The position numbers were made by a program, and so were the translations under genes. DNA of 64,000 nucleotides from an uncultured Alphaproteobacteria bacterium (GTDB taxonomy: Bacteria; Pseudomonadota; Alphaproteobacteria; HIMB59): contig CABYRL010000001.1 of assembly GCA_902521465.1 (NCBI GenBank), positions 1 through 64,000 of the forward strand, read 5' to 3'. The notes under the pieces were generated by a model. The model was not told where the DNA came from. It saw only the letters and a program-made list of their open reading frames with translations, and did not search any database. Shown here one piece after another: positions 1 to 64,000 of the stretch. The number at the start of each line of letters is the position of its first letter. The first letter of the stretch is position 1.

Positions 1-71
1 TTAAAATTTAGATTGTCTAATTCAGTGTTATTTGTCTCGTTAATTATAAATAGTAATTTTTTAGATTTCAT
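1..71 (-). CDS. 5' end of an unidentified gene running off the left edge
   Basis: A leftward reading frame opens with ATG at 71-69 and stays open to the window edge (23 codons, beginning MKSKKLLFIINETNNTEL). Its start overlaps the end of the sulfotransferase gene by 11 bases, as other genes in this operon do. The lysine-rich start followed by a hydrophobic beta-strand is common in glycosyltransferases and nucleotidyltransferases, but this is too little to assign a family. It is probably the next gene of the surface-polysaccharide operon. Confidence 0.5.
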   Translation of the reverse strand, partial: MKSKKLLFIINETNNTELDNLNF

Positions 72-921
72 AATCAAATTTTCTTAAATCGAAATTACAA
101 TATTTTAATATCTTTGAATTACTTATTCTTGATTTTTTAATTATAAAATCAATAGATGTACTATCAAATATATTTTTTCTATTATAAGTCATCAATTTGT
201 AAATTAATTTTGGGCTTATTTTATTAATTAAAAATTTTTTAAGATTTGAATTAACAAATTTAGTATATTTTGCGTATGGATTGAAAGTATGTATTAATCT
301 TTGTTTATCTGAAATTTTCTTGTCAATTGATGAATAATTTTTTAAAATTTTATCAGAACAAAACATTGAAATTTGTTCAATGAATTCACTCTCATTTCTA
401 AGCAACAATTCATAAGGTAATATAGTTATATTATTTTTTCCAAAAATATCACTGTAAAGATTAAATATCTCATCAAAATTAAAAGTCATTGTGTATTTGT
501 CATCGTCAATATATTTTTTTATAAATTGATTTGGTTTAATTTTATTTTTTTTTATGTACTGGTAATATTTTGATATCAGAAGAGACTTCTGTTCTCTTAT
601 TACGAGGAGAAATTTATTATTTTTAGGGTAAATTTTTTTTATTCTTAATGCGTTATCTATTATTTGTTGATTGCTTCCATTACTTATACCCTCTTCTGAA
701 ATAAAAAAATTATCTAAATTTTTGATAAAATTATTGTTTTCAAGACTTTTGTCAAATCTTATGTAATTTATAAGACTTAAATAATGGTCATTAAAATAAT
801 TTTTTTTTTTATGGATATCTGAAAAATTACCAACGTATTTTAATGATGATAATTCTGGTAAAATTTTTCTTTGTATTAAAGTACTACCCGCTTTTGCTAA
901 ACCTATATGAAAATATCTCAA
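61..921 (-). CDS. Sulfotransferase-like protein (PAPS-dependent family)
   Basis: Probably transfers a sulfuryl group from PAPS to a surface sugar. The N-terminus carries a P-loop-like 5'-phosphosulfate motif (residues 5-17, HIGLAKAGSTLIQ), where the usual GxxKxGTT pattern is recognisable. A strand-turn with R109 and S113 (residues 103-121, FLLVIREQKS) matches the 3'-phosphate-binding region. The length of 286 aa fits the family. The start overlaps the stop of the upstream methyltransferase by 4 bases (ATGA), so the two are translationally coupled. Context in a polysaccharide cluster suggests sulfation of a glycan, but the acceptor cannot be told. The protein is very rich in Lys, Asn and Ile. 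Confidence 0.7.
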   Translation of the reverse strand: MRYFHIGLAKAGSTLIQRKILPELSSLKYVGNFSDIHKKKNYFNDHYLSLINYIRFDKSLENNNFIKNLDNFFISEEGISNGSNQQIIDNALRIKKIYPKNNKFLLVIREQKSLLISKYYQYIKKNKIKPNQFIKKYIDDDKYTMTFNFDEIFNLYSDIFGKNNITILPYELLLRNESEFIEQISMFCSDKILKNYSSIDKKISDKQRLIHTFNPYAKYTKFVNSNLKKFLINKISPKLIYKLMTYNRKNIFDSTSIDFIIKKSRISNSKILKYCNFDLRKFDYEI

Positions 922-1721
922 ATTATTCTAGTAATTGTTTTAAAATATAAATAATTTAAATACATATATGCATTTTTATGAATAGAATAGTTTATATTCT
1001 TTGCAAAATTGTCTTTTTTAATTGAAAATATTAATTTATTGGGTCTGAAAAACTTTTTATCAACTTTAAAATTCAAATAAAAAAATATCTTATCGATTGA
1101 GAAAAATGATAACCAATGTTTATGGTGACGTGTAATATGTTTGGACAATAAAGAGCTTAATACATCTTTTGAAAAATCTATTGAAGGTTCATAAAAAATT
1201 ATCTTACCATCTTTTTTTAATAAAAAGTCAAATTCTTTCATCAGATTTTTGATATCATCAACAAAATGGAAGCTATTTCTCATATAAATAATATCAAAAG
1301 ACTCTTTTTGATGATATTTTTTTAATTCTTTAATATTTTCATAAGTAATTCTATTATTAGAATTAGCATAATTCCTATACTTTTTAGAGATTTCTATGCC
1401 AAACACATCTATATTTTTATTTCTAAGTGCCTCATGCATGTAACCAGCACTTGAGCCAAAGTCTAATAAATTTAATTTATGTGAACTTTCTAAATAGTTA
1501 AAATAAGATAAGGATTTTGACAAATCTTTAATTTTATTTTTGAATTTAATATCATTTATAAAGTTAGTTTGCGGTCTGTATAATATATTTTCTTTTAGAT
1601 CATTTAAATTATTTTTTGGATTTGTGTCAAATATGTAATTACAGTTGTTACACATAACCCAATAATTACAAATACTTAATAATTTTTTATCAGCACAAAT
1701 CTTACACTCTTGATATTTCAT
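918..1721 (-). CDS. SAM-dependent methyltransferase with N-terminal zinc-finger-like motif
   Basis: Class I methyltransferase, 267 aa. Two CxxC pairs near the N-terminus (C6/C9 and C24/C27) form a probable zinc knuckle, as in sugar C-methyltransferase-like proteins. The SAM motif I is at residues 88-95 (DFGSSAGY), followed by an acidic residue at the end of the next strand (FGIEIS). A later SFHFVDD segment fits the post-II motif. It overlaps the LIC12162-type gene upstream and the sulfotransferase downstream by 4 bases each. The likely substrate is a nucleotide-linked or polymer sugar; a different small-molecule acceptor cannot be excluded. Confidence 0.7.
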   Translation of the reverse strand: MKYQECKICADKKLLSICNYWVMCNNCNYIFDTNPKNNLNDLKENILYRPQTNFINDIKFKNKIKDLSKSLSYFNYLESSHKLNLLDFGSSAGYMHEALRNKNIDVFGIEISKKYRNYANSNNRITYENIKELKKYHQKESFDIIYMRNSFHFVDDIKNLMKEFDFLLKKDGKIIFYEPSIDFSKDVLSSLLSKHITRHHKHWLSFFSIDKIFFYLNFKVDKKFFRPNKLIFSIKKDNFAKNINYSIHKNAYMYLNYLYFKTITRII

Positions 1722-3433
1722 ATTTTCAATGTCTTATATAAATTATCGATTTGAGAGTTTTTACAATAATTGTTTAAAAATAATACTCTTAATTTCTGTA
1801 TTTTTTTACTAAACCACCATGAATGAATATTATTATAATTTTGTATAATAAAATTAGCAGCTTCATCTGGTTTATCAAAAAAAATATTATTTTTTTTAAA
1901 ATCATTAAAAAAAATTTTGACTTGCTCATTTAGCTCCCAGTGTTGAGGATTCCAAAATATAATTGTGGGTATATTATTATAAAGAGCCTCTAAAAAAGTG
2001 GTTGCATTGTAAGTTGATACAAATATCTTACATGTTTTTAAAGAATTAGTTATATTTTTATTAGTATCAATTCTTAAATTTTCAAAACTATTTGCTAAAA
2101 ATTTTTTTTCTCCCCAATTGTAGTCTGCCTTATGATAAAATCTAACGACTAGTTTAGAATAAATATTATTATTAAATTTTATCGAATTGATAAACTTATA
2201 TTGATCATAAATATATTTAATAAATTGGCCGGATATAAATATACTATAAATGATATAAAAGTATTTTGGGCATGATCCCAATACTAATAAAATATCTTCA
2301 TTTTTGTGATCGTATTTGGCTTTGAAATTTTGATCATTTATTTTTCCATAACTAATAATTTTTTTTAAATAATTTTTCCATCCCCAACTCAAATAAAGGT
2401 TAGATGAATTAATTTCATGATCTTGATATGTATTAAATTTAGCAATACCATAGTTTCCACCATGTTGCCCATAAATTAGTTTAGTGCTATATAATTCTTT
2501 TTGTAAGGACGCATAAAATATAAATAAATCGTTATTAAATATATTTGAAACTCTAAATATTACTCTAGGTCTTTTTGGATAAATTTTTAAAGCTTGATAT
2601 GAAGCACTCTGAAAATCCTCTAGGTAACATTTAGGTATTAGTAAATGTATAAAATAATCAATGAAATCCTCAAAATTATTCGTTTTTAAAATATTTTGAT
2701 TTCTAAATTTATAATCAATATCTTGATTATCATATTTCCAGTCATAATCAAAAAAAAACAAGGGTATTTGTTTTAATTTCAAATTTAACAAAAAAAAATC
2801 TTTCCTTAAGAGACCATGACCAACAAAGAAATATTTATATTTAAATAAGCTAAAAATGTTTTTTGAAATAAAAGATATAACTTTTTTAAGTATAGTTTTA
2901 AGCATATTAAATTTTTGTTTTTTAATGTTCTCTATTTTAATTAAACTAAAAGTTTTTTTAGGATATAAAGTTTTAGCAAAAATTGAATATAAGAATGTCC
3001 TCCATTCTTCAATATAAATACTAGATCTAAAATCACTAAAACTATTTGGTATAAAGTTTTCAAATTCTGTATTACATATTGGAATTTTGTATTTAACTTT
3101 GTTTAGTTCATCAGAGTTTAACATACAAAACTTATCATATGAAATTTGCATAAATTGTTTAAGCCAAAGTCCAATTGTATTGTTCCAAAAATTATCTGAA
3201 TAATTTATATTATGATATTTATTTAATTGATAAGCTAAATTTTTTATTTTTTTAGAATATAAGTAGTTTATATATTTATAATCTTTATAAAGTTTCTCTC
3301 TATCGTCCCAGTGGTATTTTATAACTTTTTCTTTATTATTATTAAAATTGTTACTAAAACACCATTCACCTAGATAAATTTTATTTTTAATATTAATATT
3401 TAATTTATTTGTTAGGATAAGGTTGTACTGCAT
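1718..3433 (-). CDS. LIC12162-family putative transferase
   Basis: A 571-aa protein resembling the LIC12162 family of putative transferases found in polysaccharide clusters. The start region contains the characteristic LGEWC (residues 21-25) and, soon after, YHWDDREKLYKDYKYI. The C-terminal part (with STYNATTFLEALYNNIPTI) resembles the donor-binding half of GT-B glycosyltransferases. No signal peptide is visible, so it probably acts in the cytoplasm. Its ATG overlaps head-to-head with the divergent formyltransferase ATG in a shared CATG, leaving no intergenic space. The exact reaction of this family is not established. Confidence 0.65.
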   Translation of the reverse strand: MQYNLILTNKLNINIKNKIYLGEWCFSNNFNNNKEKVIKYHWDDREKLYKDYKYINYLYSKKIKNLAYQLNKYHNINYSDNFWNNTIGLWLKQFMQISYDKFCMLNSDELNKVKYKIPICNTEFENFIPNSFSDFRSSIYIEEWRTFLYSIFAKTLYPKKTFSLIKIENIKKQKFNMLKTILKKVISFISKNIFSLFKYKYFFVGHGLLRKDFFLLNLKLKQIPLFFFDYDWKYDNQDIDYKFRNQNILKTNNFEDFIDYFIHLLIPKCYLEDFQSASYQALKIYPKRPRVIFRVSNIFNNDLFIFYASLQKELYSTKLIYGQHGGNYGIAKFNTYQDHEINSSNLYLSWGWKNYLKKIISYGKINDQNFKAKYDHKNEDILLVLGSCPKYFYIIYSIFISGQFIKYIYDQYKFINSIKFNNNIYSKLVVRFYHKADYNWGEKKFLANSFENLRIDTNKNITNSLKTCKIFVSTYNATTFLEALYNNIPTIIFWNPQHWELNEQVKIFFNDFKKNNIFFDKPDEAANFIIQNYNNIHSWWFSKKIQKLRVLFLNNYCKNSQIDNLYKTLKI

Positions 3434-4226
3434 GAATAATAATTTTGTAATTATAACATCAAATGAACTAAGACATATTTATTTTTATAAATCTTTATGC
3501 TTTCTAAACCCAAAAAGCTTTTTTTTTATTTATGAAGAATACAATTCTCAAAGTCAATTAATAACATCTAAGAAAAATAAAAGTAAATTATTTAGAGATC
3601 ATTTTTTAACGAGAAAACAAACAGAAGAAGATTTCTTTTTTAATTTTTCAAATTATAAACCAAGTAATCTTAAAAAAATCAAAGTAAAATATGGAAATAT
3701 AAACAATAATACTTATTTAAAACAACTAGAGCAAATCAAACCAAAATATATTTTTTCCTTTGGAAGTAGTATATTAAATAGTCAGATGATAAATTTATTT
3801 AAAAATAAGATGATAAATGTTCATCTAGGTATTTCTCCGAAATATAGAGGGGCAGGGACAAACTTTTTCCCAATCATAAATAAAGAAATTCAATACTTAG
3901 GTGTCACGTATATGTTTACAAATGAAGTAATAGATGGGGGTGACATAATTCATCAAGAAACTCCTAACATATATCTTAATGATAATGTTCATATAATAGG
4001 CAATAGAATTATTAGTAAAATACCTTTTACACTCAGTAAATTAATTAAAATACCAAATTTAAATAAACATAAAAAAAAACAGTATTTTTTGACTGATGAT
4101 AAAGTTTATAAGAAAAAGGATTTTAATACGAAAATCCTAAAAAATTATTTAAAAAATTATAAACAAAATATAAATCAATTTGTTAAAAATAAAAAAGTAG
4201 CTAAGAATTTAATCTCAATAGTTTAA
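3432..4226 (+). CDS. Formyltransferase-domain protein (sugar N-formyltransferase type)
   Basis: Contains the formyl-transferase fold seen in methionyl-tRNA formyltransferase and in sugar N-formyltransferases. The catalytic triad is visible: N129 and H131 in INVHLGISPKYRG and D171 in VIDGGDIIHQE (numbered from the ATG at 3432). At 264 aa it is shorter than Fmt and lacks an obvious C-terminal tRNA-binding domain, which together with context favours formylation of an amino sugar from N10-formyl-THF. A TTG start 9 bases upstream is possible, but the ATG is preferred. Its stop abuts the ATG of the deacetylase gene, so the two are probably co-expressed. Confidence 0.7.
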   Translation: MNNNFVIITSNELRHIYFYKSLCFLNPKSFFFIYEEYNSQSQLITSKKNKSKLFRDHFLTRKQTEEDFFFNFSNYKPSNLKKIKVKYGNINNNTYLKQLEQIKPKYIFSFGSSILNSQMINLFKNKMINVHLGISPKYRGAGTNFFPIINKEIQYLGVTYMFTNEVIDGGDIIHQETPNIYLNDNVHIIGNRIISKIPFTLSKLIKIPNLNKHKKKQYFLTDDKVYKKKDFNTKILKNYLKNYKQNINQFVKNKKVAKNLISIV

Positions 4227-5138
4227 ATGATATCAGTAATGTATCATTATATAAAAAATTTAAAAGATTTTCCAAAAAATGGTTATCTAGATTTAAATAA
4301 TTTTAAAAAACAAATTAATTTATTTAAAAATAATTACAAAATTCAAGATCCTTTTGAATTTATAAATGATATTCGTAGTAAAAAAATTTTAAATAAAAAA
4401 AATATTTTACTGACATTTGATGATGGTCTTAAATGTCATCATGACTATGTACTACCTTATTTATTGAAAAATAATTTAAAAGGAATTTTTTTTATTCCAA
4501 CAAAAGTTTTAGAAGAAAAAAAATTGTTAAAAGTTCATAAAATCCATATCTTATTGTCTTTAAATAAAATTAAAGATATTTTATTTGCAATAGAAAAACA
4601 TATAATTGAAAATAAAAATAATAAATTTGTATACAAAAGCTTAACTTACGATAATCAAAACAATGAAAAAACTAAGTTTATTAAAAATTACCTAAATTAT
4701 GAATTAGATAGTGATTTATCTGAAGATTTTGTAAATTTCTTATTTAGAAAATTTTCTAACTTTGATGAAAAAAAAATATTCGAGAAATATTATCTAAATT
4801 ATGAGGAAATTATAAAAATGTCAAAAAGTGGTATGTTGATAGGCTCACACTCACACTCACATAAATTATTATCTAAAGAAAATAAAAGTAATTTAGAAAA
4901 AGATATCTCCAAAAGTATAAGAATCATCAAAGAAATTAATAAAATATTGACATTTTGCTACCCATACGGTGGAAAGATTTCATATGATAACAGAGTGATA
5001 GATATACTAAAAAAAAGAAAAGTTGACCTTGCGTTTAGTGTTGAGAATAGAGAAATAAAAAAAAATGATGTTGAAAATAAGTATTTAGAGTTACCGAGAC
5101 ATGACTGCAATTATTTTAAATATGGTAAAGCTAACTAA
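4227..5138 (+). CDS. Polysaccharide deacetylase (NodB-homology domain)
   Basis: Metal-dependent N- or O-deacetylase of carbohydrate esterase family 4 type. NodB motif 1 is at residues 62-67 (LTFDDG), motif 2 with the zinc histidines at 206-212 (GSHSHSH), and motif 3 at 244-249 (CYPYGG). The length of 303 aa includes an insertion of about 100 residues between motifs 1 and 2. No clear signal peptide is seen. The gene starts directly after the formyltransferase stop, which suggests deacetylation followed by formylation of the same amino sugar. This functional link is inferred from the order only. Confidence 0.8.
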   Translation: MISVMYHYIKNLKDFPKNGYLDLNNFKKQINLFKNNYKIQDPFEFINDIRSKKILNKKNILLTFDDGLKCHHDYVLPYLLKNNLKGIFFIPTKVLEEKKLLKVHKIHILLSLNKIKDILFAIEKHIIENKNNKFVYKSLTYDNQNNEKTKFIKNYLNYELDSDLSEDFVNFLFRKFSNFDEKKIFEKYYLNYEEIIKMSKSGMLIGSHSHSHKLLSKENKSNLEKDISKSIRIIKEINKILTFCYPYGGKISYDNRVIDILKKRKVDLAFSVENREIKKNDVENKYLELPRHDCNYFKYGKAN

Positions 5139-5149
5139 GAATTTATTTT

Positions 5150-5581
5150 TTAGAGTTCTTCAACTAATTCTATCAGATTATCTTCGACATCGTACATAAA
5201 GGTACATTTTGCTTTTTTATCATTTGATATTATTGGCTTAGTTATAAATTTAAAATTTTTTTTAATCATTTTAAAGTAAAATGAGTCGAGATCTTTTATA
5301 GTAATAGCATAATGGTTGATACCTTTTGAATTGAAAAATATTGGATTTTTTTTTATATTCTCATTTTTATAATACAGTAATTCAATAATATTATTAGGAT
5401 TTTGATCTAATATCAGCTTGCAAGTTGTGACGACTACATTTTTTCTTCCCTGTAAGTCATCAATAAATTTACCTTTTTCAATTTGTTCTACTTTTACTGA
5501 ACAATTGAAGTTATCTATAAAAAAATTTTTCATTAAATCTAAATTTTGTACACAAATTCCTATATGTCTTAACTTAAACAT
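5150..5581 (-). CDS. VOC-superfamily (glyoxalase/epimerase-like) protein
   Basis: About 143 aa with two beta-alpha-beta-beta-beta modules of the vicinal oxygen chelate fold. The four metal ligand positions look filled: His in LRHIGICV, Glu in NIIELLYY, His in INHYAITI and Glu in NLIELVEEL. This resembles methylmalonyl-CoA epimerase and glyoxalase I, but the substrate is unknown. The ATG at 5581 is chosen because it starts directly before the first metal strand; a TTG 21 bases upstream lies inside the SDR remnant. It is the last gene of the long leftward operon and converges on the deacetylase gene. Confidence 0.65.
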   Translation of the reverse strand: MFKLRHIGICVQNLDLMKNFFIDNFNCSVKVEQIEKGKFIDDLQGRKNVVVTTCKLILDQNPNNIIELLYYKNENIKKNPIFFNSKGINHYAITIKDLDSFYFKMIKKNFKFITKPIISNDKKAKCTFMYDVEDNLIELVEEL

Positions 5582-5702
5582 TAAATTTTTTATCAACTCC
5601 AATAATAAAATGGTTTAAGTTTTCAAAATGCCTACTAAGAAACGTTCCTATTCCATTACCAGCACCAGTGATTAGAATTACTTTTCTATTATTTTTCTGC
5701 AT
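5574..5702 (-). pseudogene. N-terminal remnant of a short-chain dehydrogenase
   Basis: Reading leftward from ATG 5702, a 42-codon frame encodes a recognisable Rossmann start, MQKNNRKVILITGAGNGIG, with the TGxxxGIG cofactor motif of SDR enzymes, then stops at 5576-5574. A full SDR has about 250 residues with a YxxxK motif, so only about one sixth is left. The ATG overlaps the methyltransferase end by 14 bases, as an intact operon gene would, and the remnant ends inside the start of the VOC gene. It is best explained by replacement of the rest of an SDR gene by the VOC cassette. Confidence 0.75.
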
Positions 5703-6351
5703 AAGCTAATATCATTAATTCTTTGGAAAACCTGATCCATTTAATTTTGTAAAGAATTTTTATATCTGGTAGAAGAAACTGTGTCATTATAGATAGATAC
5801 ATAAAAAATTTGTTATTCCACACACTGGGTAATTGTCTAAAAATTTTAACATTGACCTTACTAAAGTTTTTAATTTTTAAAAGGTCTTCCAATGATTCTC
5901 TCATAAATGGAGTTCTGTGAGTATGATCATGATAAAAGGTTTTATATTGTGTGTTCCAATCAGGTACCATTCCAATTAGAATGCCTCCAGGTTTTAATTT
6001 CATTCTCATTTTATCAACAATCATCTCAGGATCAGAAAAATGCTCTAAAACTGACTTATGAAAAATTACATCGAAGAAATTATCATCAAAAGGGATATCT
6101 TCTGTCATTAAATCACATTTTTTAAATGGTAAATCTCTATTTCTTTCTTCATTTTCTTCAATATCTATTTGAAAAGAGTTTAACCCTAATGAGCTAAATC
6201 CCTCAGCGAACTCACCTCTGCCACTTCCTACATCTAAAATATTACAATTTTTTTTTAAACCAAAATTATCAATAATATATTTACATAAAGTCTCAGGGTA
6301 TTTTGTCTTTGGTGTTCTTTGAGAATTGTATACAGTTTTATTATAGCTCAT
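5689..6351 (-). CDS. SAM-dependent methyltransferase (Methyltransf_11 type)
   Basis: A 220-aa class I methyltransferase. Motif I is clear near residue 40 (ILDVGSGRGEFAEGF). A following acidic strand end (FQIDIEE) and the post-motif FDVIFHKSVLEHFSDP complete the SAM site. It lies 3 bases after the asparagine-synthase-like gene in the long leftward operon. The substrate cannot be told; in this context O-methylation of a sugar or of an attached acyl group is plausible. A hydrophobic stretch near residues 170-190 is more likely a structural core than a membrane segment. Confidence 0.7.
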   Translation of the reverse strand: MSYNKTVYNSQRTPKTKYPETLCKYIIDNFGLKKNCNILDVGSGRGEFAEGFSSLGLNSFQIDIEENEERNRDLPFKKCDLMTEDIPFDDNFFDVIFHKSVLEHFSDPEMIVDKMRMKLKPGGILIGMVPDWNTQYKTFYHDHTHRTPFMRESLEDLLKIKNFSKVNVKIFRQLPSVWNNKFFMYLSIMTQFLLPDIKILYKIKWIRFSKELMILAYAEK

Positions 6352-6354
6352 ATA

Positions 6355-8064
6355 TTAATCTATAAACTCTTTAAACCATAACTCTAGGTTAATCCATTGC
6401 CAAATATGAAAAGAGTTGACTAATTTTTTTCCTTTTATTGATTTAAAGTAAGATATTAGCCTATCATTGTTAAAAATATTCCTATCAAATAATGATGAAG
6501 ATTTTAAAATTTTTTCTAAAATATATTCATACCAATCATTAGTTATCCATTGATTTTGAGGTGATTGAACAGATCTTTTTTCAGAAAAACAAAGTTCTTT
6601 ATTTTTAGTTTTATCATATAAAAGATCTCTCAAAATATATTTTCCTAGATTATTTTTTATGAGATAGGTATCTTGAATTGAAAAGCAAAATTCTACTAAC
6701 TCATGGTCTAAAAAAGGAACCCTCAATTCTTTCGAGGATTTCATAGAAATCTTATCATTAAATCTTAAAGATCTTGGTACTTTAAAATATAAGAAATCAT
6801 TTAATGAAGAATTTTTTGCTCCATTATTAAATATATTCTCTGATTTGTAAGTAAGTAAATCGTTATTTTCTAAAAATTTAGAATTTAAAAATTCATTGTT
6901 TTTTATCTCTGTGCCATCAAGAGATTTAGAGTTAGTGGTTTCTTTTTTAAGATACTTAGAGTACCCACATAACATTTCATCTAATCCATTTCCATCAAGT
7001 AAAACAGTAATATTTTTTTTTTGTGCCTCTTCATATAAAAAATCGTAACCACAAACAGTCACACCACCGAAGGGTTCCTCTTGAAACAAGTTTACTGTTT
7101 TAAGTCGACTTAACGCCATGTCACTATTAATTTTTATAGCTAAAGTTTTATCAATGACACCAAGTTTTTTTATCCACTCAATTTCTGAGAATTCACTAAA
7201 ATTTTGGTTCAGATAAGTCTGGATTATTTCTTTTTTTTGAATTCCTTTCACCAAAATAGACGAATCGATACCTCCAGATATATTTAACCCAATTTTTACA
7301 TCAGCATTTAAGTGAAGATTTATTGTTTTATTTAACAAATGATCCAACTTTTTTTTTGTATCATTATAATTTAGTTTATTTTTAAAAATCTTTGTTGACA
7401 AATCATACCATTTATTAATTGACCACTTCAAATTATTTAGATTTATTTTTATATAACTTCCCGGTTCTACTTTATTTACACCTTCAAAGAACGTGCTTGA
7501 AGTATGATCATATAATGACTCAACCAAATAAGATTTAATTGTTTTTAAATTAGGATTAGAATGCCCTACATATTTTAAAATAGGTTTTATTTCACTTGAA
7601 AAAATAAAGTAATCTTTCGATTTATAATAATAGATTGGTTTTATACCAAATCTATCTCTGCAGATATGTAATTCATTTTTTAAATTATCAAAAATTATAA
7701 ATGCAAACATTCCACGAATTTTATCAAGTGCCCGGTGTTCATATTCCTCCCACAAAGAGAGAAGGACCTCTGAGTCTGATAATGTCAGCCAGTCTTTTCT
7801 TTTCAATTCTTTTTTTAAATCTAAATAATTATATATTTCTCCATTGAAAATTAACTTATACCTACCATTAGATGAATACATGGGCTGGGATGAGCGTTCA
7901 TCTAAGTCTATTATACTTAATCTATGATGGCCTAAACATAATTTTTTATTTATGATTTTTTTTTTAAAATCAGGACCTCTATGAATTAGTAGGTCAAAAG
8001 CTTGATTTAATATGCGTTCTTTATTTTCAAATGTTTCATCATAAACGGTAAATATACCACACAT
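6355..8064 (-). CDS. Asparagine synthase-like glutamine amidotransferase
   Basis: A 569-aa protein with an N-terminal class II glutaminase domain: nucleophile Cys2 after Met removal, HRGPD at 28-32 and NGEIYN at 74-79. The C-terminal synthetase domain carries the PP-loop SGGIDSS at 263-269. This is the AsnB/WbpS architecture. In polysaccharide clusters such enzymes amidate uronic acids or sugar carboxylates rather than free aspartate, and that role fits here. Its start overlaps the upstream aminotransferase stop by 1 base. A conventional asparagine synthetase function remains possible. Confidence 0.85.
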   Translation of the reverse strand: MCGIFTVYDETFENKERILNQAFDLLIHRGPDFKKKIINKKLCLGHHRLSIIDLDERSSQPMYSSNGRYKLIFNGEIYNYLDLKKELKRKDWLTLSDSEVLLSLWEEYEHRALDKIRGMFAFIIFDNLKNELHICRDRFGIKPIYYYKSKDYFIFSSEIKPILKYVGHSNPNLKTIKSYLVESLYDHTSSTFFEGVNKVEPGSYIKINLNNLKWSINKWYDLSTKIFKNKLNYNDTKKKLDHLLNKTINLHLNADVKIGLNISGGIDSSILVKGIQKKEIIQTYLNQNFSEFSEIEWIKKLGVIDKTLAIKINSDMALSRLKTVNLFQEEPFGGVTVCGYDFLYEEAQKKNITVLLDGNGLDEMLCGYSKYLKKETTNSKSLDGTEIKNNEFLNSKFLENNDLLTYKSENIFNNGAKNSSLNDFLYFKVPRSLRFNDKISMKSSKELRVPFLDHELVEFCFSIQDTYLIKNNLGKYILRDLLYDKTKNKELCFSEKRSVQSPQNQWITNDWYEYILEKILKSSSLFDRNIFNNDRLISYFKSIKGKKLVNSFHIWQWINLELWFKEFID

Positions 8065-9443
8065 TAAATTCCCTTCAGTGTTTCTGTTATTTCGTCAATT
8101 ATAATTTTTAAACCTTCATTAAGCGCATTTTTTGAAATAGTAAGAGGTGGTCCAATTTTAATTGACTCTCTTCCAGTGTGAACAACCAAGAGCCCTCGAA
8201 ACATTATTTTTTCACAAATATGGCTAACAATATATGAGGTATCTTTTTTTCCTTTTTTAAGATTTTTAGTATTGAAAATTATTGCGTGAATCATTCCTTT
8301 TCCATAAATTCCTTTAATATATAAGGGAAAGTCTGACATAAGTTTATTAAGTTTATTTGTGATTATAAGTCCTTTATCAAAGGTTTTCTTAACGAGCTTT
8401 TTAGACTTAATTTCATTTAAAACAGATAAACCAGCAGAACATACTAAAGGGTTAGCGGAGTGAGTGCTGCTCATGCTACCGACACCAGGAAGGTCTAATA
8501 AATCTGATCTTCCTATTAAGCCAGATAATGGAACACCACCACCCATTCCTTTTCCAACACAAATTAGATCAGGTTTAACATTATAGTGCTGGTATCCAAA
8601 ATTTTTACCTGTTCGTGCAAAACCAGCTTGCATTTCGTCGAAGGTCATAACAATATTATTTTTTTTTGTAAAATCCCTAAGAAGTTTTATATAATTTTTA
8701 GGATAAAAAGCAGAGCACCAGCCTTGAAAAGTTTCTAGCATTACTCCTGCAATATTTTCAAACTTTATTTTTTCTTTTTTTAAGAAATTTAAATTTTCAA
8801 CAAAAAAATTATAAGAGTCTTTTTCGGAAACCTTCCAAGGATAGGGAAAAGGTAAATGAATTATTTCGTTATCTAAATTTTTAATCCAATCTTTCTGGGC
8901 TAGATTTCCACTCATCATTTGGGCACCTAAGGTTCTACCATGCCAATTTCCCTCATAAGCAAGAATATAATTTTTTTTCGATTTCAATCCATTCATTCGC
9001 ATAATTTTTAAAGCAGCCTCAGTTGCCTCTGTGCCACTCGAAACTAAATATGCCTTATAACCTTTCAGACCGGTAAATTTAATTAATTTTTTAATGTATT
9101 CTTTCCTTTGAGAATTAAAATAAGAGTAACAACTCAAAATCTCATTATTTAATAAGTCTTTTAAATTTTTTACTAGTTTTTGATTAGAATGACCAATATT
9201 ACTAATAAAAATACCTGATGTAAAATCTATGAATTTATTATTAGCAATATCATAAATATTAAAATTACTTGCTTTTTTCCAAATAATTGGGATTTGCCCA
9301 TGCATACTTCTGCTCTCATATTTTTGCAGATCTAAAAAAAAATCCTTAGTTCCTTTAGCTGGTAGTGAAGTTTTAATAGTAATATTCTTTGTGTTAACTT
9401 TTCTTATTGTTGAAGGTGTTTTAGTAAAAATATAATCAGACAT
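8064..9443 (-). CDS. Class III PLP-dependent aminotransferase
   Basis: A 459-aa enzyme of the glutamate-1-semialdehyde aminomutase/omega-aminotransferase family. The phosphate-binding SSGTEA is at 135-140, D269 in TFDEMQAGF binds the pyridine nitrogen, and K298 in CVGKGMGGG forms the Schiff base. It sits between the amidotransferase and a CMP-sugar synthetase, overlapping each by 1 base. It may aminate a sugar precursor of nonulosonate set A, but class III enzymes usually act on terminal aldehydes or ketones, so an unusual sugar aldehyde or a small-molecule substituent is as likely. The HemL function is less likely in this setting. Confidence 0.8.
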   Translation of the reverse strand: MSDYIFTKTPSTIRKVNTKNITIKTSLPAKGTKDFFLDLQKYESRSMHGQIPIIWKKASNFNIYDIANNKFIDFTSGIFISNIGHSNQKLVKNLKDLLNNEILSCYSYFNSQRKEYIKKLIKFTGLKGYKAYLVSSGTEATEAALKIMRMNGLKSKKNYILAYEGNWHGRTLGAQMMSGNLAQKDWIKNLDNEIIHLPFPYPWKVSEKDSYNFFVENLNFLKKEKIKFENIAGVMLETFQGWCSAFYPKNYIKLLRDFTKKNNIVMTFDEMQAGFARTGKNFGYQHYNVKPDLICVGKGMGGGVPLSGLIGRSDLLDLPGVGSMSSTHSANPLVCSAGLSVLNEIKSKKLVKKTFDKGLIITNKLNKLMSDFPLYIKGIYGKGMIHAIIFNTKNLKKGKKDTSYIVSHICEKIMFRGLLVVHTGRESIKIGPPLTISKNALNEGLKIIIDEITETLKGI

Positions 9444-10141
9444 TAATTTTTAAGAATTTTTAATTTTTTAATTAAATTAAGATCTTCCTCATTGTCTATT
9501 TCATAGCTAGTTATTGTCTTAAATGCTAAACACTTTCGACCATATAGTGTATTATTAAATAAAATTTCTTTCACTTTCACAATATCAATATAGCCATTTG
9601 CTTGATAAGTAATAGGGAAAGATTGTCGTGGTTGATTTGCAATTTCAAGGTTATTTTTAACTAAAATGCTTTTTAATAGATTTTTTTTTATTTCAAAAGT
9701 TTTATAAGCTGACTCGCTCATTTCATGAACAGATCTCATGGAGGTGTAATTTTTAATATTTTTCCTAAAAAACTGTATTGCTTTGTTAATTACTTTTATT
9801 TCTCTATATGGAGTGGTTGGACGTAAGTGAACAAATAAATCATCTGTAGATAACTTTAATGATTTTATAATATGAATAAAAAACTCTATATCTTTACTTT
9901 TGTCATTAGATATAGATTTAGGTCTAAGAAAAGGTACTTCAGCACCATATTTTTTTGCTAAATTCGCATATTTAATTGAGTCCGTTGAAACGAGAACTCT
10001 ATTTATAAATTTTGATTCTAAAGCAGCTTTAACAGTCCAATAAATAAGTGGTTTGCCATTTAAGATTTTAATATTCTTATCTTTAATACCTTTGGACCCA
10101 GATCTTGCAGGTATGACTGCAATAATATTATATTTCTTCAT
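9443..10141 (-). CDS. CMP-nonulosonate (acylneuraminate) cytidylyltransferase, set A
   Basis: Activates a sugar acid with CTP. The N-terminal signature IPARSGSKGIKDKNIK (residues 10-25) and LVSTDSIKYA match NeuA/PseF/LegF cytidylyltransferases, and the length of 232 aa is normal. It is followed with 1-base overlaps by the GmhA-like isomerase upstream in transcription and the aminotransferase downstream. It is clearly different from the second cytidylyltransferase at 16.8-17.6 kb, which argues that the operon makes two different CMP-sugars. The exact sugar is not determined from sequence. Confidence 0.8.
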   Translation of the reverse strand: MKKYNIIAVIPARSGSKGIKDKNIKILNGKPLIYWTVKAALESKFINRVLVSTDSIKYANLAKKYGAEVPFLRPKSISNDKSKDIEFFIHIIKSLKLSTDDLFVHLRPTTPYREIKVINKAIQFFRKNIKNYTSMRSVHEMSESAYKTFEIKKNLLKSILVKNNLEIANQPRQSFPITYQANGYIDIVKVKEILFNNTLYGRKCLAFKTITSYEIDNEEDLNLIKKLKILKN

Positions 10142-10707
10142 TAAATATTTTTTTCAAGATAATCAACAGCAGAGTGAAGAATCATAATGGTTATCTCTTG
10201 TATAACATCAGTATCTAATGAGTTTATATTAATAAGACTTTCATCATTAACAAAGAAACCATTGTCACTTCCAGTGATAACTATGTATTTAATATTCTTT
10301 TTTTTACTTAATTGAACTAGATCATAAATATTATTACTTTTAGCACTTGTGGTTAAACAAATTAGCAAGTCACTATTTTTGGCACAAGAGTCAAATTCCC
10401 TTAGAAATATTTTTTCGTAACCATAATCATTTGCAACTGCAGTAGTGTAAGCAATATTAGCACCTAATACTAAAGATGGATAAGAGTCTCTTTGTGTTTT
10501 AAATTTACCAGTAAATTCTGCTGAAATATGCAGACTATCTGCAAAGCTACCGCCATTACCAGCAAATATTATTTTACCTTTATTCTTAATGGTATCTTTA
10601 ATAAGTAATGACATAGATAATAATTTTTGTTCAAAACTTTTATTATTTATAATATTTTTATAAATAGACTCATGTGTTTCAATTTTTTGGTAAAACTCTT
10701 TGATCAT
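10141..10707 (-). CDS. GmhA-like SIS-domain sugar-phosphate isomerase
   Basis: A 188-aa single SIS domain matching phosphoheptose isomerase, which converts sedoheptulose 7-phosphate to D-glycero-D-manno-heptose 7-phosphate. The phosphate loop GNGGS is at residues 50-54; H60 and E64 in the following helix (LHISAEFTGKF) and a C-terminal histidine in ILHSAVDYL fit the catalytic site. It overlaps the NeuB-TIM gene by 4 bases. Finding it between a NeuB homologue and a CMP-sugar synthetase is unusual: a heptose phosphate may feed the nonulosonate synthase. A role in LPS core heptose is the alternative. Confidence 0.75.
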   Translation of the reverse strand: MIKEFYQKIETHESIYKNIINNKSFEQKLLSMSLLIKDTIKNKGKIIFAGNGGSFADSLHISAEFTGKFKTQRDSYPSLVLGANIAYTTAVANDYGYEKIFLREFDSCAKNSDLLICLTTSAKSNNIYDLVQLSKKKNIKYIVITGSDNGFFVNDESLININSLDTDVIQEITIMILHSAVDYLEKNI

Positions 10708-12590
10708 ATATAGTAATTTATTTTATTAAGTGCTTTTTTAAAACCTTCACCGTTATTTTTGTGTCCTTGCCAAATTTCAGGAATAAAAGTTATATCATTA
10801 AATTTTTTATAAATATCAAAAAATTTTTTGAAGTTTATCTCACCATCTCCAATTTGGATACCCTCACCATTTAAACCATAAGCATCAGCTATATGAATAT
10901 GATTAGTGACACTCATAATTTTTTTAGTAAATTTAAAAAAATCATAATTAATATTTTTACAAGATAGATAACTATGAGAAGTATCAAAGCATATTGGGAG
11001 ACCTAAATTTTTGGACCATTCTATAATTTCATCAATATAAACGAATAAGTTTTGATATCTCTGTCCTCCAAAATGCCAAGGGTAAGGAGCCATGGTTTGA
11101 GGTGACAAAGTGACATTTTTATGGTTTATTTTTTTTAGAGATTTATGCAATAAATCATATGCTTTTAACTTTTTGCTTTTGGAAAACTCTTTATCCATAG
11201 AAAATCCACCCAAATTTGCAATAACTATAGGCCTATTAGTGTTAGGAAATAATTCATTAAGTTTCTCTGTAAGATCTATTGTTTTTTGAAGATTTTTAAT
11301 TGAGGAATTTCTGTATTCTAAATCATTGCTAGCTAAATCCAATAAATGGCTTTTGGAGTAGAGTTCTGGTGCGTGAACAACCAATATTTCACTGTTATAT
11401 TTTGGTAATAGTTTTTTAAAATCAAGATGCTCATCTTTTTCTGAAAGATGAAATTCATATAGTTTACATTGAAATTGATTTTTAATTTTTAAAAAATCAT
11501 GAAACCTTACAGGCACGCCCCAAATTAGAGGAAATTTTTTTCTAATTAGAAGTTTTTTATTTTTAGTAAGATAAGACATTGGGATTTGGTCATTTTTATT
11601 TATTTTTTCAATAACTCTCTTTCCAATAATTTTATTAATAAACTGAGGAGAAATTCCATCTCCAGGGCTTCTAAAATCAAAATGAGAAGATTTAAATTTC
11701 ACATTTTTTTCAATATCTTGATTTGCAACAATACTTTTTGAAAGATTTTCCCTATTTATGAACTCGCCTTGGGTAATAATTTTTTTTCCATTTCCCATAG
11801 CTTTTTCTAAATCTCTCAAATTTCGTGTAAGCTCTTTCATCTCTTCAAAAGTTAAGCTGGCGGCGTGATCAGGCCCTTCCATGGATCTGTCAAGAGTAAA
11901 ATGTCTCTCAATAACTTTTGCTCCCATAGCAGCAGCTGCTATTGAAATTCCAATTCCTCTTTCGTGGCCAGAATAACCTACAATTGGACAAATTTTTTTC
12001 AACTTACTAATAAAGTTTAAATTAATATCATGGAAAGGGGCTGGATATGTACTATTGCAATGTAAAACAACAGTATTAATCTTTGATTTTTTAAATAATG
12101 AATATGTTTTTTTTATTTCATTTAACGTGCTCATACCAGTGCTGATAAATGTTGGTTTTTTTGTTCTTATAATTTTTGCAATTAAACCATAATTGTTTAA
12201 GTCTGCTGAAGCTAATTTATAAAAATCGACATTTAAGCTTTCTAAAAATTCTAAGCTTTTTGTATCCCAGGGTGTACACAAGTAAATTATTTTTTTTTGT
12301 TTACAGTAATTAAATAGTTTTTTGTGATCGGCTAAAGTCAGTTCAGTTCTTTTTAATAAATCAATGGTATATTCTGCGCTTAAATCAAGGGATTTTTTAG
12401 TGGTTTTTGAGTAAAGTTTTTTCAAATCTCTAATTTGAAACTTAACGCAATCTACTTCAGCTTTTATGGACAAATCAATCATGTTTATTGCTCTTTCAAA
12501 TGAGCCATTGTGATTATTGCCTATTTCAGAAATAACAAAAAATTTATCTGAACCAATTATTTTATTTTTAATATAAAATTGATTTCTCAT
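10704..12590 (-). CDS. NeuB-family synthase fused to a C-terminal sugar isomerase-like TIM barrel
   Basis: About 628 aa in three parts. Residues 10-270 form the NeuB barrel that condenses PEP with an aldose (VISEIGNNHNGS, HCNSTYPAP, GYSGHERGIG, ERHFTLD). Residues 275-345 form the SAF antifreeze-like lid (FRSPGDGISP). The remaining roughly 280 residues resemble the xylose-isomerase-like/AP-endonuclease-2 TIM barrel (FCFDTSHSYL-like and HIHIADAYG, FIPEIWQGH metal motifs). The ATG at 12590 is chosen because a GGAGG box lies 6 bases upstream; the frame extends 11 codons further but without such a site. Normal NeuB is about 340-350 aa. Confidence 0.75.
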   Translation of the reverse strand: MRNQFYIKNKIIGSDKFFVISEIGNNHNGSFERAINMIDLSIKAEVDCVKFQIRDLKKLYSKTTKKSLDLSAEYTIDLLKRTELTLADHKKLFNYCKQKKIIYLCTPWDTKSLEFLESLNVDFYKLASADLNNYGLIAKIIRTKKPTFISTGMSTLNEIKKTYSLFKKSKINTVVLHCNSTYPAPFHDINLNFISKLKKICPIVGYSGHERGIGISIAAAAMGAKVIERHFTLDRSMEGPDHAASLTFEEMKELTRNLRDLEKAMGNGKKIITQGEFINRENLSKSIVANQDIEKNVKFKSSHFDFRSPGDGISPQFINKIIGKRVIEKINKNDQIPMSYLTKNKKLLIRKKFPLIWGVPVRFHDFLKIKNQFQCKLYEFHLSEKDEHLDFKKLLPKYNSEILVVHAPELYSKSHLLDLASNDLEYRNSSIKNLQKTIDLTEKLNELFPNTNRPIVIANLGGFSMDKEFSKSKKLKAYDLLHKSLKKINHKNVTLSPQTMAPYPWHFGGQRYQNLFVYIDEIIEWSKNLGLPICFDTSHSYLSCKNINYDFFKFTKKIMSVTNHIHIADAYGLNGEGIQIGDGEINFKKFFDIYKKFNDITFIPEIWQGHKNNGEGFKKALNKINYYI

Positions 12591-13941
12591 TAGACCTCCA
12601 TACTGAAAGACCAAAGTCATCAAATTTTATTTTAATATGATTAAATTTATTTTTTTTAATCCAGTCACTGAATTGTTTAATTTTACTTGGGTTTATTATA
12701 AAAAAAATAAAACCTCCTTGACCAGACCCTAATAATTTTGAACTTAATGCACCATTTTTGAGACCTTCTTTAATTATATTATCAATTTTTTTTAAACTCA
12801 CTTTATTTGAAATAGTCTTTTTAAATAACCAGTTTTTATTTATTTGATCATTAAAATTTATAAAGTCCATTTTTGATAAATAGTCTTTCATCTCATATGC
12901 ATTAGAATATAAATTAGCTATATCTTTATTTAATTTTTCTGATGGTTTTCTAAAATTAGATTTATGTATATTTCCAGAATTATGAACTCTCTTTGTATCT
13001 ACAAGTGATATATAAGTTTCTAGTTGATCACGCATCTGTTTTGGAATTTTTAATTGATTGACAATATTTTTTTGTTTTGATAGTTCAATAAAATTAAAAC
13101 CACCAAAAACGGTCGCATACTGATCTTGCCATCCTCCCTTTTGTTTAAAAACAATTCTTTCTGCCTGAAAACACAGTTCTGAAAGCTCATATTTTGACCA
13201 TTGATAGTCTCTTAAATCATTGAAACACCCAAATATACTTGCTAACAAAGCAGTAGATCCTGCTAAACCAGATCCAATATTAAAGTCAGAAAATAAATTT
13301 AATTCAAATCCAAAATCAGGTTCAATAATTTTTATAGCTGCTCTTATTAAATTAAATTCATCGTCTGCATTTAAAAATTTATTAATATCTTTAAATGAAA
13401 TTATTTTATTTAAATTAAAACTATAAATTATAATCTTTTTGTCATCTCTTATATTTAAGATACAATTTGAGTACATATTTATAGTAGCATTAAGTACAGC
13501 TGTTTTGTTTTCAAAAAGATACTGCGTCATATCAGATCCACCCCCAGAAAAACTTATTCTGCCAGGCGCTCTAGAGTGAATAGTAAATTTTGTTTTTTTA
13601 TCAATAATGAAATTATTTTTAGAGTAAATATCTAATAATCTTTTTTTATTATCAATGAGAGGAATTAATCTTTTATTCATATCCAGAGCTTTTAAGATAA
13701 AGTCTCTTGTGGTTTTTGAGGTTGCATAAATAAAATTTTTATTTACGGCTTGAATTACCAGATCTGATGTTTTAAAACCATCAATTAAGCATCTTCTAAT
13801 ATCTCCATCAGTGAGAGTTCCAATAACTATATTATTATTATCTATTACTATTAAAGCACCTTGCTCATTATTCTCTATTTTTTTTAAAGCAGTAGCTATT
13901 TTTGAATTTTGTTTAATGATTAATTTAGAATTAATTTTCAT
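12568..13941 (-). CDS. CBS-domain/GHMP kinase fusion (HddA-like sugar kinase)
   Basis: A 457-aa protein. Residues 1-112 form a CBS pair (GTLTDGDIRR at 41-50), a module that binds adenosyl ligands and is often attached to sugar nucleotidyltransferases. From residue 118 follows a GHMP kinase with APGRISFSGGGSD (125-137) and the ATP loop IGSGLAGST (222-230), most like D-glycero-D-manno-heptose-7-phosphate kinase HddA. It overlaps the NeuB-TIM gene by 23 bases and the next upstream gene by 4. The combination of CBS and sugar kinase is uncommon and suggests adenylate-sensed control of pathway entry. Confidence 0.75.
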   Translation of the reverse strand: MKINSKLIIKQNSKIATALKKIENNEQGALIVIDNNNIVIGTLTDGDIRRCLIDGFKTSDLVIQAVNKNFIYATSKTTRDFILKALDMNKRLIPLIDNKKRLLDIYSKNNFIIDKKTKFTIHSRAPGRISFSGGGSDMTQYLFENKTAVLNATINMYSNCILNIRDDKKIIIYSFNLNKIISFKDINKFLNADDEFNLIRAAIKIIEPDFGFELNLFSDFNIGSGLAGSTALLASIFGCFNDLRDYQWSKYELSELCFQAERIVFKQKGGWQDQYATVFGGFNFIELSKQKNIVNQLKIPKQMRDQLETYISLVDTKRVHNSGNIHKSNFRKPSEKLNKDIANLYSNAYEMKDYLSKMDFINFNDQINKNWLFKKTISNKVSLKKIDNIIKEGLKNGALSSKLLGSGQGGFIFFIINPSKIKQFSDWIKKNKFNHIKIKFDDFGLSVWRSNEKSILY

Positions 13942-15107
13942 AATTTGAAATCTTTCAACATTTTATAATCACTTGGTTTAAATGGGCAAAAAAAAGTCGA
14001 ACCCTTTCTAAATATTTGAACATATAGTTCTTTGAAAAAAAATTTAAAAAAATGTAGATAATTTAAATTTTTTTTTTCTAGATCAATCTTTTGAATAAAA
14101 TCTAAAAGTATCTCTTGAGTGTCTATATTTGGAGCAATGAGATCTATAATTCTTAAATCCTCCTTATCGCAATAATCAGACAAAGTTGAATTATTTTTTA
14201 TAATAAAATCTAATATATCATCAGAATTTTCGAATTTTTTTCCAAAATGTGCTGGTATGAAACCTTTCATAAAACTTATACCTTCATGTATTGGAATATT
14301 TTTAAAAATAGAAATTACAGGTTTATTTGCATACAAAGCCTCAACAGAAATTGAACTAAATTGATTTATTATCAGATCAACTTGATCAATAAAATTATAA
14401 GCGTTATTTGAAGTATCTATTTGACAATCTTTAAATGCTTTTTGGTAAATTTTAGGGTCTTCAAATGGATGAGGCCTAATAATTACTTTAAAATTGTTGT
14501 GAATTAATTTCTTAGTTAAATCAGTAATAAAATATATATAGTCAATCTCGTTATGTAAATTTCCCCGGGCCCTATTATTTTTTCGCCTATCTGCAATTAC
14601 ACTGAATATATTTCTATCATATCTACTTGCAAAATATCTAGATGATGTACATATTCCAATAACTTTAATGTTAAGTTTGTTAGAATTTTCAATATCTATT
14701 TTTCTTTTCATATATCTAAAATTACCAATAGTAATTGTTTTATCCTTGTATCCTAATGAATCTAAATATTTTTTTTCCTCATTGGACCAACATAACAAAT
14801 AATCAAATAAATTAGTATAATCTTTCGGGTATAACATGCTTAACTTAGACTCTTGATAATTTAAACCCTCAGATGAATAATGAATTGTTTTTATTCTATT
14901 AATTTTACAAAATTTTATTATTGATTTACCTAAAGATTTAATGTTTGGAGATATTACTAAAGAGGGATTATAAAATTTTATGGCAGAGTGCCAATTAGCC
15001 TTGTTAACAATAACTAAGGTAAATCCTTTTTTTTTTAAACTTTTTTTTAAATTATAAAGCCCATATAATTCTCTTAATTTATTATCGACTATCCATAAAA
15101 TTTTCAT
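13938..15107 (-). CDS. Surface carbohydrate transferase (GT-B-like, CDP-glycerol transferase-like)
   Basis: About 389 aa with two Rossmann-like halves. The second half contains IIRPHPFEDP and a following INQFSSISVEALYANKPVI, a pattern seen in CDP-glycerol glycerophosphotransferase-like and Kdo-transferase-like proteins of surface polysaccharide clusters. No signal peptide or membrane segment is clear. The ATG at 15107 overlaps the upstream stop (TGATG); an in-frame TTG lies one codon before it. It may be the transferase that uses the CMP- or nucleotide-activated sugar made by its neighbours, but donor and acceptor are unknown. Confidence 0.6.
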   Translation of the reverse strand: MKILWIVDNKLRELYGLYNLKKSLKKKGFTLVIVNKANWHSAIKFYNPSLVISPNIKSLGKSIIKFCKINRIKTIHYSSEGLNYQESKLSMLYPKDYTNLFDYLLCWSNEEKKYLDSLGYKDKTITIGNFRYMKRKIDIENSNKLNIKVIGICTSSRYFASRYDRNIFSVIADRRKNNRARGNLHNEIDYIYFITDLTKKLIHNNFKVIIRPHPFEDPKIYQKAFKDCQIDTSNNAYNFIDQVDLIINQFSSISVEALYANKPVISIFKNIPIHEGISFMKGFIPAHFGKKFENSDDILDFIIKNNSTLSDYCDKEDLRIIDLIAPNIDTQEILLDFIQKIDLEKKNLNYLHFFKFFFKELYVQIFRKGSTFFCPFKPSDYKMLKDFKL

Positions 15108-15928
15108 CAAGAATAAAATATTTTATGAAGATTGGAAGATTGCTTATAAAAGAAATTTCTTAATTTGTTATCAAAGGGCAGTGTTGAGAAATTTACAAAT
15201 ACAGCTGTTCTTGATTTAAGATTATCCATATTTGAGTCAATCCACCTTGGTCCAGCATGTAGGCCATTAGCATCGACTAATAAAATTGTTCCAGCTTTTC
15301 CTTTTAACCACTCAGTTTTTTTATAAAATTTTGAAATTTGCTCATCTGATATCCTTTTTTTGATAGGAGTAGGTTTAAAAGAATGCAGATCTGCGTTATT
15401 AGATTTTGGAATATAAGTGAAGCATCCACTATTTTCATCAACATCTGTGAGATAGATCATCATATGAACTGATTTGTGTTTATATGTATCTTTATGGAAA
15501 TTACTAGGTCCCATCTTTTCTTTTGTGGGATGATTGATTTTTACAACAAAATTAGTTATTAGAAATTTTGAATTCATATAATTTTCAATTAAAGAAAAAA
15601 TATTGTTATTTTTAATAAATTCTATGATTGCATTTGTTAAATGCCCTTTGGAAACTTCTGCTGACTCTCTTTTATATGCGATTTCATTAGAATCACTTAG
15701 CTTGCTGTTGCGAAAAAAAGTTGGAACTTCATTCTTAATTAATTCAAGTTGATTTTCTGGTATGACCTCAGGGAAAACTAAGAAGCCTTTTTCTTTAAAT
15801 TGATTGAGTATTTGTTTATCAAAATGTATTGGATATTTTAAAAAAGTCTTTTTGTAATTAAATTTTGTTATGACAGCTGAGATTGAATTATGAATATGAT
15901 GTTTTAGGTAATTTTTAATATGATGCAT
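15107..15928 (-). CDS. Phytanoyl-CoA dioxygenase (PhyH) family Fe(II)/2OG oxygenase
   Basis: A 273-aa non-heme iron, 2-oxoglutarate-dependent oxygenase. The facial triad is readable: H145 and D147 in NFHKDTY and H224 in NGLHAGPRW, with R240 as likely 2OG anchor. PhyH-like enzymes in sugar clusters hydroxylate or epimerise small molecules; here a hydroxylation of a sugar or a sugar substituent is plausible. Its ATG follows the hydroxyacid dehydrogenase stop by only 2 bases, so the genes are co-transcribed. No N-terminal export signal is seen. Confidence 0.75.
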   Translation of the reverse strand: MHHIKNYLKHHIHNSISAVITKFNYKKTFLKYPIHFDKQILNQFKEKGFLVFPEVIPENQLELIKNEVPTFFRNSKLSDSNEIAYKRESAEVSKGHLTNAIIEFIKNNNIFSLIENYMNSKFLITNFVVKINHPTKEKMGPSNFHKDTYKHKSVHMMIYLTDVDENSGCFTYIPKSNNADLHSFKPTPIKKRISDEQISKFYKKTEWLKGKAGTILLVDANGLHAGPRWIDSNMDNLKSRTAVFVNFSTLPFDNKLRNFFYKQSSNLHKIFYS

Positions 15929-15930
15929 TG

Positions 15931-16845
15931 TTATTTCTTATATATATTATTAAAAAAATATAATAACAATTTATTTTCGACATACTTAATAGCATCTGTA
16001 TTATTTCCCCCTGAATGATTTGTTGATATATAATTATATTTTTTTCTAATCTTGGATATATTTTTGGTATTAAAAACTTTAAACAAATTATCATAATTTA
16101 TAAAGTCTGTACCATATCCATAAATTTTATTTAACTTTAAAGAATTTAGAGTAGTGTATTCATCTATAACCCAATTTCTAGAAATATTAATTAAAATTGA
16201 ATTCTTTTTCATTGTATTGATTAGATATGAGTCAATACATTTAAAATTAATTTGATCAGATGTTATACAAATTATGATTATATCTGATTTTTTGAACAAA
16301 TTAATTATACTTACTTGTTTAGCATTAGATACTTTAATTGGTTTTAAGTCAGAGTATAATACTTTACATCCAAAAGAGAGCGAATATCTATGTAACATTT
16401 TCCCAATTCTTCCCATACCTACAATTCCAACTACTTTGTCTTTTATCTGAAATCCAACTGGTTTTTTTCTTTTAGTAAACTCAATTTCATTAAATTTTCT
16501 ATACACTAATAATGTTAGCATCCATGCATGTTCTGCTGTAGAGGATACATTATGAAGTTTTTTTTTGATATTTCTTAATGAGCTTACAATTATTTTTTTT
16601 TGATTACAGTAAGATAAATCTACATGATCGAGTGCTGTTGTAAAAGTTATGATATATTTTAAATTTTTAAATTTTATTAAAAAATTTTTTTTTAAACTAA
16701 ATCTGAGTCTAGAAATAATAATTTCAAATTTAGAAAAATCTTTTATTTTATTTGAAAAGGCTACGACAGAAAATTCATTTGGAATATTTTCATAATCAAA
16801 TAATTCGTCCTCTAATATTAATATATTTACTTTTTTAAGAGACAT
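15931..16845 (-). CDS. D-2-hydroxyacid dehydrogenase family protein
   Basis: A 304-aa NAD-dependent D-isomer-specific 2-hydroxyacid dehydrogenase. The dinucleotide motif is VGIVGMGRIG (139-148), the substrate-binding Arg is R223 in NISRNWVID, and the catalytic His is H277 in TNHSGG. At the position where the usual DVFExEP supplies the catalytic Glu, the sequence reads GTDFINYD, so the Glu seems to be absent; activity may be altered. In this setting it could reduce a 2-oxo acid that decorates the glycan (for example a lactyl or glyceryl group). It overlaps the cytidylyltransferase by 19 bases. Confidence 0.7.
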   Translation of the reverse strand: MSLKKVNILILEDELFDYENIPNEFSVVAFSNKIKDFSKFEIIISRLRFSLKKNFLIKFKNLKYIITFTTALDHVDLSYCNQKKIIVSSLRNIKKKLHNVSSTAEHAWMLTLLVYRKFNEIEFTKRKKPVGFQIKDKVVGIVGMGRIGKMLHRYSLSFGCKVLYSDLKPIKVSNAKQVSIINLFKKSDIIIICITSDQINFKCIDSYLINTMKKNSILINISRNWVIDEYTTLNSLKLNKIYGYGTDFINYDNLFKVFNTKNISKIRKKYNYISTNHSGGNNTDAIKYVENKLLLYFFNNIYKK

Positions 16846-17567
16846 TTAGCTATTTTGAAATCATCCTCTATATCAATGTTAATAGACCTCTCCCAAGGCA
16901 TAATATAAATATCTGGATTATGGCTTTTAACTTTTTTAAATTTTTTAAAAAAATGATAATCAAATAGATAGATACAACCATTTCTTTGGTAAACTTTGAA
17001 ATATTGATCCCTAGTTTCATATCTTTTTTTTGGTTTAATTAAATGTCTTATATCGTTATTTTGTTTTAAAACGTACATGTCTTTTGGATGTCTCATTCCC
17101 TCCGCTTCACAAACTGAGATAAGAGATTTTTTCTTACCTGAGTTATACTTATTTATTGCATTATTTATGTCTATTGTAGACCTTAATGGCGATGTAGGCT
17201 GTGCAATTAAAATTGTTTCAGGCTTATAAAAAATACTCTTATTAATTTTTTTTAAAACATCATTTACATAATCAGAACTTGTTGATTTAGATTTAGAAAT
17301 ATTCTGACTTCTTTTAATTAATAATAATTTCTTATCGAATTTATAATAATTAATTATCCTTTCGTCATTTGTTGTAATAACTATTTTGTCAATTAAATTA
17401 CTCTTTTTTAAAGATTGAACGGTAAAGTCAATAAGTGGTCTATTATTTATAAGTCTCACATTTTTATTCTTTACTCCGACAGATCCCTTTCTAGCTGGAA
17501 TTATTGCTAAGACTTTTTTAGTTGAATTTAATTTTATTAAATCTTTTCTTATTTTTGAATTTTTCAT
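16827..17567 (-). CDS. neuA: CMP-nonulosonate (acylneuraminate) cytidylyltransferase, set B
   Basis: A 246-aa cytidylyltransferase with the motif IPARKGSVGVKNKNVR (23-38) and the family segment AQPTSPLR. It works with NeuC and NeuB directly upstream in transcription: NeuC makes the 6-carbon aldose, NeuB adds pyruvate from PEP, and this enzyme loads CMP. The start at 17567 overlaps the NeuC end by 50 bases, longer than is usual; about 17 N-terminal residues before the first strand may be an extension. It could be NeuA or the legionaminate equivalent LegF/NeuA2. Confidence 0.8.
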   Translation of the reverse strand: MKNSKIRKDLIKLNSTKKVLAIIPARKGSVGVKNKNVRLINNRPLIDFTVQSLKKSNLIDKIVITTNDERIINYYKFDKKLLLIKRSQNISKSKSTSSDYVNDVLKKINKSIFYKPETILIAQPTSPLRSTIDINNAINKYNSGKKKSLISVCEAEGMRHPKDMYVLKQNNDIRHLIKPKKRYETRDQYFKVYQRNGCIYLFDYHFFKKFKKVKSHNPDIYIMPWERSINIDIEDDFKIAKCLLKK

Positions 17568-18684
17568 TTTCCAATATTTTAACTATTTTTTTACCAGCTT
17601 CACCGTTACCATATTTTAGAGAATTTTCGAACTTTAAACTGAGATTATTCTTAATTGCATTCTTAATTGCATTTTTCAAAGGGGGTATGTCAATTATATT
17701 TAAATCTCTTTCTCTTCCCTCTTGTCTTTTACCTATATTGATTGAAAGAGTACCTAAATATGAAGACTCTCTAATTCCAGCACTTGAATTACCTATAATT
17801 AGATTAGCCTTATTTAGTAAGTTCAAAAAATCATCTGGCGAAATATTTTTAATATAATAAAAGTATTTACTTTTTATATTTTCCCTAAATTTTCTGATTG
17901 ATTTGGATATCAAATCTCCACCAACATCTTGATTTGGCCAAAACACTATAGTAGGAAATTTTAATTCGTGAAGAGAGTGCAGTATTCTTGTCATATAAAC
18001 TCCAGATTTAGTATAATCATAAGTATCAGAGTGAAACATTAGTATTGCAAAATTTTTGTTTAAATTTTGCTTGTATCCAACACCTTGGTACTTATCATAA
18101 AAATGTAATTTCTTTTTAATAGATTTTTTTGCAATATCTATAGATGGACATCCTGTGAAAAAAACACAATTCTTATCCTCTCCCATTTGAATAATATTTT
18201 GATATGATTCTTTTGTTGCGGGGAAGTGTAAATCAGCTAATTTTGTAACAGCGTGCCTGACCTTTTCATCGATATTTCCACTAATCTCCCCTCCTTGTAC
18301 ATGAGCCAAGGGAATGTTTAGGTAAGTTGCAGCTATAGCAGGGGCTATAACTTCGTATCTGTCCGCCATTACCATAACTAAATCAGGATTATACTTGTTA
18401 AAACAATTTGAAAATTCAGCTATTGCAAGTGAGGTAGATTTAGCAGCATTGATTGGTTTTTCTTGCTCTAGTGTGAAATATATTTTATCAGAAATTTCTA
18501 AATTATCTTTTTTTATAACAGACTCAAGGTCTCCAAATCTCTCTAAAATAGCTGACCCTGAGCAAATTAATTTAAGTTCTAGAAGTCTTGATTTATTGAT
18601 ATTAATTAAAACCGTTTTAAATTTTGTATAGCTAGATCTAGCAGTCACAACCACTAAGATTAGTTTTTTTTTTCTTTTAGTCAT
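17518..18684 (-). CDS. neuC: UDP-N-acetylglucosamine 2-epimerase, hydrolysing (NeuC/LegG type)
   Basis: A 388-aa GT-B-fold epimerase that releases UDP while converting UDP-HexNAc to the 2-epimer. Typical motifs are VMADRYEVIAPAIAATYLNI, then AHVQGGEISGNIDEKVRHAV, and FTGCPSID; the C-terminal IGNSSAGIRE and GERQ-like GKRQEGRERDLN complete the UDP site. In sialic acid synthesis it gives ManNAc; in the legionaminate pathway LegG acts on a dideoxy sugar. No dehydratase or aminotransferase of the legionaminate type stands next to it, which favours a neuraminate-like product, though such genes could lie elsewhere. Confidence 0.85.
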   Translation of the reverse strand: MTKRKKKLILVVVTARSSYTKFKTVLININKSRLLELKLICSGSAILERFGDLESVIKKDNLEISDKIYFTLEQEKPINAAKSTSLAIAEFSNCFNKYNPDLVMVMADRYEVIAPAIAATYLNIPLAHVQGGEISGNIDEKVRHAVTKLADLHFPATKESYQNIIQMGEDKNCVFFTGCPSIDIAKKSIKKKLHFYDKYQGVGYKQNLNKNFAILMFHSDTYDYTKSGVYMTRILHSLHELKFPTIVFWPNQDVGGDLISKSIRKFRENIKSKYFYYIKNISPDDFLNLLNKANLIIGNSSAGIRESSYLGTLSINIGKRQEGRERDLNIIDIPPLKNAIKNAIKNNLSLKFENSLKYGNGEAGKKIVKILENEKFKNKKRFNKIKFN

Positions 18685-18686
18685 AA

Positions 18687-19733
18687 CTACTCAAAATCAG
18701 ATACTTTAAGGAGTCTATTTGAAGGAACATTTTTTTTTAATTTTTTTCCAATGAATTTTTTAATTTCAAATTCTTTTATACCAGTACCAGGTTTTTTAAA
18801 AGTAAAATGACTTTTCTTTAGAATTGTACCTTTTTTTTTATTTGAGACCAAAGAAAGAGATTTAGAAAATTTAGATCTTGTTTTAATCAAATCCTTAGAA
18901 ATAGTATTTTTAGTTACGTGACTATTTTCGATTTCAAAAAATGAATTATTAAAATTAATTAAACTTTCTATTTGATGAATATCTAGTGATGAACTAACAT
19001 CTGGACCAAAAAATTTTTTATGAAAAGTAATATGTATCTCTAAAACTTTTACCTTTTTGGTAATACTTATTATCGGTGCATATATATCTCCTGTATGATC
19101 TGAATATCCTATATTACAACTAAATTTATTTTTTAAATATTCAATATTGTTCAAACCAACTTTTTTTAATGGTGTTGGGTACATAGAAGTACAATGCATA
19201 AGAACAAAATATTGATTTTTTCCGATGTGTTTTATAGCTTTTTTAATTTCATTATTATTACTCATACCTGTGCTTAATAATATCGGTTTGTCTTTAATCG
19301 AATTAAATTTTTTTAAAATGTTGTTTGAGTCAAATTCTCCAGAGCCTATCTTATAGGCATCAACATCTAAAAGATTTGCGTAATTTAGTGCTTTCTCTGA
19401 GAAAACTGATAATATAAATAATAAATTATTTTTTTTTGCCTTATCTCTTAAAATTTTCCATTGGTCTAAACTAAATTCTGTTCTTTCCCAATAATCAAAT
19501 CTATTTTTATCTTGAATACTAAAATTTATTCTAAATTTCTCATCAATTGTTGATTCTTCTTTAGCTATATGGAGTTGAAATTTTACACCATCTGCACCTA
19601 ATTCTTTAGCTATGTCAATATATGAAAGTGCTTGACCCAATGAGCCGTCATGGACTTGAGCTATTTCTAAAATAATTATAGTTTTAGTATAAGATTTTTT
19701 TTTTAAGTTATTTTTTAATTCTTTTAATTTCAT
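18687..19733 (-). CDS. neuB: N-acetylneuraminate synthase family protein, set B
   Basis: A 348-aa PEP-dependent sialic acid synthase, normal length for NeuB. The barrel motifs are ILEIAQVHDGSLGQAL, GADGVKFQLHIAKEE, LSTGMSNNNEIKKAI, MHCTSMYPTP and NIGYSDHTGD. The C-terminal SAF domain is present (SRSKFSKSLSLVSNKKKG, KKPGTGI, IGKKL). The metal and PEP residues of the family appear kept. It lies 2 bases upstream of neuC and directly after the ABC exporter, at the head of the operon. It differs from the set A fused NeuB in having no additional domain. Confidence 0.85.
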   Translation of the reverse strand: MKLKELKNNLKKKSYTKTIIILEIAQVHDGSLGQALSYIDIAKELGADGVKFQLHIAKEESTIDEKFRINFSIQDKNRFDYWERTEFSLDQWKILRDKAKKNNLLFILSVFSEKALNYANLLDVDAYKIGSGEFDSNNILKKFNSIKDKPILLSTGMSNNNEIKKAIKHIGKNQYFVLMHCTSMYPTPLKKVGLNNIEYLKNKFSCNIGYSDHTGDIYAPIISITKKVKVLEIHITFHKKFFGPDVSSSLDIHQIESLINFNNSFFEIENSHVTKNTISKDLIKTRSKFSKSLSLVSNKKKGTILKKSHFTFKKPGTGIKEFEIKKFIGKKLKKNVPSNRLLKVSDFE

Positions 19734-21410
19734 TTAGTTCGTTAAATCAATTATGTTATTGCAATAATTAGCCAAAGTTTCTTTTCTATGTGAGATAACA
19801 ATAACAGTCAGGTTTTTTTGTGACTTTAAATTATCCAGAACTTGAAACTCCATTTTTTTATCTAAAGCATTTGTAGCTTCATCTAATATCAAAATTTGTT
19901 TATTTGCATATAGAGCTCTTGCGATACCTATTCTTTGTTTTTGTCCACCTGATAATCTTACACCCGAGTCTCCTACGTGAGAATTTAAATCTCTATCATT
20001 ATTTAGCAAATCATCAATTTTCATTAGTTTAATAGCCCTATCAAGTTTAGTTTTATAAACTCTTTTTTTTGAGTTCAAAACTATATTATTTAATAATGAG
20101 TCATCAAAAAGATAAATACTTTGAGGAACATATGCCACATTTGAATTTAAGGGATTATTTTTGTAAACTTTTCTATTGTTTACAATAAAATCCCCTTTTT
20201 CTGGTGTTATAAGCCCACATATTATTTTTACTAGTGTTGTTTTTCCTGATCCACTTTTACCTTTTATTCCTACCCAATCACCTTTTTTAAAATTAAAATT
20301 TAAATTTTGAATTATATATTTTTTATTACTTGGATATTTAAAGAATAAATTATTAATATTTATTTTTTTAAAAATCAGGGTTTTTTTTGTGTCATTAACA
20401 TTTTCAGATACTGATGAATTATTAAAAATTTTATAAAGTATTTCTAAAGCAGGTTTTGTAGTTCGAAGATTTTGTAAAGATTTAAATATTCTGTTTAAAG
20501 ATGGGAGAATTTTAATAGATGCTGCTAAATATAAAACTAGTTTAGGTACAATGCTTTTTAATTCAACATTATTTACTATACTAAAGTATAATACAGCAGT
20601 AATAAGCACTACTGCAAGAAATTCAAACCAAACAGGTGGTAAAGCTAATATAAATTTTCTCAATAACTCATACCTAGCTTTAGACTTTGCAAATAATTCA
20701 AATTTACTAGCAAATACTTTTATTTGGTTTAAGACTTTAATTTCAGGAAACAAACCAATAGAGTCAACAACGGACTTTAAACTTAAATTTTCTAAATTTT
20801 GCCGCTGGTGACCAATTTGAAATAATTTATTCTTAATTAGAAGATAAATTATAATTCCACTTCCAAATAAAATTGTAAAGGGTACTAAAATAGTAAAACC
20901 CTCTAGATAAATAATGAAACCAATAATTCCAAAAGCAATCATCAAGTCAGTATAAATTATAATTAATGCTGTAAGACCCATACCAAGTTCAGCAGTTTCA
21001 TCTTTAATATTCCTTATTATTGTTGATGTATTGAATGAAATGAAATTTAGATAATCAGATTTTAAGTAATAGTTAATTAGCCTCTTTTGTAGGGTGTATT
21101 TCAAGTTAGCAATGAAACTAGACTGAAAATATGCCAAAAATGTAAAAAAAAATGACTTAATAATGTATGTAGATAAAACTAAAGTTATTAATAGTAGTTT
21201 TAAATCCTCTTCATTTAAAAAACTAAAATAAATATATAAAAAATTAAAATTTAAAATAAAATCACTAGGATTTACAATCATTGTCATCAATGGAATAAGT
21301 AATCCTAAACCTATTACTTCAAATATTACTCCAAATAGGGTTATAAATAAGAGAATTATTGATTTAAAAAAAAAATCGTCACCAATTATGATTTTAAATT
21401 TTTTCAACAT
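19734..21410 (-). CDS. ABC transporter, fused membrane and ATPase domains (PglK/MsbA-like)
   Basis: A 558-aa half-transporter. Residues 1-320 contain about six membrane segments. The ATPase domain has Walker A GKSGSGKTTLVK, signature LSGGQKQRIGIARAL and Walker B ILILDEATNALD, with a switch His in VIVISHRKET. This layout is that of exporters and flippases for lipid-linked oligosaccharides (PglK) or lipid A (MsbA). As the first gene of the leftward operon, 1 base before neuB, it probably flips or exports the nonulosonate-bearing glycan across the inner membrane. Confidence 0.85.
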   Translation of the reverse strand: MLKKFKIIIGDDFFFKSIILLFITLFGVIFEVIGLGLLIPLMTMIVNPSDFILNFNFLYIYFSFLNEEDLKLLLITLVLSTYIIKSFFFTFLAYFQSSFIANLKYTLQKRLINYYLKSDYLNFISFNTSTIIRNIKDETAELGMGLTALIIIYTDLMIAFGIIGFIIYLEGFTILVPFTILFGSGIIIYLLIKNKLFQIGHQRQNLENLSLKSVVDSIGLFPEIKVLNQIKVFASKFELFAKSKARYELLRKFILALPPVWFEFLAVVLITAVLYFSIVNNVELKSIVPKLVLYLAASIKILPSLNRIFKSLQNLRTTKPALEILYKIFNNSSVSENVNDTKKTLIFKKININNLFFKYPSNKKYIIQNLNFNFKKGDWVGIKGKSGSGKTTLVKIICGLITPEKGDFIVNNRKVYKNNPLNSNVAYVPQSIYLFDDSLLNNIVLNSKKRVYKTKLDRAIKLMKIDDLLNNDRDLNSHVGDSGVRLSGGQKQRIGIARALYANKQILILDEATNALDKKMEFQVLDNLKSQKNLTVIVISHRKETLANYCNNIIDLTN

Positions 21411-21508
21411 AATTTATTGCAAAAGTTTGAATAATAGGTTGATAAATATAAATATTTTAACATAGTTATAAAATTAAAATTTTTACACTTAAATGGTCTT
21501 TTTTAAAC
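21411..21508. promoter_or_regulatory. Divergent promoter region of the polysaccharide operon
   Basis: This 98-base AT-rich gap separates the leftward ABC-exporter/nonulosonate operon from a rightward methyltransferase gene. It is the only gap large enough to hold the promoter for the 16-kb leftward operon. AT-rich hexamers resembling -10 boxes occur on both strands, but no convincing -35/-10 pair could be fixed by eye. Confidence 0.4.
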
Positions 21509-22441
21509 ATGAATATTTTCCCCAAAATTAAGTTTAAATATCCTATAAGACAAGGATCAAAAAATAATAGTCATTATATTGAATTTCTACAAAAAGAAAA
21601 ATATATAAAGTTACCATGTTATTTTTGTAAATCAGAAAATTTACAACATCTTTTCAATAATGACAGATATGGGTTAAAATGTTTTACATCTTTATGCAAA
21701 AATTGCTTGAGTCTCCAAAATAATCCTAGGATATCAGATATTGCTATAAATAAATTTTATGAGTCTGATTTGTATTGGAGCAACTATGTAACAAAAAATT
21801 ACTCAGAAAAATTCAATATTAAATTTGAATTGAAACCATATGAATCATTGAATACATCAAAATATACAAAAACTCTTTTTTTTGATTTTATAAATAGTAT
21901 GAGATTAAATTATAATACAGTTTTTGAAGTTGGGTGTGCTGGTGGATGGAATTTGATACCATTTCAAAAAATTGGTAAAGAATGTTTTGGTTATGAACCA
22001 TCAACTTTTTTTATTAAAGATGAAGTTAGTGATAAAATATTTCATGGAAGTTTTAATGAAATTAAAGGACAATATGATTTAGTGATATTGAAACATGTAC
22101 TTGAACATGTTTCTGATCCAATAAATTTTTTATTAAAAGTACGAGATAAATGTAAGAAATATTTATATATTGAGGTACCAGGTGTAAAAAATAAGTTACC
22201 AAGCATACAAATGGCACATATGTTTTATTTTAATGAAGATGAACTCTTATATTTATTCAATAGATCAGGTTTTAAAGTAATAAAATTGGTAACTGTAAAG
22301 TCAAATAATTTCATACTAGCACTATTAGAGAAGGATATAACTAAAAATGAAAGTTATATAAATAAAAATAAGTTAAAATATAGATTTTTTTATATTTTGA
22401 TAATGATAAAGTATTTTTTCAAATCTATCTTTACCAAATGA
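21509..22441 (+). CDS. SAM-dependent methyltransferase with N-terminal zinc-finger-like motif
   Basis: A 310-aa protein in the style of sugar C-methyltransferases. Near residue 33 a CxxC (CYFC) and near residue 60 a second CxxC (CKNC) probably bind zinc. The SAM site is VFEVGCAGGWNLIP, followed by YDLVILKHVLEHVSDP. It is divergent from the long leftward operon and probably has its own promoter in the 98-base gap. A basic, hydrophobic C-terminal tail (FFYILIMIKYFFKSIF) suggests membrane association. The substrate is unknown; nucleotide-sugar or glycan methylation is likely. Confidence 0.7.
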   Translation: MNIFPKIKFKYPIRQGSKNNSHYIEFLQKEKYIKLPCYFCKSENLQHLFNNDRYGLKCFTSLCKNCLSLQNNPRISDIAINKFYESDLYWSNYVTKNYSEKFNIKFELKPYESLNTSKYTKTLFFDFINSMRLNYNTVFEVGCAGGWNLIPFQKIGKECFGYEPSTFFIKDEVSDKIFHGSFNEIKGQYDLVILKHVLEHVSDPINFLLKVRDKCKKYLYIEVPGVKNKLPSIQMAHMFYFNEDELLYLFNRSGFKVIKLVTVKSNNFILALLEKDITKNESYINKNKLKYRFFYILIMIKYFFKSIFTK

Positions 22442-22474
22442 ACTAAAAAAAATTATATGAATAAGTTATTAATT

Positions 22475-23212
22475 TTATTTTTTTAATAATTTAATTACTC
22501 TTTGAATATCGGATTTTACGTCAACTGATTGAGTTTTAGTTTGTGTTTGAATTGTATCCACTTTAATTCCTGACTCTAAAAATCTAAACATATCAATAGA
22601 TTCCTGCTTTTCAATATAACCCTGTCTTGTTTTAGTAAAAATTTTCAATGAATTCATAGTAAAGCCAAATATACAAACCTGTTTGTAATAAATATTTTTT
22701 TTTTGTGATGAGTGAAAATTAGACGGTATTGGTAATCGAGAAAAAAATATTGCTTTATTGTTTTTGTCTAAAGCAATTTTAATACAATTTGGATCTTCAA
22801 TTTCATTAATATCATGAATTTTATTAATCATATTTACTACTTGAGATTTATTACTTTGCATATATTTAAGAGTTGATTCTATCATTTTTTTGTTAATGAG
22901 AGGTTCATCACCCTGAATCATAATTATATTTTTTAAATTTTTAATTTTGTTAATTTTAATTGCTGCCTCATAAGTTCTATCTGTAGCTCTTTGGTGTTTG
23001 ATTGATGTCATAATAAATTTACATCCAATTTTTTTACAAAAATTTGCAATTTTTTTATCACAAGTAGCAACATAGGTATCATCAATTCCTTTTGCTCTTT
23101 TGGAATTATCAATTATATATTTAATCATTGGTTTTTTTAAAATTTCTACAAGAGGTTTTCCAGGCATGCGAGTACTAGACATCCTACAAGGTATAATTAC
23201 AACATTACTCAT
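22475..23212 (-). CDS. kdsB: 3-deoxy-manno-octulosonate cytidylyltransferase-like protein
   Basis: A 245-aa CMP-Kdo synthetase family enzyme. The N-terminus IIPCRMSSTRMPGKPL and later IMIQGDEPLI match KdsB; the length is typical. It activates Kdo or a related 3-deoxy-2-ulosonate with CTP. The gene overlaps the HpcH/HpaI aldolase gene by 8 bases and ends the operon. Whether it serves lipid A-Kdo synthesis or a separate Kdo-like sugar is open: kdsA, kdsD and kdsC are not beside it, and the linked aldolase suggests a different 2-ulosonate source. Confidence 0.85.
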   Translation of the reverse strand: MSNVVIIPCRMSSTRMPGKPLVEILKKPMIKYIIDNSKRAKGIDDTYVATCDKKIANFCKKIGCKFIMTSIKHQRATDRTYEAAIKINKIKNLKNIIMIQGDEPLINKKMIESTLKYMQSNKSQVVNMINKIHDINEIEDPNCIKIALDKNNKAIFFSRLPIPSNFHSSQKKNIYYKQVCIFGFTMNSLKIFTKTRQGYIEKQESIDMFRFLESGIKVDTIQTQTKTQSVDVKSDIQRVIKLLKK

Positions 23213-23972
23213 CTAAAAAATTTTTCATAGAATTTATAATTAACTCAATGTCAATTGAACAGGCTATAAAACTATAATTATCATTGATTAACTTTTTGAG
23301 ATCACTCTTTGATGGTTTAATTAAATGAATACCAATTGATTTTTGATAATTTTTGCATTTTCTTTTAATTTCTTTTAAGGCATTAATAAATATTTTATTT
23401 TTAAATTCACCAGGTATACCTAAAGATGCTGAAAGATCGTATGGGCCAATAAAAATTGCGTCAATCTCATTTATTTTGAGTATTTCATTTAAATTTTCTA
23501 AAGCTTTTACATTTTCAATCATTACAATTTTTATAATGCTTTTAGATAACTCCAAATATTTTTCGAACTCTAATCCATATTTGTTTGCTCTAAAGTAGCC
23601 AACACCTCTATTTCCAATTGGCGGAAAATTAATTTTCGAAAATAATTTTGATAAATTATTTGCATCGTTTACGTTTGGTATGACTATACCCTTTACACCA
23701 CAATCAAGATAACTTGTTATCTCTGTTGCATCCATTGAAGCGGACCTAATAAATGGAATAGCGCCTCCTATTTCTATAGATTTAATAAGATCTGAAACTT
23801 TGTATCTTGAGTTTGGATTACCATGCTCAGAGTCAATACAAACCCAATCTATTCTTGAAAAAGATGATAATATTTCTGCAATATCACTAGACCCAGATTG
23901 TAACCACCCTCCCAAAGTAGGTTTTCCAGATCTTATTTTTTTTTTTAAATTCTTTAATTTATTATTTATCAT
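23205..23972 (-). CDS. HpcH/HpaI family class II pyruvate aldolase
   Basis: A 255-aa TIM-barrel aldolase of the family that joins or splits pyruvate and an aldehyde with a divalent metal. Motifs include GGWLQSGSSDIAEI, DWVCIDSEHGN with the catalytic His, a metal Glu in VMIENVKALENL and the metal Asp in FIGPYDLSASLG. Pyruvate plus an aldose would give a 3-deoxy-2-ulosonate, which fits the overlapping kdsB downstream. It overlaps the epimerase gene upstream by 11 bases. Catabolic cleavage of a keto-deoxy sugar acid is the known role of many relatives. Confidence 0.8.
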   Translation of the reverse strand: MINNKLKNLKKKIRSGKPTLGGWLQSGSSDIAEILSSFSRIDWVCIDSEHGNPNSRYKVSDLIKSIEIGGAIPFIRSASMDATEITSYLDCGVKGIVIPNVNDANNLSKLFSKINFPPIGNRGVGYFRANKYGLEFEKYLELSKSIIKIVMIENVKALENLNEILKINEIDAIFIGPYDLSASLGIPGEFKNKIFINALKEIKRKCKNYQKSIGIHLIKPSKSDLKKLINDNYSFIACSIDIELIINSMKNFLDE

Positions 23973-24831
23973 TATTGCTTAATATATGCTCTATAGTTTG
24001 TTTAAGGCCCAAATTGAAATCTATAAATTCGTTTGAGGTATAATTAGTTATATTTTCATAATTTATTGAATAAGGAGTTAGGTCATAATGATGCTTGTTA
24101 TCTTTTTTATTAAATTTTGATTTTAGCCTAATTCCTAACATTTCAGATAAAGTATCCTTCAATTCAATCATCTTTATTTTTTCAGATCCAGTAATATTAA
24201 TAATTTTATTATTATATTTTGGTTTTAAAATTTCTATGCAAGTTTTTACAGCATCATAAATATGAATATATTCCCTTGTACTTTTTATTGATCCGTTATA
24301 TGAGAATATTTTTTTTTTTAAAATACCTTGTATTATGTTATGAAGTCCATTTGTATTGTTAGAATAAGGACCATATAAAGATCCAAATCTCAAGATAGTA
24401 TATTTTAAGCCATAACTTTTGTAATATTCTTCTATATATTTTTCTGCAGCATATTTAGAACATTTATAAAAGCTTCCTTTTTCACTATCTGCATATATAG
24501 AACTAGAAAAAATTATTTTTTTTACTCTTTGCTTTTTGCATTCCTCTAAAACATTTAATGTTCCTAAAATATTTGAAATTATAGTTTCTCTTGGAACTGA
24601 AGTAGATTTATTTAAATCAGATACACCAGCAAAATGATACACATAATCACTTCCTTTTATGGCTTTAGATAAAGATATCTTATCAGATAAATCGCATTTT
24701 ACATATTTTGATTTATTTAGGAAATTAGGTGGGGCGCTTAAATCACCAATTGTTATACTATGAGTATTTTCATAAAGCTTTGCTAAGATAGACCCTAAAA
24801 AACCTGAACCTCCAATTATTGATAATTTCAT
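23962..24831 (-). CDS. NAD-dependent sugar epimerase/dehydratase (extended SDR)
   Basis: A 289-aa extended short-chain dehydrogenase acting on sugar nucleotides. The N-terminal GGSGFLG binds NAD, an acidic residue follows the second strand (IGDLSAPP), and the catalytic YxxxK appears as YKCSKYAAEKY with an upstream FSSSIY serine. It is shorter than GalE/RmlB (about 340 aa), closer to small epimerases such as GDP-mannose or nucleoside-diphosphate-sugar epimerases. It sits between HAD and aldolase genes, so it may make the aldose precursor of the predicted CMP-ulosonate. Confidence 0.75.
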   Translation of the reverse strand: MKLSIIGGSGFLGSILAKLYENTHSITIGDLSAPPNFLNKSKYVKCDLSDKISLSKAIKGSDYVYHFAGVSDLNKSTSVPRETIISNILGTLNVLEECKKQRVKKIIFSSSIYADSEKGSFYKCSKYAAEKYIEEYYKSYGLKYTILRFGSLYGPYSNNTNGLHNIIQGILKKKIFSYNGSIKSTREYIHIYDAVKTCIEILKPKYNNKIINITGSEKIKMIELKDTLSEMLGIRLKSKFNKKDNKHHYDLTPYSINYENITNYTSNEFIDFNLGLKQTIEHILSNNDK

Positions 24832-24840
24832 AACTTGATA

Positions 24841-25488
24841 CTACAAAGTATTCATGATTAAAAAATTTTCAATGTAAAAATTTGTAGTTTTATTTTTTCT
24901 AAAATTTTTTCCCAAACCTATGAATTTTATATCTAGATTTTTGCATGCGTTATAATCATTAATTGAGTCACCTATAAAGATATAATTTTTTTTAATACCT
25001 TTATTAATTATATTTATTAAATTATTTCTTTTAGTTTCAGGATAGCCATAAATGCCTTTAAAAAATTTAAATAGTTTAATTTTTTTTAAAATATAATTTA
25101 ATTCATTTTTAGGAGCTGAGCTACAAATATATAATTCTTTTTTTCTATAATTTTTTTTTATAAATTTAAAAGCTCCAGGTATTTCAGGTGTCTTAATGAT
25201 TTTCTCTATTGAAAGTTTTTTAAATTGATCGGTAAGCAAATTTAAACCTTTTTTATCTAACTTAACACCAAGGTACTCCTTATGGTATAACTTAAATTTA
25301 TCAAATCTGGACATACCACCATTTTTCATATGATGATTAATAACTTTTTTTGCGATTTTATCTCCATAAATCTCATAAATTTGATAAAAGCAGTCTCCTT
25401 TTATATTTACAGAGTCAAGAATTACTCCATCAAAGTCAAATATTATTGAGTCTGATAATTTAATTATTTTCCCTAATTCATCTTGCAT
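24841..25488 (-). CDS. HAD-superfamily phosphatase (PGP/beta-PGM type)
   Basis: A 215-aa haloacid dehalogenase-like hydrolase with the nucleophile motif FDFDGVILDS, the motif II serine in YICSSAPKNE and the acidic motif IV FIGDSINDYNAC. A helical cap lies between the first motif and the core. In this operon it could remove phosphate from a sugar phosphate, playing the part that KdsC or GmhB play in Kdo and heptose synthesis, but it is of a different HAD subtype than KdsC. It is the first gene of a four-gene leftward operon. Confidence 0.75.
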   Translation of the reverse strand: MQDELGKIIKLSDSIIFDFDGVILDSVNIKGDCFYQIYEIYGDKIAKKVINHHMKNGGMSRFDKFKLYHKEYLGVKLDKKGLNLLTDQFKKLSIEKIIKTPEIPGAFKFIKKNYRKKELYICSSAPKNELNYILKKIKLFKFFKGIYGYPETKRNNLINIINKGIKKNYIFIGDSINDYNACKNLDIKFIGLGKNFRKNKTTNFYIENFLIMNTL

Positions 25489-25627
25489 AATATTTTTATA
25501 AATTAATTAATTCAAAATTAAGATTAAGTATTCTTAAAGAACAATCAGTTTTTTTATTTTGGGTCATGGAAGTTTTTATTATTAACAGTATCTAGAAAAT
25601 TTTCACGAAATTAATTTGGTTATAATT

Positions 25628-26347
25628 TTATGTATTTTTATAGATTAAATTTTTTACTTTTATGCTAATTATACTTAATATTATTGCAAACAAACCTAAT
25701 ACCAAAAAACTATAAATAATCTTATCATTAATTAAATTCCATACATCTAATTTGCTTTGGCTATTAAGAATAACTGTTGAAAAAAAATTTCCAATATATG
25801 TGTATATTATTAATATTGGAGAAACACCAATTAGTGTTGAAAGCAAAAGAGGTATTTTTTTTATTCTAAATGTTGAAATAATCATATTTTGAATAATCAA
25901 AGGAATTACAGTTGCTAACCTCAAAAAAACTAACAAAATAAAACTTGGATTATTTATATCAAGATTAATCCTTTTACTTAATTTGTGTATTTTATTTTTT
26001 TGGAACATAATTTTAAAAAAGAAACCATAAAATTTTATAGAAATATATGAACCTATAGTAATTGATAAAATCATCATGATTGCCCCTTGGTGCCATCCAA
26101 AAAATATACCAGCTAAAATTGCTTTTATTGAACTACCAGGAATATTTATTACAACAGAAAATGCCACTATCAAAAAAAATATTAGAGAAGATGCAAAAGG
26201 ATAGGAGTCTGTGATATTAAAAACTACTTGGCTATGATATTTGAAATTAACAAAAAGAATTTCACTAATTTCATAGTAATTATAAATAAACGGAATTGAT
26301 ATTACAAAGATTAAGAAAAAAATAAAAATAAACTTCTTGCTTAACAT
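25628..26347 (-). CDS. TVP38/TMEM64 (VTT-domain) membrane protein
   Basis: A 239-aa inner-membrane protein with about six hydrophobic segments. The central segment NIPGSSIKAILAGIFFGWHQGA and the later FLRLATVIPLIIQNMI correspond to the re-entrant regions of the DedA/VTT superfamily. Such proteins are linked to lipid or undecaprenyl-phosphate movement across membranes, which fits its place between polysaccharide genes. A second homologue lies at 34.5-35.2 kb. An isolated gene, with no overlap on either side. Confidence 0.75.
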   Translation of the reverse strand: MLSKKFIFIFFLIFVISIPFIYNYYEISEILFVNFKYHSQVVFNITDSYPFASSLIFFLIVAFSVVINIPGSSIKAILAGIFFGWHQGAIMMILSITIGSYISIKFYGFFFKIMFQKNKIHKLSKRINLDINNPSFILLVFLRLATVIPLIIQNMIISTFRIKKIPLLLSTLIGVSPILIIYTYIGNFFSTVILNSQSKLDVWNLINDKIIYSFLVLGLFAIILSIISIKVKNLIYKNT

Positions 26348-26596
26348 TTAATTGAATTATATTTAAAAAACCACATTTTTTTAATTTTTTATTTGGTTGA
26401 TCTTATTTCTATACGTATTTTTTTGTAATATTAATGTAAAATTATAATTTAAGAGAAGATCAGAGCATGTAAACTTGTAATGCTTGTCAATTAAATAATT
26501 AGTACAAAAATTATTGATAATAATAATTTATACTTTTTTAAAAAACCCTTCCATAATCTAAAATTAATATTTCAGATTGATAATAAATTTTTTTTA
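26348..26596. other. Intergenic stretch without visible gene
   Basis: This 249-base gap between the VTT gene and the O-antigen ligase gene is extremely AT-rich. I see no ORF, tRNA or clear terminator in it. It holds homopolymer runs of T and a few -10-like hexamers, and may contain the promoter of the VTT gene on the minus strand. Confidence 0.4.
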
Positions 26597-27898
26597 TTAA
26601 ATGTGCTCTTTATTTTTTATTAAGTAAAGAATGAAACCAATTGGTAGGAAAATTATTACATTTAACCAGTTATTATAGAAAGATTGATGAGGTATTAAAG
26701 GCCAAAGATAAATAAAAATCAGACTATACAAAACCACTAAATAATCAGGCATTCTTTTGGAATTTTTTTTGATGAACCAGATGTTTATAAATTGTTTAAA
26801 TAAAATGAACAGAACATAGAAAAATCCAAAAAAAAGAAAAAATACTCCTATAATTCCTAATTCACTTAATGTTTGAAAGTAATAATTATGAGGATGATTA
26901 GTACAGCCGTCAATATATTTAGAATTTTTTAGGCAAGATAGTCTAAAAAATTGAGGACCGTTTCCATAAATCGGTTTTTCTTTAAACATTTTAATAGTAA
27001 GAGAATAATGCTTGTCATGAACTGGAGTCCAAGGCATATATGGTATAGCCGTAGAGGTTACGTTCTCATAAGTTAATTTATATCTGTCCATTGAATTATT
27101 TGAATAAATCAAAATTAAAAATATTATAAATATTGAAAATATAAATGAAATTAGGCGTATAAATTTAAAATTATTACTAAGAAAAATTAATAAAAGTGTA
27201 AATTGAAATATTTTTAAAAATCCTGCACGATCATTTGTTATAAAAATTAATATTGTTGCAATTACTAAGAAGACCATATACGAGATTGTAAATTTATTAC
27301 CAGATCCATATATGTAAATAAACAGACCTAAGCATAAAGGAATAACATGAGATAAAAAATGACCTAATACTTCCTCATTATTAAATATTCCTGTAACTCT
27401 TGATGAAGGAGATTGAAATCCAAAGATATTAGAACCTACTAACCACTGGATATATCCATCTAATATAGTGAATACTAAAATGAATGCTAAATTTAAAGTA
27501 AATAATTTTATTAAGTCTGGATGTTTAGTTAATAGATATAAAACCCCTAATACAAAAAATAAATAACGAAAATAAAAGATTGGACCATTAAAGCCCACTA
27601 AAGACTCGTAGGGATATTCTGATGATAGTCCACTAAATAGAATACATATATAAAAAAATAAAAAAAAAACTACTAACTTTGATTTGTAAGAGTCTTTAAG
27701 CTTATAAATTATACTTATAGATAAAAAATATATTGCAATAATTGATAGAAATAAGTCTGGTAAAAAAGGTCCTGTTATTAAGGTAAATGGAATTAAAGTT
27801 AAAATTAAAGAAGCAATTTTATAATGTAAAGTATAGTTATTATTTAAAATAAAATTTTTATTTAAATCAAAATAGGTTCTTAGAAAATCTATTTTCAT
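26597..27898 (-). CDS. O-antigen ligase/polymerase family protein (WaaL/Wzy type)
   Basis: A 433-aa polytopic protein with about ten membrane segments and one large periplasmic loop near residues 270-340. The loop ends with the family motif HPHNYYFQTLSELGIIG, and a GFLKIFQ arginine region (NDRAGFLK) precedes it; both fit the Wzy_C/O-antigen ligase domain. It would join undecaprenyl-linked glycan to lipid A core or polymerise repeats in the periplasm. It lies 11 bases downstream of the MscS gene on the same strand. Ligase and polymerase cannot be told apart from sequence. Confidence 0.8.
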   Translation of the reverse strand: MKIDFLRTYFDLNKNFILNNNYTLHYKIASLILTLIPFTLITGPFLPDLFLSIIAIYFLSISIIYKLKDSYKSKLVVFFLFFYICILFSGLSSEYPYESLVGFNGPIFYFRYLFFVLGVLYLLTKHPDLIKLFTLNLAFILVFTILDGYIQWLVGSNIFGFQSPSSRVTGIFNNEEVLGHFLSHVIPLCLGLFIYIYGSGNKFTISYMVFLVIATILIFITNDRAGFLKIFQFTLLLIFLSNNFKFIRLISFIFSIFIIFLILIYSNNSMDRYKLTYENVTSTAIPYMPWTPVHDKHYSLTIKMFKEKPIYGNGPQFFRLSCLKNSKYIDGCTNHPHNYYFQTLSELGIIGVFFLFFGFFYVLFILFKQFINIWFIKKNSKRMPDYLVVLYSLIFIYLWPLIPHQSFYNNWLNVIIFLPIGFILYLIKNKEHI

Positions 27899-27909
27899 CT
27901 TTTAAAAAT

Positions 27910-29001
27910 CTAATTTTTTTCGATATATATTGATTGACTTGGAAAAGCAAATTCAAGTTTCAAGTCTTCAACCTTTCTCTTTATTTCCATAGCTAATTGT
28001 TCTTTTATCTCTAAATATTTATCCCAGTCCTTTGTTGAAGTAAAACATATAACTAGTATATCTATAGAGCTGTCATTAAACTTTTCTAGTCGAACAAAAG
28101 ATTTGTAATCTTCATTTACCATAAAATTCTCACTATTTTTTAGATAAATAGTTATAGAGTCATTAAATTTTCTAATTTGATCAAGTGTTGAGCTATATTC
28201 TAATCCGATTGTCCAATTAATTCTTCTAAAATTCCTATTTGTGTAGTTTAAAATTGGAGCTTCAGCAAAAATATAATTTGGTATGGTAATTGGGGTTGAG
28301 TCAAATTTTCTTATTAAAGTTGATCTAAAACCTATATGCTCTACTGTACCCTCTGTGTGACTAGGTACACTTATGACGTCACCAATTTGAAATCTTTTTT
28401 CAAGCAAAATCATAATTCCAGAAATTAAATTTTTAAATAAATCTTGAGCTCCTAAAGCTACGGCAACACCAAATAAACCGAGTCCTGCAATTACAGGTCC
28501 AATTTTTATACCCCATACTTCAAGAACTGCTACAATACCCAAAAAAATGATTAGATACTTTAAAGATTTGCCGATCCATAGAACTAATTCTTTAGATAAA
28601 ATATTTTCTAATTTATGAAATAAATTTGAAAATGGAATTAACGCTTGATGTATTAGCCAGAAAACAAATATTGTTGAAAGTGTGTTATTTATTTTTTGAA
28701 AGTAAAAACCAAGTGTTGACTCTATGTCGAAGTATAATGTTATAGCTAAAAAAGCGATTACAATTGGTAGAAGTCTAAAGGGAGGAACTAGAGCTTCAAA
28801 TAACTTATCATCAATTTTATTTCCTGTTTTGGATACAATTTTTTTTACTTTATTTACTAAGACCCTTGCAAAAATACTCCTTATGAATAAAGCTATAATT
28901 AAAGATGCAATAATAATTGTCAAATCACCTAGGCTTATACCGAATACTCCGTCGTTAAAGACCCTTATGATTTGTGAGTAGAAAGTTTTGATAAAATCCA
29001 T
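27910..29001 (-). CDS. MscS-family mechanosensitive ion channel
   Basis: A 363-aa channel with an extended N-terminal membrane region (about five segments) and the pore helix GLFGVAVALGAQDLFKNLIS rich in Gly and Ala, followed by the MscS beta domain (RFQIGDVI, GTVEHIGFRSTLIR, PNYIFAEAPI) and a C-terminal alpha/beta domain. It releases solutes on hypo-osmotic shock, in keeping with the osmolyte uptake genes further right. The gene converges with none; it lies just after the groEL terminator and just before the ligase gene on the same strand. Confidence 0.85.
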   Translation of the reverse strand: MDFIKTFYSQIIRVFNDGVFGISLGDLTIIIASLIIALFIRSIFARVLVNKVKKIVSKTGNKIDDKLFEALVPPFRLLPIVIAFLAITLYFDIESTLGFYFQKINNTLSTIFVFWLIHQALIPFSNLFHKLENILSKELVLWIGKSLKYLIIFLGIVAVLEVWGIKIGPVIAGLGLFGVAVALGAQDLFKNLISGIMILLEKRFQIGDVISVPSHTEGTVEHIGFRSTLIRKFDSTPITIPNYIFAEAPILNYTNRNFRRINWTIGLEYSSTLDQIRKFNDSITIYLKNSENFMVNEDYKSFVRLEKFNDSSIDILVICFTSTKDWDKYLEIKEQLAMEIKRKVEDLKLEFAFPSQSIYIEKN

Positions 29002-29021
29002 ATATCGAAACTATACTAAAT

Positions 29022-29053
29022 TAAAAAAAAAGCCGCATAAAGCGGCTTTTTTA
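29022..29053. terminator. Intrinsic terminator downstream of groEL
   Basis: AGCCGC at 29031-29036 pairs with GCGGCT at 29042-29047 around an ATAAA loop. It is flanked by a long A-run on the left and a T-run on the right, so it can end transcripts in either direction; on the minus strand it terminates groES-groEL. The downstream MscS gene must therefore use its own promoter or read-through. Confidence 0.85.
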
Positions 29054-29068
29054 AATAATTTTTTTTTG

Positions 29069-31035
<1,967 letters not shown>

Positions 31036-31066
31036 TTTTTTACCTCTATATCTAAAATTTAGTTTT

Positions 31067-31093
31067 TTAGCACTCACAGTTATAGAGTGCTAA
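31067..31093 (-). promoter_or_regulatory. CIRCE operator (HrcA binding site)
   Basis: A perfect CIRCE element: TTAGCACTC, a 9-base spacer, then GAGTGCTAA. It lies 32 bases before the groES start. CIRCE is bound by the repressor HrcA, which depends on GroEL for activity, so groESL is predicted to be under HrcA heat-shock control. Both half-sites match the consensus completely. Confidence 0.97.
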
Positions 31094-31103
31094 TTATTAT
31101 TAG

Positions 31104-31132
31104 TAAATGGTTAATGTATTTCTATATTCAAG
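31104..31132 (-). promoter_or_regulatory. Candidate sigma32-like promoter of groESL
   Basis: On the minus strand CTTGAAT (31132-31126) is followed after 15 bases by CCATTTA (31110-31104). This resembles the heat-shock sigma factor pattern of CTTGAAA and CCCATNT at 11-16 bases spacing. Transcription would begin about at the CIRCE element, so that HrcA could block it. The prediction is by eye. Confidence 0.55.
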
Positions 31133-31221
31133 CAAAAATTTTAAAAATTATAAAAAATGTTGAAATTTCTAGTTAATTAAATGATTATCTCAATATGCTA
31201 AATCGCTCTAATATTGGGGTC

Positions 31222-31248
31222 TTGACTAAAATACTGTTCATATACAAT
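31222..31248 (+). promoter_or_regulatory. Candidate sigma70-type promoter of the selD-fusion gene
   Basis: TTGACT at 31222-31227 with TACAAT at 31243-31248, spacer 15 bases, which is shorter than ideal. A transcript would start about 10-15 bases before the TTG start codon at 31272, so the leader would be very short. It lies divergent from the groESL promoter. Confidence 0.4.
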
Positions 31249-31271
31249 TTTTTAGAAAATGGACGATATAA

Positions 31272-33428
31272 TTGAATCAAAGCCCTTTCATTAAACAATT
31301 AGTATTAGTAGGCGGAGGGCATGCAAATGTGCAGGTTCTGAAAAAGTTATGCATGAATGGTATTAAAGGACTTCATACAATTCTAATAAGTGAGCATTTT
31401 GAAGCTACATATTCAGGTATGACACCTGGATATATTCATGAAGATTTTAGCAAAAATGAAATAAGCATAGATCTTCAAAGGTTATGCTTTAATGCAGGAG
31501 CAACATTTATAAAAGATAAAGTAATAAATTTAGACACACATTATCAAGAACTTAAGTTACAAAATTTTCCAAATATTGTTTATGATTTGTTATCAATTAA
31601 TACAGGATCAATTTCTAATACGAAAAAAATAAATATTGAGGGTTCTTCTAAATATTTTTTTGTTAAACCAATTAGCTTGCTAGTAAAAAACCTAAAATAT
31701 ATTGATCAAATTATAAGAAATAAAAATAATAAAATTGTAATAATTGGTGGAGGGGTAGCATCATATGAATTGGCTTTTAGTTTAAAAAGGAGGTATCAGA
31801 CTCCTTTAGAAATCACAATTTTAGGTAAAAAAATATTAGAAGAGAAAAATTTAAATAAAAAAACAAAAAATAATTTAAAAAAGATAGCAAAAAATTTTGG
31901 CATCAAAGAGTATTTAGGAGAAGTTATTAAGATTTCAGAGAAATATATAACTTTAAATAATGGTGAAAAAATAAATTGTGATTTAAGTTTAGTTTCTACA
32001 GGTGCAAGTAATGAAAAATGGCTTTTAGATAGCAATCTTCTAAAGGACGAAAAAGGATTTATTAAAGTAGATACAAATCTTTTGTCTATTAATGAAAAGA
32101 ATATTTTTGTTACAGGTGATGCATGCAGTATAGAAAATAAACCTAGACCAAAATCGGGAGTAATGGCAGTTCGTCAGGGAGAAGTATTAAAAGAAAATAT
32201 TTTTTTTAAATTAACCGGTAAAAATCTAATTAAATTTAAACCACAAAAAAACTGGCTTTATTTAATTGGTACATATAAAAATTATGCTCTTTTAAATTAT
32301 TTCTTCTTATCTTTTCATAGTCAATGGTGCTGGGAACTCAAAAAACAGATTGATAAAAATTTCATTAACAAATTCAAATTTATAAATAATACACAAATGT
32401 CAAAAAGAAACTTTGAATTGGAAAATTTCAAAAATACCAAAATGCATTGTCAAGGTTGTGGTTCTAAAGTTTCAAAAAATACTTTGATTAATTATATAAA
32501 AAAAACTTCTGATAACATTTATTTAAGAGACTCATCAATAATAACAAATAAATCATTAAAAATATTACAAACAATAGATCATATAAAACTTTTTTCATCA
32601 CTTAATCCTTTTGATTTCGGTAAGATAAGTTATTTACACTCTCAAAATGATATATTAGCTGCTGGTGGAGAAGTAAAATCTCTCAGTGTTTCTCTAAATA
32701 TTCCCTTCTCCGAAAATTCTGTTGAAAAATTTTATTTAGAGTATTTTATGGAGGGAATTAAATTTGAAGCAGACAAGGACAAGTGTATCATTTCATCTGG
32801 TCATAGCTTTCAATCAATAGAGCCAGGTATAACACTTACTTTAAATGGTGAAATAGAAAGTGGTGTTTCAAAAAATTCTGCCAAAGCAGGTGATTTAATT
32901 TATTTATCTAAGCCACTAGGGACTGGTTACTTACTTGCCGCATATTTTAATAATTCTGATATGCTATCTAGTAATGATTTTGAAAAAATTATAAATAATC
33001 TCAAAAAAGGCAATTTTTTTGCTGTTAATGCTGCAAAAATTTCTGGCTCTCGAACAATGACTGACATAAGTGGTTTCGGATTGTCTTCTCACCTAATTGA
33101 CATATGTTTGTCATCTAATTTGTCATCTGAGTTAATATTGAGTTCAGAAATTCTGTTAAATTCAAACATTGATTTGTTAAGAATATTTCAAAGTACTGGT
33201 TTTAAAAATAACTACAAGTCTTCTAGGGAATACATAAAAATATCAGAAAACCATCCTTTTAAAAATATTCTCTTTGACCCACAAACAAATGGTCCAATGT
33301 TAATTGCAATTGAAAAACAAAATCAAAAAATTTTTGAAAATTATTTTTTAAATAAATCAGATGTCAAACCTATTTTAATTGGTAGATTTATAGATAAATT
33401 AGAAAAGGCTATAAGTGTAATTGAATAA
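31272..33428 (+). CDS. selD: NDH-like oxidoreductase fused to SelD-like selenide, water dikinase
   Basis: A 718-aa two-domain protein. Residues 8-370 form an FAD/NAD pyridine nucleotide-disulfide oxidoreductase (VLVGGGHANV at 11-20, IVIIGGGVASYE at 155-166, FVTGDACSIE at 279-288). Residues 390-718 form a SelD-like ATP-dependent kinase with HCQGCGSKV (392-400), TIDHI and a shortened DFGKISYLHSQNDILAAGG. SelD makes selenophosphate for selenocysteine or selenouridine; this fusion type is known (N-terminal-to-SelD family), but its exact chemistry is unclear. The start is TTG, since no in-frame ATG stands before the first FAD motif. No other selenium gene is in the window. Confidence 0.85.
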   Translation: MNQSPFIKQLVLVGGGHANVQVLKKLCMNGIKGLHTILISEHFEATYSGMTPGYIHEDFSKNEISIDLQRLCFNAGATFIKDKVINLDTHYQELKLQNFPNIVYDLLSINTGSISNTKKINIEGSSKYFFVKPISLLVKNLKYIDQIIRNKNNKIVIIGGGVASYELAFSLKRRYQTPLEITILGKKILEEKNLNKKTKNNLKKIAKNFGIKEYLGEVIKISEKYITLNNGEKINCDLSLVSTGASNEKWLLDSNLLKDEKGFIKVDTNLLSINEKNIFVTGDACSIENKPRPKSGVMAVRQGEVLKENIFFKLTGKNLIKFKPQKNWLYLIGTYKNYALLNYFFLSFHSQWCWELKKQIDKNFINKFKFINNTQMSKRNFELENFKNTKMHCQGCGSKVSKNTLINYIKKTSDNIYLRDSSIITNKSLKILQTIDHIKLFSSLNPFDFGKISYLHSQNDILAAGGEVKSLSVSLNIPFSENSVEKFYLEYFMEGIKFEADKDKCIISSGHSFQSIEPGITLTLNGEIESGVSKNSAKAGDLIYLSKPLGTGYLLAAYFNNSDMLSSNDFEKIINNLKKGNFFAVNAAKISGSRTMTDISGFGLSSHLIDICLSSNLSSELILSSEILLNSNIDLLRIFQSTGFKNNYKSSREYIKISENHPFKNILFDPQTNGPMLIAIEKQNQKIFENYFLNKSDVKPILIGRFIDKLEKAISVIE

Positions 33429-33458
33429 AATACATTTATTTAGAATTAAAATTTTAAA

Positions 33459-34511
33459 ATGATTGATTATCTCTCATTAATTTATGCTGTGTTTATATCT
33501 TCTGTTGTTCAAATCACTATATATTTTTTTATAAAGTTTTTAATCAGCAAGGGCATTAATTCAAATTATTTTGCTGAGCAAAAAATCCATGAAGGAGAGG
33601 TTCCTAGAGTTGGAGGGCTTTTATTTTTATTATCTTTTTTGATTACTTTTTTATTTATTAAAATAGATTATTTATTACTAATTTTACCATTACTATTTGG
33701 GAGCTTAATAATCTTTTTATTCTCTTTTTATGAAGATCTAAAACAATCTTTGAGCCCTTATTTTAGATTGATAATTTTATTTATTGGTTCATTTGTATTT
33801 GTATTTTTTACTAAACTTCCTGATATAAATGTCTCATTACTATTACTCATAAAAGATTATGAAATTATTAAGTTTCTATTATTTATTCTTAGTTTGATGC
33901 TTTTAATGAATGGTTTTAATTTTATAGATGGCCTAAATGGTTTAAGTTCATTTAATTTTCTATCTATAAATTCGAGCGTGTTGTACGTTGGATATTTTTA
34001 CAATGATATTTTTATTGTTAATTTATCAGCATTAATAATTATTTTTGCTGTTTCTGTATTTCTTTTGAATTTTCCTTTTGGAAAGATTTTTTTGGGAGAT
34101 AGCGGATCATATATATATGCACTTTTCTCTGGTGCATTGGTTATCTATCTCTTTCAAAGACATAGTCAACTACCTACATTATTAGCAATGGTAATATTAT
34201 CTTATCCTATAACTGAAATGTTATTTTCCATTTTTAGAAAAATATTTCTTAAACACTCACCCTTAAAACCTGATGTTAATCATCTTCATCATCTTATATT
34301 TAAAAAACTTCACGGCAATCTGAGGTCAAGAAATAATAGGGCAAGTTTGATAATGCTACCATTTTGTATTATTCCTTTTTTATTAACATATTTCTCAATT
34401 AACTATAATTTGAATGATAATTTTTTAAAATTTATTGTTTATGTTACTTTTTATATAGTTTGTTATCTGGTTTTGTTTCAATCAATAAAGAGTACTAATT
34501 CAGACCTTTAA
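33459..34511 (+). CDS. WecA/MraY-family polyprenyl-phosphate glycosyl-1-phosphate transferase
   Basis: A 350-aa protein with about ten membrane helices that starts lipid-linked glycan synthesis by moving a sugar 1-phosphate from a UDP-sugar to undecaprenyl phosphate. Family motifs are HEGEVPRVGG, NGFNFIDGLNGLS with the acidic metal ligands, FLGDSGSYIYALF, and the late HHLIFKKL histidines. The pattern is nearer WecA/TagO than MraY. It lies 30 bases after the selD fusion and would supply the carrier for the polysaccharides encoded to its left. Confidence 0.85.
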   Translation: MIDYLSLIYAVFISSVVQITIYFFIKFLISKGINSNYFAEQKIHEGEVPRVGGLLFLLSFLITFLFIKIDYLLLILPLLFGSLIIFLFSFYEDLKQSLSPYFRLIILFIGSFVFVFFTKLPDINVSLLLLIKDYEIIKFLLFILSLMLLMNGFNFIDGLNGLSSFNFLSINSSVLYVGYFYNDIFIVNLSALIIIFAVSVFLLNFPFGKIFLGDSGSYIYALFSGALVIYLFQRHSQLPTLLAMVILSYPITEMLFSIFRKIFLKHSPLKPDVNHLHHLIFKKLHGNLRSRNNRASLIMLPFCIIPFLLTYFSINYNLNDNFLKFIVYVTFYIVCYLVLFQSIKSTNSDL

Positions 34512-35196
34512 ATTTTTTTTTAAATAAAATAATAGTAACTACTAAAGAAGCAATAATTCCTATAGGAATTAAGTACTCCGGTCGAGTCACTAAAGAAAAA
34601 TTTAAATCTGTTTTGTTTAAAAATATTTCTTCTAATCCTTGTCCTATACTTCCAAAAATAAATGACCATGGTGCTAAACCAAGCAAAGTAGTAAAAAAAA
34701 ACTTTTTATTATTTGCACCAAGACCCGCTAAAATAAGATTTTGTATGAAAAAAGGAGCCGCTGGTATAATACGGATTAATATCATTAACTCTAAGTCATT
34801 TTTATTGAAATAATTTACAATAAAGGGGTATTTATTTAAAAATTTGTTTTTAATAAAATCTAAAAAGAAAAATTTTGCTATTATAAAAATTCCAAAGGCT
34901 CCAAGTGTTCCACCAACTATAGATATAGCTCCGCCTAGCCATGTTCCAAATAAGAAACCATTTATCATTGATAATATTGAAGCAAAAGGAAAATTGCATA
35001 AAATTAAAAAACTATATAAAATTAAAAATAAAAAAATTGATAATAAGAAGTTCTGAGATAAGAAGTTTTGTATAATATTCAAATTAGTGAAAAAGGTTTC
35101 AAGTTGAAAAAAGTCTTTATTTAAAAAATATGTTATCCATAAAATTCCGAACATTATCAATAAAAATGAAATAGATAATTTTTTTGACGATTTCAC
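34495..35196 (-). CDS. TVP38/TMEM64 (VTT-domain) membrane protein
   Basis: A 233-aa polytopic membrane protein of the VTT/DedA superfamily, second copy in this window. The core NFPFASILSMINGFLFGTWLGG and RIIPAAPFFIQNLILAGLG match the conserved re-entrant segments better than the copy at 25.6 kb. The start is GTG and overlaps the ccdA stop by 1 base, so it is co-translated with ccdA. Its end overlaps the convergent WecA-like gene by 17 bases. Possible roles are lipid or carrier-lipid transport. Confidence 0.8.
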   Translation of the reverse strand: MKSSKKLSISFLLIMFGILWITYFLNKDFFQLETFFTNLNIIQNFLSQNFLLSIFLFLILYSFLILCNFPFASILSMINGFLFGTWLGGAISIVGGTLGAFGIFIIAKFFFLDFIKNKFLNKYPFIVNYFNKNDLELMILIRIIPAAPFFIQNLILAGLGANNKKFFFTTLLGLAPWSFIFGSIGQGLEEIFLNKTDLNFSLVTRPEYLIPIGIIASLVVTIILFKKKFKGLN

Positions 35197-35924
35197 TAGA
35201 TAAGAAGCATTTCAAGTGATGGTAAAATAGAATTTAGTTGGAATCCTAGAGATTGAATTGATCCATTAAAAATCAACACACCTGTGATTAGTAAAATTGT
35301 ACCTGTGATAAACTGAAAATAACGTATATACCTATTTAAAAAACTAGTCATTAAAACTAATTTACTCATCATAAGGCCAACTATCATGAAAGGAACCGCG
35401 AGACCCGTTGAATAAAAAGATAATAATATAATTCCATTTATACTATCGTTAATAGCAACAGCTAATACGGATCCTAAAATTGGTCCTATACATGGGCTCC
35501 AACCAAAAGCAAAAGCTACACCAATTAAAAATGGGAAAAAATAGTTATTTTGCAAACCTTGTAATTTAAATTTACGTTCAAAATCAAAAAAGGGTATTTT
35601 GATTATACCAATAAAATATAGCCCTAAAATAATAATTAATATTCCTGATATAAAATTTAATTGCCTTTTAAAATCAAAAAAAATATCACTTAAAAATTCA
35701 ATTGAGGCTCCCATTATTATAAAAACAAAAGAGAAACCTAACGTAAACAAGAAAATATAGGGGAATAACTTAAAAGTTCTTACACTTGATGAATTTTGTA
35801 AATCTACAAAAGATTTACCAACGATATATGATACAAAACCGGGAACTATTGGAAGAACACAAGGTGATAGGAAACTTAAAATACCTGCCAAAAAAGCAAT
35901 AGTAAATGGAATTTCTTGGATCAT
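35196..35924 (-). CDS. ccdA: Cytochrome c biogenesis protein CcdA
   Basis: A 242-aa membrane protein with six hydrophobic segments that moves electrons from cytoplasmic thioredoxin to periplasmic thiol pathways for cytochrome c maturation. The paired cysteines in helices 1 and 4 are seen in FLSPCVLPIVPGF and FGWSPCIGPILG, the DsbD-family signature. It heads a two-gene operon with the VTT protein and is divergent from the CDP-alcohol transferase gene across a 39-base gap. Confidence 0.9.
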   Translation of the reverse strand: MIQEIPFTIAFLAGILSFLSPCVLPIVPGFVSYIVGKSFVDLQNSSSVRTFKLFPYIFLFTLGFSFVFIIMGASIEFLSDIFFDFKRQLNFISGILIIILGLYFIGIIKIPFFDFERKFKLQGLQNNYFFPFLIGVAFAFGWSPCIGPILGSVLAVAINDSINGIILLSFYSTGLAVPFMIVGLMMSKLVLMTSFLNRYIRYFQFITGTILLITGVLIFNGSIQSLGFQLNSILPSLEMLLI

Positions 35925-35963
35925 AGATTTTAATAATATAGTACTTTAACTTAATAAAAAAAG

Positions 35964-36572
35964 ATGTTTGACAGGCAAATACAAATTTTTTTTCAAAAAC
36001 CTCTAAAACTAATATCTATATTTTTTCTTAAGTTTTTAAGTCCCAATCAAATGACAATAATTGGATTTGGTTTTGGAATATTGATGTGTATTTTAATTTT
36101 TCTTAAATTATATCTTTTTGCATTATTTCTTTTAATTCTTAATAGATTATGTGATGGACTTGATGGATCAATGGCAAGAATTGTATCCCCTACTCCAATT
36201 GGAGGTTACTTAGACATAGTATTTGATTTTATAATTTATGCTGGATTTGTTCTTTCTTTTGGACTTTCAGATGAAGGAAATTTTGTCATAACTATGATTT
36301 TACTTTTTTGTTATTTTGCTACAGGAAGCACTTTTTTAGCTAAAGCCACTATTATGCCTATGAAAAATTATGACAAAAATGAAAAAAATGAAATTTCGAA
36401 AAGTTTTTATTATGCACAAGGTCTTGTGGAGGGAATGGAAACATTCGCATACATGATACTTTGTTTAATCTTCCCAAGTATGTATTTTTCAATTTCACTT
36501 ATATTCGCAATTTTATGTATTATAACAGCTATATTTAGAATTTTTGTAACTTATAAAGAATTTTATGATTAG
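35964..36572 (+). CDS. CDP-alcohol phosphatidyltransferase family protein
   Basis: A 202-aa membrane protein with about six helices that transfers a phosphatidyl-type group from a CDP-alcohol. The active-site block reads CDGLDGSMAR, then GGYLDIVFDF, giving the DG..AR...G...D...D acidic residues that bind two metals; the gap before the second half appears one residue shorter than the textbook pattern. The alcohol cannot be told from sequence; relatives include PgsA and PssA-like enzymes and uncharacterised YnjF-like proteins. It stands alone, divergent from ccdA. Confidence 0.8.
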   Translation: MFDRQIQIFFQKPLKLISIFFLKFLSPNQMTIIGFGFGILMCILIFLKLYLFALFLLILNRLCDGLDGSMARIVSPTPIGGYLDIVFDFIIYAGFVLSFGLSDEGNFVITMILLFCYFATGSTFLAKATIMPMKNYDKNEKNEISKSFYYAQGLVEGMETFAYMILCLIFPSMYFSISLIFAILCIITAIFRIFVTYKEFYD

Positions 36573-36604
36573 TACATTTTTTAAATACGGTTAATTTTTT
36601 AAAA

Positions 36605-37579
36605 TCAATATTGATTTTTATATTCCTCTTCAGGAACTAAATTTTTAAGCTTTTTATTTTTGAAATAACGAACAATTTCTTCTGTTGCCTCAATCTCCAT
36701 CTTTGTGCGGCAATCTTCAGTCATTGAACCCATATGAGAGGTTAAAAGACAGTTTTCAATACCAATAAGACCTCCTACATATGGTTCATTTTCAAAGACA
36801 TCAATAGCTACTGCTGATAGATGTCCCTCTTTTAAAACTTTAATAAGATCTTTTTCTCTTATTATCCCTCCTCTAGAAGTGTTAATAAGGAATGCATCTG
36901 ATTTCATTAATTTTAAATCTTCATATGAGAGCATGTTTTTAGTTTTTTTTGTCAGAGGTAAATGTAAAGAGACTAAATCAGCTTTTTTTAAAATTTGCTC
37001 TTTACTTGCCTTTGAAATCCTCTTATCAGAGAAAGTCAATCTTGATTTATCAATATCATTAACTAATATTTTTTTTGGCGATAAAGCTGAAAGTTTATTA
37101 ATTACATCTGAGCCAATTCTTCCAGCACCTATAATTCCTATAGAGATTTTAGAAAATCTTTTTCCAAAATACCTATTCCATTTTTTTCTGTGCATTGATT
37201 GGTTAGCTTGATGTGTATGACGTATGATTGATATCATTAAACCAATTGTCAGCTCAGCAACTGCAGGAGCAGGAGCTTCTGGTGTATAAGTCACTAAAAT
37301 CTTATTTTTTTTTGCTGATGATAAATCTAAGTTATCTAAACCAACCCCAACTCTGGAGATAATTTTAAGTTTATTTGCTTTATCTAAAACTTTATCAGAA
37401 ATTTTTTCAGTACCCGCAATTAATGCATCAAAGTCATAGATCATATTTGCAAGCTCTCTCTCTTTTAGTTTTCTACCCATTGGGTTAATAAAGTACTCTA
37501 TGTTCTCTTTTTCTAACATTTTAAGTGGTTTATTATTCATCACAGCAAATGGGGCAGTAGTAATTAATACTTTTGGCAT
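36605..37579 (-). CDS. D-3-phosphoglycerate dehydrogenase-like 2-hydroxyacid dehydrogenase
   Basis: A 324-aa NAD-dependent D-2-hydroxyacid dehydrogenase with complete catalytic set: Rossmann motif IGIIGAGRIG, Arg in NTSRGGIIRE, Glu in DVFENEPYVG and His in LLTSHMGS. It resembles SerA but lacks the C-terminal ACT domain, as do many hydroxypyruvate/glyoxylate reductases and short PGDHs. Unlike the relative at 15.9 kb no catalytic residue is missing. It ends 33 bases from the convergent CDP-alcohol transferase and likely has its own promoter. Confidence 0.8.
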   Translation of the reverse strand: MPKVLITTAPFAVMNNKPLKMLEKENIEYFINPMGRKLKERELANMIYDFDALIAGTEKISDKVLDKANKLKIISRVGVGLDNLDLSSAKKNKILVTYTPEAPAPAVAELTIGLMISIIRHTHQANQSMHRKKWNRYFGKRFSKISIGIIGAGRIGSDVINKLSALSPKKILVNDIDKSRLTFSDKRISKASKEQILKKADLVSLHLPLTKKTKNMLSYEDLKLMKSDAFLINTSRGGIIREKDLIKVLKEGHLSAVAIDVFENEPYVGGLIGIENCLLTSHMGSMTEDCRTKMEIEATEEIVRYFKNKKLKNLVPEEEYKNQY

Positions 37580-37666
37580 ATTTAAATATCTTCGTTATTA
37601 AATAACCTTTAATTTAAATGATAAATTTTTTACCATTGAATTTAATAAGAAATGTTTATTATTCAT

Positions 37667-37685
37667 TTATAGTATGAAACTATAA
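37667..37685 (-). other. Weak inverted repeat after the 118-aa membrane protein gene
   Basis: On the minus strand TTATAGT and ACTATAA form a 7-base stem around a 5-base loop, 10 bases beyond the end of the membrane protein gene. There is no T-run after it, so it is a poor intrinsic terminator and may only protect the 3' end. Confidence 0.3.
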
Positions 37686-37694
37686 GGTTTTTAT

Positions 37695-38051
37695 TTAATT
37701 TAAAATAAATAAATAAAGTTCCATTAAAATTTTTGCGATAGTTAGCGTGATAATGAAAAATATAATCTTTATAATGATCTTGGTAATTCTTCCAGTTTCA
37801 AAACCTGCATAATAAGCTTCAAATATATCAAAATTATTGAAAAACTTTTTATTTACAAAGTTTTTAAGTAAAAAAAATAATTTTGCTAATGGTCTAACAA
37901 TTACGTAATTTCCAATTATGGAAAATACAATAACAATTACTAAACTTATGTTCATTGCAAAGGACCAAATAATTAGTGACCCAATCCAATATCCTAAAAA
38001 TAGTAACCTTTCTTTTTGTTGAGGGTGAATATAAGCCTGAAAAAAATTCAT
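37695..38051 (-). CDS. Small multi-pass membrane protein of unknown function
   Basis: A 118-aa protein with three or four hydrophobic stretches (around residues 18-50, 55-63 and 95-117). A central polar loop holds FEAYYAGFETGRITK. I do not recognise the family. It begins 1 base after the leucine dehydrogenase-like gene, so it is the last gene of a Nudix-dehydrogenase-membrane protein operon. Low Cys and many Phe/Ile suggest a simple structural or accessory role; function is not assigned. Confidence 0.6.
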   Translation of the reverse strand: MNFFQAYIHPQQKERLLFLGYWIGSLIIWSFAMNISLVIVIVFSIIGNYVIVRPLAKLFFLLKNFVNKKFFNNFDIFEAYYAGFETGRITKIIIKIIFFIITLTIAKILMELYLFILN

Positions 38052-38052
38052 T

Positions 38053-39084
38053 TTATTTTAATCCATCTAAAGCCATTTCGCTTGCAATATTGGATGCTAA
38101 AATTGAATTATTCAGAGATTTTTCAAAGATAAATTTTGTACGTGATTTTATTTTTTTTAAAAGGTCATCTACAATTTTATCATTTGGTTCGAGATTTTCC
38201 TTAATGCTTAATCTAGAACCTAAAATAATTACACCACCAGCATTGGCACAATAATCAGGACAATACAATATACCCTCATTATTTAATTCTTTTTCTATAT
38301 CTTTATTAGCCAGTTGATTATTTGCTGCTCCAGCAATCATTGATATTTTATTATTAGCAAAATTTAAAAACTCCGTGTTCAAATCACCTCCTCCTGCACA
38401 AGGAGAATAGATGTCAATTTTTTTAAAGGATGTATCCTGGAGTTGACTACAAAATTTATAACCATCTCTCTCAATCAAATCTTTTTTATGTTCTAAGTCA
38501 GAAATTTCAATATTTGCACCGTCTTTTTTACACAAAGAAGCAATTCTAGACCCAGTCTTACCATATCCTTTGATAAATATATTTTTATTTACTAATGAGT
38601 CTTGTCCGAATTTAAATTCGACACATCCTAACATTGAGTAATAAACACCTAATGCGGTACTTAATCCAGAGTCAGAACCTATAGGGTTACAAACATGATC
38701 TGAGTATTCTCTAAATCCTCTTAAGTCCTCATCAACAGTTCCCATATCTCCAGCTGTTATATAAGTACCATTAAGTTTGTTTAAAACCTCTCCAAACAAA
38801 CTATATGCATCTTTTTTTTTTATTTTAGAGTGAATAGTAGCTTTCCCCCCACCAAAGGGAAGTTCAGCTAAAGAATTCTTATATGTCATTGCTTCAGCTA
38901 ATTTTAAAACATCTTCTTCTTGCTTATTTAAATCCTGATAATTGAAATATCTACATCCCCCCAAGGCAGGGCCTCTTTTAGTATTGTGAATAGCAATTAC
39001 TGAGTAGAAATTAAATTTATCCTCCTCAGCATAGACTACTCTTTCAAATCCGTCTTTTTGTTTATCTTTTATATTTAAAGTCAT
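38053..39084 (-). CDS. Glu/Leu/Phe/Val dehydrogenase family (leucine dehydrogenase-like)
   Basis: A 343-aa NAD-dependent amino acid dehydrogenase. The substrate region ALGGCRYF and the two catalytic lysines K69 and K81 in MTYKNSLAELPFGGGK lie at positions nearly identical to leucine dehydrogenase. The dinucleotide site is KGYGKTGSRIA near 170, with acidic DLEH after the second strand, consistent with NAD. It would deaminate branched-chain or aromatic amino acids to 2-oxo acids. It overlaps the Nudix gene by 23 bases. Confidence 0.85.
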   Translation of the reverse strand: MTLNIKDKQKDGFERVVYAEEDKFNFYSVIAIHNTKRGPALGGCRYFNYQDLNKQEEDVLKLAEAMTYKNSLAELPFGGGKATIHSKIKKKDAYSLFGEVLNKLNGTYITAGDMGTVDEDLRGFREYSDHVCNPIGSDSGLSTALGVYYSMLGCVEFKFGQDSLVNKNIFIKGYGKTGSRIASLCKKDGANIEISDLEHKKDLIERDGYKFCSQLQDTSFKKIDIYSPCAGGGDLNTEFLNFANNKISMIAGAANNQLANKDIEKELNNEGILYCPDYCANAGGVIILGSRLSIKENLEPNDKIVDDLLKKIKSRTKFIFEKSLNNSILASNIASEMALDGLK

Positions 39085-39478
39085 TACTACTTATATAGTC
39101 AATTATTTTAAGGTCACCCTCTAAAAAATCATATTCACGAATATCCTTAATTTCAATCCATTTTAGTTCTTTGTGAAAATTATTTATAACCTTACCACTG
39201 AAATTATTGACTAAATAAAAATATATGAATACACATTTATTCGAGTATTTATAATTGAAATCATAACTGATCAGTTCATCACAATTAATTATATTAATTG
39301 ATAGCTCTTCATTTATCTCTCTAATTAAGGCCTCTTCATTTGTCTCATTTTTTTTGATTTTACCTCCAGGAAATTCCCATTTTAATGGATGATCCTTAAA
39401 GTTTGGTCTTTGACATATCAAAAGTTTATCATTTTGAAGTATTAAGCCTGCTACAACTTTAATTTGTTTAATTTTCAT
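39062..39478 (-). CDS. Nudix hydrolase (MutT-like)
   Basis: About 138 aa. The Nudix box runs from GGKIKKNETNEEALIREINEE, matching GX5EX7REUXEEXGU except for the last Gly, which is replaced here (LSINI). KWEFPGG and CQRPNFKDHPLKW resemble MutT, which removes 8-oxo-dGTP, so mutation avoidance is the likely role. The ATG at 39478 is chosen because it starts right before the first strand; the longer frame would begin with a non-standard codon. It overlaps the DMT transporter end by 11 bases. Confidence 0.8.
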   Translation of the reverse strand: MKIKQIKVVAGLILQNDKLLICQRPNFKDHPLKWEFPGGKIKKNETNEEALIREINEELSINIINCDELISYDFNYKYSNKCVFIYFYLVNNFSGKVINNFHKELKWIEIKDIREYDFLEGDLKIIDYISSNDFKYKR

Positions 39479-40343
39479 ATTTTGTTTTAGCAATATAAAT
39501 ACCAATCAGGATTAATGTACTTCCAAAAAATTGGATCAATGTTAATTTTTCTTGGAAAAAAAAGTACGCCAATAAGGTTGCAGCAATAGGTTGTATCAAA
39601 AGACTCAAAGATGACAAGGAAGCAGATAAAAATGCCAGAGAGTAAGCTATAAAAGATTGTCCGATGAATTGGCATACAAAACCTAATAAAAATAGAATTG
39701 CTATCGCGTAGAAAGACTTTGGCACTAAACTTTGTTCAAAAAATATCGCAACTAAAAGTAAAATAATTGAACTTACACATCCTGAAAAAAACATAATCGT
39801 ACTTGAATTCAAATCTTTTCTTAATTGGCTAATAGTGAGAATATAAAAACCATACCAAATTGCTGTTAGAACACCCAAAAGATCTCCCAAAAATTGTGAT
39901 TTATAAAATTGAAAACTCTCACCTAATAATAAGGTCATACCGCTCATCGAAATAAATATGGCAATAAAAAAAAACTTAGAAAATTTTTCTTTAAGAAATA
40001 TTAAAGAAAATAAAATTACTACAATTGGAGCTAAATTAGATAAAAATGTTGCCTTAGAAACCGTGGTAAGTTTAATAGACAAATGCCAACAAATTAAATC
40101 TAATGAAAAAAAGACACCTGAAATAAAAATAATTAAAAATTTATTTTTTAACAAAGGAAAGTTTACTTTTTCAATAATTTTCAATGACCCAAACATTAAA
40201 AAAAAGGGAAGGCTCACGAATATTCTAAAAAAAGCAGTCATTATTGGGTCAACATCTGAAAGTCGAACAAATATAGGAGAAAAAGCAATACTAACTGCGC
40301 CAATAACTAATATTAGAAAAGGATTAATTTTTAAATTAGGCAA
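39468..40343 (-). CDS. DMT-family (EamA) transporter
   Basis: A 291-aa inner-membrane protein with ten predicted helices arranged as two EamA repeats (first ISIAFSPIFVRLSDVDP to about 140, second from about 150). The ending FFQEKLTLIQFFGSTLILIGIY is a typical second-repeat signature. Members export or import amino acids, nucleotides or small metabolites; the substrate cannot be read from sequence. It overlaps the MFS gene upstream by 8 bases and the Nudix gene downstream by 11, forming one leftward operon. Confidence 0.85.
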   Translation of the reverse strand: MPNLKINPFLILVIGAVSIAFSPIFVRLSDVDPIMTAFFRIFVSLPFFLMFGSLKIIEKVNFPLLKNKFLIIFISGVFFSLDLICWHLSIKLTTVSKATFLSNLAPIVVILFSLIFLKEKFSKFFFIAIFISMSGMTLLLGESFQFYKSQFLGDLLGVLTAIWYGFYILTISQLRKDLNSSTIMFFSGCVSSIILLLVAIFFEQSLVPKSFYAIAILFLLGFVCQFIGQSFIAYSLAFLSASLSSLSLLIQPIAATLLAYFFFQEKLTLIQFFGSTLILIGIYIAKTKYEN

Positions 40344-41532
40344 AAACTTCTTCAGATTTTTCTTTTTCTATAATTGGAAAATGGATAATTGCAGAAAATA
40401 GAGAAATTACTATCGCCATTATCCAAGCTATATCGAGTGAGCCATAAATATCTATTACTAAACCACCAATAAAGGAGCCAAGAAATGCTCCTGCTTGATG
40501 GGAAACCATTACAATCCCAAATAAGGTCGAAAGGTATCTTGTACCAAATCTATTTGAAACAATTCCTGAAGTCGGTGGGACAGTTGATAACCATAAAAGA
40601 CCAATACAACAACTAAAGGCTATAATTGTAAAATTGTTAGTAGGCAAAATTAATAATAGGAAAATTACTATGCTTCTTACAAAATAAATAAATGATAATA
40701 TATATTTTTTTTTAATAATACCTGAAACCTTTCCTGAAATTAAAGTACCAATCATATTAAATAACCCAATTAAAGTTAGTCCTGATGCAGCTATCGTAGT
40801 TTCTAAACCTTTAATTTTTGCAAAAACTGGAAGATAGTTCGAAATTAAAGCAACATGTAAGCCACAAACAAAAAATCCTAAAATAAGATAGTTGTAACTT
40901 TTATCTTTAAAGGCCTTTTTTAGGACATCTGATATTTTTCTTTTTGTAAATTCTTTCTTATCTTTTTTTTGTGGCTTAGGTAAAAGGAATATAAGTGAAA
41001 GAGGAATTATGAGCAGAAAAAACATTGATGTAATTTGAAAAGAAAAACTCCATTTAAAGGTTGTGACTAAAAATTGGTTAATTGGTGTAAATATAAACAT
41101 CCCTGTAGCAGCAAGAGACATAAGTATCCCTGTAACTGTGCTTTGTGTTTTGTCATCTTCAAAATATTTTGAGACTCCGCCAATTATAACTGGTACAGAA
41201 ATAACACCAGCAGAAATACCTCCAATTATGCCAATACCAAATAAAAAATGTAAAGGGTGTATCGCTGAAGAGGCAACATAGAAACTAAGAGATACACCAA
41301 AGAAGCCAAAACAAAGTGTTTTTACATAACCCTTTTGTTCAGCAAATGCGCCTGCAATGGGTGACATAGCTCCCCAAAGCAAATTGAAAAGACCATATGT
41401 AAGACCTATTATTGATGCACTAAAGACTGTAGAACTTAAAAGATCTGGGACATAGATCCCTAGAGACATTCTAAATCCGTTACCCACTGACAGTATTAAT
41501 CCAGCAACTAAAACTAATAGAATTGTTCTCAT
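40336..41532 (-). CDS. Major facilitator superfamily transporter
   Basis: A 398-aa carrier with twelve predicted helices. The start SVGNGFRMSLGIYVPDLL and the loop between helices 2 and 3 (GAFAEQKGYVKT) resemble the oxalate/formate antiporter and monocarboxylate-porter branch of the MFS. The central cytoplasmic loop (PKPQKKDKKEFTKRK) is strongly basic. It is the first gene of a leftward operon with a DMT transporter, a Nudix hydrolase and a leucine dehydrogenase-like enzyme, so organic or oxo-acid transport is plausible. Confidence 0.8.
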   Translation of the reverse strand: MRTILLVLVAGLILSVGNGFRMSLGIYVPDLLSSTVFSASIIGLTYGLFNLLWGAMSPIAGAFAEQKGYVKTLCFGFFGVSLSFYVASSAIHPLHFLFGIGIIGGISAGVISVPVIIGGVSKYFEDDKTQSTVTGILMSLAATGMFIFTPINQFLVTTFKWSFSFQITSMFFLLIIPLSLIFLLPKPQKKDKKEFTKRKISDVLKKAFKDKSYNYLILGFFVCGLHVALISNYLPVFAKIKGLETTIAASGLTLIGLFNMIGTLISGKVSGIIKKKYILSFIYFVRSIVIFLLLILPTNNFTIIAFSCCIGLLWLSTVPPTSGIVSNRFGTRYLSTLFGIVMVSHQAGAFLGSFIGGLVIDIYGSLDIAWIMAIVISLFSAIIHFPIIEKEKSEEVFA

Positions 41533-41604
41533 TTACTTAAAATATATGAATCATATTAAAAAAATATGTTTATTTTTGGGGTTAAATATCTATTATACGC
41601 CGTC

Positions 41605-41688
41605 ATGGGTTATCCTAAAAAACACAGAGGCAGAAGGAAAATCGGTTCACGAAAAAGAAGAGCTAAAAGAAGAGCTAAAAAGAAATAG
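41605..41688 (+). CDS. 27-residue extremely basic small protein
   Basis: An ATG at 41605 opens a 27-codon frame, MGYPKKHRGRRKIGSRKRRA and a further 7 basic residues, ending with TAG. Sixteen of 27 residues are Lys or Arg, plus one His. This composition and size resemble short ribosome-associated proteins such as bTHX-like or mitochondrial mS38-like (COX24/AURKAIP1) peptides. A TATTAT box at 41591-41596 lies so near the ATG that the mRNA may be almost leaderless. The gene sits between divergent MFS and msrB. The family is not certain, and an 80-aa frame that crosses it is a shadow. Confidence 0.6.
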   Translation: MGYPKKHRGRRKIGSRKRRAKRRAKKK

Positions 41689-41723
41689 TATTTTCAATTA
41701 TTATAATTTATCCCTGATATTTT

Positions 41724-42191
41724 ATGGTTGTTTTAAACAGAAGAAGATTTATATCAATACTTATTGGGGGATGTTTTGTTGGATATAAACCTTTAGTTGC
41801 CATGGAAAAATTAATTCTTTCAGATGAGGAATGGAAAATGAGATTATCAGAAGAGGAGTATTATATTTTGAGACAGCATGGAACTGAACGACCCGGGTTT
41901 AGCGTGCTTAACAATGAAAAAAGAAAAGGTACTTACCATTGTGCAGGATGTGAATTACCACTATTTTCATCGGATATGAAATATGATAGCGGAACTGGTT
42001 GGCCTTCATTTTTTGATTATCTTCCAAATGCTTTGGGGTTTAAAACAGATTTTAAATTGGTGTTTCCACGAAAAGAATATCACTGTGCTAAATGTGGTGG
42101 GCATCATGGACACGTCTTCAAAGATGGTCCAGAACCTACGGGTTTAAGATACTGTAATAACGGTATAGCCTTAAACTTTATACCAGATTAA
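41724..42191 (+). CDS. msrB: Peptide-methionine (R)-S-oxide reductase MsrB, probably exported
   Basis: A 155-aa enzyme that reduces methionine-R-sulfoxide in proteins. Two zinc CxxC pairs (CAGC and CAKC), GGHHGHVF and the catalytic Cys in GLRYCNNGIAL are present; the usual resolving position reads SGTGWPSF. Residues 1-25 (with NRRRF and a hydrophobic ILIGGCFVGY stretch) look like a signal or Tat-type leader, so the enzyme may act in the periplasm. It follows the tiny basic gene by 35 bases and converges on bioY with a 4-base overlap. Confidence 0.9.
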   Translation: MVVLNRRRFISILIGGCFVGYKPLVAMEKLILSDEEWKMRLSEEEYYILRQHGTERPGFSVLNNEKRKGTYHCAGCELPLFSSDMKYDSGTGWPSFFDYLPNALGFKTDFKLVFPRKEYHCAKCGGHHGHVFKDGPEPTGLRYCNNGIALNFIPD

Positions 42192-42733
42192 TTTTTTTTA
42201 ATTAGCAAATACGTTAAAGAAATAGCAAGTGCTATCTTTAAAAGTTCACTATAAATAAATGGATATAAACCTACGTTTATAGATTTCTCTAGTCCTATGA
42301 AACTAGATAAATGGGCAATACCACAAACAAAAATAATTAACGCGCCTATAAAAATAGACAAAATAATTTTTATTAAATTTTTATTGAAAAGATTTTTTGA
42401 AAAATATGCTATTACAAATGAGGCTAAAATCATTCCATAAAGAAATCCAAATGTTGGAGACATGATATAACCAAAACCGCCACCAGCAGCAAAGATGGGA
42501 AGACCAATAAGTCCAAGAATAACGTATGAAATAGTTGCATAAAACCCAACCATACCCATTGAGGCAGCAATAAAATATACAACAAAGGTTTGTAATGTCA
42601 TCGGCACAGGATAGAAAGGAATACTAACTTTACTAGAAACTGATAAAAGAATAATTCCTAAAAGAGAAAATACTATCTTTGATAAATTACTATGTGCGTA
42701 CTGACTTAAAATTGTTATATTTTTATTTTCCAT
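42188..42733 (-). CDS. bioY: Biotin transporter BioY
   Basis: A 181-aa membrane protein with six helices, the substrate-binding S component of the biotin ECF-type transporter. Diagnostic segments are VPMTLQTFVVYFIAASMG, GLIGLPIFAAGGGFGYI and SPTFGFLYGMI. BioY can act alone or with BioMN; no BioMN genes are nearby. This suggests the organism needs or salvages biotin, fitting a streamlined marine lifestyle. It lies downstream of the transaldolase gene on the same strand with a 38-base gap. Confidence 0.93.
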   Translation of the reverse strand: MENKNITILSQYAHSNLSKIVFSLLGIILLSVSSKVSIPFYPVPMTLQTFVVYFIAASMGMVGFYATISYVILGLIGLPIFAAGGGFGYIMSPTFGFLYGMILASFVIAYFSKNLFNKNLIKIILSIFIGALIIFVCGIAHLSSFIGLEKSINVGLYPFIYSELLKIALAISLTYLLIKKN

Positions 42734-42771
42734 ATTAATTATTTATAATTTTGAAGTGATTTGTGCAATAA

Positions 42772-43731
42772 TTATAATTGGCCTTTAATCAATTCTTTTA
42801 ACTTCAATAAATCCTTATTGAATAATCTAATACCCTCAGCTAGTTTAAAAGATGCCATCTGATTTTCATTTAAATGCCAACGAAATGAGCTCTCATTCAC
42901 ATTAATTCTCTCAATATCTAATAAAGATGAGTTTTCTTTTGATAATTTAAGTTTAATTTCATCATCGTTTTGGCTTAAATCCTCTAAAAGAGTTGGGCTG
43001 ATAGTTAATTTATCACATCCAGCTAAATTAATTATTTCATCTTTATTTCTAAATGATGCTGCCATAACAATAGTGTTATAATTAAATTTTTTAAAATAAT
43101 TAAAAATCTTCTCTACACTCTCAACACCGGGATCATTTGATGAGTCATAATCTTTTTGTGTATTTGATTTAAACCAGTCAAGTATCCTTCCCACAAATGG
43201 TGAAATTAAAAATGCCCCTGCTTCTGCACAAGCTATTGCTTGTGTTAAAGAAAAAATGAGTGTGCAATTACAAGATATACCCTCTGCCTCTAATTTTTTT
43301 ACTGCTTGTATTCCTTCCCATGTGCCTGCAATTTTAATTAATATTCTATTTTTGGGGACGCCTGATTGCTCATAGCTATTGATTATCTGCTTTGCCTTTT
43401 CAACAGTAGCTTCAGTATTAAATGATAAATCAGAGTCGACCTCGGTAGAAACATATCCTGGCACAATTTTGGTTAATTCTATACCAAAAGCAATAGTTAG
43501 TTGATCAGCAATATAATTAACTTGATCCTCAGTTTTAGAAAATTTTCTACTTTTTGAATTACTTATTACTTCATCAACTAGTTTTTTGTATTTGTTTGAT
43601 TGAACAGCTTTAAATATTAAAGATGGATTGGTAGTACAGTCATCTGGATTAAATTTTTGAATACTGTCAATATCTCCCGTGTCTGCAACAACTGATGAAA
43701 ATTTTTTAAGACTATCTAATTGAGATACCAT
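42772..43731 (-). CDS. tal: Transaldolase (TalB type)
   Basis: A 319-aa transaldolase of the non-oxidative pentose phosphate pathway. It moves a dihydroxyacetone unit between sedoheptulose 7-phosphate and glyceraldehyde 3-phosphate. The catalytic lysine is K133 in RILIKIAGTWEG, with D17 in VVADTGD and E97-region GYVSTEVD. Length and motifs match the 316-aa TalB of enterobacteria. It supplies or uses sedoheptulose 7-phosphate, the substrate of GmhA, but there is no operon link to the polysaccharide genes. Confidence 0.95.
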   Translation of the reverse strand: MVSQLDSLKKFSSVVADTGDIDSIQKFNPDDCTTNPSLIFKAVQSNKYKKLVDEVISNSKSRKFSKTEDQVNYIADQLTIAFGIELTKIVPGYVSTEVDSDLSFNTEATVEKAKQIINSYEQSGVPKNRILIKIAGTWEGIQAVKKLEAEGISCNCTLIFSLTQAIACAEAGAFLISPFVGRILDWFKSNTQKDYDSSNDPGVESVEKIFNYFKKFNYNTIVMAASFRNKDEIINLAGCDKLTISPTLLEDLSQNDDEIKLKLSKENSSLLDIERINVNESSFRWHLNENQMASFKLAEGIRLFNKDLLKLKELIKGQL

Positions 43732-43787
43732 GAAAATAAATATTCTTTCTTAACGATTGTTTAAGCTATATATTAATTGAAGTTCTT

Positions 43788-44294
43788 ATGCAAAAAAAAA
43801 TAATTATTTGTGGATTAGCAGATATCCAAGAGTGTGTTGATAAATTTAGCCCAGATAAAATGCTTACCATTATTAATAAAAATTTTGAACCTGAAACCCC
43901 ATCAGGTATGGATAAAAATAGACACTTAAAAATGTTAATTGATGATATTTCTGAGCCAAGAGAGGGATTTATACTACCTGAGAAACATCATACTCAAGAA
44001 TTATTAGATTTCACAGATGATTGGGATAAAACTAAACCTATTTTAGTGCATTGTCATATGGGTATAAGTCGATCTACTGCAACAAGTTTAGGCATAGCGG
44101 CAAAATACTCTCCTGAAAATATTGAACTTATAATTGAAAACTTAAAAGAAATTGCACCACACGCCAGCCCTAATAAAATTATGATGAGATATTATGATGA
44201 AATATTGGGTTTAGATAACAGACTTTATGGGTCAGTACCATACTTTGACCCTGAGCCGATAGAAGAAAGTAGAATAGTAGAGTTAAATTTTTAG
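43788..44294 (+). CDS. Cysteine-based protein tyrosine phosphatase-like protein
   Basis: A 168-aa protein with the P-loop HCHMGISRS (C89 to R95) of tyrosine and dual-specificity phosphatases. The general-acid Asp may be in the region LDFTDDWDKTKP just before the loop. It dephosphorylates phosphotyrosine or another phosphomonoester; the natural substrate is unknown. It is divergent from the transaldolase gene over 56 bases and is directly followed by the 52-aa zinc-finger-like gene, whose ribosome-binding site overlaps this stop codon. Confidence 0.75.
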   Translation: MQKKIIICGLADIQECVDKFSPDKMLTIINKNFEPETPSGMDKNRHLKMLIDDISEPREGFILPEKHHTQELLDFTDDWDKTKPILVHCHMGISRSTATSLGIAAKYSPENIELIIENLKEIAPHASPNKIMMRYYDEILGLDNRLYGSVPYFDPEPIEESRIVELNF

Positions 44295-44303
44295 GATAAT
44301 TAA

Positions 44304-44462
44304 ATGAATTATAGTTGTGAAATATGTAAAAAAAAGGTTGAGGAGCCTTTATATTGGGCTGATCCAAAGTTTTATAATATCCCAAAAAAAGTATTTTTTT
44401 GTGATGCTAAATGCTCACTAATTTATTACAAGAAAATTAAAAAATTATTTAAAAATCAATAA
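44304..44462 (+). CDS. 52-residue zinc-finger-like small protein
   Basis: ATG at 44304 opens a 52-codon frame with two cysteine pairs, C5/C8 (YSCEICKKKV) and C33/C37 (FFCDAKCSLIYY). The CxxC-x24-CxxxC spacing and aromatic residues resemble TRASH/MYM-type zinc or metal-binding fingers. An AGGAT ribosome-binding site sits at 44293-44297, overlapping the stop of the phosphatase gene, so the pair is translationally coupled. The C-terminus is strongly basic (KKIKKLFKNQ). The function is not known; metal sensing or an assembly role is possible. Confidence 0.7.
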   Translation: MNYSCEICKKKVEEPLYWADPKFYNIPKKVFFCDAKCSLIYYKKIKKLFKNQ

Positions 44463-44474
44463 ATTCAATACATA

Positions 44475-44499
44475 TAGCTGTGCAAATTTTGCACAGCTA
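44475..44499. terminator. Near-perfect inverted repeat after the zinc-finger gene
   Basis: TAGCTGTGCAAA (44475-44486) and TTTGCACAGCTA (44488-44499) form a 12-base stem around one central base (several central pairs must open to form a hairpin loop). It starts 13 bases after the stop of the 52-aa gene. The following T-run is poor, so it may be a weak terminator, a 3'-end stabiliser or a protein-binding palindrome. Confidence 0.55.
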
Positions 44500-44517
44500 A
44501 GTTCTATTATCTGCAAT

Positions 44518-44545
44518 TTGACTTTAGAAAAAAAATTAGTATAAA
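44518..44545 (+). promoter_or_regulatory. Sigma70-type promoter before the candidate sRNA
   Basis: TTGACT at 44518-44523 and TATAAA at 44540-44545 with a 16-base spacer form one of the best -35/-10 pairs in this window. The predicted start of transcription is near 44552, three bases before a long hairpin. It may drive a short RNA, the sbcB gene 127 bases downstream, or both. Confidence 0.65.
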
Positions 44546-44551
44546 CCCTAA

Positions 44552-44610
44552 ATCAAAAACTAGCTCCATCCTTATTCCTATCCTTACTTATTCCTCCGGG
44601 GCTAGTTTTT
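44552..44610 (+). ncRNA. Candidate small RNA: 13-bp hairpin with a C/U-rich loop
   Basis: Just after the promoter, AAAAACTAGCTCC (44555-44567) pairs with GGGGCTAGTTTTT (44598-44610), 13 pairs with one G-U, and ends in five Ts like an intrinsic terminator. The 30-base loop has no G and repeats TCCT/CCTTA units ending in CCTCC, complementary to Shine-Dalgarno sequences. A roughly 60-base transcript of this form resembles CU-rich-loop antisense sRNAs of alphaproteobacteria. The alternative is a leader attenuator of sbcB. Confidence 0.5.
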
Positions 44611-44678
44611 ATAATCCCTCAAAATTACAAATTAAACTTAAACTTTATTATAATATTTAATTGATATAATTTTTTAAT

Positions 44679-46106
44679 ATGAGTGATCATTATATTTTCT
44701 GGGATCTCGAAACAACAGGTCGTAATGATAAATTTAATCAAATAACACAAGTTGGTGCTGTGTTAACTAATAATAAATTTGAAGTTAAAGATAAATTAGA
44801 AATACATAGTAAGTTAAGAGAGGGAAAATGGTTCGAGCCAGGTGCTTTAATAACGACTGGTGTAGATCCAACTAGTTTAATACAAAATAATTACCCAAAT
44901 TATTATGAAGCTAGTGCTCAATTGTATGAAACATTTCAACAATGGTCATCCTCATCAGCAATTTTTGTAGGTTTCAATAATATAAATTTTGATGAACCCT
45001 TTTTACGACAAGCACTTTATCAAAACTTATTACCTGAAATTTATATGACTGTGACTAACAATAATGTACGTATGGATGTTTTTGATATATTAAGATTAGT
45101 TTCAGTTTATAGCCCTGAACATATTAAATTTAATACTGACGATCAAGGGTATCCAATTCTTAAATTAGATGAAATTTCTAAACTAAATAATATTTCAATA
45201 AACTATGAAGCAGGTCCTCATGATGCTGTTTTTGATAGCTTAATCACATTGGAACTTAATAAGATATTAAATATAAGGTGTCCAAAGATTTGGAACTCTG
45301 CATATGAATTTCGACATAGAGACACTCCTAAGAGATTCATGCTAGATAATTTAGTTTTTACAAACACTACCTTTTGGGGAAGAAGACCCACAATCAAAGC
45401 TCAAACTTTAATTGGAGGCATTCCATCAAGAAATCATCACTATTTAGTTTATAATTTGCTTTTTAATCCTGTTAAAATCATAGAATTAGAAGATAAAGAT
45501 TTAATTAAGAAAATGAACGATGGGGCTAAAAGAATTTGTGAAGTTTTTGATGGGTCAAAGTCGAAAACACTTTTAAATGAAAGTTATTCATTCAAAGATA
45601 ATAAATATGCAGAAATAGGAGTAGATGAACTAAGAAAAAGAGCAAATTTTATTAAGAAAAATGAAGAATTTTGCTCTCGTCTTATTAAACTTCATCTTTC
45701 AAGTCAAAAAGAATGGCCTGAACCATTTAATGTTGAAGATAGAATTTTTGAGAGTTTCCCATCGCATCAAGATAAAAAATTAATGATTGATTTTCATATT
45801 GCACCGAACGATAAAAAATATGAAATTGCAAAACAATTTAAAGATGACCGATATAGAGAAATAGCTGTGCGAATTTTATATGAAATAGCCCCTCACACTC
45901 TGCCTGAAAATGACAAAAGAAATTATGAATTTGAAATTAAAGAGCGTTTTAATGATGACGATAAATCTAAATGGAATTCTAAAAATAAAATTCTCTCTAG
46001 TTTAGAGACCGACTTAGATAAAATGATCGTAGATGAAGATGAAAAAATTCAGTTTAAACAAAAAGTTATAACATTTTTAAATAATGAATCAGCAAAATGG
46101 AATTAA
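44679..46106 (+). CDS. sbcB: Exodeoxyribonuclease I (SbcB)
   Basis: A 475-aa 3'-5' single-strand DNA exonuclease used in recombination and mismatch repair. The DEDDh nuclease residues are D9 and E11 in WDLETTG, D105 in INFDEPFL, and H181 and D186 in PHDAVFDSL. The length equals that of the enterobacterial enzyme (475 aa), so the SH3-like and helical C-terminal parts are present. A promoter and hairpin lie in its 216-base upstream gap. It converges on the RmlA gene with a 2-base gap. Confidence 0.92.
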   Translation: MSDHYIFWDLETTGRNDKFNQITQVGAVLTNNKFEVKDKLEIHSKLREGKWFEPGALITTGVDPTSLIQNNYPNYYEASAQLYETFQQWSSSSAIFVGFNNINFDEPFLRQALYQNLLPEIYMTVTNNNVRMDVFDILRLVSVYSPEHIKFNTDDQGYPILKLDEISKLNNISINYEAGPHDAVFDSLITLELNKILNIRCPKIWNSAYEFRHRDTPKRFMLDNLVFTNTTFWGRRPTIKAQTLIGGIPSRNHHYLVYNLLFNPVKIIELEDKDLIKKMNDGAKRICEVFDGSKSKTLLNESYSFKDNKYAEIGVDELRKRANFIKKNEEFCSRLIKLHLSSQKEWPEPFNVEDRIFESFPSHQDKKLMIDFHIAPNDKKYEIAKQFKDDRYREIAVRILYEIAPHTLPENDKRNYEFEIKERFNDDDKSKWNSKNKILSSLETDLDKMIVDEDEKIQFKQKVITFLNNESAKWN

Positions 46107-46108
46107 AA

Positions 46109-46990
46109 TTAATTTTTAGTCAGATATTCTTTGATATATTGTCCATAATCAGATTTAATTAATTTTTCTGCAATTTCATTTAAATTACTTTTGTTTATAA
46201 AGCCTTGTTCGTAGGATGCTATTTCATAAGACCCAATTTTAACATCATTATTTTGTTCATATAATTTTACTTTTTGTGCAGCCTCTAGTAGAGCCTTTGC
46301 ATTTCCAGTATCATGCCAAACAATTGAGTCATCTAAAATTTCTAAAGCAAGTTTTTTTTCTGATAAATATATTTTAATTAAATCAGTTATTTCTAATTCG
46401 CCTCTGTTTGATGGTTTGAGTGTTTTTGCAAATTTTGAAGCTTCGGAGTCAAAAAAATATAAACCAGGAATAATCAAATTACTTTTAGGTTTTGATGGTT
46501 TTTCCTCAATACCAACAATATTTTTATTGTTATCTAATTCAATTACACCAAATTTTTCTGGATCTGGAACTGGCAATCCAAATACACTTCCACCGTTCTC
46601 TTGCATCTTTAGAAGTGCTGAATTGGCAAAATTAAAATAATTTTTTCCAAGAAAAACATTATCACTTAATGCTAATACTGATGGGCTGCCGTCTAAAAAT
46701 TTTTCAGCAATAAAGTAAGCATCTGCTATCCCCCTTTGAATTTTTTGGATTTCATATGAAAAATTAAGACCAACCTCTGATCCTGTTCCAAATGTTTTTG
46801 TGAATATTGAAAGGTCGTCTTCTTGAACAATAAATAATATATCTTTAACTCCTAATCTTACTAAGGTCTCGAGAGGATAATAAATCATAGGTTTATCGTA
46901 AAGAGGTAACAAAGGTTTTGAGGCAGGTATTGTTGCAGGCATTAATCTTGTACCCTTACCAGCAGCAAGAATAATACCTTTAGTTTTCAT
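46109..46990 (-). CDS. Sugar-1-phosphate nucleotidylyltransferase (RmlA-like)
   Basis: A 293-aa enzyme joining a sugar 1-phosphate to a nucleotide, most like glucose-1-phosphate thymidylyltransferase. The NTP loop is LAAGKGTRLMPAT (8-20), followed by KPLLPLYDKPMIYYPL, IQRGIADAYFIAEKF and GNNYF-like LGKNYF. Length and the YDKPMIYYPL segment favour RmlA; the AAGKGTRL loop is also seen in GalU. The product dTDP- or UDP-glucose feeds surface sugars. Its start overlaps the CBS gene stop by 4 bases. Confidence 0.8.
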   Translation of the reverse strand: MKTKGIILAAGKGTRLMPATIPASKPLLPLYDKPMIYYPLETLVRLGVKDILFIVQEDDLSIFTKTFGTGSEVGLNFSYEIQKIQRGIADAYFIAEKFLDGSPSVLALSDNVFLGKNYFNFANSALLKMQENGGSVFGLPVPDPEKFGVIELDNNKNIVGIEEKPSKPKSNLIIPGLYFFDSEASKFAKTLKPSNRGELEITDLIKIYLSEKKLALEILDDSIVWHDTGNAKALLEAAQKVKLYEQNNDVKIGSYEIASYEQGFINKSNLNEIAEKLIKSDYGQYIKEYLTKN

Positions 46991-47463
46991 ATCCAGCCAA
47001 ATGACTTAACTAAAAATACTATCGGAATAATCATACATATAAATGTAATTAAAATTATATTTAGTTTTGTGCTATCTCTAACAGAGCTTATAAGGTCTCT
47101 ATGAGAAATAAAATTTATTAATTTATTTTGATCATCTACAACTGGTAGGTGTCTGATGTTATTTTCCCCCATAATTTTTATTGCAATTTCTGAGGAGGTT
47201 TTTAAGTCAACAGTTATAATTTCTGATGTCATAATATCTGAAGCTGTGACCAAATCTGGATCTCTACCGTCTTTGACACATTTTCTGACAATGTCTCTCT
47301 CTGAAACAACACCAAGTAATATTTTTTGTTCATTCAGTATAGGAACAGCCCCTATATTTTTTATATCCATACTATCTGCAATTTCACTTACTATAGACTC
47401 AGGGCCAAAAAATATATATTCATCATTAAACTTAATTTTTTTAATATCTTTAATACTTGGCAT
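46987..47463 (-). CDS. CBS-domain pair protein with C-terminal membrane anchor
   Basis: A 158-aa protein of two CBS motifs (VVSERDIVRKCVKDGRDP and HLPVVDDQNKLINFISHRDL) followed by one hydrophobic helix (IILITFICMIIPIVFLV). CBS pairs bind adenine nucleotides or other ligands and act as sensors. The tail would anchor it to the inner membrane. It is translationally coupled to the RmlA-like gene by a 4-base overlap, which hints at nucleotide-dependent control of sugar activation, but this is inferred. Confidence 0.75.
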   Translation of the reverse strand: MPSIKDIKKIKFNDEYIFFGPESIVSEIADSMDIKNIGAVPILNEQKILLGVVSERDIVRKCVKDGRDPDLVTASDIMTSEIITVDLKTSSEIAIKIMGENNIRHLPVVDDQNKLINFISHRDLISSVRDSTKLNIILITFICMIIPIVFLVKSFGWI

Positions 47464-47566
47464 GAAATCATTATATAGGTATAAGAGGATTTAAATAAAT
47501 TAAGCGTATTGAAGCACTTTTAGGTCTTCAAAAGCTTTAATTTTTCAATTATTGTTGCAAAATAAA

Positions 47567-48562
47567 ATGTTTAGATTTTTTAACTCAAGAAAATGGTTTC
47601 TGTGGGCATGGGCAGGGTCGGCTGCCATATTAGGTAGTCTTTGGGTGCAAGTGGAAATTGATGTCAGGATCAATGAGTGGTTTGGTACTTTCTATGATAT
47701 GATTCAAAAAGCTCTTGCTGAGCCAAATTCAATTACAATTGAAGAATATTGGGGTGGCTTACTATCTTTTATAACACTTGCGGGCATATATGTGGCTATT
47801 GCAGTTTTGGTAAGTTTTTTCACTGCACATTTCTTATTTAGATGGAGAACCGCTATGGTCGAGTGGTATCATAGTGTTTATAACTATGCCCGTACAATCG
47901 AAGGTGCTGCTCAAAGAGTTCAAGAGGACACCATTAAGTTTGGTAGAATTATGGAAGGTCTTGGAACAAGCTTAATTGAGTCGGTTATGATAATTGTACA
48001 ATTCCTTCCAATCTTATTAGGACTTAGTGCTGGTATTCCGATATTCTTTTTTGGCGATTGGGAGTATGGTTTAGTTGTCGGTGCATTAATTTGGTCGGTC
48101 GGTGGAACAGTTTTTTTAATACTGCTTGGAATAATTCTCAGACTTGTTGGTGTAGAATATGATTTACAAAAGCAAGAAGCAGCTTACAGAAAAGTATTAG
48201 TCATTGCCGAAGATGACGAAACTATTCGTCCAAAAACTATAGAAGAATTATTTGATGATGTTAGGAAAATTCATTTTCTCTCATATATTCGTTACTTGTA
48301 CTTTAATATTGGGAGGATTGCTTATTTGCAGGCTAATGTTTTAAGTGCTTATGTATTTTTAGCTCCTGCAATTGTTGCAGGTATTATTACCCTTGGTGTT
48401 ATGCAACAAATTATTCGTGCCTTTGGCAGGGTTGAGGGGTCAATGCAGTACTTATTAAAATCATGGCCAACAATTATTGAGCTTGCAAGTGTTTACAAAA
48501 GACTAAGAGAATTTGAAAGAAAACTTAAGTCTACGACAGATACTGCCAAGGTGTCTGAATAA
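47567..48562 (+). CDS. sbmA: SbmA/BacA-family peptide transporter
   Basis: About 331 aa with seven or eight membrane helices. The sequence FLWAWAGSAAILGSLW, VQVEIDVRINEWFGTFYDMI and RWRTAMVEWYHS matches SbmA, an inner-membrane importer of peptides and peptide-like antibiotics driven by the proton gradient. In bacteria with this protein it is often used for microcin, bleomycin or B12-like uptake. The ATG at 47567 is preferred over a TTG 5 codons earlier. The base composition is clearly richer in G+C than the polysaccharide genes, as in a constrained core gene. Confidence 0.85.
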   Translation: MFRFFNSRKWFLWAWAGSAAILGSLWVQVEIDVRINEWFGTFYDMIQKALAEPNSITIEEYWGGLLSFITLAGIYVAIAVLVSFFTAHFLFRWRTAMVEWYHSVYNYARTIEGAAQRVQEDTIKFGRIMEGLGTSLIESVMIIVQFLPILLGLSAGIPIFFFGDWEYGLVVGALIWSVGGTVFLILLGIILRLVGVEYDLQKQEAAYRKVLVIAEDDETIRPKTIEELFDDVRKIHFLSYIRYLYFNIGRIAYLQANVLSAYVFLAPAIVAGIITLGVMQQIIRAFGRVEGSMQYLLKSWPTIIELASVYKRLREFERKLKSTTDTAKVSE

Positions 48563-48671
48563 ATATTTTAGACATCACATAGATAGAACTCAGAGTAATT
48601 AAAACAATGATGATCCACACCCATCTATTGTTCTTATCGTAGTTTTCGCCATTTTTATTCGGATCCACCAT
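48531..48671 (-). CDS. 46-residue single-pass membrane protein
   Basis: A short leftward frame starts with ATG at 48671. Its polar N-terminus (MVDPNKNGENYDKNNR) is followed by one hydrophobic helix (WVWIIIVLITLSSIYVM) and a short tail ending in WQYLS. Its end overlaps the 3' end of the sbmA gene on the other strand by 32 bases. The composition (Trp at the helix border, Asn/Asp/Lys-rich head) is that of a real small membrane protein rather than chance, but no ribosome-binding site is clear. It could be a small partner of a transporter. Confidence 0.45.
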   Translation of the reverse strand: MVDPNKNGENYDKNNRWVWIIIVLITLSSIYVMSKIFIQTPWQYLS

Positions 48672-48702
48672 AATATTTAAATATAATAATTATTTGTTAA
48701 AA

Positions 48703-49131
48703 TCAATTATGCTTTTTTAAGTATCTTGTTCTATTAACAACAGCATAATTTTTAAAAAGTTTCTGAGCGAGTAAGTTACTTTTTTCTACTCCTTTGATTA
48801 TAAGATCAAGATTTTTTTCTTTTGCTATTTCTTCAATTTTGTTCATTAATGCTCTCGCAACTCCAATTTTTCTGAAGTCTTGCAAAACATACAAAACGTC
48901 AAGAACTATATTTTTCTCGTAATAAGTTTCGTTGATTTTAGCTACAACAATTCCCATAAATTTATCCTCGTTTTTAGCAGCAAACGCAAAATAATCATCT
49001 TGAAATATGCACGTCCAAAATAAGCTGAAATTTACTTCTTCAAACTGAAAAGAATTTGATGATGCACTTTCATTAATTATTTCTTTCCAACTATTAAGGT
49101 GAATTTCTTTAGGTTTTTCAATGGTGAACAT
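48703..49131 (-). CDS. GNAT-family N-acetyltransferase
   Basis: A 142-aa acetyl-CoA-dependent acetyltransferase. The strand-loop-helix motif A reads VLDVLYVLQDFRKIGVARALMNKIEEIAKEK (acetyl-CoA pyrophosphate loop RKIGVA), and a NLLAQKLFKNY helix follows, both typical of GNAT. The acceptor may be a small amine, an amino acid or a protein N-terminus. It is a single gene, divergent from cysE over about 90 bases, with no operon partner that points to its substrate. Confidence 0.8.
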   Translation of the reverse strand: MFTIEKPKEIHLNSWKEIINESASSNSFQFEEVNFSLFWTCIFQDDYFAFAAKNEDKFMGIVVAKINETYYEKNIVLDVLYVLQDFRKIGVARALMNKIEEIAKEKNLDLIIKGVEKSNLLAQKLFKNYAVVNRTRYLKKHN

Positions 49132-49199
49132 TCACTATAAATCTAACAATTAATTTCAATCATTTACATAATTATTCAATAAAAGCTTGATCTTAGGTG

Positions 49200-49212
49200 G
49201 ATAAGTCTTATC
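49200..49212. promoter_or_regulatory. Perfect 13-base palindrome before cysE
   Basis: GATAAG, one base T, then CTTATC forms a perfect palindrome ending 9 bases before the cysE start codon. It overlaps the region of a likely ribosome-binding site. It may be an operator for a sulfur or oxidative-stress regulator, or may only be chance; no regulator is recognised from the pattern. Confidence 0.35.
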
Positions 49213-49221
49213 TGTATATTA

Positions 49222-49806
49222 ATGTTTGAAAATTTAATGAAGTATTTTGAGTCAGTAAAGGCAAGAGATCCTGCTGCAACTTCATTGTTACTAGTGATAT
49301 TAACATATCCTGGTGTAAAAGCTGTTTTCTTCCATCGTATAGCAAATTTTATCTGGTCACTAAATTTGAAATTATTAGGAAGAATGGTCTCTCAATTATC
49401 AAGATTTTTAACTGGTATAGAAATTCATCCTGCTGCTAAAATTGGAAAAAATTTTTTTATTGATCATGGAATGGGAGTGGTTATCGGAGAAACTGCTGAA
49501 ATAGGAGACAATGTAACTATCTATCATGGCGTCACATTGGGAGGAATCATGCCTGCTGTTAAATCATCAGAACAAGTTGGCGTGAAACGTCATCCTACTC
49601 TTGAAGACGATGTGATTGTTGGCTCTGGGGCACAGATATTAGGACCAATAATTATAAAAAGTTGTGCTCGAATTGGATCTAATGCTGTTGTAACTAAAGA
49701 TGTACCAAAAGGGGGAATAATGGTTGGTATACCTGCAAAAAATATTCAATCTAAAACCAAAAAAACAGATAATACTTTTGCGCCATATGCCGTTACAAAA
49801 AAGTAA
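49222..49806 (+). CDS. cysE: Serine O-acetyltransferase
   Basis: A 194-aa hexapeptide-repeat enzyme that makes O-acetylserine from serine and acetyl-CoA, the first step of cysteine synthesis. Typical sequence: [40 protein letters not shown] and [20 protein letters not shown]. It is shorter than the 273-aa enterobacterial form and resembles the compact CysE of Gram-positives. The left-handed beta-helix ends with a short tail. Sulfur from DMSP via DmdA may enter cysteine or methionine synthesis, so the location upstream of the osmolyte genes is meaningful though not an operon. Confidence 0.93.
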
Positions 49807-49920
49807 CTACTTATATATTCAAAATTAATTTGCATGATTATGTTTCAAATGTTTAAATAACTGATTATTGGAGGGCAAAGAATATAAATAATAAAATTTC
49901 TTGAAAATCCTCTTTAAAAT

Positions 49921-50943
49921 ATGTCCGAAATAAAAATTCAAATTAAAAACTTATATAAAATTTTTGGTAAAAGCCCAAAGTCTGCATTAGAGAAAGTAAA
50001 AGATGGTGTCAATAAAGATGAACTGTTAGAAAAACACAATCATGTTCTAGGTCTAAAAGATATAAATTTGGATATTAAAGAAAAATCAATTCAAGTTGTA
50101 ATGGGCCTTTCTGGTTCAGGTAAGTCTACATTAATAAGACATATAAATAGATTAATAGAACCTACAGACGGCAGTGTAGTTGTTGATGATGAAAATGTTT
50201 TAAAAATGAATGATGAAAATTTAAGAAATTTCAGAAGAACAAAAACTGCTATGGTATTCCAGCGTTTTGCTTTGTTGCCACATAAGACAGTTTTAGAAAA
50301 TACAATGTTTGGTCTTCATATTCAAAATATTGATGAAAAAGAGGCTAATACTAAGGCACGAAGATGGATTGATCGTGTTGGATTATCTGGATATGAGGAA
50401 AAATATCCTCAACATTTATCTGGTGGCATGCAACAACGTGTTGGACTCGCAAGAGCTCTAACTAACGATGGGGAGATCTTGCTTATGGATGAAGCTTTTA
50501 GTGCTCTTGACCCCCTAATTAGAAAAGATATGCAAGATATTTTGTTGGAGCTACAAGATGAACTTCATAAAACAGTTGTATTTATTACTCATGACCTAGA
50601 TGAAGCTTTAAAAATTGGGGATCGTATTGCAATATTAAAAGATGGTATAATGGATCAAGAGGGTATCCCCGCAGATATTTTATTAAGTCCAAAGACGCAA
50701 TATGTAAGAGATTTTGTTGAGGACGTAAACAGAGCTAGGGTAATAAAAGCAAAACACATTATGTCAGAGTTAAATGGACAAGACAGAGATAACGCTATGT
50801 TTGTAGATCAAGATGATTTTATCGATAGATTTATTGATAAAGTCATTTCTGATAAGCCAAATTGCCTGATAGTCAAAAATAAAAATAATGACGAAATAGG
50901 TTATTTATCAACAAAAAGACTCTCTGAAATACTAAAAAGATAG
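49921..50943 (+). CDS. proV: Glycine betaine/proline-type ABC transporter ATPase ProV
   Basis: A 340-aa ABC ATPase. Walker A GLSGSGKST (62-70), signature LSGGMQQR (166-173), Walker B LLMDEAFSALD (187-197) and the switch His in VFITHDLDEA are complete. After about residue 270 a short region remains, in place of the full CBS pair of the 400-aa ProV. It powers import of compatible solutes such as glycine betaine, and possibly DMSP. It heads the proV-proX-proW group. The 114-base leader has a GGAGGG far upstream of the ATG that I cannot explain. Confidence 0.92.
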   Translation: MSEIKIQIKNLYKIFGKSPKSALEKVKDGVNKDELLEKHNHVLGLKDINLDIKEKSIQVVMGLSGSGKSTLIRHINRLIEPTDGSVVVDDENVLKMNDENLRNFRRTKTAMVFQRFALLPHKTVLENTMFGLHIQNIDEKEANTKARRWIDRVGLSGYEEKYPQHLSGGMQQRVGLARALTNDGEILLMDEAFSALDPLIRKDMQDILLELQDELHKTVVFITHDLDEALKIGDRIAILKDGIMDQEGIPADILLSPKTQYVRDFVEDVNRARVIKAKHIMSELNGQDRDNAMFVDQDDFIDRFIDKVISDKPNCLIVKNKNNDEIGYLSTKRLSEILKR

Positions 50944-51056
50944 CTAAATAAACAATTTTCTATTTTTGCGGCAATTAGCTTCCATTTTTTAGAATTTTTT
51001 CACTGTTAATGCAATATAGGAATGTTATCCTAGACTTTTATATCAGGGAGGATGTA

Positions 51057-52046
51057 ATGAACTCTATAAAAAAAATACTTCTGAGCTCAGTTCTATTATT
51101 TGGAATTAACTCAGTTGCAAAAGCTGATTGTGGGACAATCACAATAGCTGAAATGAACTGGGCATCCGCCGAAATGTTTGCCCACGTCGACAAATTAATA
51201 TTAGAAAATGCTTATGGGTGTGATGTTGAGCTTGTTCCTGGAGATACAATGCCAACAGCTACATCAATGATGGAAAAAGGCGAGCCAGATATTGCTCCTG
51301 AATTATGGATCAATTCTGTTCGTATTGCTTTAGACGCAGCAACTGCTGAAGGAAGACTTCACTATGCTGCTGAAGTTTTATCAGACACTGGTGAAGAAGG
51401 ATGGTGGATACCTCAGTATCTAGCTGATGCTAATCCTGATATCGTAACTGTCGAAGATGCTTTAGCAAGACCTGATTTATTCCCTCACCCAGAGGGTGAT
51501 GGCGCTGCTCTTTATACCTGTCCATCAGGTTGGAACTGCCAAATTAGTACTGGTAACCTCTTCCAAGCTTATGACGGTGAAGGTAAAGGGTTTAACCTTG
51601 TAGATCCTGGCTCAGGTGGAGCTCTTGCAGGTTCTATCGCTGAAGCATATGAAAAAGGTGAGGGTTGGCTTGGTTATTACTGGGCACCAACAGCGATTTT
51701 AGGAAAGTATCCAATGAAAAAACTTGACTTTGGAGTACCTCATGACTTTGACGAGTGGAGTACTTGTACATCTCAAGAGGGTTGTGCTGATCCACAAAAA
51801 AATTCATGGGTTGTCTCATCAGTGTTTACAGTTGTTACAGATAACTTTAAAAATTCAACTGGCCCAGGAATGGATTATATCTCAAAGAGAGCGTTACCTA
51901 ACTCAGTCGTAAACGAACTTTTAGCTTGGAAAGATGACAATCAAGCATCTGGTGAGGATACTGCAATCTATTTTCTACAAAACTACGGTCAGTGGAAAAG
52001 CTGGATACCTTTTGATGCTCAATTAGACGTTTTAAACGCACTGTAA
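51057..52046 (+). CDS. proX: Glycine betaine/proline-type substrate-binding protein ProX
   Basis: About 329 aa, exported to the periplasm. The start at 51057 is chosen because GGGAGG lies 7 bases before it and a clean signal peptide follows (MNSIKKILLSSVLLFGINSV with AKA cut before DCG). The binding region has the tryptophans expected of a quaternary-ammonium aromatic cage (MNWASAEM, EGWWIPQYL, WLGYYWAP). It captures glycine betaine, choline or DMSP for ProVW. A strong hairpin after the gene suggests much higher expression of ProX than ProW. Its G+C is higher than that of neighbours. Confidence 0.92.
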   Translation: MNSIKKILLSSVLLFGINSVAKADCGTITIAEMNWASAEMFAHVDKLILENAYGCDVELVPGDTMPTATSMMEKGEPDIAPELWINSVRIALDAATAEGRLHYAAEVLSDTGEEGWWIPQYLADANPDIVTVEDALARPDLFPHPEGDGAALYTCPSGWNCQISTGNLFQAYDGEGKGFNLVDPGSGGALAGSIAEAYEKGEGWLGYYWAPTAILGKYPMKKLDFGVPHDFDEWSTCTSQEGCADPQKNSWVVSSVFTVVTDNFKNSTGPGMDYISKRALPNSVVNELLAWKDDNQASGEDTAIYFLQNYGQWKSWIPFDAQLDVLNAL

Positions 52047-52064
52047 TAAATATTTTTTAATCTG

Positions 52065-52093
52065 AGAAGTGGGCTTTTGCCCACTTCTAATTT
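52065..52093 (+). terminator. Hairpin between proX and proW (partial terminator)
   Basis: AGAAGTGGGC (52065-52074) and GCCCACTTCT (52079-52088) form a perfect 10-base stem with a TTTT loop, followed by AATTTTT. As proW begins only 20 bases later, it probably works as a leaky terminator or mRNA protector giving an excess of ProX over the permease. Confidence 0.85.
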
Positions 52094-52109
52094 TTACTGC
52101 TAAAGTTTT

Positions 52110-53003
52110 ATGGAAAAGTTATTTTTATCAGAATTTCCTGAATTAAGTCGAGAAACACTTCGTTTTATTAAAAAGGGTTTTGACACATCTTACAGGGCTT
52201 TTTCTAGGGAGTATGGTGATACTATTGAGGCAGTTTTTGATCCAGTGCTATATTTTTTAGTCTGGTTTGAAAAATTATTACAAAATTCACCTTGGCCTTT
52301 GGTTCTAATTTGTTTTTTAGCTATAATTTATTTTGGTAGCAGAAAAATATCAGTAACAATAGGTTCTTTATTTGCTTTTCTTTTAATTGGAATTTTTGGA
52401 ATGTGGGAAGACACCATGTCAACAGTAAGTATTATTGGTGTTTGCACCCTACTATCTATAGGGATTGGTATTCCGGTTGGCGTGCTGATGGCAAAATCAG
52501 AGCGTGCTCAAAGGATCTGTACTCCAATTTTAGACGTTATGCAGACGATGCCAAGCTTTGTGTACTTGATTCCTGTCGTTATGTTATTAGGTATTGGTAA
52601 AATACCGGGTTTATTAGCAGTGGTTATTTATGCAATACCTCCTATTATTAGACTGACTAATTTGGGAATAAGAGAAGTTGATAGCGAGGTGTTAGAAGCG
52701 GCAGATGCTTTTGGTGCTAATCCTAGACAAAAATTATTTCAAATTCAGCTACCTTTGGCCCTTCCAACAATTTTTGCTGGAATAAACCAAACTATTATGA
52801 TGGCACTAGCGATGGTTGTTATTGCATCTATGATTGGTGTCAAAGGTCTAGGGCAACCAGTATTAAAAGCTATTACAAATCAATATTTTGCAATGGGTCT
52901 ATTTAATGGTTTAGCGATAGTTGCTTTGGCAATTATTTTTGACAGAGTTTCTCAATCTTTTGGACACCGAATTCAACAACATAGAAGTGGTGCAAGAGAG
53001 TAA
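52110..53003 (+). CDS. proW: Glycine betaine/proline-type ABC transporter permease ProW
   Basis: A 297-aa permease with about six membrane helices. After an N-terminal cytoplasmic or periplasmic part, the EAA-loop region (REVDSEVLEAADAFGANPRQ) contacts ProV. GVLMAKSERAQRICTPILD and DVMQTMPSFVYLIPVVML are typical of OpuAB/ProW. It forms the channel for compatible solute import with ProV and ProX. It lies directly after the proX hairpin. Its partner set is complete in this window, so the transporter is likely functional. Confidence 0.92.
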   Translation: MEKLFLSEFPELSRETLRFIKKGFDTSYRAFSREYGDTIEAVFDPVLYFLVWFEKLLQNSPWPLVLICFLAIIYFGSRKISVTIGSLFAFLLIGIFGMWEDTMSTVSIIGVCTLLSIGIGIPVGVLMAKSERAQRICTPILDVMQTMPSFVYLIPVVMLLGIGKIPGLLAVVIYAIPPIIRLTNLGIREVDSEVLEAADAFGANPRQKLFQIQLPLALPTIFAGINQTIMMALAMVVIASMIGVKGLGQPVLKAITNQYFAMGLFNGLAIVALAIIFDRVSQSFGHRIQQHRSGARE

Positions 53004-53063
53004 ATTAGAAATTAAGCTATTACATAATAAAATCTTTAACTTACATTTTATTAATTAATCAAT

Positions 53064-54122
53064 ATGTTAAATAAAAGTCTTATAGGTGTATTTTTCATAA
53101 CTTTTATTTATCTACTAGCAATATTTTTAAAGCAACCCCTAGAATATGTCTTTAATTTACAGTTATTACCATTGAGTCTTTTATCACTGATTTTGGGAAT
53201 ATTTTTTTTTAATATATTTTCTTTATCTTCTAATATTGTTGAAGGTCGAGAATTTATCAAGAAAAATATACTTCAATTAGCAATTATCTTACTGGGTATA
53301 AAGATAAGTTTGGCTCAGTTATGGAGAGTCAGTATAGAGTCGATATTTGTAATAATAATAACAATAATATTTATTTTTCTGACATATATTTTAATAAAAA
53401 AAATTTGGCCAACTCAAAAAGACTTGTCAAAATTATTGGCAATTGGCACATCCATTTGTGGTGTTACAGCTATTTTAGCCTCCTCATCAATTTTAAAATC
53501 AAAAGATCAAGATGTAGCTGTGGCTATGCTAGTAGTAGTTTTATGGGGAAGTATAGCTGTATTTATATATCCTTTTTTTGTGGAGTTATTTTTTTTAACA
53601 GACATAGCTAAAGGTATTTTTTTAGGTGTTAGTATTCATGACACAAGTCAAGTTTTAGCAGCTGCCATGGTTCATAATGATTTACATCCAAATCAAAAAA
53701 CTTTAGAAATCGCTACGATAACAAAAATAATCAGAAATTTATTTCTTTTAGCTTTGATACCAATATTAATAATATCTAATAAAAGTTCAAAAAATAATAA
53801 AAATAAAAGCCAATCAGTCTTTGTTAAAATATTTAATTCAATTCCACTTTTTGTAATAGGTTTTATTTTGTTTGTAACCTTTCGCTCAATTATGGACTTA
53901 TACTTTTTTGATAATGAGAATTGGATGCATTTTTTAGTTATGCTTGATGAAATAATTTCAATTTTATTTGGCTTAGCTCTTACAGCTCTTGGAGCCTCTA
54001 TTGATTTAAGAAAAATCTTTAATCAGGGGTATACTGCCCTATTAATTGGTATGACTTTTAGCTTTGTATCCCTTGTATCAGTAAGCCTCCTAATATTTAT
54101 TTTAGGGCTAAATGTCTTATAG
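53064..54122 (+). CDS. YeiH/UPF0324-family putative exporter
   Basis: A 352-aa membrane protein with about ten helices. Family sequences LAIILLGIKISLAQLW, GTSICGVTAILASSSILK and GVSIHDTSQVLAAAMV identify the YeiH/UPF0324 family, annotated in databases as putative sulfate exporters. It stands between the ProVXW transporter and dmdA on the same strand, with gaps of about 50 bases. A role in disposing of sulfur oxidation products or another anion from DMSP metabolism is possible; this is only inferred from position. Confidence 0.8.
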   Translation: MLNKSLIGVFFITFIYLLAIFLKQPLEYVFNLQLLPLSLLSLILGIFFFNIFSLSSNIVEGREFIKKNILQLAIILLGIKISLAQLWRVSIESIFVIIITIIFIFLTYILIKKIWPTQKDLSKLLAIGTSICGVTAILASSSILKSKDQDVAVAMLVVVLWGSIAVFIYPFFVELFFLTDIAKGIFLGVSIHDTSQVLAAAMVHNDLHPNQKTLEIATITKIIRNLFLLALIPILIISNKSSKNNKNKSQSVFVKIFNSIPLFVIGFILFVTFRSIMDLYFFDNENWMHFLVMLDEIISILFGLALTALGASIDLRKIFNQGYTALLIGMTFSFVSLVSVSLLIFILGLNVL

Positions 54123-54174
54123 AAATAATATCATTGCTTTGTAGAAAGAATACATATTAACTACACTGAATTTC

Positions 54175-55278
54175 ATGACCCACTTAATTGCTAAAAGTGC
54201 GAGACTTCGTTCTACCCCTTACACCAAAAGAATAGAAGAATATGGTGTTCAATCATACACAGTTTATAATCACATGCTTTTACCTGCGTCTTTTAAAGGC
54301 ATAGAGGAAGATAGTAGGCACCTAAAAAATAATGTTCAACTTTGGGATGTATCTGGCGAAAGACAAGTTCAAATTAAAGGACCTGATGCAGCTAAACTTA
54401 CACAATTAATTACGTGTAGAGATTTATCTGAGGCAAAAGATTATCTTTGCTATTACGCTCCAATTGTTGATAACAAAGGTAAAATTATTAATGATCCACT
54501 GATAATGAAAGTTGGTGAAAACACATGGTGGCTATCAATAGCTGATACAGATGTGCTTCTTTATGCAAAAGGAATTGCAATTGGTATGAACCTTGACGTA
54601 GAGATTACTGAACCCAATGTTAACATTCTTGCCGTTCAAGGACCAAAATCATTTGAGCTTATGTCAAGAGTGTTCAAAGACATAGATAAATTAAAATTTT
54701 TCAACTTCAAAAGATTTGATTTTCAAAATCATAAATTTTTAATTGCTAGATCAGGTTGGTCCAAACAGGGTGGATTTGAAATTTATGTAGATCATGATGA
54801 AATTGGTGTAAATCTTTATGATGCCCTTATGTCTAAAGGTGAAGATTTGGATGTAAGACCAGGTTGTCCAAATTTAATTGAAAGGATAGAGGGTGGTTTA
54901 TTATCTTTTGGAAATGATATGAACATGAATGATACTCCACTTGAGTGTGGTTTAGGTTCTTTTGTTTCTTTCAATCCCAAAATAGATTATTTAGGAAAAG
55001 CTGAATTAGAAAAGCAGCACAAAGAGGGAGTCAAGAGATCTTTAGTTGGTTTAAAACTTAAACTGGATAAAATTGAAATTACAAAAGCGTTACCTTTAAA
55101 AATTGGCACTGACATAATAGGTGAGCTAAGGGCTGCATGCTTTAGTCCAGATTTTGGCTGTTGTCTTGGAATAGCTATGGTTCAAACCCAATATCAAAGT
55201 TTAGAAAAAAAACAGACACTTCTTGTTGATGGCGAAGAGGTTGAGTCTGTAATGACGAGCCTCCCCTTCAATAAATAA
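54175..55278 (+). CDS. dmdA: Dimethylsulfoniopropionate demethylase DmdA
   Basis: A 367-aa member of the GcvT/aminomethyltransferase family that demethylates DMSP with tetrahydrofolate to 3-methylmercaptopropionate. Its start (TPYTKRIEEYGVQSYTVYNH), WDVSGERQVQIKGPDAA, LAVQGPKS and GCPNLIERIEGGLLSFGND (230-248) match the Pelagibacter DmdA I remember, and the length is about the same (369 aa). A GcvT glycine-cleavage role is unlikely since gcvH and gcvP are absent here. The next genes are an MFS carrier and RidA. The DMSP assignment should be confirmed by phylogeny, as close non-DMSP relatives exist. Confidence 0.8.
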   Translation: MTHLIAKSARLRSTPYTKRIEEYGVQSYTVYNHMLLPASFKGIEEDSRHLKNNVQLWDVSGERQVQIKGPDAAKLTQLITCRDLSEAKDYLCYYAPIVDNKGKIINDPLIMKVGENTWWLSIADTDVLLYAKGIAIGMNLDVEITEPNVNILAVQGPKSFELMSRVFKDIDKLKFFNFKRFDFQNHKFLIARSGWSKQGGFEIYVDHDEIGVNLYDALMSKGEDLDVRPGCPNLIERIEGGLLSFGNDMNMNDTPLECGLGSFVSFNPKIDYLGKAELEKQHKEGVKRSLVGLKLKLDKIEITKALPLKIGTDIIGELRAACFSPDFGCCLGIAMVQTQYQSLEKKQTLLVDGEEVESVMTSLPFNK

Positions 55279-55316
55279 TAATTGCTTTTTTAAACTAAAA
55301 GTTTAAATAGTCTCGG

Positions 55317-56570
55317 GTGTTAAATATCGTTTATAGTTCTTGGGCTCTATTTACAGGGTTTGGATTTATTATGCTTGCGCATTCTTTGCAAGGAACCTTG
55401 TTAAATATTAATGCCGTATTATTTAATTTTTCCAATTTTGAAATTGGATATGTCTTTACAGGTTATTTTATAGGCTATTTAGCAAGCTCATATATTTGTC
55501 CTAAAATTATCAAAAATGTAGGACATATAAGAGTATTTGCAGCATTTGCATCCATTGCTTCCATAACGATATTATTTCATTGGATTTATATTCACCCGTA
55601 TTTTTGGTTTTTTTTAAGATTACTTACAGGGTTTTCATTAGCAGCTATATATATCGTTTGTGAAAGTTGGCTAAATGATCGAGCTGATAATAAAACAAGG
55701 GGGAAGCTTATTGGGTTTTACATGGTGATATTATACTTCTCAACTAGTGGGGGTGGTTTGCTAATAAATCTAAAAGAGACTACTGAGGCACACTTATATA
55801 TTCTAACATCTTTATTAATTTCTTTTGCTTTAGTTCCAATTTTGCTTACTAAAAAATCAGCACCAGAATTTTCTACACCTAAGTTCATATCTTTAAAAGA
55901 TCTTTATAAAAATTCTCCAATGTCTTTTATCGGTTCTTTTGGCATTGGTATGATTTATGGAGCATCATTTGGATTAATTGCAGTTTTTGGAGCTAAATTA
56001 GGTCTAAGTATTTTTCAAATTTCTATACTTGTTTTTGTAAATACTTTCATTGGAGCTTTATTTCAATATCCGATTGGTAAATTATCGGATACATTTGATA
56101 GGAGAATAATTTTACTGATATTAAATATAATTGCTTTGGTTTCATCTATTTGTGTAATTATTTTTGGAACTTTTTCATTTAATATCCTTTTATTATTTGT
56201 TGGAATACATTCAGCTGTATCTCTTCCTTACTACGCAGTTGTTATTTCTCATCTCAATGATTTTTTAGAAAAGGATGAGGTTGTCTCTGCTAGCTCAACT
56301 CTGACATTAGTGAATGCGTTAGGTTTAGTTTTAGGGCCAATTATTGTGTCTGGATTTATGTCTTATTTTGATGCTTATGGATTATTTTATTATTGTGCAA
56401 TAGTTTATATTTTTATGGCGCTATTTACCTATCAAAGAATTAGGGTTGGAAGAACTAGTGAAATTTATGATGAGAATACACCTTCAATGATTGTGCCTCG
56501 CACCACTTCCGCAATAGGAATGCAAACTGCTACTGAACAAATGATTAGTAAAATTGATGAAAAAGAGTAA
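55317..56570 (+). CDS. MFS transporter linked to dmdA
   Basis: A 417-aa carrier with twelve predicted helices, of the YcaD-like MFS type (start SSWALFTGFGFIMLAHSLQG, then YFIGYLASSYICPKII and the loop GKLSDTFDRR). The start is GTG, since no ATG precedes the first helix. The C-terminal 35 residues are polar (VPRTTSAIGMQTATEQM). Position between dmdA and ridA suggests transport of a DMSP-related compound or a product, but no direct evidence is in the sequence. Confidence 0.8.
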   Translation: MLNIVYSSWALFTGFGFIMLAHSLQGTLLNINAVLFNFSNFEIGYVFTGYFIGYLASSYICPKIIKNVGHIRVFAAFASIASITILFHWIYIHPYFWFFLRLLTGFSLAAIYIVCESWLNDRADNKTRGKLIGFYMVILYFSTSGGGLLINLKETTEAHLYILTSLLISFALVPILLTKKSAPEFSTPKFISLKDLYKNSPMSFIGSFGIGMIYGASFGLIAVFGAKLGLSIFQISILVFVNTFIGALFQYPIGKLSDTFDRRIILLILNIIALVSSICVIIFGTFSFNILLLFVGIHSAVSLPYYAVVISHLNDFLEKDEVVSASSTLTLVNALGLVLGPIIVSGFMSYFDAYGLFYYCAIVYIFMALFTYQRIRVGRTSEIYDENTPSMIVPRTTSAIGMQTATEQMISKIDEKE

Positions 56571-56581
56571 TTTTTTAATTG

Positions 56582-57043
56582 ATGGATTTCGAAGCCAAGA
56601 TAGCTGAATTAGGTCTTTTAATACCAAAACCTGCCAAACCTGCAGGGAGTTATAAACCCTGCGTTATTGTTGATAATATTGCATATATATCTGGTCAAGG
56701 TCCCTTACTTGAGGATGGGTCTTTTGCAAAAGGAAAAGTTGGGGCTGATGTTGATTTAGAGACAGCTCAAAACCACGCAAGGCTATGTGGATTAGCTATC
56801 TTATCTGCTTTAAAAAATGAAATAGGATCAATTAATAAAGTAGATCAATTAATAAAACTGACAGGTTTTGTAAATTGTATTGAGAGCTTCACACAGCAGC
56901 CTTTAGTAATCAATGGTTGCTCAAATATGATGAAAGATATTTTTGGCGAGACTGGTGTTCATGCTCGAGCTGCAGTAGGAGTTAATTCTTTGCCTATAGG
57001 TTTTACAGTAGAAATTGAGGCAATATTTAAAATTAAGAGTTAA
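56582..57043 (+). CDS. RidA-family (YjgF/YER057c/UK114) protein
   Basis: About 153 aa. The family hydrolyses reactive enamines and imines formed by PLP enzymes or binds small ligands. The central Arg is in VHARAAVGVNSLP, a segment found in all RidA-like trimers, and AYISGQGPL is also typical. The ATG at 56582 is used; the frame extends one TTG codon before it. This longer RidA (150 aa versus about 128 in the archetype) belongs to a subgroup with an N-terminal extension. It lies 11 bases after the MFS gene, probably in the same operon. Confidence 0.85.
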   Translation: MDFEAKIAELGLLIPKPAKPAGSYKPCVIVDNIAYISGQGPLLEDGSFAKGKVGADVDLETAQNHARLCGLAILSALKNEIGSINKVDQLIKLTGFVNCIESFTQQPLVINGCSNMMKDIFGETGVHARAAVGVNSLPIGFTVEIEAIFKIKS

Positions 57044-57051
57044 TTTCTTAA

Positions 57052-57080
57052 TTGACAATTAATTAAATTTAGCAAAATAT
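57052..57080 (+). promoter_or_regulatory. Candidate promoter of the tmpA-tmpB pair
   Basis: A consensus TTGACA at 57052-57057 is followed after about 17-18 bases by an A/T hexamer (AATATT), a weak -10 box. The predicted start of transcription is about 20 bases before the tmpA ATG. A TTGGGG stretch is a possible ribosome-binding site. By eye only. Confidence 0.4.
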
Positions 57081-57108
57081 TAATTTATTAATGCTTGGGG
57101 TTTGAATT

Positions 57109-58233
57109 ATGGATTTTCATTTTGAAAATAATACTATTAAGATAATCCATCAAAATAAGACATTTCATTTGCATCCCATTTGGTTAAGAGAAAGACTACC
57201 GGGTGAAAAGTATTTTGATTTAGATACTAATCAAAGATTATATGAGCCATCCTCTATTGACTTAAAGTTGAAAATTGAAAATTGTAAATTAACAGATAAC
57301 AAACTTGATGTTGAATTTAATGATGGGGCACAAGGTCAATATCGTTTAGATGATCTTTTGATTGAAATGGATGAAGAAAAAAATAAAAGAGGGCCCTTAC
57401 CAAAAAGAATTTTATGGAATTCTCAGCTAGAGGATTTACCTGAAGCTATTTTTGAAGAAGATATGGTTGAACAAGAATCTATGTACAATCTTCTTATAGA
57501 TTTTTATAAATATGGATTTGTTATTATTAAAAATGTACCAACTGAGAGTAAGTATATTTTAAAATTTGTTAATTCAATCGGCCCAGTTAAGGTCACAAAT
57601 TTTGGAGAATTTTTTGATGTAATGTCTAAACCAAATCCAAATGACTTAGCCTATAAACCTATTGCATTACCGCCTCATACTGATAACCCTTACAGAAAAC
57701 CAGAAGCACCCGGGATACAGTTTTTGCATTGTTTAAAAAATGAAGTGAGTGGTGGTTTTTCTACTCTTGTTGATGGTTTTTCAGTTGCAGAATATATCAA
57801 ATTAAATGAGCCAGAAGCATTTGAGTCTTTAACAAAAACAAATTTACGTTACCGATTTCAAGATAAAGATATAATTTTAGAAAATTGGGGAGAGTTAATT
57901 GAATTAGACAAGGATAGCGACTATAAGCAAGTCAGATATAGTACTAGAGTTGATTACGTGCCACCTTTAGAAAATGAAAAATTAGAGAGATTTTACAAAG
58001 CGAGAAAATTATTAGGAGATTTATACACTTCATCTGACTTCGAGATAAAATTTAAGCTCTCACCAGGAGATGTCATGATGTTTGATAACCACAGACTTCT
58101 CCATGGAAGAACCTCTTATGACTCGAGTGAGGGAGCTAGACATTTACAAGGTTGTTATCTAGAATTTGACTCAACTGATGGAAAATTGAGACATTTACAT
58201 GAAAAATATCGTCTAAGTGAGACAAATTTATGA
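57109..58233 (+). CDS. tmpA: Gamma-butyrobetaine-dioxygenase-like enzyme, probable TmpA
   Basis: A 374-aa Fe(II)/2OG oxygenase with an N-terminal GBBH-like (DUF971) domain at residues 10-85 and a TauD-like catalytic core. H190 and D192 in PPHTDNPYR and the distal His in NHRLLHGRTSY form the iron site. Paired by a 4-base overlap with an HD-domain gene, it matches the TmpA-TmpB system, where TmpA hydroxylates 2-trimethylaminoethylphosphonate. The zinc cysteines of eukaryotic GBBH are missing in the N-domain. Gamma-butyrobetaine or another betaine is the alternative substrate. Confidence 0.7.
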   Translation: MDFHFENNTIKIIHQNKTFHLHPIWLRERLPGEKYFDLDTNQRLYEPSSIDLKLKIENCKLTDNKLDVEFNDGAQGQYRLDDLLIEMDEEKNKRGPLPKRILWNSQLEDLPEAIFEEDMVEQESMYNLLIDFYKYGFVIIKNVPTESKYILKFVNSIGPVKVTNFGEFFDVMSKPNPNDLAYKPIALPPHTDNPYRKPEAPGIQFLHCLKNEVSGGFSTLVDGFSVAEYIKLNEPEAFESLTKTNLRYRFQDKDIILENWGELIELDKDSDYKQVRYSTRVDYVPPLENEKLERFYKARKLLGDLYTSSDFEIKFKLSPGDVMMFDNHRLLHGRTSYDSSEGARHLQGCYLEFDSTDGKLRHLHEKYRLSETNL

Positions 58234-58835
58234 CTGAGAAAAATGTAAAATTTAAACATATGAAAGATGGAGATAAAGAAGATTATCTATTGCTCCAAAA
58301 ATATGAGGAAAAGTATGTTTCTTTGACATATGAAAGAATAATAGAAGAACTTACAAGACAAGGAAAAAATACTATGGAGGGTTATAAGATAACAAGATTA
58401 GATCATGGTCTACAATCAGCTACTAGAGCTTATAATGATGGAGCTGACATTGATTGGATTGTTGGTGCCTTACTTCATGATATTGGAGATGGGCTTGCCC
58501 CTCAAAATCACGATAGGTTTTCTGCTGAAGTTGTAAGACCTTATGTAAGAGATGAAATAACATGGGTGATTGAGCATCATGGAATTTTTCAAATGATATA
58601 CTATGCTCATCATTATGGATGGGATAAAAATGCTAGAGATAAATTTAAAGATAATATTTATTTCCAAACCTGCGCAGATTTCTGTGAAAGATGGGATCAA
58701 AAATCTTTTGATCCCGAATATGAAAATAAAGATCTAGATTTTTTTAAACCCTTGATTAAAGAGGTATTTAGCAGACCTCCCTACAAAGATGAATACATCA
58801 AAAAAAATGAAGTTTTAGGTTTACCAAAAGTTTAA
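58230..58835 (+). CDS. tmpB: HD-domain mixed-valent diiron oxygenase, probable TmpB (PhnZ-like)
   Basis: A 201-aa HD-domain protein of the PhnZ/TmpB type, which splits the C-P bond of a hydroxy-alkylphosphonate. Iron ligands are visible: H59 (LDHG), H83 and D84 (LLHDIGD), H94 (PQNHDRFS), H116/H117 (VIEHHG) and an Asp near 150-156 (TCADFCERWD). After TmpA, it would turn the hydroxylated trimethylaminoethylphosphonate into glycine betaine and phosphate. Its ATG overlaps the tmpA stop (ATGA). PhnZ itself acts on 2-aminoethylphosphonate, so substrate choice rests on the pairing with a betaine-type dioxygenase. Confidence 0.7.
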   Translation: MTEKNVKFKHMKDGDKEDYLLLQKYEEKYVSLTYERIIEELTRQGKNTMEGYKITRLDHGLQSATRAYNDGADIDWIVGALLHDIGDGLAPQNHDRFSAEVVRPYVRDEITWVIEHHGIFQMIYYAHHYGWDKNARDKFKDNIYFQTCADFCERWDQKSFDPEYENKDLDFFKPLIKEVFSRPPYKDEYIKKNEVLGLPKV

Positions 58836-58875
58836 ATCTATAAATCCAGATAATTTAAAGTAAGTATATATTGTC

Positions 58876-59400
58876 ATGAGAATTTTCTTGATAACTTTGA
58901 GTATTTTACTCACAAGCATAGGGAGCATTATGGCGAAAAACTTATATAACTTTAGTATTCAAGATATTGATGGAAATACAGTTAATCTTGATAAATTTAA
59001 AGGTAAACCCATTCTTCTTGTTAATACGGCTAGTAGATGTGGTTTCACAAAACAATACGCTAATCTATCCAATCTTCATCGTGAGTATTTTAAAAAGAAT
59101 TTAGTAATTATTGGAACTCCTTCTAATAGTTTTCATCAAGAGCTAAGTAATAATGAGGAAGTTAAAGAATTTTGTTTAGTTAATTATGAAACAAAATTTA
59201 TTATATCAGAAATTATTAGTGTTGTTGGTGAAAATGCCCATCCGATATACAGTTGGATGACATCAGAGTATAACGAAACTCCAAAATGGAATTTTTATAA
59301 GTATCTCTTTAATGGAGAGGGTCAATTAGTTAAAAGTTGGTCTTCTATGACCAAACCTGACAGTTCGAAAATTACAAGTTTAATTGATGAGTTAATATAG
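58876..59400 (+). CDS. Glutathione peroxidase family protein, probably exported
   Basis: A 174-aa thioredoxin-fold peroxidase with a hydrophobic N-terminal signal (residues 1-20). The peroxidatic residue is a cysteine in NTASRCGFTKQY (codon TGT, not TGA). The usual PCNQF motif is PSNSF here, so the catalytic Gln is replaced by Ser, while Trp-Asn of PKWNFYKY is kept; this variant is seen in other alphaproteobacterial homologues. It likely reduces peroxides with thioredoxin rather than glutathione. A strong hairpin follows directly. Confidence 0.85.
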   Translation: MRIFLITLSILLTSIGSIMAKNLYNFSIQDIDGNTVNLDKFKGKPILLVNTASRCGFTKQYANLSNLHREYFKKNLVIIGTPSNSFHQELSNNEEVKEFCLVNYETKFIISEIISVVGENAHPIYSWMTSEYNETPKWNFYKYLFNGEGQLVKSWSSMTKPDSSKITSLIDELI

Positions 59401-59430
59401 AAAAAGGGGCACATAATGTGCCCCTTTTTT
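59401..59430. terminator. Bidirectional terminator between GPx and amt
   Basis: GGGGCACA (59406-59413) and TGTGCCCC (59417-59424) form an 8-base GC-rich stem with a TAA loop, preceded by A5 and followed by T6. It can end both the rightward GPx transcript and the leftward amt transcript. Confidence 0.9.
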
Positions 59431-59449
59431 AGGAGTACTATAAATAAGA

Positions 59450-60730
59450 TTATTTAAATTCTGGGTAAGCGACTGTTGTTAATTCAGCACTATCTAAACC
59501 AGATGCTTCGGTCTCTTCTGATACTCTTAAGCCTACAGTTCCTTTTAGAATATAAAAGAATACGCCACTTAAAGGTACAACTAAGACAGCTGCAGCAACA
59601 ATTCCTATTAATTGCACTAGGAAATCGCCGCTACCAAAAATACCTACGGCCAATGTTCCCCAAATACCTGCAACTAAGTGTGCTGATATTGCACCGACAA
59701 CATCATCGATTTTCATTTTGTCGAGCATTGGGATAGCTATAGTACAAAGAATACCACCTATTGCACCAACAATCATAGATAAGAAGTGGTTGCTTAAATC
59801 TGGACCTGCAGTAATAGCAACAAGACCTGCAATAGCACCGTTCAATGCAATAGATAGATCAATTTTTTTATACAATAGCTGTGATAAAATAATTGCAGCC
59901 ACAACACCACCGCATGCAGCAATATTTGTGTTTACAACAACAATTGACATTGCAGAAGCATCAGCGGCACTACCAAGTGCTAGTTGAGATCCACCGTTAA
60001 ATCCAAACCATCCAAACCAAAGGATGAAGGTTCCTAGACATGCTAAAGGCATGTTCGCACCAGCGATTGGAGAGATCTTTCCATCTGCACCATATTTTCC
60101 AGCTCTAGGACCAAGAATTAAACAGCCAGTTAGAGCTGCCCATCCGCCGACTGAGTGAACAATAGTAGATCCAGCAAAATCAGAAAAGCCCATTTCTGTA
60201 AGCCATCCACCACCCCAGGTCCAAGAACCATAGATTGGGTAAATAATTCCTGTCATAAATGCTGCAAATATCATAAATGGCCATACTTTAATTCTTTCAG
60301 CACATGCTCCAGATACAATTGAAATTGCTGTAGCACAGAAAACCATTTGGAAGAACCAATCTGACGCTAAAGAGTAGCCGCCCTCTTCTGTTGCAACTGT
60401 TAAATCATCAGCTGTATCATAAAAAGCACCACCTAATGAACCTATCCAACCTGATACATCTACATACATAAGACTGTAACCGATTAGATAAAACATTATT
60501 CCTGCAATTGAGTATAAAGCTATATTTTTTAATAAAATTGCTGATGTGTTTTTTTTACGAACAAATCCAGCTTCTAACATGGCAAAACCTAATGCCATGA
60601 ACATCACTAAGACTCCACTAAAAACAAATAAAAATGTATTAAATACAAAAGCTGTTTCAGCAGATACTTCCGCACTTGCAACTCCAGAGAAAAGCAAAGT
60701 AGGGATTAAGAAAGTTAATATTTTTTTCAT
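59450..60730 (-). CDS. amtB: Ammonium transporter Amt
   Basis: A 426-aa membrane channel with a signal-like start and eleven predicted helices. Conserved parts are GFAMLEAGFVRKKNTSAILL, GSWTWGGGWL, FAGSTIVHSVGGWAALTG with a pore His and SAHLVAGIWGTLAVGIF with the second pore His. It imports ammonium and is blocked by PII. It lies 9 bases after glnK on the same strand, a classic glnK-amtB pair. The C-terminal tail is short (about 30 aa after the last helix). Confidence 0.95.
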   Translation of the reverse strand: MKKILTFLIPTLLFSGVASAEVSAETAFVFNTFLFVFSGVLVMFMALGFAMLEAGFVRKKNTSAILLKNIALYSIAGIMFYLIGYSLMYVDVSGWIGSLGGAFYDTADDLTVATEEGGYSLASDWFFQMVFCATAISIVSGACAERIKVWPFMIFAAFMTGIIYPIYGSWTWGGGWLTEMGFSDFAGSTIVHSVGGWAALTGCLILGPRAGKYGADGKISPIAGANMPLACLGTFILWFGWFGFNGGSQLALGSAADASAMSIVVVNTNIAACGGVVAAIILSQLLYKKIDLSIALNGAIAGLVAITAGPDLSNHFLSMIVGAIGGILCTIAIPMLDKMKIDDVVGAISAHLVAGIWGTLAVGIFGSGDFLVQLIGIVAAAVLVVPLSGVFFYILKGTVGLRVSEETEASGLDSAELTTVAYPEFK

Positions 60731-60739
60731 TGGATCTCC

Positions 60740-61081
60740 TTATTTAATTGCCTCAGCGCCTCGTTCTCCTGTACGTATTCGGACAACTTCTTGCACTTCA
60801 GTTACAAAAATTTTGCCATCTCCAATTTTTCCTGATTTTACTGCTTCAGAAATTGTTGTTATGACTTTTTCGACGTCTGCAGAATCTACTAAAACCTCTG
60901 CTCGAGATTTAGGAAGAAAATGTACCTCATATTCTGCGCCTCGGTACAGTTCGGTATGACCCTTTTGGCGCCCATATCCTTTAGCCTCAACAATAGTTAA
61001 ACCTTGGATGTCCACACCTGTGAGTGCTTGTCTCAAAGCTTCAACTTTATCGGGCTTGATAATTGCTGTTATTAGTTTCAT
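60740..61081 (-). CDS. glnK: Nitrogen regulatory PII protein GlnK
   Basis: A 113-aa PII signalling protein of normal length. The T-loop with the uridylylation Tyr51 is visible (GRQKGHTELYRGAEYEVHFL), as is the B-loop (GKIGDGKIFV) and the C-terminal IRTGERG. It senses glutamine, 2-oxoglutarate and ATP/ADP, and closes AmtB when nitrogen is plentiful. It is the first gene of glnK-amtB. The 210-base gap before it holds an inverted repeat, but no clear sigma54 GG-N10-GC pair was found. Confidence 0.96.
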   Translation of the reverse strand: MKLITAIIKPDKVEALRQALTGVDIQGLTIVEAKGYGRQKGHTELYRGAEYEVHFLPKSRAEVLVDSADVEKVITTISEAVKSGKIGDGKIFVTEVQEVVRIRTGERGAEAIK

Positions 61082-61184
61082 AAATACCTCTCTTATTTTT
61101 GAGTTGAGAAACTTATAAATACTGAATCAAAAAAAAAATAATGCTAAGAAGTTAATGAAACTATGCATCTAGTGAATATCCAAG

Positions 61185-61215
61185 ATTGCCCAATAAAATC
61201 AGTCATATTGGCAAT
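61185..61215. promoter_or_regulatory. Inverted repeat upstream of glnK
   Basis: ATTGCCCAATA (61185-61195) and TATTGGCAAT (61206-61215) are inverted copies with one extra base and a 10-base spacer, about 105-135 bases before the glnK start. A dimeric regulator of the nitrogen response is a possible ligand; it does not match the NtrC consensus closely. The rest of the 210-base gap shows no ORF or RNA. Confidence 0.45.
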
Positions 61216-61291
61216 AAAACATTGAATAATATTACTAAAATAATTGAAAAAGCTAGGCTATATCTTAAATCAATAAGCAAGTGTTTGTGAC

Positions 61292-61846
61292 TTAAAGAGG
61301 ATTCTTCCAACCAACTTGATAGATTGCTTCATTCCTTCGAAGATTAGGCAATGTAAACGGACCATCATAAGTAGCTTTAATAGCGGGTCCAATTACTTCA
61401 ATATTATCAGTAATTAAATCACTTTTTAAAACATCTCGGTGTTTATAAAAATTTTTATCGGAAGCAAAACCAGAATATCTAATTACTGCAAAATAACCTG
61501 GCTCAATTGAAGAAATTTTTACTGAATTATCTGATGGTAAAGGTATTTCATTTAGTTTGTATTTACTTGGTAAATAAAATTGCATGACGTACTCGTTTTC
61601 AATTTGAGTAACATTCACTGGTGTGGTCATTGAAATTTTTTCACTTTGTATATTATTGCCAGAAATATAATTAAAAAGTTTTCGAAATCCATTATTTTGA
61701 TTAGTGTATTGGGTTTGAACTACTAGACGCTCCTCATAAAATCTAATTTCATATGTATCTGTCTGATGAACTACTTTATAAGGCGATTCATTATAGGCCA
61801 TCAAGTCTTGTACCACGAGTAATGTAAATAGTAAGTATTTAATCAT
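61292..61846 (-). CDS. SOUL-family heme-binding-like protein, probably exported
   Basis: A 184-aa protein with a signal peptide (MIKYLLFTLLVVQDLMA) and the SOUL domain: start YKVVHQTDTYEIRFYEER, then KISMTTPV and the ending GPFTLPNLRRNEAIYQV. SOUL proteins bind heme or tetrapyrroles in some plants and animals; in bacteria the function is mostly unknown. The gene overlaps the SH3-like gene by 8 bases. A structural or heme-carrier role in the periplasm is possible. Confidence 0.85.
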   Translation of the reverse strand: MIKYLLFTLLVVQDLMAYNESPYKVVHQTDTYEIRFYEERLVVQTQYTNQNNGFRKLFNYISGNNIQSEKISMTTPVNVTQIENEYVMQFYLPSKYKLNEIPLPSDNSVKISSIEPGYFAVIRYSGFASDKNFYKHRDVLKSDLITDNIEVIGPAIKATYDGPFTLPNLRRNEAIYQVGWKNPL

Positions 61847-62372
61847 TTAAAATTTGCGTTTCTTTATCAGAGACTCCCCATAATCTGTCATCTATGGGTA
61901 TCCACCCTTTAATAGAGGATTTATTGCCCTCAGGTATACTTACTTTCACCATTGTTTCTTTTACCTCTAACAAGTTTACAATTTTTGGTGCAAGTATTAC
62001 TCCTTTTTGAATAGTCATCCAAGACTCAGGGTCATAAGATTTCAATGCATACAGCTCAATATCCTCTAGTATCAGCAATGTTCTTTTTTTAGATAACTGA
62101 TTGTGAGCAATCCAACCTTGTATTCCATTAAATAATTCAATGCGGTACCAGTCTGTATAAGAACTCCAACTATTTCTAAACTCTTCAATAACCTTTACAG
62201 GCATATTTTCCTCTGTAAGGAGAAACTTCTCAGTTTGTTTATTCAAATCTTGATTTTCTGGATAGTGACGTAGCCAAGACTCATCATGAGCAAGAGATTT
62301 ATAATATGGAATATGTTTATCAGAGTATGCAGTCAATGGGAGTACCAGAAACAAAAGCACTAACCTGATCAT
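61839..62372 (-). CDS. Periplasmic bacterial SH3-domain protein
   Basis: A 177-aa protein with an N-terminal signal (MIRLVLLFLVLPLTAYS) and two SH3-like beta-barrel repeats: the first around DWYRIELFNGIQGWIAHNQL, the second around MVKVSIPEGNKSSIKGWIPI. GW residues at the end of each repeat are typical of bacterial SH3 and DUF1058-type domains. They bind peptidoglycan or protein partners. It begins 4 bases after betA, so the three genes betA-SH3-SOUL form one leftward operon. Confidence 0.75.
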   Translation of the reverse strand: MIRLVLLFLVLPLTAYSDKHIPYYKSLAHDESWLRHYPENQDLNKQTEKFLLTEENMPVKVIEEFRNSWSSYTDWYRIELFNGIQGWIAHNQLSKKRTLLILEDIELYALKSYDPESWMTIQKGVILAPKIVNLLEVKETMVKVSIPEGNKSSIKGWIPIDDRLWGVSDKETQILND

Positions 62373-62376
62373 TAAT

Positions 62377-64000
62377 TTATCTTTGTGAATTTTGCCAATT
62401 TGGATGGGTATAAGGTTGCAGATTTGATGGTGCTAAAAGAGGTTTTCCCAAGATGTGATCTGAGGCTTTCTCACCCGTCATTATAGATGGAGCATTAAGA
62501 TTGCCATTACATATCTGAGGAAAAATTGATGAGTCTGCAAGAAATAAATTTGAAAAACCCTTTACTTTGCAATCGTTTAGAACGACAGAAGAAGGGTCAT
62601 CTTCTTTTCCAATCTTGCAGGTACCACATGGATGATAAGCACTTTCACAATTATTTTTTATAAATTCGTCGAGACCTTCATCCGAAACAACGTTATCACC
62701 AGGTTGAATTTCATCTCCTTTAAAAGGAACTAGGGCCTCTTGACTCAGTATCTCTCTACTAAGTCTAAGTGATTTTCTAAAGTTTGGAAAATCATCTTCA
62801 TGAGACATGTAATTGAATTTTATAGTTGGTGAATCAAATGGGTCACTAGATTTTAATTTTACAAAACCTCTAGATTTTGAACGCATTGGCCCTACATGCA
62901 ATTGAAAACCGTGACCTTCGCTAGGCGCCTTTCCGTCATATCTAATTGCGACTGGAAGAAAATGAAATTGTATATCAGGATATGGTATGTTTTTATCAGA
63001 GCGAATGAAACCAAGAGTTTCAAATTGGTTTGTTGCACCTGGTCCACTTTTAAGAAACATCCATTGCATGCCGATAAGTAATTTAGAAAAAGGATTTAAA
63101 TATTTATTAAGTGTTACTAGTTGTAAACATTTGACTTGAAAATAAACTTCTAAATGATCTTGTAAGTTTTTACCAACACCTGGTAAGTTTTTAATAACCT
63201 TGATCCCCAAATTATTTAAATCATTGCCCTCTCCAATACCCGATCTTTGAAGAATTGTTGGACTATTGATAGCGCCAGCTGATAAAACAACACCAATATT
63301 TGCACTAAAGGTTTTTTTTTGGCCCCGATGGTATACTTCAACTCCCTTAGCTTTGTCTTCTTGAAATATTATTTTATCGACTAGAACCTTTGTTATGAGT
63401 TGTACATTTTTTTTCGCTAATGCAGGCTTTAAATAAGCTTTTGCTGTTGAAAAACGAGAGCCTTTCCAAACGGTCATATCAGCTGGTCCAAAACCCTCCT
63501 GTCGAAAGCCATTGTAGTCATCAGTATAGGTGTATCCCGCCTGCTCGGTAGCTTTTACAAAAGCATTGTGTAATGGGTTATCTCTTTTGCCATGAGTTAT
63601 GTTTAGAGGACCTGATTTCCCTCTAAACTCTGAATTGCCTCCGTGGCTTGCTTCCATTCTTTGAAAGTATGGAAGGACATCGGGATAATCCCAACCTTTT
63701 GCACCACTTTCTGCCCATTGATTATAATCACCAGCATTACCCCTTACATAAATCATTCCATTAATTGACGAAGACCCTCCTATAACTTTACCTCTAGGGC
63801 ACACGAGAGACCTACCATTTAAAGTTGGCTCAGGTTCTGCTTTAAAGCCCCAATCGAATTTATTCATATTCATTGGGTATGAGAGTGCTGCAGGCATTTG
63901 TATAAAAGGACTATTGTCATTGCCGCCAAATTCTAATACTAGAATTTTTAATTGAGGGTTTTCCCCAAGTCTGTAAGCGATTGTAGATCCTGCTGATCCA
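62377..64000 (-). CDS. betA: Choline dehydrogenase-like GMC oxidoreductase (5' part beyond the window)
   Basis: The frame stays open to the right edge; at least 540 residues are visible. GSAGSTIAYRL near the edge is the rest of the FAD-binding GxGxxG motif, so only a few dozen residues are missing. Other GMC marks are VCPRGKVIGGSSSINGMIYV, SAGAINSPTILQRSGIG, NLPGVGKNLQDHLEVY and the active-site ESAYHPCGTCKIG histidine with PSIMTGEKASDHI. It would oxidise choline to betaine aldehyde, joining the osmolyte genes to its left, although other alcohols are also possible for GMC enzymes. Confidence 0.85.
   Translation of the reverse strand, partial: GSAGSTIAYRLGENPQLKILVLEFGGNDNSPFIQMPAALSYPMNMNKFDWGFKAEPEPTLNGRSLVCPRGKVIGGSSSINGMIYVRGNAGDYNQWAESGAKGWDYPDVLPYFQRMEASHGGNSEFRGKSGPLNITHGKRDNPLHNAFVKATEQAGYTYTDDYNGFRQEGFGPADMTVWKGSRFSTAKAYLKPALAKKNVQLITKVLVDKIIFQEDKAKGVEVYHRGQKKTFSANIGVVLSAGAINSPTILQRSGIGEGNDLNNLGIKVIKNLPGVGKNLQDHLEVYFQVKCLQLVTLNKYLNPFSKLLIGMQWMFLKSGPGATNQFETLGFIRSDKNIPYPDIQFHFLPVAIRYDGKAPSEGHGFQLHVGPMRSKSRGFVKLKSSDPFDSPTIKFNYMSHEDDFPNFRKSLRLSREILSQEALVPFKGDEIQPGDNVVSDEGLDEFIKNNCESAYHPCGTCKIGKEDDPSSVVLNDCKVKGFSNLFLADSSIFPQICNGNLNAPSIMTGEKASDHILGKPLLAPSNLQPYTHPNWQNSQR

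Follow-up and report, generated by a model that had tools for sequence, protein, structure and literature searches.

Organization of the Operon

The CMP-ulosonates that are known (Kdo and the sialic, legionaminic and pseudaminic acids) are, to our knowledge, all made with PEP-dependent synthases. In the present study, we analysed a stretch of 64,000 nucleotides from an uncultured, apparently marine alphaproteobacterium of the HIMB59 lineage (the window), which carries a KdsB-like gene joined to a gene for a pyruvate-type aldolase and thereby raises the question of whether a CMP-ulosonate could be made by an aldolase route. The original prediction placed a HAD-SDR-aldolase-KdsB operon at 22475-25488, and all four genes were found at these coordinates on one strand. 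They form a compact minus-strand operon, whose order in the direction of transcription is HAD, SDR, HpcH/HpaI aldolase and KdsB-like gene.

The first gene (24841..25488, minus strand) encodes a HAD family hydrolase of the HAD_2 type with a type IA cap (PF13419, 3.8e-14; TIGR01549 above cut-off). The motifs DFDGVILDS and GDSINDY were recognized in its sequence, and the product would be a sugar-phosphate phosphatase. After a gap of 9 bp follows an extended SDR of the NAD-dependent epimerase/dehydratase superfamily (23962..24831, minus strand; Epimerase PF01370, 7.7e-38). In an alignment of seven members, the GxxGxxG motif and S110/S111-Y122-K126 were invariant, and the TDE dehydratase motif was absent. 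The SDR gene overlaps by 11 bp the gene of an HpcH/HpaI-type class II pyruvate aldolase of a glycan-linked subfamily (23205..23972, minus strand; PF03328, 8.2e-25). The last gene (22475..23212, minus strand) encodes a KdsB paralogue resembling CMP-ulosonate synthetases (CTP_transf_3 PF02348, 4.8e-45; NCBIfam KdsB models); its predicted overlap with the aldolase gene was measured as 8 bp. The gene calls of the window and the family scans revealed no PEP-dependent synthase adjoining the KdsB paralogue and no NeuB in the operon.

The aldolase belongs to the HpcH/HpaI class II superfamily, as indicated by the PF03328 match together with the catalytic and metal-binding residues. According to the alignment, it keeps the catalytic His50, Arg76 and Asp90 and the metal ligands Glu153 and Asp179, the roles of the catalytic residues being those discussed for HpaI (PMC8560999). 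The closest solved structures were YfaU (2vws) and AbHpaI (7et8). Although the protein shares the fold family, the catalytic His, Arg and Asp and the metal-binding Glu and Asp with HpaI, YfaU and GarL, it scored far below the equivalog cut-offs of these enzymes (124 vs. 369, 120 vs. 441 and 109 vs. 407 bits, respectively) and sits in glycan rather than catabolic loci. In the phylogenetic tree, the glycan-linked aldolases fell on a separate side from HpaI, YfaU and GarL (SH-aLRT 90). The identification of the window aldolase with the common non-glycan homologue of the order was rejected; that homologue (C1:498271) is 30% identical over part of the protein and groups apart.

Sequence Analysis of the KdsB Paralogue and Kdo Genes Elsewhere in the Genome

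The window KdsB scored below the equivalog cut-off of TIGR00466 (152.4 vs. 155.2 bits) and below the cut-off of NF009905 (249.7 vs. 255), and above that of the subfamily model NF003952 (242.4 vs. 193). It has the Arg/Arg/Lys of the CTP loop and the two metal-binding Asp (R10, R15, K19, D102 and D231). These residues are the CTP and Mg ligands of KdsB, and Kdo is bound by the C-terminal domain (PMC3149649). We compared 64 paralogues with 15 housekeeping or solved KdsB. R15, K19, R79, Q100 and D102 were invariant in all 64 paralogues, and D231 was kept in 59. Relative to the housekeeping and solved proteins, the paralogues showed the changes S75>R, G76>A, N98>M and T127>N, as well as H178>Q (54/64), G180>C (47/64), E207>D (54/64) and Q208>M (50/64). 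In the sugar half, the KdsB motifs HxGxY and LEQLR appear in the paralogue clade as QxCxI and IDMxR; the window KdsB itself has QxCxF, IDMFR and RATDR where the housekeeping and solved KdsB have HxGxY, LEQxR and SGTDR. The window KdsB is a paralogue in which the CTP/Mg site is kept and the sugar half is changed as a coherent set. A single clade (support 98/92), apart from the housekeeping KdsB, held 55 of the 64 paralogues, and those of the type B and type C layouts described below branched separately. The clade covers at least 10 phyla, including Pseudomonadota, Cyanobacteriota, Chlorobiota, Omnitrophota, Bacteroidota, Actinomycetota, Nitrospirota, Thermodesulfobacteriota, Acidobacteriota, Bdellovibrionota and Planctomycetota.

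The assembly of the source genome comprises 1.34 Mb and is 92% complete. It encodes four clear CTP_transf_3 proteins, namely the window KdsB, two NeuA-type proteins of the window and one housekeeping KdsB (C1:125549-126247), which is flanked by pheA and a gene for cytochrome c. The original prediction had pointed to kdsA, kdsC and kdsD as genes to be sought elsewhere in the genome. KdsA was found as a single copy in its usual pyrG-kdsA-eno context (C2:142794), a KpsF/KdsD-type isomerase at C1:442540 and WaaA at C3:85210. For KdsC, there was no TIGR01670 match in the whole genome despite the presence of KdsA and KdsB; either a phosphatase other than KdsC must serve the Kdo pathway or kdsC must lie in the missing 8% of the genome. 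The case that would have spoken against the original prediction, a single KdsB serving lipid A, was rejected because a separate housekeeping KdsB, KdsA, KpsF/KdsD and WaaA are present. The lipid A Kdo of the source genome is supplied elsewhere than by the window operon.

Conservation of the Aldolase-KdsB Pair

Across 150 genomes of the same order, a KdsB-like gene was located within 6 kb of 21 of the 23 aldolase hits above 115 bits, compared with 1 of the 87 weaker hits; for two KdsB in this count, the positions were taken from fetched loci. The pairing is thus more frequent than expected by chance. A scan of GTDB contigs with the aldolase alignment yielded 80 loci from many phyla. In a set of 94 related aldolases, the loci being picked by their aldolase, the neighbourhood of 9 kb contained a KdsB paralogue in 65 cases, an SDR in 59, a D-2-hydroxyacid dehydrogenase (2HDH) in 46, a HAD protein in 39 and a NeuA-type protein in 32. 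KdsB was absent from 29 of the 94 loci, many of which had NeuA and some neither. The gene order within the cassette varied freely among the loci, and since the order is shuffled, the link between the genes is a functional one. When 299 Pseudomonadota genomes were searched reciprocally for KdsB, most of the hits were housekeeping enzymes; altered-motif KdsB appeared only in two genomes (G251 and G167), both with the aldolase nearby. The pair, whose occurrence in other genomes had been proposed as a check, is conserved and rearranged across phyla.

Three layouts were distinguished: the window type, type B and type C. Type B comprises six loci from the same taxonomic order (L047-L050, L054 and L273), in which the aldolase and a divergent KdsB are accompanied by a KdsA paralogue, two SDRs and a CBS protein that stands alone. 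These operons combine a PEP-dependent synthase with a pyruvate-type aldolase. Type C (L051-L053) has an HMGL-type aldolase in addition.

KdsA above the cut-off was missing in 7 of the 24 genomes that carry the pair, and in six of these seven a WaaA match above the cut-off was missing as well, the exception being an Acidobacteria MAG. The drafts among the seven could be incomplete; one genome (G251) is complete and consists of one closed contig. Its cassette forms a single operon of the order KdsB-aldolase-2HDH-SDR-HAD, and the closed sequence contains no KdsA above the cut-off, no WaaA and no second KdsB. Its NeuB has a NeuA of its own and lies 1.67 Mb from the operon. In some genomes, the aldolase-KdsB cassette appears to be independent of KdsA.

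Proposed Pathway and Alternative Explanations

The predicted aldolase route to a CMP-ulosonate is supported by the second KdsB, the genome's own KdsA elsewhere, the occurrence of the pair across phyla and the closed genome that has the operon and no KdsA. We consider it fairly probable that the operon serves the synthesis of a CMP-activated non-Kdo 2-ulosonic acid for a surface glycan, by means of a pyruvate-type aldolase and a KdsB paralogue. The direction of the reaction, the order of the steps, the substrates, the product and the contributions of SDR, HAD and 2HDH, as we infer them, would be as follows. The metal-dependent HpcH/HpaI-type aldolase would condense pyruvate with an aldehyde derived from a sugar. 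The resulting 2-keto sugar acid, a 2-ulosonate, would be coupled by the KdsB paralogue to CMP from CTP, and a glycosyltransferase of the island would then move the ulosonate into the cell-surface glycan. The HAD protein would probably remove a phosphate and thus free the aldehyde or the ulosonate. The SDR, joined by 2HDH in many relatives, would probably adjust the stereochemistry or oxidation state, either preparing the aldehyde or trimming the product. Hydroxypyruvate might possibly be the donor instead and would lead to a non-deoxy ulosonate, a speculation that the frequent 2HDH would fit.

Some observations speak against this pathway. The HpaI-type enzymes of known function are catabolic, 29 of the 94 aldolase loci lack KdsB, these loci were picked by their aldolase, and the reciprocal search gave mainly housekeeping KdsB. 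The models of the co-occurring TIGR04326 protein did not point to a Kdo transferase. The 2HDH has no clear place in a simple scheme, and type B operons contain a KdsA paralogue, so the aldolase there need not make the ulosonate. The same KdsA paralogue would suit an explanation in which ordinary Kdo or a derivative, supplied by the housekeeping KdsA, is activated by the KdsB paralogue for the O-chain, the nearby aldolase being unrelated. The source genome does have the Kdo pathway, and the protein matches KdsB models best. We nevertheless regard this explanation as unlikely, since the sugar-half residues are altered as a set in a clade of at least 10 phyla, the operon occurs in genomes without KdsA and WaaA, one of them closed, and no other gene accompanies the aldolase as constantly as the KdsB paralogue.

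The presence of 2HDH near 46 of the 94 aldolases would also agree with a product that is no ulosonate at all: the aldolase would form a 2-oxo acid, 2HDH would reduce it, and the KdsB-like enzyme would place CMP on the acid or on a phosphonate-like group. Related cytidylyltransferases act in phosphonate tailoring (PMC6697681). Such a product seems rather improbable, however, because the protein keeps the fold of KdsB and the CTP/Mg residues typical of CMP-ulosonate synthetases, its place is taken in other loci by ulosonate-activating enzymes of the NeuA type, no neighbouring gene was noted as a PEP mutase and the window operon lacks 2HDH. HpaI-type enzymes of known function cleave their substrates, and the characterized HpaI/YfaU-type enzymes are catabolic (PMC8560999); read in this way, the window aldolase would remove or remodel an ulosonate in salvage or turnover rather than synthesize it. 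We hold cleavage to be very unlikely, given that the window locus has glycosyltransferase-type, O-antigen ligase and exporter genes, with no catabolic or uptake genes noted, and that genomes without KdsA would have no source of the substrate.

Comparison with Known Systems

Like the Kdo pathway (KdsD-KdsA-KdsC-KdsB), the proposed synthesis of a non-Kdo ulosonate ends in a KdsB-fold synthetase with the same CTP/Mg residues, and a HAD phosphatase is present. In contrast, the window operon has no KdsA, and the pyruvate-type aldolase is the candidate for forming the C-C bond; moreover, the sugar-half residues of KdsB differ, and the window HAD is not KdsC. The NeuB/NeuA pathways (Neu5Ac, legionaminate and pseudaminate) occur in the same islands and also build an ulosonate from a three-carbon unit before CMP activation, but NeuB is PEP-dependent, whereas the window operon has a metal-dependent aldolase. 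Loci with a NeuA-type enzyme beside the aldolase look like a mixed form of the two systems. The retaining beta-Kdo transferases GT99, GT107 and GT140 (PMC12887879) represent the enzyme type expected to use a CMP-ulosonate, although the proteins of TIGR04326 and TIGR04331 encoded close to the cassette were modelled as generic GT-B. In the open-access PMC literature, we found no description of the aldolase-KdsB pair when searching for the pair, small ulosonic acids and the LIC families.

There is about an even chance that the cassette represents a third logic for CMP-ulosonates beside KdsA and NeuB, in which an HpcH/HpaI aldolase, replaceable by an HMGL/DRE-TIM protein, works with a dedicated KdsB subfamily in at least 10 phyla and in viral contigs, independently of lipid A Kdo. 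If true, the acidic sugars of bacterial surfaces would gain a new class through the aldolase route, many of the genes that carry a KdsB annotation would not encode Kdo enzymes, and the KdsB genes of organisms without Kdo would be explained. Bacterial surface glycans are important phage receptors, and viral contigs carry the pair as well.

Exchange of Partners and Viral Contigs

On two Leisingera plasmids (NZ_CP081095 and NZ_CP035420) and in one further locus (L271), an HMGL-like aldolase-type protein precedes a KdsB with the KQVC motif of the paralogues, which on the plasmids is followed by a HAD protein. Pyruvate-specific 4-hydroxy-2-oxo acid aldolases occur among HMGL/DRE-TIM proteins; thus, two unrelated aldolase families accompany the KQVC-motif KdsB. 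The converse swap, a NeuA-type synthetase beside the HpcH aldolase, was seen at other loci as well as on viral contigs. Within four genes of the aldolase in 80 viral loci, NeuA was present in 26 and the KdsB paralogue in 8. IMG/VR contigs (L301-L349, L282, L285, L287-L289 and L343) carried the aldolase with a NeuA- or KdsB-type cytidylyltransferase, often together with 2HDH and SDR. The viral loci suggest that similar sugar pathways are carried by phages; a search of annotated phages returned no full-length aldolase.

The Surrounding Glycan Island

The operon is part of an island of surface-glycan genes near groEL, whose GC content is low (20-28%); the remaining window has 25-37% GC. The island contains an O-antigen ligase, two NeuB/NeuA systems, methyltransferases, an ABC transporter and glycosyltransferase-type genes, and each of the two NeuB genes has its own NeuA. 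LPS O-chain islands of HIMB59 have been described (PMC10734472), and the papers on these islands do not mention the aldolase or kdsB. A 2HDH (15931..16845, minus strand; PF02826, 8.7e-26) lies beside NeuA about 6 kb from the operon, which itself has none. It is of the same family as the 2HDH of the cassette in the 46 loci above and possibly belongs to the aldolase-KdsB cassette.

A transferase of the LIC12162 family (1718..3433, minus strand; TIGR04331, 364 bits) has a GT-B-like predicted fold, and 6 of the 94 aldolase loci likewise have a member of this family nearby. Its predicted model (pLDDT 73.0) gave only generic GT-B structure matches, and the protein is a candidate glycosyltransferase of the glycan island. 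In eight other loci (L062, L064, L066, L068, L070, L081, L087 and L101), the gene immediately after the KdsB paralogue encodes a surface carbohydrate protein of the TIGR04326 (LIC13510) type; the model of this protein (pLDDT 84.6) also gave generic GT-B matches, and Kdo transferases were not singled out.

Further clusters were observed in the window. Positions 9443-13941 encode a fusion of CBS with an HddA-like heptose kinase, a NeuB with a C-terminal TIM-barrel-like domain, an SIS/GmhA-like protein and a NeuA. This may be a second ulosonate-like cluster, making a nonulosonate from a heptose-like precursor. The operon at 16827-19733, consisting of NeuA, a NeuC-type UDP-GlcNAc 2-epimerase and NeuB, corresponds to an ordinary pathway of the sialic/legionaminic type. 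Beside groES/groEL, 31272-33428 encodes a 718-aa protein that, judging from its sequence, resembles a fusion of an FAD-dependent oxidoreductase with a SelD-like domain.
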